From IMG/VR virus record IMGVR_UViG_3300025818_000099, positions 1 through 32,527 of that record: a stretch of DNA of 32,527 nucleotides; one strand, written 5' to 3'. This DNA comes from a virus. The notes beneath the pieces are model-generated. The model saw nothing but the letters and a program-made list of their open reading frames with translations, searched no databases and had not been told where the DNA came from. Numbering within the stretch: position 1 is the first letter of the stretch; each line of letters opens with the position of its first letter. The translations under genes and the position numbers were made by a program. Positions 1-32,527 of this stretch are shown piece after piece.

Positions 1-196
1 TCATGCGACGTGCGCCTTCTTTGGCCTTATAGGCAGCCTTGGCAGCACGGCCAGCCTTCACGCTTGTGCCGCCACCTTTGCCAGATTTCTGAAAGGCGAC
101 ATCAGACTTGCGGGGCTTTTTGGATTTGCCCATTCCACCGCCACCGCCACCAGAGGCGAAACGGCCTTTTTTATCGCGTGAGTACCTGCGGGCCAT
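1..196 (-). CDS. Basic Gly/Lys-rich phage protein, cut by the left edge
   Basis: Starts at the ATG at 196 and stays open to the window edge, giving 65 visible residues. It begins MARRYSRDKKGRFAS, followed by a run of six glycines and a Lys/Arg/Ala-rich stretch. The same N-terminal pattern, MARRYxRDxxGRFAS, opens the 198-residue protein at 1678-2274, so the two look like paralogues or share a targeting peptide. It lies 23 bases after the minor head gene on the same strand and should be co-transcribed with it. No enzymatic motif is visible. The position in the head block and the strong positive charge suggest a virion or DNA-associated protein, which is inference. The function is unknown. Confidence 0.6.
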   Translation of the reverse strand, partial: MARRYSRDKKGRFASGGGGGGMGKSKKPRKSDVAFQKSGKGGGTSVKAGRAAKAAYKAKEGARRM

Positions 197-219
197 GACC
201 GTAAGAGATTTTCTTCATT

Positions 220-1539
220 TTAATCGGTGCGAACATTCCCGTAACTCTGCTGCAGTTGCTTCAGGGTGACTTCGCTGCCGTCTTCGCGGACCATGCGGCT
301 CAGCGCATCTTGCGGGCCGTATTTATTGGCAAGCTTTCTGAAGTACGCGGCGCGGGTTTCACTGCGGAACACTTCCCTTTGATATTCCTTGGGCTGACCG
401 CGAAGCCACTTGCCATAAGTGACGTTGCCCTTAACCGGACCTTCGGCACTGGCGCGCTGTGATGGACCCGTTCCCCAGTCAGGCTCAGGAATGCCAAGCC
501 CTTCGTAGTCAATGATGGGAATCGTCGTGCTGCGGCAGTTGAAGTGAACGGGCGGCTCTGGCCCTCTGCCGTATTCAAACTCCCTGCCGTCAAGGCTTTG
601 GCAAATTGCCGAAGTGCGGCTATCGAGCGTGGCGACGTAGCGGTATTTCTTGGTGATGTCCTGATTGGCTTGATAGACCTGCGTACTGGCTGCGTTGGCA
701 ACCTGTTGAACACTCGTGCGAACAACGGTCAGCACCTGATGGTCCGCCATCTTGGTCAGCTCGCCACCGGCTAACGCTTGCTGTCGTGCGGTTTTGGCAA
801 GATCTCCAAAGTCAAGGCTTCCGATCAGGCGGCGTGCGATTTGGGCAGTCGGTTCGCCACTGAGAATCCCAGTCCTGATGACGGCGTTGAATCGCTGCGC
901 TTGAGATTCGGCCAAGCCACGGAACGCCTTCGACACAACATCACCATTGGGCAGCGTGATGGCTGCGCCCTGTCCAGCGGTCAAATTGAAAGCGCCAGTG
1001 CCAGGCAGCGTGAAATTCAGATCAGTGGGGTCAACCGTGGCAACACTCGCCGCGAAGTTCGGCGCCACCTGCACCGTGTTCACCTGGGCCAAAGCGTTGA
1101 CCTGTGATGGCAGCAATTCACGCGCATCAGTCACGCCGCCGCTAATTGCCAGCCTGATCTGTTCCTGCACAAAGCCGGTCTGAAGCTCAGCCAAGCCCTG
1201 CAGCTCTTGCGTCACATAAGCCGTACTGCGATCAGCCCAGCCATCAAGCGATTCCTTCAGCTGCGCCAAGATCACGCGCAAACGCTGAGCCTGCACAGAA
1301 GACGGCGCCACAATCCCGGCACCTGCTGTCGCTTCACCAAGGTTGATTGCCCGTAGATCGGCAACCGCACTAAGAACAATGTTGTTGTAGTCCCGCACAA
1401 TTTGACGGGCCACTGCATTGCTGAAGCGGTTCAGGTCAATGGCGTTGCGGTAGATATTGGCAACCGGGTCATTGCGATTGATCCGGCGCTTGAACTGCTC
1501 AACGTTGAGAAGGCGAGGCGTTACGCCGGATTGCGTCAT
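220..1539 (-). CDS. Minor head / head morphogenesis protein (SPP1 gp7, Mu F family)
   Basis: 439 residues. The C-terminal third carries the Phage_Mu_F / SPP1 gp7 signature: YVATLDSRTSAICQSLDG near residues 301-318, then PPVHFNCRS at 329-337, with Cys313, His332 and Cys335 as the conserved Cys/His positions. The N-terminal 300 residues are helical and low in motifs, as usual in this family. These proteins bind the portal, enter the procapsid in few copies and are needed for head assembly or early DNA ejection. The neighbours fit: the portal is two genes upstream and the terminase beyond it. ATG start at 1539, 10 bases after the small gene at 1550-1681. The family call is firm; the exact role in this phage is inferred. 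Confidence 0.88.
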   Translation of the reverse strand: MTQSGVTPRLLNVEQFKRRINRNDPVANIYRNAIDLNRFSNAVARQIVRDYNNIVLSAVADLRAINLGEATAGAGIVAPSSVQAQRLRVILAQLKESLDGWADRSTAYVTQELQGLAELQTGFVQEQIRLAISGGVTDARELLPSQVNALAQVNTVQVAPNFAASVATVDPTDLNFTLPGTGAFNLTAGQGAAITLPNGDVVSKAFRGLAESQAQRFNAVIRTGILSGEPTAQIARRLIGSLDFGDLAKTARQQALAGGELTKMADHQVLTVVRTSVQQVANAASTQVYQANQDITKKYRYVATLDSRTSAICQSLDGREFEYGRGPEPPVHFNCRSTTIPIIDYEGLGIPEPDWGTGPSQRASAEGPVKGNVTYGKWLRGQPKEYQREVFRSETRAAYFRKLANKYGPQDALSRMVREDGSEVTLKQLQQSYGNVRTD

Positions 1540-1549
1540 GACACCCCGC

Positions 1550-1681
1550 TCAGGTCATTTCCTTATTAACAATGGTACGCACCTGGCCGTCAGCCTTTAC
1601 GGCGATGACTTTATAAATGCGGGGTTCGTCGCCTTTTTTCTTGAGCAAACGACCTACGGCGGTGACTTCAGGCTTGATCAT
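1550..1681 (-). CDS. Small hypothetical protein, 43 aa
   Basis: A short ORF fills the space between the 198-residue basic protein and the minor head gene. It starts with the ATG at 1681, which overlaps the TGA of the upstream gene (ATGA), and stops at 1550. The product begins MIKPEVTAVGRLLKKKGDEP and ends IVNKEMT. It is basic and probably a small beta-rich domain. The stop/start overlap upstream, the 10-base gap downstream and the absence of other coding in this stretch support a real, translationally coupled gene. I recognise no family. Confidence 0.6.
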   Translation of the reverse strand: MIKPEVTAVGRLLKKKGDEPRIYKVIAVKADGQVRTIVNKEMT

Positions 1682-2274
1682 TTGCGCTTGCGATTTTCCT
1701 TGACAAATTGTTTGATGAACTTGATTTGACGTGATGGCTCCATGCCTCGGATTGTTTCGCGGATTTCAGCCGGCGACTTGCCAAGGGATTTTGAAAATTT
1801 AGCAACCATTGCTTTTTCATGCACAGTCCGCAGTTTCTTGGCTCTTGATTGATCGCTTTTAAATTGACGATTGCGTGCTTTATCGGCAGTGCGAGCAGTA
1901 GCACTCTGACTCTTCACCGTCCGTTCAATGCTGGCATCCATTCGCTTGCCAGCTCGCCCTTTGAATCGACCACGAACGGAAACCTGAGCGTTGTCAGGCT
2001 GATTAGCCATTTTTGCGTTTGTTGCTTTAAGGCGGCTGGCTGCGACACCTGTCTTGAGCTTTCGGCTGCTTTGTGGTTTTAGTCCCTTGGGTTTGCTAAT
2101 CGTTCCGCCACTCTTTGCGCTTAATTTCTGTTTTGCTCCACCACCAGCCCTGACATTCCCTGGCGTCTTTAGTCGCGCACCACGTCCACTGGTCTGACCC
2201 TGATAGCCGCCAACGCCGCCAACACCCTTGGAAGCAAAGCGACCACGAGCGTCGCGGACGTAACGGCGGGCCAT
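1678..2274 (-). CDS. Basic head-region protein with MARRYxRDxxGRFAS N-terminus
   Basis: 198 residues, very rich in Arg, Lys, Ser, Gly and Ala. It opens MARRYVRDARGRFASKG, then has a Gly/Ser/Lys-rich low-complexity region to about residue 120 and a charged helical C-terminus ending in RKRK. The N-terminal 15 residues match those of the truncated protein at 1-196. It sits between the portal and minor head genes, with a 25-base gap upstream and an ATGA overlap downstream. The composition suits a nucleic-acid-binding or internal head protein, but no catalytic motif is present and no function can be assigned. ATG start; an RNase- or protease-type role is not supported. Confidence 0.75.
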   Translation of the reverse strand: MARRYVRDARGRFASKGVGGVGGYQGQTSGRGARLKTPGNVRAGGGAKQKLSAKSGGTISKPKGLKPQSSRKLKTGVAASRLKATNAKMANQPDNAQVSVRGRFKGRAGKRMDASIERTVKSQSATARTADKARNRQFKSDQSRAKKLRTVHEKAMVAKFSKSLGKSPAEIRETIRGMEPSRQIKFIKQFVKENRKRK

Positions 2275-2299
2275 ATCAAGTGATCAAGCTAAAGACAGA

Positions 2300-3769
2300 T
2301 TAGCCAACTTGCTCAGTTGGCATTTCTTCGCCCATCACATCTTGAGCGCCGAGATTCTCAGGCCCGCCCATTTCGATCAGACCGCCTGCTTGCGTTGCTT
2401 CCAGCTCTTCCTCAACATCAAAATCGTCACCCAGGATTTCGCCTTCACTGAGCTGATCCAACAGTGTTTTCTGGCTGATGGAACCGGCGGTGTAGAGCTG
2501 CAGCAGCGCGAGGATTTCCGCAGGCTCAAGGCGTGCGCCCACAAAATCCCGGTTGACATAGCTGGAACCGGCTTGAGCTTGACCCACAAAGTCTGCGTGG
2601 AACTGCAGGCAGTTGTCGATCAGATCCTGCACCTGCTGTGCAATGACCATCATGGTGCTATCACCCTGGCTGCGGTCAATGCGCTTGGCTTCGGCGGTTT
2701 CAGCTGAGAGCTTTTGGCCCAGGACAGCAGACAGACCGAGTTCGTTGATCTGACCGGCGAGTTGCTCAAGGCGCTTGAACTGCGCTTCAAAGCTCTTGCC
2801 GTCAGGTTCGATGTATTCAGCGCGGCCTTCAGCCGGAAATGCGATTGCCTCACCAGGGCCAGCCGACACTTCCTCGGCAGAACTCGGGAACCCGAAGAAC
2901 GCCAGCATCGGGACGGCGCTGATGTGCAGCATGTTGTCCAGATCGCTCTGGATTTGATATGCCTTGAGGTTCAGCTCTGCGATGTCTTCCATCGGCGGGC
3001 GTGACTCAAGCAGGCCAACACGGTTGGAATAGGCAACAGCAAACGGGATGTAATCAAGGCTTGTCTGGCCTTCGGCTACTTTCTCGAAATCGCCGTTCGT
3101 TTCGCCTTGGCGGTACAGCTCATAAGAGCCAGGGCGCAAAACGCGGATCTGTTCAACGTACTTTTCGCCAAACTCACCATCGGGAACAATGACGCGCTCC
3201 ATCAGGCGGAGCATGGTCAGCTGTTGACCGCCGTTGACGATTTCAGAGCGCCAGCCAAGGATGTCCCGCGGGGTGTAGCAAACCCAGTACGGACGAAGGC
3301 TTGCAACATCGGTGATGTTTTGCGTTTCGTCTTCAGTCGCAGTTGGGAAGTCAACCAGAACGCCAACGTGGCCGTAGCGAACGATCTTCCGCGTCAACTC
3401 ATAGGTGAAGATGTTTAGATCATTCCCCTGCAGGTCTACGTCAAACAGCTGCTCACGAATCAGGTCTGGGACGTTATCGAGCTTGACCGGCTTGCGCGTC
3501 AACATGCCAGCCAACATCCGTTCAAGACGTTGGTAGTAAGGCGGGCAAACAGAACGGGCTAGGCGGTTATCAAAGCTCTCGTCCAGTTCGCGGGGTTCCT
3601 GCGGCAGATACCGGCGATGCTTGCGGCGCATCCCATAGGTGCCCTCCATCAGATCTTCAATCAAGATCCAATGGGCTTCCATCGCGGCCCAAGCGCCAGA
3701 CGGATCCTGCACCTGCGTTGCTTGGCGCTGAATGTTCCGGTCGTAGTGCTTGAAACCGGTGTAAGTCAT
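2300..3769 (-). CDS. Portal protein (DUF4055 family)
   Basis: 489 residues. The N-terminal half has the pattern I know from DUF4055 portals: a helical start, YLPQEPRELDESFDNRL near residue 55, then a PPYYQRLERMLAGMLTRKP segment and a long alpha/beta region around GHVGVLVDFPTA. The C-terminal part (about 330-420) is helical, as expected of wing and stem/crown regions. The acidic tail ends in EEMPTEQVG. A portal forms the dodecameric ring at one capsid vertex through which TerL pumps DNA and to which the tail attaches. Context agrees: terminase genes upstream and the gp7-like protein downstream. ATG start. The DUF4055 assignment is from memory of the family, not from a search. Confidence 0.85.
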   Translation of the reverse strand: MTYTGFKHYDRNIQRQATQVQDPSGAWAAMEAHWILIEDLMEGTYGMRRKHRRYLPQEPRELDESFDNRLARSVCPPYYQRLERMLAGMLTRKPVKLDNVPDLIREQLFDVDLQGNDLNIFTYELTRKIVRYGHVGVLVDFPTATEDETQNITDVASLRPYWVCYTPRDILGWRSEIVNGGQQLTMLRLMERVIVPDGEFGEKYVEQIRVLRPGSYELYRQGETNGDFEKVAEGQTSLDYIPFAVAYSNRVGLLESRPPMEDIAELNLKAYQIQSDLDNMLHISAVPMLAFFGFPSSAEEVSAGPGEAIAFPAEGRAEYIEPDGKSFEAQFKRLEQLAGQINELGLSAVLGQKLSAETAEAKRIDRSQGDSTMMVIAQQVQDLIDNCLQFHADFVGQAQAGSSYVNRDFVGARLEPAEILALLQLYTAGSISQKTLLDQLSEGEILGDDFDVEEELEATQAGGLIEMGGPENLGAQDVMGEEMPTEQVG

Positions 3770-3886
3770 CTTGCGCGCCTAGCCATGCACAAATTCTATG
3801 GTTCTAGGTTAATGCTGAATGTTGGCTGGGCCTCCGATACCGCCACACACGGCGTTCAGCCTTACGGGTAGAACCGACCCAGCGAG

Positions 3887-4075
3887 TTAATCAGATTCTT
3901 CGGCGTGGAAGATCTCTTCGTCTAGTGAGTCGGCGGCCTCGTCGAAGCCCTCTTCATATAACCATTGTTGAACAACGGACAGGATGGCAGCAGCGGTTTG
4001 GCTGAAGCTGCCGGCGTCAAGATCTTGGGCGGCGTCGTAGGCGGCCTCAATTTCGTGCCAAAGGTAAGTTGCCAT
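3887..4075 (-). CDS. Small acidic hypothetical protein, 62 aa
   Basis: Starts MATYLWHEIEAAYDAAQDLD and ends HAEESD. Strongly acidic and probably all-helical. It lies between a terminator (4111-4135) and the portal gene, so transcription must come from readthrough or from an unrecognised promoter in the 35 bases upstream. I see no convincing -35/-10 pair there. A 117-base gap without a convincing gene separates it from the portal. The function is unknown; an acidic protein this small could be a scaffold helper or an inhibitor, but nothing in the sequence decides this. Confidence 0.6.
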   Translation of the reverse strand: MATYLWHEIEAAYDAAQDLDAGSFSQTAAAILSVVQQWLYEEGFDEAADSLDEEIFHAEESD

Positions 4076-4110
4076 CGGATATGTGCGGCGTGTTCACGAT
4101 AGAGGCGAAG

Positions 4111-4135
4111 GCAAGAAAAAGCCCCCGAAGGGGCT
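4111..4135 (-). terminator. Intrinsic terminator after the small membrane gene
   Basis: Read on the minus strand: a 6-bp stem AGCCCC / GGGGCT closed by a TTCG tetraloop and followed directly by TTTTCTT. It begins seven bases after the stop of the gene at 4143-4307. Together with the promoter near 4355 it isolates that gene as its own short transcript inside the leftward head block. Confidence 0.85.
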
Positions 4136-4142
4136 GAGTGGA

Positions 4143-4307
4143 TCAGAACAGGAGCCCGAGAGTGAAGCTGATTGCAGCTACCCAAAGGGCAAGCGTGGTT
4201 TTTTCTTTGGATTCGTTCACTTGGCGCTCAAGCTCTGAAGTGATGGCAGCCTGCTGGTTGAGCAGATTGATCAGCTGCGCCTTAGTGGCGCGAGTGGTGT
4301 TGGTCAT
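4143..4307 (-). CDS. Small single-span membrane protein, 54 aa
   Basis: Starts MTNTTRATKAQLINLLNQQA, has a helical coiled-coil-like middle (ITSELERQVNESKEKT) and ends in one hydrophobic segment, LALWVAAISFTLGLLF, with almost nothing after it. This is a tail-anchored topology with the N-terminus probably in the cytoplasm. The frame is open to an ATG at 4349, but that ATG sits within a few bases of the -10 hexamer, so the ATG at 4307 is the likely start. The gene lies alone between its own promoter (4350-4380) and a terminator (4111-4135). The function is unknown. A regulatory or superinfection-exclusion role is possible but unsupported. Confidence 0.65.
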   Translation of the reverse strand: MTNTTRATKAQLINLLNQQAAITSELERQVNESKEKTTLALWVAAISFTLGLLF

Positions 4308-4324
4308 TTGTCTGGTGTGTTGGT

Positions 4325-4336
4325 GGGGTCGCCCCC
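4325..4336 (-). promoter_or_regulatory. Leader hairpin with GCGA loop ahead of the small membrane gene
   Basis: On the minus strand GGGG, GCGA, CCCC forms a 4-bp stem with a GNRA-type tetraloop. It is followed by a CA-rich stretch, CACCAACACACCAGACAA, directly before the ATG at 4307, with no Shine-Dalgarno sequence near the start. The same GCGA-looped hairpin occurs in two other leaders of this window (4571-4584 and 12806-12819). Confidence 0.55.
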
Positions 4337-4349
4337 GTCCCTCCATCAT

Positions 4350-4380
4350 GGGGTATACCCCAGGCTTCTGTCAAGCAAGA
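4350..4380 (-). promoter_or_regulatory. Promoter/operator with the perfect palindrome GGGGTATACCCC
   Basis: A 12-bp perfect palindrome at 4350-4361 contains a -10-like TATACC on the minus strand. The -35 is poor: CTTGCT at a 16-bp spacing. A perfect TTGACA lies only 11 bp upstream of the -10, too close for normal use. The core matches the four or five other GGGGTATACTCC sites of this window, which supports a promoter or operator. The downstream gene starts at 4307. Confidence 0.6.
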
Positions 4381-4556
4381 TTTTCGTTGGCCCAGTCCAG
4401 CAGCTCGTCTTTAATCCAAATGCCGTGTTCCCAGCCTCTTTCTTCCCAGCTGAGGTGCGGGGCGTACTCAGGCAGCTCGGTGTCCCAGATTTTCTCTAGG
4501 TAGCCGCCGCGAGCGTGGAGTGCTTCTCGTACGGCCTTGACGGTGCGAAATTTCAT
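4371..4556 (-). CDS. Small hypothetical protein, 61 aa
   Basis: Begins MKFRTVKAVREALHARGGYL, has an aromatic and acidic middle around residues 22-48, and ends DWANENLA. Two helices around a Trp-rich core are plausible. It is the first gene after the strong promoter at 4592-4620, and its last bases overlap the next promoter's -35 region. The leader carries a GCGA-looped hairpin and no Shine-Dalgarno sequence. I recognise no family. Confidence 0.65.
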   Translation of the reverse strand: MKFRTVKAVREALHARGGYLEKIWDTELPEYAPHLSWEERGWEHGIWIKDELLDWANENLA

Positions 4557-4570
4557 GGAACTTGTTGCGG

Positions 4571-4584
4571 TGGGATCGCTCCCA
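4571..4584 (-). promoter_or_regulatory. Leader hairpin with GCGA loop, 61-aa gene
   Basis: On the minus strand TGGGA, GCGA, TCCCA gives a perfect 5-bp stem with a GCGA loop. It lies between the -10 at 4592-4597 and the ATG at 4556. The bases between hairpin and ATG (ACCGCAACAAGTTCC) contain no Shine-Dalgarno sequence. Confidence 0.6.
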
Positions 4585-4591
4585 TATAAAG

Positions 4592-4620
4592 AGTATACCC
4601 CATGATGGCCACCCTGTCAA
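4592..4620 (-). promoter_or_regulatory. Strong sigma-70-type promoter overlapping the terL stop codon
   Basis: On the minus strand there is a perfect TTGACA at 4620-4615, a 17-bp spacer, then TATACT at 4597-4592 within GGGGTATACTC. The TGA stop of the terminase gene lies inside the -35 hexamer. This is the best consensus promoter in the window. It would start transcription of the small genes and possibly the head genes downstream. Confidence 0.85.
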
Positions 4621-5957
4621 TACAGCCTGATGCCCGTGCCGCGGCCAACGCCCTGATGCAGCGGGTTGAACTCACGCCACACCACATACCCCAGCGCATC
4701 AACCATGTGATCGTGCCCGCCTTCCTTGTCAGGCTCGCCCTTCTCAGTCCAGCTCTGCAGCTCCAAGCACTCGATCAACCGCGAACACCCCTGAGCCACG
4801 CTGAGCCGGACCTCGCCCTTGCCGTTTTCCAGCAGACCCTGAACAGCACTAACCCGATCACGAACGGCAGGATTTGATCGGCCTGACTGATTGCTGAACC
4901 CGTAGCTTTCCAGAATCTGAATGTCGGTGCGGCTGGCATTGGTGCTGCGGTTGCCACCTGAGGCGTCGGGGTACACATATATATGGTGCATCGGGTAACG
5001 CCGTTTCAGTTCCTGGGCCAGGGCGTCCGTATCGTGCGCGCCGCTGATCTCGTCCACCACTGTCAGCTTGTTGCCGCTTCGCACCGTGACGACTGCCGAC
5101 ATGTTGCCAACGTTGAAGTCAACGCCTACCCGCAACGGTTCACCACTGAAGTCAGCCACGCTGGCCACCACATGTTTGGCACGGTCAAAGCGGTCATACA
5201 CCTGGCCCGTATTCAGGTTGACCCACAGCCCTTCCAGATACGACTTGATTAGCTGCGGCGGGTAATTCGCCATCAGGCTGTCCACGAACCCAGCGGGAAG
5301 GTGCGGGTTGTCCATGGTGCGCGCACGAATTAGCGCCGTGTCTTCCCCAGCATTCCGGTCAAACGTGTCAAAGGCCCAGCCGTAGCCCTCCGGCGTCGTG
5401 GCGGCGTAGAACTGTTGGACATTGCCATCACGAAGACGGGCAAGCGCCATGCGGGTCGCCTGCTCCGCCGTGCGCTTATTCGCCGTGTCCGCTTCGTCAA
5501 AACCAATGGCACAGAGGTTCTGGCCGCGAATCCGGTTCCACGTCTCCATGGTCCGCAGAAGGATGGTGTGGCTGCCCTCCGCGAAATGCAGCGTGTATTC
5601 CGGCAACGGGCTAACGCGGAAGTCAAATGGGATCTCCCACTCTTCCAGCAGGTCATCCATCGTGCGCTGCAGGATGTCGCGCAGCATCGGGGCGACAGGC
5701 TCAAACAGGGCGCTGACATAGCCGATGTTGAGCGCTGCCATGTGAACAGCCTTGGCAACTAGGCCATGGGTCTTGCCAGCACCAAACCCACAGACAAGGG
5801 CGAGCTTGCGGTGTTCGGTGTCATCGCAAAAGGCGATCTGATGCGGCAGAAGGGTTTGCCGGATGCGGGCCAGGGTTTCCTGAGCAGGCGGGCCAGTGAG
5901 CTGAGCTGTTGGCGGTTCAAGGAGATTGCCGCCAGGTGCATTAGCCAGCAGGCTCAT
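4617..5957 (-). CDS. terL: Terminase large subunit
   Basis: 446 residues, the packaging motor ATPase and nuclease. Walker A is GFGAGKT at 58-63 with Lys62. Walker B ends IGFDEAD with Asp154 and Glu155. A coupling-type motif TTPEGYGWAFD follows near 188-197. The RNase H-like nuclease domain shows RVGVDFN (Asp280), YVYPDASG (Asp331) and DHMVDALGY (Asp420), the three acidic positions of the family. The protein docks on the portal, cuts concatemers and pumps DNA into the procapsid. Its ATG overlaps the terS stop (ATGA), a usual pair order. Its own stop overlaps the next promoter. The family call is firm; whether packaging is headful or site-specific cannot be told from this sequence. Confidence 0.95.
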   Translation of the reverse strand: MSLLANAPGGNLLEPPTAQLTGPPAQETLARIRQTLLPHQIAFCDDTEHRKLALVCGFGAGKTHGLVAKAVHMAALNIGYVSALFEPVAPMLRDILQRTMDDLLEEWEIPFDFRVSPLPEYTLHFAEGSHTILLRTMETWNRIRGQNLCAIGFDEADTANKRTAEQATRMALARLRDGNVQQFYAATTPEGYGWAFDTFDRNAGEDTALIRARTMDNPHLPAGFVDSLMANYPPQLIKSYLEGLWVNLNTGQVYDRFDRAKHVVASVADFSGEPLRVGVDFNVGNMSAVVTVRSGNKLTVVDEISGAHDTDALAQELKRRYPMHHIYVYPDASGGNRSTNASRTDIQILESYGFSNQSGRSNPAVRDRVSAVQGLLENGKGEVRLSVAQGCSRLIECLELQSWTEKGEPDKEGGHDHMVDALGYVVWREFNPLHQGVGRGTGIRLY

Positions 5958-6271
5958 AAATCAAAGCCGATGAGCTTGGCTTGAAGTTGAACAGCGTTCA
6001 GGGCGACTTGCGTTTGCCCGCGTTTATAAGCCGATTGTTCGTAGGTACGAAGTCTGCCGAGTGCTTCAGCGAGCCAAGCAGGGCGCGCCATATCAGCATC
6101 TTGTTCCAGGCGAATACGAGCGCGCTGAATATATTCATCAGCCTGACGTGCCGAACATTTCCACTGATTCGCTGAGAATTGAACGATCTGACCGCGTGAT
6201 TGTCCTTCGGTCAAAAGACCGTAAATCGTGTCAACACGGAAGTTCACTTCGGCAGCAGTGGAGCGCGCCAA
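5954..6271 (-). CDS. terS: Terminase small subunit (putative)
   Basis: 105 residues ending in FDL, with the stop overlapping the terL start. The N-terminal part (about 8-52), with EVNFRVDTIYGLLTEGQSR and a CSARQADEYIQRAR helix, looks like a helix-turn-helix DNA-recognition unit. The C-terminal half is helical and Ala/Gln-rich, suitable for oligomerisation. This layout is usual for small terminases, which bind the packaging site and load TerL. The first in-frame start is a TTG at 6271; a GTG at codon 9 is the alternative. No good Shine-Dalgarno sequence precedes the TTG. Position immediately before terL is the main argument. Confidence 0.75.
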   Translation of the reverse strand: MARSTAAEVNFRVDTIYGLLTEGQSRGQIVQFSANQWKCSARQADEYIQRARIRLEQDADMARPAWLAEALGRLRTYEQSAYKRGQTQVALNAVQLQAKLIGFDL

Positions 6272-6327
6272 GTTTGCGGGAAAAGATGATTGCTAACAGG
6301 ATAAACCCAAATTGGTGATGTGCGTTC

Positions 6328-6376
6328 TTTTGAGACGCGTGTGAGACAAGCGTGACGCAAATAGACGGGATGAGAC
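6328..6376. promoter_or_regulatory. Phased TGAGAC/GAC repeat array in the divergent control region
   Basis: Three exact TGAGAC copies (6331, 6342, 6371) and two degenerate ones (GTGAC at 6352, ATAGAC at 6361) place a GAC at 6334, 6345, 6354, 6364 and 6374, that is at steps of 11, 9, 10 and 10 bp. All face the same side of the helix. The array lies between leftward terS and rightward gene 6477. It is likely a binding site for a multimeric regulator. Two more TGAGAC copies (19904 and 19928) lie upstream of another leftward gene. Confidence 0.5.
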
Positions 6377-6400
6377 TGCCGAAATCGTGCGCTGGAATAC

Positions 6401-6429
6401 TTGCCTGCATTTTTCTTGATGGCTAATCT
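6401..6429 (+). promoter_or_regulatory. Candidate rightward early promoter
   Basis: TTGCCT, a 17-bp spacer and TAATCT, followed 47 bases later by the ATG at 6477. Only moderately close to consensus (four and three matches of six), but correctly spaced, in the only noncoding stretch ahead of the rightward block, and adjacent to the GAC array. Confidence 0.45.
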
Positions 6430-6445
6430 TTCCCCGTTGTTTCCC

Positions 6446-6460
6446 GGAAATCCCCGGAAG
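6446..6460 (+). repeat. Direct repeat copy 1, GGAAATCCCCGGAAG
   Basis: Lies in the leader of the 6477 gene. A near-identical copy, GGAAATCCCGGAAG, occurs at 6736-6749 inside that gene, just past the AT-rich segment. Together they bracket the AT-rich region and may be initiator binding sites. Confidence 0.4.
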
Positions 6461-6476
6461 AACCCGTTAGCCACCG

Positions 6477-7079
6477 ATGCGACTCGAACTTCAAATTCCC
6501 GATGACTTGGCCGATGATCTGGTCAAATTCAAGCCCAGAACCCTGTCCCTGCCTATGTTTTGCGCCTATTTATTGGAGCTAGGGGTTGACAGGGATGTTA
6601 CGCTGGCGGAGCGACCGAAGGGGAGCGAAGCCTCTATATCTTCTTCTAGTATTATTAAAGAAGAGTATTTAAGTATTAATAATAAGAACGGTCAGAAAGA
6701 AAATAACGAAAACCAGGATAAGCCGGTAAAAGCCGGGAAATCCCGGAAGCGTCCGGCATACAGCGAAGAGTTCGAGGAACTGTGGAAGCTGTATCAGTCC
6801 GCTCCTGATCGCGTCTCATCTCAGACAAAGCCAAAGGCGTTCGACGAGTGGAAGTCCATCGTTGGCCTTGAAGGCCCTCAGACCCTCCTACAAGCCGTTC
6901 AGAGGGCGATTGACGAGCAGAAGCGGAGGAAGACCGCCGGAGAGTTCGTTGGGAGCCTTCCTGACCTGTTTCGCTGGCTTCGGGACGGCAAGTACGAGGT
7001 CTATCTGGAGCAGCACGTCACGCAGGCTGCTGGGCGCGTGTGGAGCGCCGATCTTGGCTGCTGGATTGAAAACGACTGA
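6477..7079 (+). CDS. Putative replication initiator / DNA-binding protein, 200 aa
   Basis: First gene of the rightward block. Residues 1-45 (MRLELQIPDDLADDLVKFKP and onward) look like a ribbon-helix-helix or other small DNA-binding fold. Residues about 50-90 form a Ser/Asn/Lys-rich linker coded by AT-rich DNA. The C-terminal domain, about 95-200, is helical with EEFEELWKLYQ and KAFDEWK, a pattern seen in phage replisome-organiser proteins. An N-terminal DNA-binding part, a linker coded by AT-rich DNA and a C-terminal partner domain resemble lambda O. The initiator role is inference; no catalytic motif is present. ATG start with no strong Shine-Dalgarno sequence. Confidence 0.6.
   Translation: MRLELQIPDDLADDLVKFKPRTLSLPMFCAYLLELGVDRDVTLAERPKGSEASISSSSIIKEEYLSINNKNGQKENNENQDKPVKAGKSRKRPAYSEEFEELWKLYQSAPDRVSSQTKPKAFDEWKSIVGLEGPQTLLQAVQRAIDEQKRRKTAGEFVGSLPDLFRWLRDGKYEVYLEQHVTQAAGRVWSADLGCWIEND
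6631..6716. other. AT-rich segment inside gene 6477, candidate replication origin
   Basis: Over 6631-6690 only 14 of 60 bases are G or C, in a gene that is otherwise GC-balanced. The segment codes a low-complexity Ser/Asn/Ile/Lys linker, so its base composition is not forced by a folded domain. It is flanked by the GGAAATCCC(C)GGAAG repeats at 6446 and 6736. This resembles lambda ori, which lies within gene O. Origin function is inference. Confidence 0.4.
6736..6749 (+). repeat. Direct repeat copy 2, GGAAATCCCGGAAG
   Basis: Matches the copy at 6446-6460 apart from one C less. It is within coding sequence for KSRKR, just downstream of the AT-rich segment. Confidence 0.4.
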
Positions 7080-7084
7080 TCACC

Positions 7085-7372
7085 ATGAAGCTTTATTCCC
7101 CCGACGCCAAAGGCAAGTACGTCTGGCAGGTGGCTGACTCCAAGACCCGCCAGGTCAGCTTCAGCGTCACCACGACCCGTACCGCCCCGCCTGATGCCTG
7201 CTACGGGCATCCCATTGGCAAGTACGACGAGCAGGGCGTGTTCATGACCTTCTGCCCGAATGTCGGCGCTGACGACCCGAAGAGCCCACTTGCTGCCCGG
7301 TATGTGCTGCACCCGTTGGCGCCTGCTGAACGGGACAAGGCCGACCGCGAGCGCATGTGGCGCGAAATCTGA
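7085..7372 (+). CDS. Hypothetical protein, 95 aa
   Basis: Begins MKLYSPDAKGKYVWQVADSK and ends ERMWREI. The first half is beta-rich. Two Cys and one His in CYGHPIG and TFCPNVG (about residues 39-58) could bind a metal, but the set is incomplete. The C-terminus is a charged helix. It follows the 6477 gene by five bases in the same operon. I recognise no family. Confidence 0.65.
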   Translation: MKLYSPDAKGKYVWQVADSKTRQVSFSVTTTRTAPPDACYGHPIGKYDEQGVFMTFCPNVGADDPKSPLAARYVLHPLAPAERDKADRERMWREI

Positions 7373-7399
7373 CTTTTCCTACTTAGACCCCCTAGAGAA

Positions 7400-7735
7400 A
7401 TGACCCTCGGACCTCTGTTTGATTACTCAGCGGACGCCAGTCGGGCTGCCCGTGATAGCGCGATAGCAACAGTCGGCACGAATGCCGGTGCCGTGTTCAT
7501 GGATCAGGCCAAGGCTTTGATTGTTGAACGGCTGGCCGGCGTGGAGTGCCTGGCTGAAGATATGCGCCGTTTATGCGAGGAAGAGGGCATCACGCCCCAC
7601 CACCACAACGCATGGGGCAGCCTTACAAATCAACTGGTTAAGGCCGGCATTTTGATCGACACTGGCCGTTTAGCTAAGAGCAAAAGCGTTCGCAGTCATG
7701 CCCGCCGTCAACCTGTCTGGAAGGTGCGCGGATGA
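7400..7735 (+). CDS. Winged-helix-like hypothetical protein, 111 aa
   Basis: Residues about 40-105 contain helices followed by GITPHHHNAWGSLTNQLVKA and a GILIDTGR turn, then a basic tail ending PVWKVRG. This order of helices, a recognition-type helix and a beta wing suggests a winged-helix DNA-binding domain. The N-terminal 35 residues are Ala/Asp-rich. It lies in the early operon between small genes. The fold assignment is inference from pattern only; the target is unknown. Confidence 0.6.
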   Translation: MTLGPLFDYSADASRAARDSAIATVGTNAGAVFMDQAKALIVERLAGVECLAEDMRRLCEEEGITPHHHNAWGSLTNQLVKAGILIDTGRLAKSKSVRSHARRQPVWKVRG

Positions 7736-7775
7736 AATCAGCCGTTAGACACGAACAGATTCGGAGGCAGATTTA

Positions 7776-8225
7776 ATGGGCCGTTTCAAGCTGACGTTCA
7801 ACCCTGACGATGCTCGCCGTGTTCTCAGGCAAGGCATTGAAAAGGGCCGCTGGACTCTTCAAGATCTAGACAATCCACCGCCGGGTTGGGTTCTAAGCGA
7901 ACTTGACGCCAAGCGAATCCCAGGCTTCACGCACCGCCCCTACCGCAACCTTCTCAGAGATGAGCCCGCACCCGCAGAACGAGTCCAAATCACAGACCCC
8001 AGAGACTTCGCGGTGGCTCAAGCCCCTGCCAATCACGTTCAACGAGGAAGCACACCGTTATCAGTGGGAACCAACGGGGCAATGGCTGAACCACTCAGTC
8101 ACGAAGGTGTGCAAGGGAAGGAAGGATCCGTGGGCGATGAAGCGGATCATGGAGACGAAGCACATCTGGGAGCCGCGTGGGAAGGCGGTGCATTTGGCGT
8201 TGGAGACGTTTCTGACGACTGGTGA
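7776..8225 (+). CDS. Hypothetical protein whose 3' part overlaps the nuclease gene
   Basis: A good GGAGG lies eight bases ahead of the ATG. The first 65 residues (MGRFKLTFNPDDARRVLRQG through FTHRPYRNLLRD) look like a true domain of aromatic and basic character. From about residue 85 the frame overlaps the nuclease gene that starts at 7960, and the translation turns into Gly/Ala/Glu-rich sequence typical of an out-of-frame reading. Either the true product carries this tail, or the first domain is joined to the nuclease by a frameshift. I see no classic slippery heptamer near 7960. Real gene at the 5' end; end uncertain. Confidence 0.6.
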   Translation: MGRFKLTFNPDDARRVLRQGIEKGRWTLQDLDNPPPGWVLSELDAKRIPGFTHRPYRNLLRDEPAPAERVQITDPRDFAVAQAPANHVQRGSTPLSVGTNGAMAEPLSHEGVQGKEGSVGDEADHGDEAHLGAAWEGGAFGVGDVSDDW

Positions 8226-8640
8226 CCCTGGGGGCTTCCCGGCGGAATACGCGGAATGGGTGGAGCCGCTGATTGAGCATTCCGTGTGGGAGAACTACGA
8301 GGCGGTGGCGTGTGAATACCGCTTGGCGGACGTTGAACGCTCGATTGCCGGGTCGTTTGATTGCCTACTGCGGCGGAAGGATGACCACAGGCAACTGGTG
8401 CTGGTGGATCTGAAGACCCAGGGCAAGGCCGATTCCAGCCCGTACGACGTGAGCCAGCAGCTTGGTGGATACCTAGGAATGTTGGCTATTCACTGGCCGC
8501 GGCTGTATGTGCAGAAGGCGGGCGTGCTGTGGAGCCGTCCTGGCGGAACGACGCTGCAGAAGGTTGACGTTGACCAGGCGTACATCGAATGGCAGGCGGC
8601 TAGGGATGCGTTCCTGACGTTGAACCAACCTGAGTTTTAA
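7960..8640 (+). CDS. PD-(D/E)XK nuclease, RecB/Cas4-like
   Basis: 226 residues from the ATG at 7960. The RecB-family nuclease motifs occur in order: GKAVHLALE with His79, ACEYRL with Glu119, GSFDCLL with Asp134, VLVDLKT with Asp150 and Lys152, and VSQQLGGY with Gln167 and Tyr171. These give a complete metal-dependent active site. Such nucleases resect DNA ends as partners of annealing proteins, and a Rad52/Sak3-like protein is encoded at 10971. The frame opens at a TTG at 7903, but the first 19 residues look like shadow sequence. The 3' end is followed by phased 21-bp repeats, the first of which overlaps the stop codon. Confidence 0.85.
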   Translation: MSPHPQNESKSQTPETSRWLKPLPITFNEEAHRYQWEPTGQWLNHSVTKVCKGRKDPWAMKRIMETKHIWEPRGKAVHLALETFLTTGDPGGFPAEYAEWVEPLIEHSVWENYEAVACEYRLADVERSIAGSFDCLLRRKDDHRQLVLVDLKTQGKADSSPYDVSQQLGGYLGMLAIHWPRLYVQKAGVLWSRPGGTTLQKVDVDQAYIEWQAARDAFLTLNQPEF

Positions 8641-8712
8641 GTGACCTCATTTGGGGTTTAAGTGACCCCATTTCCCTTTTAAGTGTTGTCATTTTGGATT
8701 TAAGTGTTGTCA
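8635..8712 (+). repeat. Four direct repeats with an exact 21-bp period
   Basis: The core AAGTG occurs at 8639, 8660, 8681 and 8702, with exactly 21 bp between copies. Each unit begins TTTAAGTG and continues with a three-base variable part and TCA or CCA, usually followed by TTT. Copies 1 and 2 have GACC after the T, copies 3 and 4 have GTTGTCA. The last copy overlaps the -35 hexamer of the promoter at 8707. Two helical turns per unit put all copies on one face of the DNA, as for operators or iterons. Confidence 0.8.
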
Positions 8713-8736
8713 GCCCTTGCGCCTAGGGGGTATACT
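8707..8736 (+). promoter_or_regulatory. Promoter with GGGGGTATACTCCAT core
   Basis: TTGTCA at 8707-8712, an 18-bp spacer and TATACT at 8731-8736, inside the shared extended core of this phage's promoters. It drives the operon starting at 8759. The -35 lies in the last 21-bp repeat, so whatever binds the repeats should control this promoter. Confidence 0.8.
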
Positions 8737-8748
8737 CCATTCGCAGAG

Positions 8749-8760
8749 ATGCCCCCGCAT
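8749..8760 (+). promoter_or_regulatory. Start-codon hairpin ATGC-CCCC-GCAT
   Basis: A 4-bp stem whose right arm contains the first two bases of the start codon at 8759. The leader is only about 16 bases long and has no Shine-Dalgarno sequence. The hairpin may limit initiation. Confidence 0.3.
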
Positions 8761-9067
8761 GACCAACCCCAACCTTCTGCTTGGCGCCATCGCCAGCACC
8801 AAAGCCGAGATCAAGCGCCATGAAGACGCCCTCCAGGTGCTCATGGATGACTTGGCCCTGATGTACGCCACTGGCGAGCTGGACGACCTGAAAGACGACG
8901 ATGGCAATCTGGTCAGCGATGCCGTCAAGGTGTCCCGCTGCACCCGCACGAGTTGGCACTACAGCAATGCCGTGAAGGAGCTGCAACAGCTTGAGCAGTT
9001 CGAGGGCGTAGCACTTAAAAGGGAGACGGAGTATTGGCGGGTGACCCTGCCGAAAGCAGAGTTCTGA
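8759..9067 (+). CDS. Small coiled-coil-like protein, 102 aa
   Basis: Begins MTNPNLLLGAIASTKAEIKR. Two helical stretches (about 10-45 and 65-85) flank an acidic turn around residue 45 (ELDDLKDDDGN). The frame is open back to 8717, but the -10 of the promoter lies within that extension, so the ATG at 8759 is the start. The stop overlaps the next start (TGATG), so the downstream genes to 10913 probably follow in one operon. The function is unknown; the helix-turn-helix coiled-coil shape is common in small phage regulators and scaffolding helpers. Confidence 0.7.
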   Translation: MTNPNLLLGAIASTKAEIKRHEDALQVLMDDLALMYATGELDDLKDDDGNLVSDAVKVSRCTRTSWHYSNAVKELQQLEQFEGVALKRETEYWRVTLPKAEF

Positions 9068-9273
9068 TGCAGCCGACTCCCGTAGATGATCGGATTGAAG
9101 CCATCCTTGGCAAATACGACCTATGGGAGCCGGACCAATACCGGAACGCCGTTTCTGAACTCGCTGTCTACCTGCTGACTCTTACCGAAGAGGAAATTGA
9201 AGGCAGCTTGTATCACAAGCGGTTAAAAGACAAAGTGCACCTTGAAAACTGCTTCATGCGTTCTGATGATTAG
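9067..9273 (+). CDS. Small hypothetical protein, 68 aa
   Basis: MQPTPVDDRIEAILGKYDLW at the start, then helices with LTEEEIEGSLYHKRLKDKVH. Acidic overall. Translationally coupled to the gene before it by a TGATG overlap and to the next by an 8-base overlap. I recognise no family. Confidence 0.65.
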   Translation: MQPTPVDDRIEAILGKYDLWEPDQYRNAVSELAVYLLTLTEEEIEGSLYHKRLKDKVHLENCFMRSDD

Positions 9274-9763
9274 CGCAAATGCAAAGCGCCTCCGGGACAA
9301 AAGGCAAGAGGCCAAACAACTGGGTTTATGCGCCAACTGCTTCTATGCGCCTGCCCTACTCCATCGGCAACGTTGTCAACCGTGCCAAATGAAAGCCATC
9401 ATCAAAGAGGCTTTTAAGTTTGACCGGAAACGGCAGCTGCTCGGTTCAACTGAAGCTCGTGGATCTTGCTATGTCCCTCAATACACTCCCCAGGTCAGAA
9501 AGGAGTGGACAGCGGCAATCCTTGAGAAATGGAACGGGCAATGCTTTTACACCGGGCTTCAAATTGAGATTGGATCAACGGCTGGGCTCAGCTTCAAGCT
9601 GCCTGCATCACGGGCTGACGAATTTGGGCCTTCATCCGTTTTTCATCCTGACAATTTGGTTTGGTGCCATCAAGGCATCGCCCTCCTTAAGGGCAACATG
9701 ACAGCCACCAAATTTGAATCCTGGCTAAGCGCCGAGTTCCTGCCATTGCTTCAACGTCGATGA
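9266..9763 (+). CDS. Zinc-ribbon protein with an HNH/EndoVII-like domain
   Basis: 165 residues from the ATG at 9266; a TTG at 9242 is an alternative. The N-terminus has two CxxC pairs, Cys22/Cys25 and Cys37/Cys40, a clear zinc ribbon. The C-terminal half, GQCFYTGLQI at 91-100, LPASRADEF at 112-120, HPDNLVWC at 127-134 and KGNMT at 142-146, follows the outline of cyanophage-type HNH or endonuclease VII domains. The usual catalytic DH pair is not clear, so activity is uncertain. Its stop overlaps the rusA start. A nuclease beside a resolvase fits DNA processing. The zinc ribbon is seen; the HNH assignment is inference. Confidence 0.6.
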   Translation: MISANAKRLRDKRQEAKQLGLCANCFYAPALLHRQRCQPCQMKAIIKEAFKFDRKRQLLGSTEARGSCYVPQYTPQVRKEWTAAILEKWNGQCFYTGLQIEIGSTAGLSFKLPASRADEFGPSSVFHPDNLVWCHQGIALLKGNMTATKFESWLSAEFLPLLQRR

Positions 9764-10170
9764 TTTTCCAAGTCCAAGGGATTGAGCCAGCACCACAGGG
9801 CAGCAAGACGCATGTGGGGAATGGAATCATGCGCGAGTCGTGCGCTCGGGTAAAACCGTGGCGTTTCGCAGTCAGCCAAGCGGCATTAGAGACGGGCCAT
9901 GAAATGTTCACGGGTCCGGTTTACGTCGGGATCACATTTCTCTTCCCTCGGCTGAAATCTCACTGCAACACCAAGGGAATCATCAAGCCCAACGCGCCGT
10001 TTTACAAAATCAGCAAGCCTGACATTGACAAGCTTTGTCGCTCAACCCTTGATGGGATTACAGGTGTTCTGCTGAAGGATGACTCTCAGGTGGCAAGCCT
10101 CATGGCCACTAAGCAATACGCCAACGAAGGCGAACTAACTGGCGCAATCATCACCATCAACGCACTGTGA
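9760..10170 (+). CDS. rusA: RusA-like Holliday junction resolvase
   Basis: 136 residues. It opens with a RusA-type beta start and GIEPAPQGSKTH near residues 8-18. The family signature KPDIDKLCRSTLDGI is at 87-100 and is followed by LLKDDSQV at 104-111. Asp88, Asp90, Asp98 and Asp107/108 supply the acidic metal-binding set. RusA enzymes act as dimers that cut four-way DNA junctions symmetrically, which suits resolution of recombination intermediates before packaging. The gene is coupled to both neighbours by 4-base overlaps. ATG start. Confidence 0.9.
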   Translation: MIFQVQGIEPAPQGSKTHVGNGIMRESCARVKPWRFAVSQAALETGHEMFTGPVYVGITFLFPRLKSHCNTKGIIKPNAPFYKISKPDIDKLCRSTLDGITGVLLKDDSQVASLMATKQYANEGELTGAIITINAL

Positions 10171-10913
10171 AAGGTTCAGGCAAGCGGCGTATCTGCGTCA
10201 TCTGCGAATCAATTTTTGACATCCCACAGCTCAAACACGGACGTGATCGCAGAAGCAAGCGAATCACCTGCGGCCAGTCATGCCACTTGAAGCTGATTAA
10301 AAGACGGGCGAAACCATGGACCAAGGGCGAAATGGACATCATCGAAGAGATCAGCGCGTCAATGCCGCCCAAAAGGCTTTATCAGACCTATTGCCGTATG
10401 GCAGCAGATAGGGGCTATCCAAAGCGCACGGAAGCAGCGTTCAGGTGCAAGTTGGAGCACATGGGCATTCCGCTGATGCCTGAGCTGGACTTCTACAAGT
10501 TCCCTCAGCTGGCTGAGCTATTCAAAACGACTCGGCACACTGCGTATTCACTGCGGAAGCATGGGCTGAAGGCTGAGAAAGAATCAGACCACGCCAACCA
10601 ACCTTGGTTTGTGTCTCGCGCAGAGCTGAAGCGGCTTGCCCGTAAGAAGCCAGGCGTATTTCGTGACTTTGACCCTGAGGGCTTGTTTGTTGTGCTTGAG
10701 GATCGCGCCTTGGTTGATCTAATCCTGGCCCAGCCGAAGGTTCATAAGGCGCACCGCTACAACCCGACGCCATGCCGGTGCGTTGAGACAGGACAGGAGT
10801 TCCTGGGCTACCGCGATGCGGGAAGGTTCGCATTTGTAGACCCATCTGCGATTTACAACTCTTGCAAATACGGGCATCGAGCAGGCGGCTACCACTGGGT
10901 TGCACTTAGATAA
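10167..10913 (+). CDS. Multi-domain DNA-binding protein (zinc finger, Myb-like, HTH, NUMOD1-like)
   Basis: 248 residues with a GTG start overlapping the rusA stop. Cys10, Cys13, Cys35 and Cys39 form a probable zinc finger. Residues 50-100, WTKGEMDIIEEISAS onward, resemble a Myb/SANT helix set. Residues 113-135, PQLAELFKTTRHTAYSLRKHG, look like a helix-turn-helix. The C-terminus, CVETGQEFLGYRDAGRF near 205-221 and AGGYHW at 239-244, matches the outline of the NUMOD1 DNA-binding module of homing-type endonucleases. No nuclease core is visible. It could be a late regulator or a homing-endonuclease relic. Four possible DNA-binding units in one protein is unusual. Confidence 0.65.
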   Translation: MKGSGKRRICVICESIFDIPQLKHGRDRRSKRITCGQSCHLKLIKRRAKPWTKGEMDIIEEISASMPPKRLYQTYCRMAADRGYPKRTEAAFRCKLEHMGIPLMPELDFYKFPQLAELFKTTRHTAYSLRKHGLKAEKESDHANQPWFVSRAELKRLARKKPGVFRDFDPEGLFVVLEDRALVDLILAQPKVHKAHRYNPTPCRCVETGQEFLGYRDAGRFAFVDPSAIYNSCKYGHRAGGYHWVALR

Positions 10914-10928
10914 ATTTAGGGATATACT
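10900..10928 (+). promoter_or_regulatory. Promoter with GGGATATACTCCAT core
   Basis: TTGCAC at 10900-10905, a 17-bp spacer and TATACT at 10923-10928 within the shared GGGnTATACTCCAT core. The -35 lies in the last codons of the upstream gene. It drives the annealing-protein operon from 10971. Confidence 0.8.
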
Positions 10929-10934
10929 CCATGT

Positions 10935-10951
10935 AGAGGCTTCCCTCCTCT
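10935..10951 (+). promoter_or_regulatory. Leader hairpin of the annealing-protein operon
   Basis: AGAGG and CCTCT form a 5-bp stem around a 7-base loop, starting at about the transcription start. It is followed by CA-rich sequence to the ATG and no Shine-Dalgarno sequence. The position matches the GCGA hairpins of other leaders, but the loop differs. Confidence 0.35.
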
Positions 10952-10970
10952 CCGATCAAACCGCACACCT

Positions 10971-11675
10971 ATGACCGATTTCCCCAACCTCGGGGCTGTC
11001 ATCACTAAGGCCGACGTTGACACCAAAGGCACAGGCTCTTACGCCGCCGATTACGTCAACTGGTGCCGTGTGGCTCACCTTCTGCATGAGCACGCACCTG
11101 GCTGGCAGTTCCACCTAGTCCGCACTGCTGAAGATAGCCACGTCTGGCAATCGCCTAATGGCACCGCCTACGTCGTCGGTTGCTTCAGTGGTCCCGATGG
11201 TCTCCGTACGCCTGACTTCCCTCAGGCAATCATGGACAACCGCAACAATGCGATCCCATTTGAGAAGGTCACTGCTCGTGATCTCACAGATGCTCACCGA
11301 CGCTGCCTATGCACTGCAGCCGCCGCACAGTTTGGTCTGGCATGGCAGCTCTGGGCGCGTGAACCAGTCGAAAACCCGCACCGCGAGGAAGCAGCTAAGC
11401 CAGCTGTTCAGCAAGACAAGCCAAAAGCTGAAGCACCGGCTAAGCCAGCTGAAAAAGCAAAGCCAGCAGCAAAGAAGACCACCGGAGTGGTTTTTCTGAC
11501 TGATGACGAACTTGAAGCAGTCAAAGCATCCGTGAAGGCTTACGCCAAACGCGATGAGCTGATTGACGCTTTCAAAAAGCACTTCAAGATCATGGCTCCG
11601 CGTATCGCTGACCGAATCCAGTTCCCCGAACACAAGCAGTTCATTGATCAGTACATCGCTGATAACCCTGCATGA
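10971..11675 (+). CDS. Rad52/Sak3-like single-strand annealing protein (DUF1071-type)
   Basis: 234 residues. Residues about 24-130 match the pattern I know from DUF1071/Sak3 proteins: YVNWCRVAHLL at 28-38, a beta-rich core, PDFPQAIMDNRNNAIPF around 81-97, then RDLTDAHRRCLCTAAAAQFGL. A Lys/Ala/Pro linker (about 145-168) leads to a C-terminal helical domain. Such proteins bind single strands and promote annealing during recombination and repair. The recombination partners are encoded upstream: nuclease at 7960 and rusA at 9760. It is the first gene after its own promoter, so probably well expressed. ATG start without a Shine-Dalgarno sequence. Family call from pattern, no search. Confidence 0.7.
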   Translation: MTDFPNLGAVITKADVDTKGTGSYAADYVNWCRVAHLLHEHAPGWQFHLVRTAEDSHVWQSPNGTAYVVGCFSGPDGLRTPDFPQAIMDNRNNAIPFEKVTARDLTDAHRRCLCTAAAAQFGLAWQLWAREPVENPHREEAAKPAVQQDKPKAEAPAKPAEKAKPAAKKTTGVVFLTDDELEAVKASVKAYAKRDELIDAFKKHFKIMAPRIADRIQFPEHKQFIDQYIADNPA

Positions 11676-11854
11676 CCGCAAGACGGCCCAAAACTCCTGC
11701 TGAGATCAACCGCAAGAAAAACCGCTTCGTTGTAGCGGCCAAGCTTTCGGGCGATGTCCACAAAGAGCTGAGGGCTTATTGCGCCAAAACAGGGCAGAAC
11801 ATCAACCAAGCCCTGCGGCACATCATCACCACCTTCCTTTCAACTCATGGCTGA
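11672..11854 (+). CDS. Ribbon-helix-helix protein, 60 aa
   Basis: Residues 18-56 read as strand, helix, turn, helix: RFVVAAKLSGDVHKELRAYC then GQNINQALRHIITTFL, the usual RHH (CopG/Arc-like) pattern with a basic N-terminal arm. RHH proteins dimerise and place a two-stranded sheet in the DNA major groove. It overlaps the annealing gene by 4 bases. It is a good candidate to bind one of the repeat arrays in this window, but nothing links it to a specific site. Confidence 0.7.
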   Translation: MTARRPKTPAEINRKKNRFVVAAKLSGDVHKELRAYCAKTGQNINQALRHIITTFLSTHG

Positions 11855-12143
11855 ATTTGCCTTCCAAGCGAAGTTCCGAATTATGGAAAATCGCAACCGT
11901 AAAAACGACAAGGCGCCTGAGGAAAACCTCGTGGTTGACTTCACCGCCGAACAGGCCGTTAAGGCTGCGAATTACCTGATGACCATGGCCGAAAAGGCTG
12001 AGGCTGACGGGACCAAGATTCGCATCTACACCGGCAAAGACGAGTTCACGGAACAGACCGGGTTCTCGCTGTGGGGTGGCAAATGGGGCAACAAAGGCTC
12101 CTTTAGCCCCCTCAAACTTGACACCCCTGATTCCTCCTTCTGA
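11847..12143 (+). CDS. Hypothetical protein, 98 aa, acidic aromatic C-terminus
   Basis: Begins MAEFAFQAKFRIMENRNRKN. It contains strand-helix-strand elements (DFTAEQAVKAANYLMTMAEK, TKIRIYTG) and a glycine/aromatic region, GFSLWGGKWGNKGSF, before the tail LDTPDSSF. A short acidic tail ending in Phe is a feature of single-strand DNA-binding proteins, and the gene sits two places after the annealing protein. This resemblance is weak and the OB fold cannot be confirmed by eye. It overlaps the previous gene by 8 bases and the next by 1. Confidence 0.6.
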   Translation: MAEFAFQAKFRIMENRNRKNDKAPEENLVVDFTAEQAVKAANYLMTMAEKAEADGTKIRIYTGKDEFTEQTGFSLWGGKWGNKGSFSPLKLDTPDSSF

Positions 12144-12481
12144 TGTCAACCATGATCATTCTCACTGACGCCCAGGTTGTCGAACTGAACAACCGCATTG
12201 GTCAAATCCAACGCCTGATTGAATCCGCCCAGGTCATCAAAGCCGGTGGCGCGCCTCAGCCTGCTGCTGTCACCGAAGCCAAGCCCAAGGCTGCTAAGAC
12301 TGGTGTTACCCGTCGCCGTCGCCGCACTCTGCTGAACGAGGCAAAGGTGGTTGAAATCAAGACCCGCCTAGCCACCAAGGAACCAGCAACCAAGATTGCC
12401 AAGTCCTTCGGGGTTCACGTCAGTACCGTCAACAACATCAAGTACGGGAAGAACTGGGCACACATCAAGGTGCCTGTCTAA
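12143..12481 (+). CDS. Helix-turn-helix DNA-binding protein, 112 aa
   Basis: An N-terminal coiled-coil-like helix (about 5-35) is followed by an Ala/Pro/Lys linker and a run of five arginines at 57-61. A resolvase-type helix-turn-helix then covers about 64-105: AKVVEIKTRLATKEPATKIA, then SFGVHVSTVNNIKYGKNW. The coiled coil suggests a dimer. It may regulate the early promoters; the target is unknown. Start overlaps the previous stop (TGATG), and its end overlaps the end of the opposing gene at 12478 by 4 bases. Confidence 0.7.
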   Translation: MSTMIILTDAQVVELNNRIGQIQRLIESAQVIKAGGAPQPAAVTEAKPKAAKTGVTRRRRRTLLNEAKVVEIKTRLATKEPATKIAKSFGVHVSTVNNIKYGKNWAHIKVPV

Positions 12482-12720
12482 TCGCGCTGGTAATCCATCA
12501 ACTGCAGCTCAAGTGCTGCAATTCTGTTGGTGGCCTGCTGTAGCAAGGTCTGCTGCATAGACCAAGCACGGTACAACTGAGCGGCAATGGGGCCTGCGTT
12601 TGGGGTGTTCTCCAGGCGTCGGGCCTCTTTTTCAACGCTGAACTCTTGCGATGCATCACGCTTCATCTTCAGCCATTCCCAGGCGGCTTCGTCCATGGTT
12701 TCGGCGCATAGCACATTCAC
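12478..12720 (-). CDS. Small helical protein on the opposite strand, 80 aa
   Basis: The only clear leftward gene between 6477 and 15133. The product has DEAAWEWLKMKRDAS and a C-terminal coiled-coil-like segment, LLQQATNRIAALELQLMDYQ. The frame starts with a GTG at 12720; an ATG at 12696 is the alternative. The plus strand opposite it has no long ORF in any frame, which supports it. It converges on the HTH gene (4-base overlap) and is divergent from the operon at 12845, with the promoter core at 12766-12777 between. The function is unknown. Confidence 0.6.
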   Translation of the reverse strand: MNVLCAETMDEAAWEWLKMKRDASQEFSVEKEARRLENTPNAGPIAAQLYRAWSMQQTLLQQATNRIAALELQLMDYQRD

Positions 12721-12746
12721 GCTAGGTCGCTAGTCAAGATCACGAA

Positions 12747-12775
12747 TTACAACTTGCCGAATTTAGGGGTTTACT
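12747..12775 (+). promoter_or_regulatory. Promoter with AGGGGTTTACTCCCT core
   Basis: TTTACT at 12770-12775 lies in the dyad AGGGGTTTACTCCCT, close to the GGGGTATACTCC family. The best-spaced -35 is TTACAA, 17 bp upstream, a weak match. It drives the operon from 12845. The near-palindromic core could also act toward the leftward gene at 12720. Confidence 0.6.
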
Positions 12776-12805
12776 CCCTATGGAACGCCGCTACCATTCA
12801 CCCAA

Positions 12806-12819
12806 CCGGAGCGATCCGG
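12806..12819 (+). promoter_or_regulatory. Leader hairpin with GCGA loop, operon 12845
   Basis: CCGGA, GCGA, TCCGG is a perfect 5-bp stem with a GCGA loop. Sequence rich in C and A (ACACACCACACAAACCC) follows up to the ATG at 12845, without a Shine-Dalgarno sequence. It is the third copy of this leader design, here on the plus strand. Confidence 0.6.
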
Positions 12820-12844
12820 CCCCCGCTACACACCACACAAACCC

Positions 12845-12982
12845 ATGAAAAACCTTGTCGCCAACACCGTTCTGTTCCTGATTCCGACCATCGGTTTTGC
12901 CGCCATCTTCTACGACGGCCTGACCTTCCAACCCGCACATCACGGCCAACCCGCCGCACATCACATCAGCGCCATCAAATGA
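12845..12982 (+). CDS. Very small membrane protein, 45 aa
   Basis: Starts MKNLVANTVLFLIPTIGFAA, a hydrophobic segment that would span the membrane or act as a signal. A His/Pro/Ala tail follows, with the pairs HH at 28-29 and 39-40, ending in ISAIK. Its stop overlaps the next ATG (ATGA). A longer ORF in another frame covers the area, but its first 75 residues are shadow. The function is unknown. Confidence 0.65.
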   Translation: MKNLVANTVLFLIPTIGFAAIFYDGLTFQPAHHGQPAAHHISAIK

Positions 12983-13278
12983 GCTACGTCGCCCTCTCTG
13001 CCCAATGCTGCGGCCAGGTCGCACCCGTGATCAGCCCTAAGCAAAAGGTCTACAAGATGTCCCCCAATCGCAATGGCGTTCGCGCTGAACGTGAGGTGTG
13101 GCGTTTCTGCGCCGGGATGCCCTGTTACGTCAAAGGCTGGCCACAGGAGGAATACAAGGTGATCGCCAAAGCCGAAGGTTTCTCTTGGCCCACCTACATC
13201 GTCCAATTCCAAGACGGAATGTATTTCACCGTCTCCCAGCTCTACCTGTCCAAAAGACCCCTTGACCAACGCAAATGA
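12979..13278 (+). CDS. Hypothetical protein, 99 aa
   Basis: From the ATG at 12979: MSYVALSAQCCGQVAPVISP, then a beta-rich second half with CYVKGWPQEEYKVIAKAEG and YIVQFQDGMYFTVSQLYLS. This outline suits a small SH3-like or beta-barrel fold. Coupled by 4-base overlaps on both sides. No family recognised. Confidence 0.65.
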   Translation: MSYVALSAQCCGQVAPVISPKQKVYKMSPNRNGVRAEREVWRFCAGMPCYVKGWPQEEYKVIAKAEGFSWPTYIVQFQDGMYFTVSQLYLSKRPLDQRK

Positions 13279-13457
13279 CCTCCGAACTCCGCCGCTTTTA
13301 CTTCACGGTGCCCTCCTCTGGCGCCTACGACTGGGTGCTAGCCACCAGCTTTGAAGAGGCAAAAATCGCCGCCTTTGAAGAATGGGCACCGCTCTATCAC
13401 GAGATCAAATGGCTAACTGCCACCAACCACTCAGAGGTAAAACTCCCGGTCATCTAG
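13275..13457 (+). CDS. Hypothetical protein, 60 aa
   Basis: MTSELRRFYFTVPSSGAYDW, then a helix (FEEAKIAAFEEWAPL) and a short strand. A small alpha/beta protein. Overlaps the previous gene by 4 bases and abuts the next. No family recognised. Confidence 0.6.
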   Translation: MTSELRRFYFTVPSSGAYDWVLATSFEEAKIAAFEEWAPLYHEIKWLTATNHSEVKLPVI

Positions 13458-13796
13458 GTGAAATTCGCCAAGAAACTCACTGAGCAGGACGTAATTGAAA
13501 TCCTGCTATCAGATCAATACAACGAAGTGCTTGCCGAACGCTTCGGGGTCACTCGTCAATGCATCTCAAGCATCCGCAATGGCATCACTTGGAAACGCAC
13601 AGCGCCTGAGATCCCACGCATCCCAATTCGCGTCAAGGAATCGGTGCGCCATGACTTCCTCCACAAAAAGCCCAACTGCCAAAACTGCACAGAATGGGAC
13701 GGCTCTGAATGTTCCTTCGGTTTCCCGGAGGCCATAGATGAGCCCTACTACGCCGTCGGATGCGATTTCTACAAGCGAAATCAAAGCAATCCTTGA
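13458..13796 (+). CDS. HTH protein with a Cys-rich C-terminal motif, 112 aa
   Basis: GTG start immediately after the previous stop. Residues 7-47, LTEQDVIEILLSDQYNEVLA then RFGVTRQCISSIRNGITW, form a helix-turn-helix. The C-terminus has CQNCTEWDGSECSFGFPEA and a later Cys before DFYK. The same CxxCxxW, CSxGFPEA, C pattern ends the protein at 14608-14988. Four cysteines suggest a small zinc site. A DNA-binding regulator is likely; its target is unknown. Confidence 0.65.
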   Translation: MKFAKKLTEQDVIEILLSDQYNEVLAERFGVTRQCISSIRNGITWKRTAPEIPRIPIRVKESVRHDFLHKKPNCQNCTEWDGSECSFGFPEAIDEPYYAVGCDFYKRNQSNP

Positions 13797-13932
13797 TCAG
13801 TGCTTGGACGAGTATTGGTCTGATCGCTTCAAGGATTTATTGATTGACCACCCGGCACGGATGCACGCTGCATTGCAGCCATTTATCCGCTATCAAGCCG
13901 AAAGGTGCCCGGTCAACAATGCCACCGATTAA
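13738..13932 (+). CDS. Hypothetical protein, 64 aa
   Basis: Overlaps the gene before it by 59 bases, but GGAGG six bases ahead of the ATG supports this start. Helical, with AILDQCLDEYWSDRFKDLL and HPARMHAALQPFIRYQ. Overlaps the next gene by 14 bases. No family recognised. Confidence 0.6.
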   Translation: MSPTTPSDAISTSEIKAILDQCLDEYWSDRFKDLLIDHPARMHAALQPFIRYQAERCPVNNATD

Positions 13933-14116
13933 AGCCTTCCAGAGCCGTTACAACAGCCCAACACACTTTTGCTACGGCGCCGACTGGACAGGCTACGGTT
14001 TGCATTCCGGTTATGAACCTTGGTGTTGGGATGGCACCGCCGTTTGGTGGGGGCCAATCTGTGACACCTATTCACAAGCTCTTGACCTTGCCAAAAAACA
14101 TGCTGAAAGCCACTGA
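13919..14116 (+). CDS. Small aromatic-rich protein, 65 aa
   Basis: MPPIKAFQSRYNSPTHFCYG, then many Trp, Tyr and Gly residues (GYEPWCWDGTAVWWGPIC) and a C-terminal helix DTYSQALDLAKKHAESH. Three Cys are present. A compact fold around the aromatic core is likely. No family recognised. Confidence 0.6.
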   Translation: MPPIKAFQSRYNSPTHFCYGADWTGYGLHSGYEPWCWDGTAVWWGPICDTYSQALDLAKKHAESH

Positions 14117-14372
14117 ACTTGACCAGCGCCGTGCTGATTTCCTTGAACTGCTCTACCAAAGCAGCGGACGGACAAACAGGCTCTACACCAACCTTTGGCA
14201 GGAGTTTGAACAGTATTTAGCCCCCAGATTTCGTGACCTTGATTATGAAACTATGCGCGACGACATTGTTCGTGCTGTTGGTGGCACTGACAACGATGTG
14301 GCTAAGCGCAACGCTGATGTTGCCATTGCCGTCATGACCGCCCATCTTATGCAGGATTGGGCAACACAATGA
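14100..14372 (+). CDS. Helical hypothetical protein, 90 aa
   Basis: From the ATG at 14100: MLKATELDQRRADFLELLYQ, continuing with YTNLWQEFEQYLAPRF and a C-terminal helix. The frame is open further upstream to 13905, but that part is shadow of the gene at 13919. Overlaps the next gene by 4 bases. No family recognised. Confidence 0.6.
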   Translation: MLKATELDQRRADFLELLYQSSGRTNRLYTNLWQEFEQYLAPRFRDLDYETMRDDIVRAVGGTDNDVAKRNADVAIAVMTAHLMQDWATQ

Positions 14373-14602
14373 AAGTCACCGCGCCATTCCTTAACTGGAT
14401 CGAAAATCGTGCTCTAAACATCTTGGCCAATAGCCCTCGTGTTGGGACAATTCAGGTCAGGATGCGCGGTTCACTGATTACCTACATCGTGCGTGATCAC
14501 CATGACCCGCATTGCGAGCCCAGAACGGAGGATGAGCTGATGCCTGATGCGTTCAACCTTGAGCGGATCTTTCACCAGCCCTCTTACGGCGAAGACGAGT
14601 AA
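14369..14602 (+). CDS. Hypothetical protein, 77 aa
   Basis: MKVTAPFLNWIENRALNILA, then strands (GTIQVRMRGSLITYIV) and an acidic C-terminus. ATG overlaps the previous stop; a TTG at 14357 is a less likely start. No family recognised. Confidence 0.6.
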   Translation: MKVTAPFLNWIENRALNILANSPRVGTIQVRMRGSLITYIVRDHHDPHCEPRTEDELMPDAFNLERIFHQPSYGEDE

Positions 14603-14607
14603 GAGCT

Positions 14608-14988
14608 GTGATCCACCTCTTCAACAACAGGCTGATTCTTGAGCGGCGCAAGCTGACCGAGAACTGGCGCTGTCGTGTGCGGTTAGGTCCAAAACCTGAA
14701 CAGCAAATAGAGGTGGATCTCAAAACCCCTGACCTGCGAGCAGCCTTCATCAGGGCAAACAACATTTATCAAGCGTTCCGTAAGGGCGACCGGCTGCAAC
14801 CCTTAGAAGATCCTGAACCTACCGGGAAGCGTTGCTGGGATTGCATCCAATGGGCACCGACTCTGACCCACAATGGGGGTAACGGCTGCTCACTTGGTTT
14901 CCCCGAGGCCAAGAGTTACTTGCGCGGTCGTTTTGCCAACCTGTGCAGTCTGTACAACGATGGAACCGAAAATTCTGAGCCGGACTGA
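14608..14988 (+). CDS. Cys-motif protein with an integrase-arm-like N-terminus, 126 aa
   Basis: GTG start. Residues about 8-60 (ERRKLTENWRCRVRLGPKP, then LKTPDLRAAFIRANNIYQ) resemble the three-strand-plus-helix outline of integrase arm-binding domains. The C-terminal part has CWDCIQW, CSLGFPEA and a later CSLYN, the motif shared with the protein at 13458. No recombinase catalytic domain is present, so this is not an integrase. Probably DNA-binding. Confidence 0.6.
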   Translation: MIHLFNNRLILERRKLTENWRCRVRLGPKPEQQIEVDLKTPDLRAAFIRANNIYQAFRKGDRLQPLEDPEPTGKRCWDCIQWAPTLTHNGGNGCSLGFPEAKSYLRGRFANLCSLYNDGTENSEPD

Positions 14989-15133
14989 TTTTGAAGATGG
15001 CAGCTATATCGACGTTTTAGAGCCTGCTGATGGCGGTGAAATGTATTACCGCACTTGTTATCAAGGAATGTGCCGGTACAGCTCAGACCTTTGGCAGGCG
15101 CAGGTTTACCAACATCAGATGACCTCACCCTGA
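14960..15133 (+). CDS. Small hypothetical protein, 57 aa
   Basis: MEPKILSRTDFEDGSYIDVL, then YYRTCYQGMCRYSSDLWQ and a short tail. Last gene of the rightward block. It overlaps the previous gene by 29 bases and runs tail-to-tail into the HNH gene with a 19-base overlap. I see no rightward terminator after it. Confidence 0.55.
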   Translation: MEPKILSRTDFEDGSYIDVLEPADGGEMYYRTCYQGMCRYSSDLWQAQVYQHQMTSP

Positions 15134-15453
15134 TCCATATCTTGCATAATCCAGTCCATAATTCGCGCTTCGCCAACTTCTGACCAGAACGGCAAACCCC
15201 TGTACCAGACTCGCCAATCCTTATGGCCTTTTGACATATTGCAGCCAAAGCAACAGGCAACAAGGTTGTTCAATTCACTGTTGCCGCCCTTGGCTTTTGG
15301 CACAACATGATCAAGCGTTGGCGATCTACCAAGCGGCTCGAAACAGTAAGCACAATGATGGTTGAAGTGATCTAGGACAGCATTGCGAAATCGCTTTTTC
15401 GCTTCGTGCTTTGGGATTAACTCCCAGCCATCAATATGCTCAATCACAAGCAA
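15115..15453 (-). CDS. HNH endonuclease
   Basis: 112 residues with a typical HNH nuclease core: CAYC at 34-37, LDHVVPKAKGG at 47-57 with Asp48 and His49, Asn62/Asn63, and CCFGC at 67-71. Two Cys pairs bind zinc and the His activates water. Phage HNH proteins act in packaging or as free-standing homing nucleases. Packaging-related HNH genes usually lie next to terminase genes, and this one does not, so a homing or DNA-processing role is more likely. The frame begins with a TTG; a GTG two codons later is possible. It is separated from dcd by a terminator. Confidence 0.85.
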   Translation of the reverse strand: MLVIEHIDGWELIPKHEAKKRFRNAVLDHFNHHCAYCFEPLGRSPTLDHVVPKAKGGNSELNNLVACCFGCNMSKGHKDWRVWYRGLPFWSEVGEARIMDWIMQDMDQGEVI

Positions 15454-15520
15454 CCGCTTGATTCCTTAAACGGTAGCCAACGCCACTGGTTTCGCTTCGT
15501 TTCTTAATTTTGCGCGCAAG

Positions 15521-15544
15521 AAAAAACCGCCCGTGAAGGCGGCT
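15521..15544 (-). terminator. Intrinsic terminator after dcd
   Basis: Minus strand: CCGCC, a 6-base loop TTCACG, GGCGG, then TTTTTTCTTG. It lies 27 bases after the dcd stop and closes the leftward lysis and dcd transcript ahead of the HNH gene. Confidence 0.8.
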
Positions 15545-15570
15545 CGCTCCCTCTGTTCTCCGGTCCAACG

Positions 15571-16122
15571 TTAAACCGTAAGACCCGTCCCAACCTTAAG
15601 GGTTTCCCAAGAGGGCATGACGGTTTCGTGCCGGTTGTAGTGACCGATCTCGGCGTAGGACCGTTCAGGATTTGCCGTAAGGGGCATAAACAGAATTTGA
15701 CCGATCAGCATTCCAGGCCAAATTCCAACCTTGTGCTTTTGCCGCACATTTTTCAGTTCGAGCGTAAGCCTGCTGCCGTGGTATCCGCTGTCGATAAAGC
15801 CGGCGAGCATATGCTGAATACCACTTCTGGCACGGCTTGACTTCAGTACAAACTGTGCAGCAATGGCCGGATCATCCGGGATGTTGAACATCTCTTCTGT
15901 CTCGGCAAGGATGAACACCCCAGGCTCAAGCCAATACGGATCAGCCTCTGTGTGGCCGCTGATGGTGTGCCTGACGAGATCCGCAGTTTCTGCAACCTCA
16001 ATCATGATGTGAGCCCCTAGAGCCACGTCATAAGACGAGGGTTGCAGCTGCTCTTCATTAAAAGGACTAATCAGAGCGCGTTCAAGACAGAGCGCACGAA
16101 TCTCGTGATCAGGCAGCAGCAT
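15571..16122 (-). CDS. dcd: dCTP deaminase (Dcd/DUT family)
   Basis: 183 residues. QLQPSSYDVALG at 25-36, SSRARSG at 95-101, AGFIDSGYHGSRLTLELKN at 107-125 and PGMLIGQILF are the family motifs in order. Glu122 corresponds to the catalytic Glu of dCTP deaminases, and the SSRAR stretch contacts the triphosphate. The enzyme converts dCTP to dUTP and ammonia, feeding dTTP synthesis. Whether it also has dUTPase activity, as in bifunctional archaeal forms, cannot be told here. It follows the endolysin gene by 7 bases, so this nucleotide-pool enzyme is expressed late with lysis genes, which is odd. Confidence 0.88.
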   Translation of the reverse strand: MLLPDHEIRALCLERALISPFNEEQLQPSSYDVALGAHIMIEVAETADLVRHTISGHTEADPYWLEPGVFILAETEEMFNIPDDPAIAAQFVLKSSRARSGIQHMLAGFIDSGYHGSRLTLELKNVRQKHKVGIWPGMLIGQILFMPLTANPERSYAEIGHYNRHETVMPSWETLKVGTGLTV

Positions 16123-16129
16123 TTAGGGC

Positions 16130-17179
16130 TCAGTATTGCCAACGGACTCTAGGGCGGCCCGGCCTGACTCCCACATGCAAAAAACCTTTTGCAGCACCGT
16201 ATCCAAGGCTATAAGGCCAACTCGCGTCAACCCAGGTTTGCACTGTGTAGATGTCAGCGCCACCCACATAGAAATCAACAGCGCCCGTGTCTGGGGCATC
16301 CATCAAATGCTCCGAGCGACTTGAGCCGCCAATTCGTGCATTCACCTTCGGGGGTCTGTGGCCACTTGTGATGATGATTGGACCGCCAAATTTTGCACGC
16401 ACCTTTTCAAGGAACGGGCAGATCACTTCTGACATCACATCGCACTGATATTGATGCAGGAAGCGCCGTTCTTCCTCGTCATTGCAAAGCTCGCCATAGG
16501 TGATATTCGGCGTCACCTTGAAGTAATACGGCTTATCGGGCGTCAGCTTGGTGTCATCCGTTAGTGCCTTGGTGCCGCACAAAAACAGATCCAGTTCATC
16601 ACGCCGACGACGCACCAAACCCTCAAGAACACCGCCGCCACCTTTGTTCCACCTGGGCAGCTCTTCCATCGCCACCTTCTGTGGGTTCTCGCCATTATTC
16701 AGGCGCTTACGCAAGGTGCTATCAAGCAGCGCCCCAGTGCCGACATTGAAGGCAAAGCTGATCAATGCACACCGCTGATTATTCGTAAGCGGAACAGTGA
16801 TTTGATGATCAACAGCCTTGGCGAAACGCTCAACATCAGACGCCAACAAGGCATCAGCATCAGCTTGGGTGATCTTCATGCCAACGGTTACGTCGGGGCC
16901 TGTATGTCCATAACCAATGGTCGGGACACTGGCGGCGCACAAATAACCTTCAAGCCTGCAGCCTTCCCATTTGCGGATCAATGCCAAACCTGGCCCTAGA
17001 TCGTTTACAGGCTGCTTGCCAGCTTGGCTCCACACCTTGAACCATTCTTGGTCACGACCCATCAGGTTTTCGTCAGCCTTGAAGATCGCCTCTTCCAGCA
17101 AATGCAATGCAGCCTGCTGATGCGGCAGATTCTTGTAATACTTGAAAAGATCAGTCAGACGAACTGGAGCTTTCGTCAT
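16130..17179 (-). CDS. Two-domain endolysin: GH24 muramidase plus M15-type peptidase
   Basis: 349 residues. Residues 1-55 form a helical N-terminal region of unknown role. The GH24 domain (about 62-205) has WEGCRLEGYLC and PTIGYGHT, giving a catalytic set Glu72, Cys81 and Thr87 (the E-8-C-5-T form), then SFAFNVGTGALLDSTLRKRL. The C-terminal domain (about 225-349) has IITSGHRPP, SEHLMDAP, GAVDFYVG and FLHVGVRPG. His291, Asp302 and His335 are the expected zinc ligands of M15 peptidases. It would cut both glycan strands and peptide stems. No signal peptide is visible, so a holin is needed. Position beside small membrane genes fits. Confidence 0.9.
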   Translation of the reverse strand: MTKAPVRLTDLFKYYKNLPHQQAALHLLEEAIFKADENLMGRDQEWFKVWSQAGKQPVNDLGPGLALIRKWEGCRLEGYLCAASVPTIGYGHTGPDVTVGMKITQADADALLASDVERFAKAVDHQITVPLTNNQRCALISFAFNVGTGALLDSTLRKRLNNGENPQKVAMEELPRWNKGGGGVLEGLVRRRRDELDLFLCGTKALTDDTKLTPDKPYYFKVTPNITYGELCNDEEERRFLHQYQCDVMSEVICPFLEKVRAKFGGPIIITSGHRPPKVNARIGGSSRSEHLMDAPDTGAVDFYVGGADIYTVQTWVDASWPYSLGYGAAKGFLHVGVRPGRPRVRWQY

Positions 17180-17339
17180 TGGTCCAAGGGGCTTTGATGT
17201 GGAGATTGTCTAAGTCAATAATTGGCGGCGCGATGCTGGGCGGCTGGGACTTGTGCCATTCCTCAACGGCATTGTCCAAACGCGGCTTCAGCGTTGCCTT
17301 GAACTTCTGAGCAGCAATCACTCGCTGCACTTCGTCCAT
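17151..17339 (-). CDS. Small hypothetical protein upstream of the endolysin, 62 aa
   Basis: MDEVQRVIAAQKFKATLKPR, then a Pro-rich stretch and an end of five serines and an Asp. Its last 29 bases overlap the endolysin start. No membrane segment. Function unknown. Confidence 0.5.
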   Translation of the reverse strand: MDEVQRVIAAQKFKATLKPRLDNAVEEWHKSQPPSIAPPIIDLDNLHIKAPWTNDESSSSSD

Positions 17340-17389
17340 TCTTGAGCGCGTCGAAAAGCGAAACAGCCACCGAGCATCAGCCGGCAGCC

Positions 17390-17536
17390 CTAACGCTTTT
17401 TTGCCTTCAGCATGTTCAGCACTTGGAACAGCAGCTGAATCACTGAATTGGATTTCAGCGGCGACATGCCGATGATTTCAGAAGCGGCGCCAACGATCAC
17501 CCAGAAGGCGGGATGGCTCAGAAAGTCCATGTCCAT
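17390..17536 (-). CDS. Small conserved cyanophage-type protein, 48 aa, possible membrane protein
   Basis: MDMDFLSHPAFWVIVGAASE, then IIGMSPLKSNSVIQLLFQ and a basic end KAKKR. One hydrophobic segment (about 9-24) precedes an amphipathic helix. I remember short proteins of this form (FLxxPAFW, SEIIGMSPLK.NS..QL) from cyanophages, next to lysis genes. A holin or holin-accessory role is possible but unproven. The gene is too short to be found by length alone. ATG at 17536; a second ATG two codons later is also possible. Confidence 0.65.
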   Translation of the reverse strand: MDMDFLSHPAFWVIVGAASEIIGMSPLKSNSVIQLLFQVLNMLKAKKR

Positions 17537-17567
17537 GGTTATTGGGACAACTTGACGCAGCCTAGTT

Positions 17568-17771
17568 CTATTTCAGGTGATGTTCCAGTGTCCTGAGCCT
17601 TAGCTCGTGATCGTCAAGACGTTCTTTGTGATCGCTGCGTAACGCCGTGATCTGCTCAAGGATCAGCGCCATCCGTGTATCCATGACACTGGCGCGCTTA
17701 TCAATGCGCCACAGAGCACTAACGCCGGCAATGATCGCAGCGGTGACCAGTGGTGTCAGAAACGGATCCAC
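17568..17771 (-). CDS. Holin-like or spanin-like membrane protein, 67 aa
   Basis: An N-terminal hydrophobic segment (PFLTPLVTAAIIAGVSALW, about 3-21) is followed by WRIDKRASVMDTRMALI and a coiled-coil C-terminus DHELRLRTLEHHLK. One membrane span and a long charged coil resemble XhlA-like holin partners. Location near the endolysin supports a lysis role. The start lies only 25 bases from the start of the opposite-strand gene at 17797. Confidence 0.6.
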   Translation of the reverse strand: MDPFLTPLVTAAIIAGVSALWRIDKRASVMDTRMALILEQITALRSDHKERLDDHELRLRTLEHHLK

Positions 17772-17796
17772 AAGCCCGCCTAGCTACCCTTCCATT

Positions 17797-18060
17797 ATGG
17801 CAAGCCCCAGGAAGCAACCTTTCTGCGTTGAACGGTTCAACCGTATTGCTTCGCTTGGGATCATGATTTGGTCCGCCACGATGCTGACATTCATGAGCAT
17901 GGGCTGGGTATCAAGCAAAAGTGAAATGTTCTTTGTGACGGTATTTGGCGGGTCTTCGGCGGTATTTGGCGTCAATGCAGTCAACAAGGGCACAAACAAC
18001 GCATCTAACGGGACATCGACGCGCTCTACGATTAAAAGAAAGACGCCGCCCACGCCATGA
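17797..18060 (+). CDS. Two-span membrane protein of the inverted cassette, 87 aa
   Basis: A basic start MASPRKQPFCVERFNRIASL, then two hydrophobic segments (about 18-37 and 43-60) and a Thr/Ser/Asn-rich basic tail. It is the first gene of a rightward cassette within the leftward late block. Its stop overlaps the next ATG by 4 bases. A minus-strand ORF of similar length covers the same bases, but the plus-strand product has a better membrane-protein layout and is coupled to a signal-peptide gene. It could be a holin. Promoter not found; the 25-base divergent gap is too short for a normal one. Confidence 0.6.
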   Translation: MASPRKQPFCVERFNRIASLGIMIWSATMLTFMSMGWVSSKSEMFFVTVFGGSSAVFGVNAVNKGTNNASNGTSTRSTIKRKTPPTP

Positions 18061-18413
18061 AATGCGCTTTATTTCTGGCGCTGATATTGCTACCGTTGCC
18101 GGCAATCGGTCAGTCAGTCACGCCCAACTTCACTCAGGGCAGCATGACCAGTACGACCACCAGCAGTCAGACGATCAGCGAGACAATCCAGATCAAGGTT
18201 TACGGTGGCGATTACACCAGCTATTCCGGCACCAATATCACGCCATCAGGAGCGGTTGGCGCAGCAGGCACGACTTACAGCGTGACAACAGCAGGCGAGC
18301 CTTACCAGCTGGAAACCGTTACCAGGGCGGCGGGCATCGTCGAACAGCAGGACATCACCCGCACTATCACCACCAGTTCCACCACAAACTCGCTGTCGGT
18401 GTTCTCGCAGTAG
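18057..18413 (+). CDS. Secreted Thr/Ser-rich protein with signal peptide, 118 aa
   Basis: MKCALFLALILLPLPAIGQS is a clear signal peptide with cleavage likely after AIG or AIGQ. The mature part is Ser/Thr/Gly-rich and beta-prone (NFTQGSMTSTTTSSQTISET, then YGGDYTSYSG), ending in SVFSQ. I remember secreted proteins with a SVTPNFTxG start and SVFSQ end from cyanophages. This is recollection, not a search. It would act in the periplasm or outer envelope of the host, perhaps during lysis or adsorption exclusion. Coupled to the gene before by an ATGA overlap. Confidence 0.65.
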   Translation: MKCALFLALILLPLPAIGQSVTPNFTQGSMTSTTTSSQTISETIQIKVYGGDYTSYSGTNITPSGAVGAAGTTYSVTTAGEPYQLETVTRAAGIVEQQDITRTITTSSTTNSLSVFSQ

Positions 18414-18913
18414 CAACCTGCTTACCAGCAGCAGCACAGGACGGCGGGACAACGGCGATAGCCAACCCGGTCGCAACGTCAACGGGCAGCGTCAGTAATC
18501 AAGCCGTCCAGATCAATCAGGGCAGTTACAGCCAGCAAAGCTACGGTCCAGGGCATCAGTGCAACTCATCAACGCTGGTGTTTACGCCTTTCTATCTAGG
18601 CAACGACGTTCACCCAGAGCCATACGTCCGCAACCAAAACTTTGGCGCACAAGTCAGCTTTAGCGTCCCACTGGACTTTGAAATGGTCCGACTCTGTAAA
18701 GACCTTGCCAAACGCAAGCTAGAAAAAGAGCGGCTGGATTACGCCCTAGTGCGGGCGTTGAAATGCGCTGAACTGTTCAAAACCGGATTCAAGATCCGCG
18801 ACGATTCACCCTTTGCGCCGCTCTGCGCTGATGTCGTTCCGATAGCCGCTGCCTCGCCCACGTCTTTACCGGCTTCCCCCGCAGCTTCTGTACCTTTGCC
18901 GTCAAAGCCTTGA
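18386..18913 (+). CDS. Second secreted protein of the cassette, start codon not found
   Basis: The frame carries a signal-peptide-like LAVGVLAVATCLPAAAQ, then a Ser/Gly/Gln-rich part (STGSVSNQAVQINQGSYSQQ) and a C-terminal helical region with two Cys pairs, RLCKDLAKRKLEKERLDYAL to LKCAELF, and ADVVPI. This looks like a real envelope protein, and I remember cyanophage proteins of this outline. No ATG, GTG or TTG lies in frame just ahead of the signal peptide. The coordinate is simply the Lys codon preceding it. A -1 shift from the 18057 frame, a rare start codon or an assembly error would explain this. The 3' 125 bases overlap the opposing gene at 18789. Confidence 0.5.
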   Translation, partial: KLAVGVLAVATCLPAAAQDGGTTAIANPVATSTGSVSNQAVQINQGSYSQQSYGPGHQCNSSTLVFTPFYLGNDVHPEPYVRNQNFGAQVSFSVPLDFEMVRLCKDLAKRKLEKERLDYALVRALKCAELFKTGFKIRDDSPFAPLCADVVPIAAASPTSLPASPAASVPLPSKP

Positions 18914-19373
18914 ACGTCGGCTTGAAGATCTGAACCAGCCGCTTAAACATCGAAGTTGCTGCCAACGTCGCGCCAACACTGATCACGCTAGTTGTTGCGG
19001 CTGCGCTAAGGATCTCCGCTTTTGGTACAGGGATTTTTAGCTGCGTACCCGGTACAACGATCTCAGTTACCTCCGCCGCCAATGGCTCGGGAATTGCTTG
19101 GACTGATGGTTCGACCCGCCGCACTGATGGTGTTGCCTCTGCTTGGCGTAATGCTTCCCTTACTAGCTGTCGCAGATTTTGTTGAGTCTCGCGTTCAGGC
19201 TCGGCGGGCGCTTCGGTCTGCGGCAGTGGAACAGGTGGTGTGCCAGCGGTAGCTGCTGGTGGAATGACAAGCGGCGTATAAGACGGAAGCTCCGCCCTCG
19301 GCAACTCCAAGACAGGAGCAGGCAAAGGCGGAGGCGGTGGGATGTTAATGCTGGGGAGGAGAAGCGGTTCCAT
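18789..19373 (-). CDS. Proline-rich membrane-associated protein, cyanophage-type
   Basis: Residues 1-75 are a Pro-rich low-complexity region starting MEPLLLPSINIPPPPPLP and containing PSYTPLVIPP. A charged helix follows (about 80-105), then a hydrophobic segment AEILSAAATTSVISVGATLA and a very basic tail with FKRLVQIFKPTFKAL, KLRGKPVK and RQRLSERHQRR. I recall cyanophage proteins of the same order, which is the main reason to trust this frame over the opposing one. The frame opens at 19397, but the ATG eight codons later (19373) fits the remembered family and reduces the overlap with the gene upstream. The function is unknown; a membrane-spanning envelope protein is likely. Confidence 0.65.
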   Translation of the reverse strand: MEPLLLPSINIPPPPPLPAPVLELPRAELPSYTPLVIPPAATAGTPPVPLPQTEAPAEPERETQQNLRQLVREALRQAEATPSVRRVEPSVQAIPEPLAAEVTEIVVPGTQLKIPVPKAEILSAAATTSVISVGATLAATSMFKRLVQIFKPTFKALTAKVQKLRGKPVKTWARQRLSERHQRRAAQRVNRRGS

Positions 19374-19500
19374 CCTCAAAAGGATCCTTTCCGCCACGGC
19401 AGATAATTACTGCCCGCTTGTAGAAGTAGGAGTCGGTCTTACCCGCGTCTTCCAGCACTTGTTTGATCTTGTGCCAGTTCTCGCGGGTATGCCGGTCCAT
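19345..19500 (-). CDS. Small conserved cyanophage-type protein, 51 aa
   Basis: MDRHTRENWHKIKQVLEDAG, then KTDSYFYKRAVIICRGGKDP. The pattern NWxKIKxxLExxGKTDSxFYKRA is one I remember from cyanophages. The ATG follows the previous stop directly (TGAATG). It ends inside the next gene. Predicted helical; function unknown. Confidence 0.6.
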   Translation of the reverse strand: MDRHTRENWHKIKQVLEDAGKTDSYFYKRAVIICRGGKDPFEDGTASPPQH

Positions 19501-19635
19501 TCACCTACCCTGACCGCGATACTTCTTCCTACCGTGGCTGGCTTTTGAGTGTTGACCCGCACCTTGACGGGTTTTCTTAGGCTTTCCAGGGCGGTGCTCA
19601 ATCCGCCCCAGCGCCGTCTTCGACTTGACTGCCAT
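19501..19635 (-). CDS. Very small basic protein, 44 aa
   Basis: MAVKSKTALGRIEHRPGKPK, then KKTRQGAGQHSKASHG and a YRGQGR end. Strongly basic with no hydrophobic core. Short proteins with a PKKTRQG and YRGQGR signature are familiar from cyanophages. The start overlaps the previous stop by one base. It may bind nucleic acid; function unknown. Confidence 0.65.
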   Translation of the reverse strand: MAVKSKTALGRIEHRPGKPKKTRQGAGQHSKASHGRKKYRGQGR

Positions 19636-19886
19636 CAGGGGAGCTGCTGTGCAGCAACGAATGCTTGATAAGCAGCAACGACCTCATCGGTCCAGAGTGC
19701 CGTAGCAACAGCTTGCATCTCGGCGCATTCTTCGCTCATGTCATCACCAGGCGCTTTGACGTGGCGGTGATAAGTGCGCCCCACTTCGACACCATCCTTT
19801 TCAACAATGTCCGCACGACGGCATTGCAAGATGGAGTAAGGGGGAATGATTTCGATCTTGTGTTCGTGGCGTTCAGTAAAAGCCAT
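19635..19886 (-). CDS. Conserved cyanophage-type protein, 83 aa
   Basis: MAFTERHEHKIEIIPPYSIL, then CRRADIVEKDGVEVGRTYHR and HVKAPGDD, then a helix rich in Ala with ALWTDEVVAAYQAF. A beta-rich first half and a helical second half. The frame is open for three more codons, but GGAGG lies nine bases ahead of the ATG at 19886 and directly abuts the other ATG, so 19886 is the start. It is next to the fibre genes, so a fibre chaperone or assembly role is possible but unproven. Confidence 0.7.
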   Translation of the reverse strand: MAFTERHEHKIEIIPPYSILQCRRADIVEKDGVEVGRTYHRHVKAPGDDMSEECAEMQAVATALWTDEVVAAYQAFVAAQQLP

Positions 19887-19903
19887 TAGGGTCATCCTCC
19901 AGA

Positions 19904-19933
19904 TGAGACAGGTTTTAGGCTTAGTTTTGAGAC
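19904..19933 (-). promoter_or_regulatory. Pair of TGAGAC sites upstream of the 83-aa gene
   Basis: TGAGAC at 19904-19909 and 19928-19933 (plus-strand reading), within the 57-base gap between the last fibre gene and the gene at 19886. A 10-base run, TTTTGAGACG, is identical here (19925-19934) and in the divergent control region (6328-6337). May be a late regulatory site. Confidence 0.35.
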
Positions 19934-19943
19934 GGTTACGGTC

Positions 19944-20663
19944 TTAACTGGCTTGGTACGTAAAACTAAATCCGATCACAAAGTTGCTGTTAATTACACT
20001 GTCAGCCAAATAATCCGCTCCTCCTGCAGTATTGCGCATAATGGCAGCGGATGTTGTATTTGGACCAAGCTCAAGAACCCCAGCTGCTGTCAACGTGGAC
20101 GTGCAGTTGGTTAGATGAACACTCGGGTAGACATAAAGGTTGGTAAGGTTTTTTGAAGTGAAAGGCAAGCTTCTTACGCTTACAGTTCCAGTATTTGATC
20201 CTTTAGACGAAAGTACAACGTAGGCCCCGACTTGCACAATATTGCCCACTTTTGTGTAGGAACCGACTTGATAGGTATAAGTGATCCCGGCAGTTGAGTT
20301 ATTGATACCTATCTCAGGACTCCAAGTCCCCTCCTCATAATCATCCAGCGCGTTAGCAGCAGCCGTGTCGCCGTTGAAGGTTAGACCGCCAGTGGTGAGA
20401 ATTGACGCACGAGTGCTTCCGTTGACAAGAAAATCAAGTCGATCATCAGAAACTATAAAGTTTGACGACCCACTTCCAGAAAGAGAAAGTCCTGCATAGC
20501 TACTGGAATCAGCAACTAAAATTACTGTCCCACCGGAACCAGAAAGGTGCAGTTTTTCTGTCGGGGATGCCGTTCCAATGCCAACACGGGCAGAGCTATC
20601 GAAACTGAGACTGTCGCTTGCGGCATCATTGTGCCTTATGTTGTTTGCAATAATGCGGCTCAT
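19944..20663 (-). CDS. Tail fibre protein, 239 aa
   Basis: It begins MSRIIANNIRHNDAASDSLS and has GIGTASPTEKLHLSGSGG at about 28-45, a repeat unit shared with the fibre at 21754. The middle is Gly/Ser/Thr-rich, and the C-terminal domain (EGTWSPEIG, then YTKVGNIVQVGAYVVL) is of the type that ends phage fibres that bind host surfaces. It has no S74 domain. A GGAGG in the last codons of the upstream fibre gene serves its ATG, which overlaps the upstream stop. Likely receptor-binding tip. Confidence 0.8.
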   Translation of the reverse strand: MSRIIANNIRHNDAASDSLSFDSSARVGIGTASPTEKLHLSGSGGTVILVADSSSYAGLSLSGSGSSNFIVSDDRLDFLVNGSTRASILTTGGLTFNGDTAAANALDDYEEGTWSPEIGINNSTAGITYTYQVGSYTKVGNIVQVGAYVVLSSKGSNTGTVSVRSLPFTSKNLTNLYVYPSVHLTNCTSTLTAAGVLELGPNTTSAAIMRNTAGGADYLADSVINSNFVIGFSFTYQAS

Positions 20664-21754
20664 GATGCACCTCCTTCAAGGGCGGTAAGACGAGCCTCAA
20701 GGGAGGCGTTGGCGGTTTCTAGGGTTTCGATCTTGGCAATGGCTTCCTGCAATGCCTTGGTCAAAGGTGCAATGAATTGGTCATAACGGAGTGATTGAGT
20801 GCTTTCGGGATCGTCTTTGTCACCAAGCACCCAGCCGCCGAAATCAACACCAGCATCGTCAGCGGCTTGTTTTACTTCTTGAGAGATGAAACCCCAGTGG
20901 GTGCGCTGACCGGGAACTGATTCGTAGATTGGGTCGCCGTTTTCATCACGCTCGCCTGAATCAGTTTTGCCGCCTTCGATCCATTTGTAAGAAACAGGTC
21001 GTAGAGACTTGATAAAATCGGAAGCCAAAACCGAATCAGTGATTTCAGTCTTAAGGCGTTCGTCTGAAGTTTGAATTGTTCCATTTACCGCCCAAACAGC
21101 GGTCCATCTAGTTCCTAAGCTCCCTGTTTGATAAGTATTGTCAGCGGCTGGGCGGAGCGTTCCGCTGAGATCAATGATAGTTCTCGCCGTCGGAGAAGAC
21201 GCGCCATCCGGCGTAGTGCTGAATACCAGCCTGCCCGGCATGTCATTAGCGCCGGGGGTGCCGTCTACTATTGCTTGAATAGTTGCGCCTTGGACGAACT
21301 CGGTGCCGTCATTACCTTGGAAGGTAATCATGCCCAGCGTGTCGCCATTGGAAACAACTGTGTTTGAGCCGATTGCAGAACCATTGCTTTTGCAAAGGTT
21401 GAGCATTGTGTATGCGTTGCCGTTATAGTTGCTAACTATGTTGACGGCATTTCCGTAAAGAGCATTTCCCTCAATGTTGACCGCGACATTTCCGCCCCAG
21501 CTCGAATTATTGATGTTAGTACGAGCAGCAGTTGTCCCCACCAACAGCCTGCCGGAGCCGTCGATGTTGACCGAATCGTCAGACGCGCTGCCGTTGATGT
21601 CTAGCGGTCCAAGGTCAATGTTGCCGGTGCTTTCCTCAACAATGAAGGTGCCGCCGTTCTTCGCAGGGATCGTGATGCTGGTGTCTGTACCAGCAACTGC
21701 GGGAACATCAATCTCGATGCTGCCGGAAGTAGAGCCGTTGATCTTGAGTCCCAT
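20660..21754 (-). CDS. Tail fibre with S74 intramolecular chaperone, 364 aa
   Basis: Residues 1-225 are a Gly/Ser/Asn-rich beta fibre. The C-terminal peptidase S74 domain starts TSDERLK with Ser230 and Asp231 and Lys235, the autocleavage site. It continues with SLRPVSYKWIEGG, HWGFISQEV and a trimeric coiled coil, ALQEAIAKIETLETANASLE, ending LTALEGGAS. S74 domains drive trimer folding and then cut themselves off. The C-terminal end closely matches the fibre at 21754. Start overlaps the previous stop (TAATG). Function in adsorption inferred from family. Confidence 0.88.
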   Translation of the reverse strand: MGLKINGSTSGSIEIDVPAVAGTDTSITIPAKNGGTFIVEESTGNIDLGPLDINGSASDDSVNIDGSGRLLVGTTAARTNINNSSWGGNVAVNIEGNALYGNAVNIVSNYNGNAYTMLNLCKSNGSAIGSNTVVSNGDTLGMITFQGNDGTEFVQGATIQAIVDGTPGANDMPGRLVFSTTPDGASSPTARTIIDLSGTLRPAADNTYQTGSLGTRWTAVWAVNGTIQTSDERLKTEITDSVLASDFIKSLRPVSYKWIEGGKTDSGERDENGDPIYESVPGQRTHWGFISQEVKQAADDAGVDFGGWVLGDKDDPESTQSLRYDQFIAPLTKALQEAIAKIETLETANASLEARLTALEGGAS

Positions 21755-22704
21755 TAGGAAGCAACTCCTTCAAGTGCGGTAAGACGGGTTTCGAGGGTTT
21801 CGATCTTTGCTAACGCCTCTTGTAATGCAGCCGTCAGCAGCGGGACAAGTTTGGACTGGTCGATTCCTTGATAGACCGGAATTGTATTTCCGTCTTCGTC
21901 GAGTTTGTTATCGCCAACTGAGACGCCATCGGGGAGTTCTTCGCCTTCCTTCCAGACTTCAACTTCGTCCTGAGTACCAGTGACGCACTCAGGAACAACG
22001 GCTTGTGCTTCGTGGGCGATGAAGCCGTCAACCGTGGTGTCAGGATCAGCAATAAAATTGAAGCGGCGAACCTGGAGCTGATTAAGGCGATCAGCAGCGC
22101 CGGTCAGTGGGACAACGTTTTCTTTGAGGCGGTAGTCGGAAGAAGTGTTATAGGCAGTGCTAGTGGTGTCATAGGAAATTGTGCCGATTACTGATCCAGC
22201 ATTAATGAACGCAATGGCGTTGGCGTTTCCATCGTTATTTTTCGAAAAAATTGCCGTTGGCGATGAACCAGATCCCTGTGGATTGAGGGTCAGACCCCTT
22301 GCATTTGCAGTCGTACATCCAATCAAAAGGTTGCCGGAGCTGTCGATACGCGCTTTTTCGTCGTTATTCGCTTCAAAGGAAAGAGCGTGATTTGACTGAG
22401 CAGCAATCCCAACCTTCGATGTTGTTACAAATACCTTTCCAATAACAGAACTTCCGGTTTCTTCAAACCTAATTACTTGCGTACCAGCGCCAGAAACGTG
22501 CAATTTTGTAGCAGGACTCGTAGTGCCAATTCCGAGTCCGCCGCTGCTATCAACCGTCGCCCGAGTACTGCCGCCCGTGACAAGGTTGACCGTATCAGTA
22601 CCAAAACTGATGCCAGTGTTTGTGTCAGTGCCCTGAAGCGCAGGCGTCCCAGCAGAGCCGTTGACCCCTGAAACTCCGTTGTCGCCGTCGAGAGTTAGTG
22701 CCAT
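21754..22704 (-). CDS. Tail fibre with S74 intramolecular chaperone, 316 aa
   Basis: Fibre part with SGVNGSAGTPALQGT and the unit GIGTTSPATKLHVSGAG at 58-74. The S74 domain starts SSDYRLKENVVPL with Ser189, Asp190 and Lys194, then QVRRFNFIADP, GFIAHEAQ and a coiled coil ALQEALAKIETLETRLTALE, ending GVAS. It is a paralogue of the fibre at 20660 but with a different S74 subtype: the core is of the YRLKENV type instead of ERLKTEI. Only the coiled-coil ends are nearly the same. ATG three bases after the previous stop. Confidence 0.88.
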   Translation of the reverse strand: MALTLDGDNGVSGVNGSAGTPALQGTDTNTGISFGTDTVNLVTGGSTRATVDSSGGLGIGTTSPATKLHVSGAGTQVIRFEETGSSVIGKVFVTTSKVGIAAQSNHALSFEANNDEKARIDSSGNLLIGCTTANARGLTLNPQGSGSSPTAIFSKNNDGNANAIAFINAGSVIGTISYDTTSTAYNTSSDYRLKENVVPLTGAADRLNQLQVRRFNFIADPDTTVDGFIAHEAQAVVPECVTGTQDEVEVWKEGEELPDGVSVGDNKLDEDGNTIPVYQGIDQSKLVPLLTAALQEALAKIETLETRLTALEGVAS

Positions 22705-22707
22705 GGG

Positions 22708-23313
22708 TCAAACAATAGTCCAGGTAGAACCAGAAGGAATCGTGACCGTGACTCCTGAGTTAATCGTAATCGGACCAGCCGACATCGCATTGGTCGATGC
22801 GGTAATCGTGTAGTCCGAAGTCACGGTCTGCCCGTTTTCGTAAAACACGGCGTCAGATCCACCGCCCGATGCTCCACCACCGCCGCCGATGGCTCCCCAA
22901 GCGCTGCCGTCATATCCCTCGAACGTCGTGTCATCCGTGTTGAAACGGATCATGCCCGCACTTGGAGTGCCAGGGCGTTGGGCAGCAGTACCAGACGCCA
23001 CATCAATGGCGCCCGTGCCGGTCATGCTGATATTGCCAGCAGACGTGACCGTGCCGGTAAAGCTCGGGGATGCCAGCGTTGCCAACCCAAGGTTGGTGTC
23101 AGCCAGCGTTCCAACGACAACCCATGCCGAGTTAGCCGCGTTGCGCAGCTTCAACTGACCGTTTGTTGTGTCCGCCCACCACTGGAAGGCGTAAGTCGTA
23201 GTCGGCTCAGTGGTATCGCTGTTATTGCTAACGATTGCCGCAAGGGCATTGTTCAAATCTGAACGGACTGCCGCGCCCGTTCCATTAGCAATCACATAGT
23301 CGTGGGTTGCCAA
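22708..23313 (-). CDS. Tail fibre, J-proximal, 201 aa
   Basis: The N-terminal 70 residues, DYVIANGTGAAVRSDLNNAL and WWADTTNGQLKLRNAANSAW, are the attachment-type domain of many siphovirus fibres. The rest is Gly/Thr-rich with RPGTPSAGMIRFNTDD, a common fibre module, and ends TIPSGSTWTIV. No S74 domain. The frame starts with TTG (an AGGG seven bases ahead) and no ATG is available nearby. It is the first fibre gene after J, so it probably links the fibres to the tail tip. Confidence 0.8.
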   Translation of the reverse strand: MATHDYVIANGTGAAVRSDLNNALAAIVSNNSDTTEPTTTYAFQWWADTTNGQLKLRNAANSAWVVVGTLADTNLGLATLASPSFTGTVTSAGNISMTGTGAIDVASGTAAQRPGTPSAGMIRFNTDDTTFEGYDGSAWGAIGGGGGASGGGSDAVFYENGQTVTSDYTITASTNAMSAGPITINSGVTVTIPSGSTWTIV

Positions 23314-23344
23314 GGCGCTGCCCTATGTGCTCAGTGTCTGCACT

Positions 23345-26300
23345 TTAGCCGACTCGTCCATACCCAGTTGCACTCCAGTTGAAGTTACGGGAAATGCTGG
23401 TGTCGCTTGAATTCCTGAAGTGGACCGTGAAGCCGGTGCCGCTGACGTTGCTGACCTCGAAGTAATCCCCGCTTTGCATGTTTTGCGCCGTGATACCAAT
23501 CGTCGGCAAAGTGCTATTTACTCCGCCCAGAACAGAAGTGCCGGTGAAGAAATTGTTGGCGAAGCTGACTGCTGTTGCCCCAGCGGAACTGGTCACGGTC
23601 GTTGTGCTCTGATCCGTGCGGCGCTGGAATGTCGCCTTGTATCCCAGCTCGTCGATCAGGATGTTCTGGTCAGCGTCGGTTGACTGGAGCTGAGCGCGGA
23701 ACTGGAATGCCCGCCCTCTAAACGTGCCATTGACGAAGTTCTGCCAGTCGCCCCAAGTAGGTGTGCCGGCGGGGTCGTCGTTGGTACGGCGCAGTTGCAG
23801 GGTTGCGTTCACCGAATCCACCACGTCGCCATCGAAGCTGTCCCAGTCATCGACGTTCTCGGTGCGGTTGTCCAGGAGGTCAGCCGGGTAGAAACCGCGA
23901 GTGACGAAGCGCCGCTGTAGGTCAACCGAGTAAATCGCCTCAAGATCCAGCGTGTCGTCAAACTCGTAAGTCGCGCTGTTCAGGACATCGCCAAGGAAAT
24001 CGAAGTTGGGCAGGTCATCAAAATCATCCTCGTCGTCAATATCGGCGTCGCCATCAATTGCCAGGGCGTCGTACTCATCGCTGTAGAAGCAATTAGTTTT
24101 TGTGCCTTGGAACGGGGGAACGTCTTGATCTTCCCGGCGAACTTGTATTGGGAACTCGCCCAGGGCATCGGGGAAGTCGATAATGACGCTGGTGGCGTTA
24201 GTGCTCTGGCGTCCGCCGTCATCCTCAAACTTGACCAGGACTTCGCCTTCAACGGCTGGGATCGTTGCTTCGGTGGAGTTACCGGCAATCGCCTCGATCA
24301 GGTCAACCGAATTACTCCAGGTGCCCGTGCCATCCGTCAGGCTGCTGTGGCGGATATAAACCTTGCCGCCAGCTACCACGTCCACATCAGTGGAAACGTC
24401 CCAGCGCAGTCGCCCGGTATTGGCGTTAATCCGCTCGAATGACAGGTTCTGAACATTGCCGGGAACAGCGGTTTTACCAATCGCGGTGAAAGTGAACTCC
24501 GTAAAGTCGGTCGATTGGCGACCCAGTGAGTTAATCGAGTAGATCTCAAAGACGTAATCACCGGCGCGGGTGTCCAGGATCTCAACGTCCGGTCTGCCCG
24601 CAATAACTTCCTGCCAGTTGTCGTTATCAGCCCTGTAGCGGACCTTGTACTGCGGGACGCCTTTGATCGACTGCCAGCTCAAGATGATCTTGACTTTTGC
24701 CTTGTCGTTCTGGGTGTAAAACTTCTCGCTTGCTTTCGGTGTGTTCGGTGGATCCGGGATCAGGTTGAGATTGGTGATCGTGCGGGTTTGAAGTTGGAAG
24801 CCGCGTTCCACATAGTCGTACTTGCTGGAGTTGTACTTCAGCCCGGTGATTTCATAGAGATGCCCTTCCTTTTCCTTGACGGTCAGGATGCGATATTGCT
24901 GGCTTTGAACTGAGTCAGTTTGCAGGATCCAGATGCTGTTTGCGTTCGGGGCACTGCTGAAGTCAGATGCAACAGTGATTGCCGTACCGCTGCGGCTAGA
25001 GATCGAGCGGGTTTCCATTGACCCGTCAGACAACAGCACCGATAACGTGCCCGTGTTCGTGGGCAAACCTTCCGCATCATCAACTGTGATGACCTGAGCG
25101 GTGGCGCTGCTAATCCTGCCGCCGTAACGAACGCCAGCCCGGACGGGATCTTGTACGTCAACAACTGCACCAGGTCGAATCAATGCGCCAGCATCAATCG
25201 AGGCGGTGAAGCTGATAACTTCTGTTTCCTGCTGTTCGCTGAACAGAATCCATTGCCCCAGTCGGTTGGCTTGACCGCGTGAAGTGCAGGCGAAGGCGCG
25301 AATCTGGGTCGTAACCACGCCGTATTTGGCGATGGCATCCCGGTCTTCCACAACCTCGTAATTCAGTTCACGGGTTTCAAGATCCAGGTATGCAACGACT
25401 GCAACCGTGTGGCGGGTCTTCAGGTCAGAGCCCGCATAGCTAAAGCCAGGCTCCAGCACGTTGGAGCGGTTGAACAAATAGCTCGAATCAGTTGGCTTGT
25501 CTTGCGTAATCGTTAGCGAGCCAGTGGACCAATACGGCTGACAACGCATGACCGAGCAAAGGTCATTGATCAGCTTGTATGCCTCGTATTGGTTTTGAAT
25601 TAGCGCGTTGCACTGGAAGCGTGGTTCTGTCCCACCAAAGCCATCATCGACAAGTCCGTTGCAGTATTGACTTGCGGAATAGAACGAAAACTTATCAAGT
25701 TGTGCTTCAACGATGTGATCGCCTAAGCCGTAACGCTTGCTAATTAGCAAGTCATACAAAATCCACGCGGGATCTTTACACCATTGGGCAGCGCCAAACG
25801 TCCCAGTCCATGTGCCGCTGTAGGTAACTCTGCCGGTATCAGAATCGACGGTGGCGTTATCGGGCAGTTTGACTTTGATGCCACGGATTCGGTAAGACCG
25901 CGCCGGGATGGAGTTGAACTGGTCTGCTGAAAAGCGGATTGCAGCAAGCGCACTGTTGGGGTAGCGCAGCTTTTCGTAGATCAGCTCGGTATAAGCGACA
26001 AAAAAGGTTGGGCTGACGTTTTGATCCGTGCTGTCATCTGAAACCCGGACGACACGAATATCGACGGGGAATGCTCCATCCAAAGTGATCAGATAATCCC
26101 GTTCGTATTTATCCGCCGTGCGACCGCTGATCGTGTCAGTCTTGACGGTGGTGAAGCCGCCGCCGTTGTACTGAACTTGGAACGACATTTCGACGCTCGT
26201 GCCAAGAACGTCACCTTCAGGTGTGCCGCGCTCCAAGCGGGAAATTGCCAAGCTGATGCGGACTGCATCAACGTTTGTGTCAGTAATCTGCCGGGTAACT

Positions 26301-26758
26301 GGAGTATCTTTTTTGACCTCGGTGTTGACTGATTTGATGTCCTCAACCGCGCCAAAGCCGTCGATATAGCTCTGGGCGTTGGTGCCATAGCGAGCTTTGA
26401 CTGTGACGCCTTTGAAGTTGTAGTCCGAATCAGTGAGGTTGGTTACGTCTGCCCCAGAGCGCAGAACAGGCGTGTCGGTCAGATAAACATCTTTCAGCAG
26501 CGCCAAGTTGTAATTGGTGGTGCCGCGTGTGTAGGCACGGGCAGAAGGGAAGCCTTCAATCTCGCCTTCGCTTAGCAGATCAAGCAGGTTGGCGTGGGCT
26601 GTAGACGCCAGGTTGTCGCCTTCGCGGGTTGGTGTCCGGGTTGCAGGTGGTGCGGACTGCTGGACAACAACGGTTTGCTGAACGACCGTTTGACCGCCGC
26701 CACCACCTCCGCCGCCACCGCCGGCACCAATGATCTGCTTGGTTTCTTTCTCAGCCAT
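23345..26758 (-). CDS. J: Tail tip / host specificity protein J
   Basis: 1137 residues. The N-terminus has a Gly run (12-22) and a Gln/Val-rich part, then NLLDLLSEGEIEGFP and the domain order of lambda gpJ: ring and hub domains to about 600, then fibronectin-like segments (IPDPPNTPKASEKF onward, about 660-850). The end is WSATGYGRVG. It forms the tail tip, binds the baseplate-like I, L and K products and carries the fibres. The length is near that of lambda J (1132). Upstream stop and this ATG are separated by two bases. Long sequence with consistent frame. Confidence 0.92.
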   Translation of the reverse strand: MAEKETKQIIGAGGGGGGGGGGQTVVQQTVVVQQSAPPATRTPTREGDNLASTAHANLLDLLSEGEIEGFPSARAYTRGTTNYNLALLKDVYLTDTPVLRSGADVTNLTDSDYNFKGVTVKARYGTNAQSYIDGFGAVEDIKSVNTEVKKDTPVTRQITDTNVDAVRISLAISRLERGTPEGDVLGTSVEMSFQVQYNGGGFTTVKTDTISGRTADKYERDYLITLDGAFPVDIRVVRVSDDSTDQNVSPTFFVAYTELIYEKLRYPNSALAAIRFSADQFNSIPARSYRIRGIKVKLPDNATVDSDTGRVTYSGTWTGTFGAAQWCKDPAWILYDLLISKRYGLGDHIVEAQLDKFSFYSASQYCNGLVDDGFGGTEPRFQCNALIQNQYEAYKLINDLCSVMRCQPYWSTGSLTITQDKPTDSSYLFNRSNVLEPGFSYAGSDLKTRHTVAVVAYLDLETRELNYEVVEDRDAIAKYGVVTTQIRAFACTSRGQANRLGQWILFSEQQETEVISFTASIDAGALIRPGAVVDVQDPVRAGVRYGGRISSATAQVITVDDAEGLPTNTGTLSVLLSDGSMETRSISSRSGTAITVASDFSSAPNANSIWILQTDSVQSQQYRILTVKEKEGHLYEITGLKYNSSKYDYVERGFQLQTRTITNLNLIPDPPNTPKASEKFYTQNDKAKVKIILSWQSIKGVPQYKVRYRADNDNWQEVIAGRPDVEILDTRAGDYVFEIYSINSLGRQSTDFTEFTFTAIGKTAVPGNVQNLSFERINANTGRLRWDVSTDVDVVAGGKVYIRHSSLTDGTGTWSNSVDLIEAIAGNSTEATIPAVEGEVLVKFEDDGGRQSTNATSVIIDFPDALGEFPIQVRREDQDVPPFQGTKTNCFYSDEYDALAIDGDADIDDEDDFDDLPNFDFLGDVLNSATYEFDDTLDLEAIYSVDLQRRFVTRGFYPADLLDNRTENVDDWDSFDGDVVDSVNATLQLRRTNDDPAGTPTWGDWQNFVNGTFRGRAFQFRAQLQSTDADQNILIDELGYKATFQRRTDQSTTTVTSSAGATAVSFANNFFTGTSVLGGVNSTLPTIGITAQNMQSGDYFEVSNVSGTGFTVHFRNSSDTSISRNFNWSATGYGRVG

Positions 26759-26760
26759 GA

Positions 26761-27435
26761 TCAGATCGTGTCAACGTCGATGCCGGCAGAAATCACCACC
26801 GAGCCAACGATGGTTTCGCCGTAGATCACAGGGACCGGGACGCCCTGCTTACTGGTGTTCTGAATCCCACTGAAGCTATAAGACTCCTGCGGGTCAAACT
26901 CCGTTCCTTCAGTAGATGTTTGCCGCCGTCCCGTTCCACCAATGCCGCCCAAGGGACCGATGGTGCCCATCTGGGGTGTTGGACTGATCAGCTGAGAAAC
27001 GCCGCCAAGGATCAGCGCGACACCAACAGTTGCAGCAAGATTTGCAGCCGCAATGCCGAGCGTGAAACCTGCCGCAGTTGCCGCGCCACCACCAGCCCCA
27101 GCGATGCCCAACACGGCTGCACCAGCAGGTGCCAGCAGAATCGCCGCTGCGACCAATGCAACTCCGGCAACGATCTTTCCAACTCCACCACCAGCACCGC
27201 CCAGAACCGGGACGATCTGAATGCGCTGAGATGCAGGATTATTGATTTCGTCTACGTCTGATTCGTAGTTATCAACGATTACCTTGTAATGCTGGTCAGC
27301 CATGTGCTGTTCCAGCCCTGGGAAATTAGCCAGCAGCATTCGGATTGCTTCGCCGGCACTATTGATCTCAGCTAGAAACCGCCGTTGCCCCACAAACTTT
27401 GCGAGGGCTCCGTATAGCTTGACTTCACGCACCAT
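26761..27435 (-). CDS. I: Tail assembly protein I (lambda gpI family)
   Basis: 224 residues. A ubiquitin-like N-terminal domain ([20 protein letters not shown] to about 80) is followed by the Gly/Ala-rich hydrophobic region [20 protein letters not shown] and a C-terminal part with [20 protein letters not shown], usual in this family. In lambda, gpI is needed for tail tip assembly with J, K and L. Start overlaps the K stop by 11 bases. J follows directly. Confidence 0.88.
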
Positions 27436-28126
27436 ACCGAAGCACCCTGCCAGTGCATTTTAGGAGCCACTCACCCAATAAATCACGGCTGGACAGGCGA
27501 CCGCGTAAATGATGCAACACCATCTGATCACCGATGTAGACGCCGACATGGTTCAGCTTGTTTGAGTCGATTGCCATCAGCAGCGCGTCACCAGGCTGCA
27601 TGTCCTCAATATCGACCTTGTAAAAACCAATCTCCTGCCAGCAGGTGTCAAACATCGGATTCTCGTTGAACTCTTCCGGTGTCGTTGGACGGTCCCAGTC
27701 CCGCAACTCAATTCCCTGTTCGGCGTACCAGTCGCGGACTAGCGTCCAACAGTCAGTTACGCCCCAGACCCATTCCCGCCCGATTAGCGGTGCTTTGTAG
27801 CCCTCGGGCTCGCAGCTTCCCCATTGCTCCGTTTTGGGATTGACGATGTACCAGGGCAAGCCGGATTTTTCGCACGCCAGTCGATCAGCTTGACTTGGGA
27901 TTGGCGGGGTGACCGGGTGGCTGTGGATGACGGCGGTGACTTCGCCTTTGTCTTCTGCTGCTGCGTAGTCAGCAGGGTCAAGGATGAAAAACTCGTTGCC
28001 TTCCGCCAAGTTCTTGCACGGGACGTAATGCTCCCGTCCTTTGACCACCACCAGCAAACCGCAGGCTTCGCGTGGATCCTCCGCCTTTGCGTGCTCCAGT
28101 GCTTTTGCCTTAGCGGTTGCCTTCAT
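27425..28126 (-). CDS. K: Tail protein K: JAMM peptidase plus NlpC/P60 domain
   Basis: 233 residues. JAB/JAMM part: Glu20, then [14 protein letters not shown] with His68, His70, Ser78 and Asp81, complete zinc-binding set. NlpC/P60 part: [17 protein letters not shown] with Cys126 as the nucleophile, then NHVGVYIG with His193 and a HH at 205-206. Both catalytic domains are therefore intact. In lambda-like tails this protein is needed for tip assembly and may help local peptidoglycan cutting at entry. Order L-K-I-J matches lambda. ATGA overlap with L. Confidence 0.92.
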
Positions 28127-28869
28127 CCGTTAAATGCGCCGATGCCGGGGAATCCGCCGAACGGCAATTCGTTATTTGACCCAAACCTAATCTGGCAGCT
28201 CGAAAGACGCTTGCCGCATACGTCCAGACCAGAACCTGTTACAGCCTTGTCGTTCTCGTCGAAATACTTGGTGCCGCTATAGCCGCACTCCGAGCCTTTG
28301 TAAATCCAAGGGCAAAGATTGGCGTTGCACTGACGTTTCGGAGCCCGGACTCCGGCGAGATCGAATACTGCCCCGAGCTCAAACTGGACTGCATTGCGAT
28401 CTTCGCTGACCTTACGGGCAACGTAATAAATCTCATCGGGCAGCTTGGCAGTAGCGTCCGGCGTCCCAAAAGGATTGGTGCCACCCTCAAAATTCACCGC
28501 GTCTATGTAGCGGACCAAAGTGCGGATCCGCGTCAGCTTTGCGCCAGTCAGATCATTGCCAGGGGTGGCTTCGTTGACGCCCAGCAGAATCGCAGTGATG
28601 CCGCCGAGCAGGTTGGAGACGGTGATCGTGGGGCGTGGCGGGCTGCCGCTTTCGGCGTTGTATTCAAAACCGTCAACTTCAATAGGAAACTTCTGATATT
28701 CATCGCCATCCCAAGTGATGTTCTGCAGCCCAGAGCCAACGTCGTTGATGCCTGCGTGGAATCGGTAGGTATAAGCAGACCCATGGATATTGGCAAACAG
28801 CTCCAGTGAGAACAGCTCGATAACGCTGCTCGGGTTGATCTTCTGAAGCTCGGAAAACGGGACTGCCAT
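28123..28869 (-). CDS. L: Minor tail protein L with iron-sulfur cysteine set
   Basis: 248 residues. The N-terminal part matches lambda gpL in outline ([20 protein letters not shown], then [18 protein letters not shown]). The C-terminal domain has five Cys: Cys181, Cys186, Cys195, Cys218 and Cys225, in [23 protein letters not shown] and SSCQIRFG. Four of these correspond to the [4Fe-4S] ligands known in lambda gpL. It builds the tail tip ring below the tape measure. 4-base overlap with K and 1-base with M. Confidence 0.9.
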
Positions 28870-29216
28870 TAGGGCTCAAAAACTTGAATAAAACGGGCCG
28901 TGATCGTGGCGCGATTGTTGTAGGGGATTGACTTGCTCCACTCTGGGCAGATCCACTTGTAAGAAGTCGTCTCGTCTAGCGGGGTCCAGTCAAAGCTGGC
29001 AGAATCCTCGGCGCGGGCATTCAGGAAAGTCTCAATCGTGTCCGAGTCGGTTTCGGAAACGTTCCAAGTCAAATCCCATTCTTTCGGATTCATGTGACTG
29101 GGAATCCCGTAAAGCAACCTCTGGGAATAACCGTCACCGAATTGAACAGTTCGAGTCCGTGGGCGACTGGTCTTTTGTGCGCCGTATGCCGGAGTGATTG
29201 AAGGGAAAGTGGCCAT
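28869..29216 (-). CDS. M: Minor tail protein M
   Basis: 115 residues. TVQFGDGYSQRLLYGIPSHM, EWDLTWNVSETDSDTIETFL, the FDWTPLD turn and KWICPEWSKSI form the Phage_min_tail pattern (lambda gpM), ending RFIQVFEP. It is a tail tip component between the tape measure and L. The gene starts within the TAATG overlap with the tape measure stop. Confidence 0.9.
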   Translation of the reverse strand: MATFPSITPAYGAQKTSRPRTRTVQFGDGYSQRLLYGIPSHMNPKEWDLTWNVSETDSDTIETFLNARAEDSASFDWTPLDETTSYKWICPEWSKSIPYNNRATITARFIQVFEP

Positions 29217-31543
29217 TATGCGAGCAAGCCTCCAGGACGTTTTTGCTTGATCAGTTCTTGGCGGATGGCAATGCCAATGACTTCGCCCAGGCGTTTGGAT
29301 TCATCCTCATTACCTTGGACACTGGATCCGGTTGCATCCACATTAACGACGATATTCGAGCCGCCCAAGGCGCCATTTGGGGCAACGCTTCCAGTCCGAC
29401 CAGGGGTGAACAGCTCAGGCCCTTTTTCTCCAACCAAATAGCTCTTTCCGCCCATTGCGGTGCCGCCCGAAGCCAAGGCCCCAGCTGGTGAGATACCAGG
29501 AAGAATGCCGGGGACATTTAATTTGCCAGCCAAGCCTGGCGCCGTCATTGTTGAGGCAGAGAAAGAAGGCGCGCCGGGGAACAGGCTTGTGATGATATTG
29601 AACGCCATCATTCGTATGGCAGCTCTAATTATTTCTGTTGCCATATTTAAGAAGCTTTGCGCCACTGACCTAAAGAATCCAGCCAATGCTTCTTGAGCAG
29701 TTACGGTCCCTTGAACCATGCCACTGATGCCTTGACTGAATGCATCCGAGATTGCGGCAGATGCTGACTTCACCTGCTCCAAGGGTTTGAGAAGATTCTC
29801 AAGTCTCTTCTTGAGTTCATCAGCGTGTTGCTTGCTCTCACTGAAGCCTTTTGTGAAAATACTGCCATCCACGCCCTCAGAGAAAGCGTCAGAAGGTTTG
29901 ATCGCGGCCCCCGCCATGATGTCTGCGATTTCTTGCCTGATCTCTTTGATTCGGTCGCTGTATTGAAACTCTGATTGCAGCAATGCGAGCATTCGCTCAC
30001 GGGGCTTCATCTCTTGATTGGCAATCTGCTCTCTGCGAATCAACTTCTCAAGATAGGCCTGTTCTTGAACGTCTTTTCTCTTTTGAGCCTCAAGCAGTTG
30101 AGCTTCAAGCTCTAATTGTCTGGCTGAAATATCTGCACGACCCTTGGCCTTGGATTCGATAGTTGACTGGGTTTTGGTTGCACTCTTGTAAGTTGACTCT
30201 TCTTTCTCGGCTGCGATATTCAGAGCATCACGCAGCTTAAGAATGCGCGCATTGCTTGTCTCTAGATCTTTCTGCGCGGAGATCAAGCCGAATCCACCAC
30301 CGCGCTTACCGCTAGCCGATAGCTGTTGACTTGCAACTCTTTGACGGATCAATGCTTGCGTATGAATTTCCGCCTTCAATGCAGCGTCAAGCTGCGCTCT
30401 GCTTTCACTCTTCAGTGCACCTTCATAACGCCTAGTATGCTCTTCAGCCTTTTGAACATCGTTGATATAAATTGCTATCGCTGAAGCGACAAGGGCAAAG
30501 GGCAATGCAATCATTGCGGCCTTCAGGGCGCCAAGCGCAATAGTGCTGGCATTGATGACCAAGTTGGTCTGGGTAATCGCTGCGCCGGCAACCGTATAAC
30601 CGACAGTGACTGATTTTGTGACCCCGGCCAGAGTGCCCAAAGCAACTCCAAGACGCTGAATCAATGCCACACTGACTGATCCATTCAAGGTCTTAACAGC
30701 CAAGGCCAGCGCCCCAATGGCTACAGCTGCAGTGCGGACAGGTGAAGGCAGTTGCCCAATAGTTTTAACCAGATCAGTCAGCAATTTAACTATTGGCGTC
30801 ACCGCTGGCAGCAGAGTTTGACCAAAGGCCGTCGATAATTCATCAACAGCGTTCTGCAGATCCTTGAATTTTTGAACGTCGGATTCTTGGACTAATTTTG
30901 CGATCTTTCCGGCGCCTTCCTTTTCAACTTTTTGAAGGGCTGAAATCAGGATGTCTGAAGTCAGCTTGCCTTGCGATGCGAATTCCTTGAGCTGCCCAAC
31001 GCTCTTGCCCGTCTCTTCAGCCACGGCCTGCAACAAGCCCGGCACCTGCTCAGCAATGCTTCTAAATTCATCACCCTGCAACCGGCCAGAACCCAACGCT
31101 TGAGCCAACTGAGTGAACGCAGCTGATGCGCCCTCGGCGCTAACACCAGACAGCCTGGCAATAACGTTGAAGCCTTTGTAGGTCGAAGAAATCTCTTCAA
31201 GACTGATTCCTAGCGGCCTCAAGCGGGCATAAATATCAGCAACACCCGCCGTAGCCTCACGAGTGCTCAAGCCAAATGTCTTAGCTGCTTGGCCTGCTAA
31301 CCGCTGTGCCTGCTCAAATTCACCGTATTCAGTCGTTAAAAGCTTGAGGCGAGTATTGAGATCATTGATTGAAGCTGCAGCCTGAACAGACCTACGACCG
31401 AACTCAACTAAAGCAAGACCAGCAGCAGCCTTGGCAAGGCCCTGAATTGCGCCCTGAGCCTGCCTTGAAGCCGTATTGATCTGACGCAGTTGGCTGACCG
31501 CGTTTCCGCTTCTTACCTGTACGTCAACAACGGCAACAGCCAC
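29216..31543 (-). CDS. Tape measure protein
   Basis: 775 residues, GTG start. The N-terminal region (1-260) has the tape measure domain pattern, with INTASRQAQGAIQGLAKAAA, LSTREATAGVADIYARLRPL, and LGSGRLQGDEFRSIAEQVPG near 145-170. Hydrophobic segments lie at about 270-300 and 345-385, then coiled coil (about 440-560). The C-terminal part with QEALAGFFRSVAQSFLNMAT and AAIRMMAFNIITSLFP resembles lambda gpH ends. The length suggests a tail of roughly 110 nm, using the usual 0.15 nm per residue. It sets tail length and is released at ejection. Chaperones G and GT are just upstream. Confidence 0.92.
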   Translation of the reverse strand: MAVAVVDVQVRSGNAVSQLRQINTASRQAQGAIQGLAKAAAGLALVEFGRRSVQAAASINDLNTRLKLLTTEYGEFEQAQRLAGQAAKTFGLSTREATAGVADIYARLRPLGISLEEISSTYKGFNVIARLSGVSAEGASAAFTQLAQALGSGRLQGDEFRSIAEQVPGLLQAVAEETGKSVGQLKEFASQGKLTSDILISALQKVEKEGAGKIAKLVQESDVQKFKDLQNAVDELSTAFGQTLLPAVTPIVKLLTDLVKTIGQLPSPVRTAAVAIGALALAVKTLNGSVSVALIQRLGVALGTLAGVTKSVTVGYTVAGAAITQTNLVINASTIALGALKAAMIALPFALVASAIAIYINDVQKAEEHTRRYEGALKSESRAQLDAALKAEIHTQALIRQRVASQQLSASGKRGGGFGLISAQKDLETSNARILKLRDALNIAAEKEESTYKSATKTQSTIESKAKGRADISARQLELEAQLLEAQKRKDVQEQAYLEKLIRREQIANQEMKPRERMLALLQSEFQYSDRIKEIRQEIADIMAGAAIKPSDAFSEGVDGSIFTKGFSESKQHADELKKRLENLLKPLEQVKSASAAISDAFSQGISGMVQGTVTAQEALAGFFRSVAQSFLNMATEIIRAAIRMMAFNIITSLFPGAPSFSASTMTAPGLAGKLNVPGILPGISPAGALASGGTAMGGKSYLVGEKGPELFTPGRTGSVAPNGALGGSNIVVNVDATGSSVQGNEDESKRLGEVIGIAIRQELIKQKRPGGLLA

Positions 31544-31580
31544 GGCCCGACCTAATCCTTTGATTCAGTCTACCGACGTT

Positions 31581-32110
31581 TTATCGACTCCTTACCCGCG
31601 CCTTCGCCATCTCTGCTTTTTCGCGTTCGCTCTTCACTTCGTAATAAGCCGCGAACATGACAAACTCAGCCTCCGTCAGGTTGCCGCGTAACTCGCTGAC
31701 GGTTTTGCCCAGTTCAGTTGCTAGGAAGAACTCAAAGAAGAGCCAAGAGTCTTCCCTTAGCCGTTTTTTGCTTCCTCAAGCGACTCAGCATCGCCCAAGC
31801 CGAACAGGAACAGCTCAAGCTCGTTCAGGACCGACTCAGGCAACATGCGCTGAAGCTTGGCTGTATCTGCAGCCGCGAAAGGCTTAGAGCCATCTTCCAG
31901 CTCAGCCATTTGGCACAGCATCTGAGTGCTGATGTCCAGCGCATCATCAGTGCCAGCCAATGACTGAGCCTTTTTACGGTCAGCGCGGGTGATCGGCTTG
32001 AAATACAGATCCCAGGATTTACCGCTGGGATGCTTCAAAACAAACTTGCGACGCTGGTTTAGGTCAAATGCCTCGACCAGTTCATCGACAAGACGTTTAG
32101 CCACGGGCAC
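31581..32110 (-). CDS. Tail assembly chaperone GT, made by -1 frameshift
   Basis: The G-like frame runs from 32110 to 31763. Reading then slips back one base at A AAA AAC (31769-31763) and continues to the stop at 31581, giving a 176-residue product. The added 60 residues, RLREDSWLFFEFFLATELGK to MAKARVRSR, have the helical, aromatic and charged character of lambda T extensions. No start codon fits the extension alone in a sensible place. In lambda, GT links the tape measure to tail tube subunits and is absent from the virion. The coordinates cover both frames, with base 31763 read twice. Shift is inferred from the site, position and coding content; not measured. Confidence 0.85.
31757..32110 (-). 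CDS. Tail assembly chaperone G-like, 117 aa
   Basis: The unshifted product. MPVAKRLVDELVEAFDLNQR, then KSWDLYFKPITRADRKKAQS and an acidic helical C-terminus, LNELELFLFGLGDAESLEEA, ending KNG. Helical, with acidic tail, as in gpG-type chaperones of siphoviruses. GTG start at 32110; a second GTG two codons later is possible. Located between the major tail protein and tape measure genes, as in lambda. A hairpin sits six bases upstream of the start. Confidence 0.82.
   Translation of the reverse strand: MPVAKRLVDELVEAFDLNQRRKFVLKHPSGKSWDLYFKPITRADRKKAQSLAGTDDALDISTQMLCQMAELEDGSKPFAAADTAKLQRMLPESVLNELELFLFGLGDAESLEEAKNG
31763..31769 (-). other. Programmed -1 frameshift site A AAA AAC
   Basis: A perfect slippery heptamer in frame with the chaperone gene, five codons from its stop (GCA AAA AAC GGC TAA). 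After the shift the frame runs 60 codons to a stop. I see no strong downstream pseudoknot by eye. Confidence 0.88.
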
Positions 32111-32115
32111 TTAAA

Positions 32116-32134
32116 GGGGCGAGTAAACCGCCCC
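32116..32134 (-). promoter_or_regulatory. Hairpin ahead of the chaperone start
   Basis: Minus strand GGGGCG, a 7-base loop GTTTACT, CGCCCC: a perfect 6-bp stem ending six bases from the GTG start. It is followed by TTTAAG, too short a T-run for a firm terminator. It may be an attenuator between the highly expressed major tail protein gene and the chaperone. A GGGGTATATTTGGGG core lies just before it. Confidence 0.5.
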
Positions 32135-32148
32135 AAATATACCCCTTA

Positions 32149-32527
32149 TCACTCAAGGTTGCCGGTGATGGCGCCGCTGGTGATGAAGTTGCAGCTGACA
32201 ACGACGAGTTCGCCAACAGTGGAGCTGATTTCCATGTCGGTGATGATGCCAGCAAAGCTGACCGAATCAGAGCCAGAAGTAGAGCCGGTGGTGAACAGCT
32301 CAAAGGTGGCGTCTGCCGGATCAGCAGCAGTCAGCACATCCTCCAGGAAGCCAGCTTGGCCAGTTGCGTCGGGGTCGTAGACCAGCTCAACGGTGCCAGA
32401 ACCGGAGATCAGGCTGCCAACAAAGGAACGGAAGGTGTCGCCATGATCGGTGACATCCAAGGTTTCCTTGGTGGTGGTCAGGCTCCAGCTGCGGGTGCCA
32501 ACGATGGTGGCGTTAGTGCTGCCAGCT
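32149..32527 (-). CDS. Major tail protein, 5' end outside the window
   Basis: 126 residues are visible, open to the right edge. RSWSLTTTKETLDVTDHGDT, FRSFVGSLISGSGTVELVYD, and ADATFELFTTGSTSGSDSVS are the pattern of siphovirus tail tube proteins, with SFAGIITDMEISSTVGELVV near the end. The last bases precede the chaperone gene, which is the usual order. The internal TTG used as a start by simple ORF calling is not the true start, because the frame is open without a stop to the edge. Confidence 0.82.
   Translation of the reverse strand, partial: AGSTNATIVGTRSWSLTTTKETLDVTDHGDTFRSFVGSLISGSGTVELVYDPDATGQAGFLEDVLTAADPADATFELFTTGSTSGSDSVSFAGIITDMEISSTVGELVVVSCNFITSGAITGNLE

Follow-up and report, generated by a model that had tools for sequence, protein, structure and literature searches.

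Why do several unrelated small genes of one phage begin with the same kind of leader, and what might such a leader do for them? The question arises from a stretch of viral DNA of 32,527 bp, which was analysed in full and is called the window here. The window is the record of a cyanobacterial siphophage: it encodes a terminase, a portal protein, a J-type tail protein, a tape measure protein and an endolysin, and, of the named phages, the cyanophages KBS-S-2A and S-H1 have the closest terminases (57-58% identity). Also encoded are RusA, an exonuclease, an annealing protein of the Sak-like type and several proteins of the HTH (one at 12143-12481) or ribbon-helix-helix type. In a family of cyanobacterial viruses, many unrelated genes begin with one small cassette, a putatively switchable promoter and an RNA hairpin at the predicted start of the message; it probably shields the message and is probably handed on between genes in one piece.

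The first-pass annotation of the window had reported three hairpins with an identical GCGA loop, each preceded by a dyad promoter box and followed by C/A-rich bases and then an ATG. All three (cassettes A, B and E in Table 1) lie exactly where it had placed them and in that very setting, and the different hairpin that it had seen at the equivalent position of the 10971 leader (cassette D) is present as well. A fifth dyad promoter, which it had overlooked, has a weak hairpin at its +1 (cassette C). The hairpin begins at the predicted +1 to +3 at all five dyad promoters, and the loops are GCGA in three, GAGA in one and CTTC in one. Among 20,000 dinucleotide shuffles of the five leaders, none placed one tetraloop in three leaders on stems of at least 4 bp and 0.035% gave a tetraloop common to two leaders; the common loop is therefore not a product of chance. 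A covariance model built from relatives, its seed including the three window hairpins, had no match in the window at E < 1e-4 apart from those three. Fold energy as the sole discriminator was rejected, as it failed to separate the leaders from shuffles; the energies are unexceptional apart from that of cassette B. The 3-bp stem of cassette C is not dominant in its fold, and the cassette E leader has a competing fold. Rfam covariance models gave no match to the window up to E = 1.

Table 1. Coordinates of the cassettes and neighbouring features in the window; promoter elements and starts (+1) are predicted.
Feature	Position	Strand	Remarks
Cassette A -35, TTGACA	4615-4620	-	Holds the TGA stop of the terminase large subunit gene; 17-nt spacer to TATACT
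Cassette A -10, TATACT	4592-4597	-	Within dyad GGGGTATACTC; +1 at A4585
Cassette A hairpin, TGGGA-GCGA-TCCCA	4571-4584	-	5'-terminal, +2 to +15
Gene A, 61 aa	4371-4556	-	No family match; homologues in four more loci also behind a GCGA hairpin
Cassette B -35, TTGACA	4369-4374	-	Holds the gene A stop codon
Cassette B operator dyad, GGGGTATACCCC	4350-4361	-	Putative operator, in the promoter spacer
Cassette B likely -10, CATGAT	4345-4350	-	CATAAT in relatives; 18-nt spacer; +1 at A4338
Cassette B hairpin, GGGG-GCGA-CCCC	4325-4336	-	5'-terminal, begins at +3
Gene B, 54 aa	4143-4307	-	No significant family
Intrinsic terminator, AGCCCC-TTCG-GGGGCTTTTTC	4113-4135	-	After gene B; direct sequence reading
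Cassette C -10, TATACT	8731-8736	+	In dyad GGGGGTATACTCC; -35 TTGTCA at 8707-8712; +1 at G8743
Cassette C hairpin, GCA-GAGA-TGC	8743-8752	+	Weak, 5'-terminal; GCA-GCGA-TGC in relatives; unstable folded alone
Cassette D -10, TATACT	10923-10928	+	In dyad GGGATATACTCC; -35 TTGCAC at 10900-10905; +1 at A10935
Cassette D hairpin, GAGG-CTTC-CCTC	10936-10947	+	5'-terminal; most orthologous leaders retain a 5'-terminal hairpin, the loops being different
Sak-like ssDNA annealing protein gene (gene D)	10971-11675	+	Behind cassette D
Omega/Arc-like ribbon-helix-helix protein, 60 aa	11672-11854	+	Weak match; candidate binder of the GGGGTATACCCC dyad
Cassette E dyad, GGGGTTTACTCC	12766-12777	+	Covers the -35 TTTACT (12770-12775)
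Cassette E likely -10, TACCAT	12792-12797	+	16-nt spacer; +1 at A12804
Cassette E hairpin, CCGGA-GCGA-TCCGG	12806-12819	+	5'-terminal, begins at +3
Gene E, 45 aa	12845-12982	+	No family match

Dyad boxes occur at 4590-4600 (-), 4350-4361 (-), 8728-8738 (+), 10920-10930 (+) and about 12767-12777 (+). Taking the dyad as the -10 in every cassette left the hairpins at odd distances, which the leaders of relatives resolved: there, the cassette B leader reads TTGACA-18-CATAAT, with the dyad inside the spacer. We therefore rejected this assignment for cassettes B and E, which have likely -10 elements of their own, and their dyads are probably not -10 sequences. The dyad overlaps the -10 in cassettes A, C and D and the -35 in cassette E, and the predicted +1 is a purine in all five. 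Across 45 distinct contexts, the gap from the -10 to the stem is 7-8 nt in 34 and never outside 5-10 nt. The spacing between dyad and stem, in contrast, falls into three classes (11-16, 20-24 and 36 nt). The hairpin is thus tied to the predicted start of transcription, and the dyad forms a module of its own, presumably a phage operator. Of the Sak-loci, 29 of the 35 that have the GGGTATAC operator encode the Omega/Arc-like protein, the candidate binder, against none of the 44 others, a pattern that follows kinship.

The hairpin is independent of the type of operator. More distant relatives have a 5'-terminal GNRA hairpin, a C/A-rich linker and an ATG behind a different dyad, TGGTATGCCA (loci L079, L080, L087, L146, L152, L164 and others), with the new stems GGCG/CGCC, GCCG/CGGC, GCGG/CCGC and AGGC/GCCT. 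Orthologues of gene E in loci L122, L124, L127 and L137 have no dyad, yet CCGGG-GCGA-CCCGG or CCGGA-GCGA-TCCGG is kept.

To place the loop and stem on a broader footing, we turned to loci collected by terminase and Sak-like scans (80 each), neither set being selected by the hairpin; all counts refer to distinct sequences and not to independent lineages. A tetraloop stem of at least 4 bp begins at +1 to +4 in 54 of 90 distinct dyad promoters, with GCGA as the loop in 46 of the 54, against 64 of the 2,176 further sigma70-like sites that these loci contain, where no loop is dominant. A loop-blind scan for a -10, a hairpin, a C/A-rich stretch and an ATG, which covered all loci collected by then, including those selected for GGAGCGATCC, returned GCGA 46 times, GAGA 13 times and the next loop three times. 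The complementary loop TCGC was found behind no dyad in the relatives' loci, so the hairpin is read from one strand only. These tests are less conditioned than the covariation scores, as every sequence in both alignments behind the latter had to have a GNRA loop on four or more pairs; the cells of these alignments are not independent lineages. In the first alignment, 41 distinct 30-mers gave 34 double-change cells against 11.2 in shuffles and a covariation of 0.463 against 0.155, slid versions reaching at most 0.095. A more diverse set that included other operators (n=26) gave 34 double-change cells against 10.0, a covariation of 0.697, where shuffles gave 0.168 and slid versions no more than 0.102, and double changes at all five pairs. 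The earlier proposal that stems varying in sequence while keeping their pairing point to RNA structure is thus strongly supported by covariation, by the GNRA bias of the loop-blind scan and by strand specificity. The same observations bear on a purely DNA-level element, either an inverted-repeat protein site or a recombination site, which has in its favour that the leader block is conserved across non-homologous genes like a recombination handle. However, the bases are free where pairing is kept, GCGA stands in the transcript sense strand only and the distance of the hairpin to the -10 is fixed. A reading with no RNA role is therefore already disfavoured, and we regard it as very improbable.

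Between the hairpin and the ATG lie 14-30 nt, most commonly 15-17. The leaders are rich in C and A (mean 85% over the last 20 nt of 69 distinct leaders); a Shine-Dalgarno match occurs in two of the 69, and a 4-nt match is absent at all five cassette starts of the window. The lack of a Shine-Dalgarno sequence had been taken as specific to these leaders. This did not hold, since 34 of the 41 other gene starts in the window also have no 4-nt match; the remaining seven have one, and some of the 41 starts may be mis-called. The trait that is specific to the cassette leaders is their C/A richness, not the absence of a Shine-Dalgarno sequence.

Behind the leader, genes are exchanged. Between the terminase large subunit and portal genes, the gap is 29-39 bp in nine more distant relatives at 73-77% terminase identity. 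The window and close relatives have 374-3,212 bp there, mostly with one or two cassettes. The leader at this site is near constant, but the small genes behind it belong to 15 non-homologous kinds; where two phages have unrelated genes here, leader identity is 71% against 31% downstream. About 27 gene families stand behind such leaders over all loci (28 clusters, one of them doubtful). A single gene may also have differing versions of the leader: gene B follows GGGG-GCGA-CCCC in the window and TGGCA-GCGA-TGCCA in other phages, where TGGCA-, AGGCA- or GGGCA-GCGA hairpins precede it, partly at a different genome site. As the -35 elements of cassettes A and B hold the stop codon of the preceding gene, the units in the window are packed end to end.

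This arrangement recalls the PeSL of T4-type phages, which Arbiol in 2010 and Comeau in 2014 are said to have described as a promoter and a stem-loop repeated through the genome in gene-shuffling regions. PeSLs are thought to mediate the exchange of non-essential genes, and their stem-loops were reportedly described as terminators in the later of the two. Both systems have a small promoter and stem-loop block, repeated in shuffling regions, with adjoining genes that are swapped, and, like the PeSL with its strong sigma70-like early promoter, the cyanophage cassettes have what look like strong sigma70-like promoters (TTGACA-17-TATACT in A, TTGACA-18-CATGAT in B). The cyanophage hairpin, in contrast, comes after the promoter, at the predicted 5' end of the mRNA, belongs to the leader, has a GNRA loop and is not followed by a U-tract. 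Of the suggestion that these are PeSL-like mobile cassettes, the part that stands is a promoter and stem-loop moving between genes, as genes are swapped behind a constant leader; PeSL identity does not, because the hairpin is no terminator, and the likeness is one of analogy. That the hairpin acts as a terminator or attenuator in the T4 manner would suit a mobile cassette of promoter and stem-loop at a gene-shuffling site, yet a stem of 4-6 bp at +1 that leads into C/A-rich sequence, lacks a U run and is followed by an ATG after only 14-30 nt makes this hardly credible.

Other systems also have features in common with the cassette. Phage morons are extra small genes with their own promoter and terminator between conserved late genes; the successive cyanophage inserts differ in having one conserved promoter-leader block in common. 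The start-associated sequences (SAS) of cluster K mycobacteriophages are a fixed 13-bp GGGATAGGAGCCC that contains AGGAG, a Shine-Dalgarno sequence, at the start codon, and the ESAS are 17-bp imperfect repeats (PMC3203893). These too are conserved leader elements, in part inverted repeats, directly before many unrelated small genes, whereas the cyanophage leaders vary in sequence, keep their structure, are C/A-rich and have no Shine-Dalgarno sequence. In the haloarchaeal virus HGTV-1, a TATA-box and an inverted-repeat motif precede most ORFs of one genome arm, and its authors likened the motif to PeSL (PMC3950731); a conserved promoter with an inverted repeat is the likeness, and the archaeal nature of the promoter is the difference.

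What, then, would the hairpin do? We lean towards a modular, exchangeable operator-promoter-leader cassette in which a 5'-terminal hairpin protects the mRNA and a C/A-rich start site is left open. The cassette comprises a sigma70-type promoter, a putative operator dyad and a leader of about 30-60 nt. The first 10-17 nt of the leader fold into a small hairpin that in most cases has a GNRA loop and lies at the predicted 5' end of the transcript; after it come unstructured C/A-rich bases and then an ATG with no Shine-Dalgarno sequence. A hairpin at +1 to +3 would leave too few unpaired 5' nucleotides for 5' sensing by RNase E or for the 5'-3' exonuclease activity of RNase J, so that 5'-end-dependent decay would be hindered and the message stabilised. 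The C/A-rich linker may stay accessible for ribosome entry independent of a Shine-Dalgarno sequence, and the conserved leader could double as a homology block for swapping in new genes.

On predicted starts, message protection is the most likely role of the hairpin, given the literature on 5' structure, the RNases of cyanobacteria and the RNase E findings for the cyanophage P-SSP7. RppH and RNase E require single-stranded 5' ends, and 5' secondary structure therefore stabilises mRNA (PMC3997798). The 5'-terminal stem-loops of ompA and papA are cited there as stabilising (Emory 1992, cited in PMC3997798); they lie at or a few nucleotides from the 5' end, as the cyanophage hairpin is predicted to do, and by analogy the ompA-type stem-loops would have the mode of action proposed here. 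They belong to single host genes and are not mobile, whereas the cyanophage leader is portable, serves many phage genes and has a GNRA loop. Cyanobacteria possess RNase E and RNase J and have no close RppH homologues (PMC10989914), which makes their 5' decay route uncertain. P-SSP7 increases host RNase E, and antisense RNAs cover phage transcripts and protect them from cleavage (PMC9692554). The cassette may thus bear on the survival of cyanophage messages against host RNase E and RNase J, and it would connect gene swapping in phages with protection at the RNA level. Covariation and the less conditioned statistics show that a phage lineage carries a portable unit of promoter and leader, with an RNA structure that is fixed to the predicted start whatever the operator or the gene that follows. 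The unit also provides a way of searching for genes that phages have acquired recently.

The loop is where this reading meets resistance, since the preference for GCGA exceeds what stability alone needs. A phage or host protein might instead bind the 5' GNRA hairpin as a translational or RNA-level operator and tune translation or stability of all cassette genes. The strong bias to GCGA or GAGA would fit, as would a hairpin that ends 14-30 nt from the ATG, adjoining the place where the 30S subunit binds, and a common leader on many small genes is regulon-like. Yet the stem sequence is nearly free, with G-C to C-G flips at three positions, and no candidate gene for an RNA-binding protein was identified. 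The leaders of gene D orthologues keep the 5'-terminal hairpin with mostly non-GNRA loops, which favours protection over a protein reading the loop. The GCGA bias lends recognition of the loop by a protein some probability, but overall we consider an RNA operator unlikely.

The hairpin has counterparts outside these loci, in altered form. The hairpin covariance model found no match in the isolates KBS-S-2A, S-H1, S-CBS1 and S-CBS3, a pattern search of S-LBS1 and MED4-117 found none, and phage records gave no match when searched with the leader by plain BLAST. S-H1 and S-CBS3 have 5' hairpins with other loops at the equivalent position, namely GGGC-ACGA-GCCC (3,533, minus) and CCGGG-GCAG-CCCGG behind TGGTATGCCATACT (26,120, minus). 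In S-CBS3, a phage that infects Synechococcus CB0202, this related promoter and its 5' hairpin take up 26082-26120. Sites matching the strict pattern TATACTC..GGAGCGATCC in unrelated phages were chance-like and were set aside. A terminase scan of cellular genomes found no relative, and a pattern scan of the same kind of genomes gave 29 matches, scattered across unrelated taxa and none of them in Synechococcus or Cyanobium; as this is below a rough chance estimate of about 100, no prophage or host copy was found.

At the terminase end site, a second kind of leader takes the place of the hairpin. In loci L073, L198, L287 and L318, a 117-nt leader stands there behind the same GGGTATACTCT promoter, and it occurs at the +1 of many promoters with differing operators and genes. 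This lends support to the idea of leaders as modules that can be plugged in. Antitermination, in which RNA polymerase would receive a factor by way of the 5' hairpin acting like boxB or put, would draw on the position of the hairpin at the transcript start, on the GNRA-like loop of boxB and on this larger, conserved, pseudoknotted leader at the same +1 position of the same kind of promoter. The hairpin, however, resembles lambda boxB and HK022 put in position and loop type only, the cassettes drive short units, with an intrinsic terminator after gene B (Table 1), and the stem is too variable for a boxB-type protein; we hold antitermination to be quite improbable. More tentatively than for the cassette itself, we suggest that interchangeable 5' RNA leader modules (the 12-16-nt GNRA hairpin and the 117-nt pseudoknotted RNA) plug into interchangeable operator-promoters at +1, forming a phage 'expression adaptor' that would give new genes ready control and protection at the RNA level and drive gene turnover; this has a real, if less than even, chance of being right. 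The 117-nt leader matched nothing in Rfam and no tRNA or tmRNA. It is present in S-CBS3 (about 28790-28907, minus) and, in a diverged form, in S-CBS1, and its predicted fold has helices that include a pseudoknot. In S-CBS1, helix 1 changes from CGGCC/GGCCG to GTTCG/CGAAC and the pseudoknot helix from GCGC/GCGC to GATC/GATC, with pairing kept in both.

A conserved leader RNA of 117 nt was found at the predicted transcript start of many cyanosiphophage promoters, with differing genes behind it. Double changes occur in 7 of its pairs, compared to 1.2 in shuffled controls, and this covariation supports the predicted helices, a putative pseudoknot among them. The leader has no match in Rfam and appears to be a structured RNA of an undescribed kind, perhaps one that acts in put-like antitermination or that binds the ribosome or a factor. 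In seven loci (L324, L327, L330, L332, L333, L336 and L344) a different conserved block, GGGCGGACGGAAGCACCCCGGCG...GAGGAGCCTCCC, takes the place of the 5' part while the 3' 80-nt core is retained, and this exchange suggests that the RNA is modular.

Locations of the 117-nt leader RNA in related phages
Locus	Coordinates	Strand
L073	11365-11481	+
L112 (S-CBS3)	about 28791-28907	-
L113 (S-CBS1)	26090-26173	-
L286-L346		

The relative L073 also carries a group I intron at 16666-16911 (RF00028, E 3e-14).

Further loop classes of the 5' hairpin lie outside GNRA: GCAG (S-CBS3, L180, L184) and ACGA (S-H1, L187). In S-CBS3, an isolate whose host is in culture, the hairpin CCGGG-GCAG-CCCGG follows a promoter with the TGGTATGCCA operator dyad (26082-26127, minus strand). 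Most loci with the window-type operator, GGGTATAC, encode small Omega/Arc-like (window 11672-11854) and resolvase-HTH (12143-12481) proteins, which are found in none of the loci with TGGTATGCCA or without such an operator. Both are candidate operator binders; their co-occurrence with the operator is confounded by kinship.

The terminase-portal junction (window 4140-4620; L078-L085) is an insertion hot spot, spanning only 29-39 bp in nine relatives and holding swapped small genes, up to 3.2 kb, in the window's group. Immediately 5' of promoter C (-10 at 8731-8736, plus strand), the stretch 8635-8715 holds a run of four imperfect units in tandem, about 20 bp long and starting TTTAAGTG; these are possible iterons or a regulator array.
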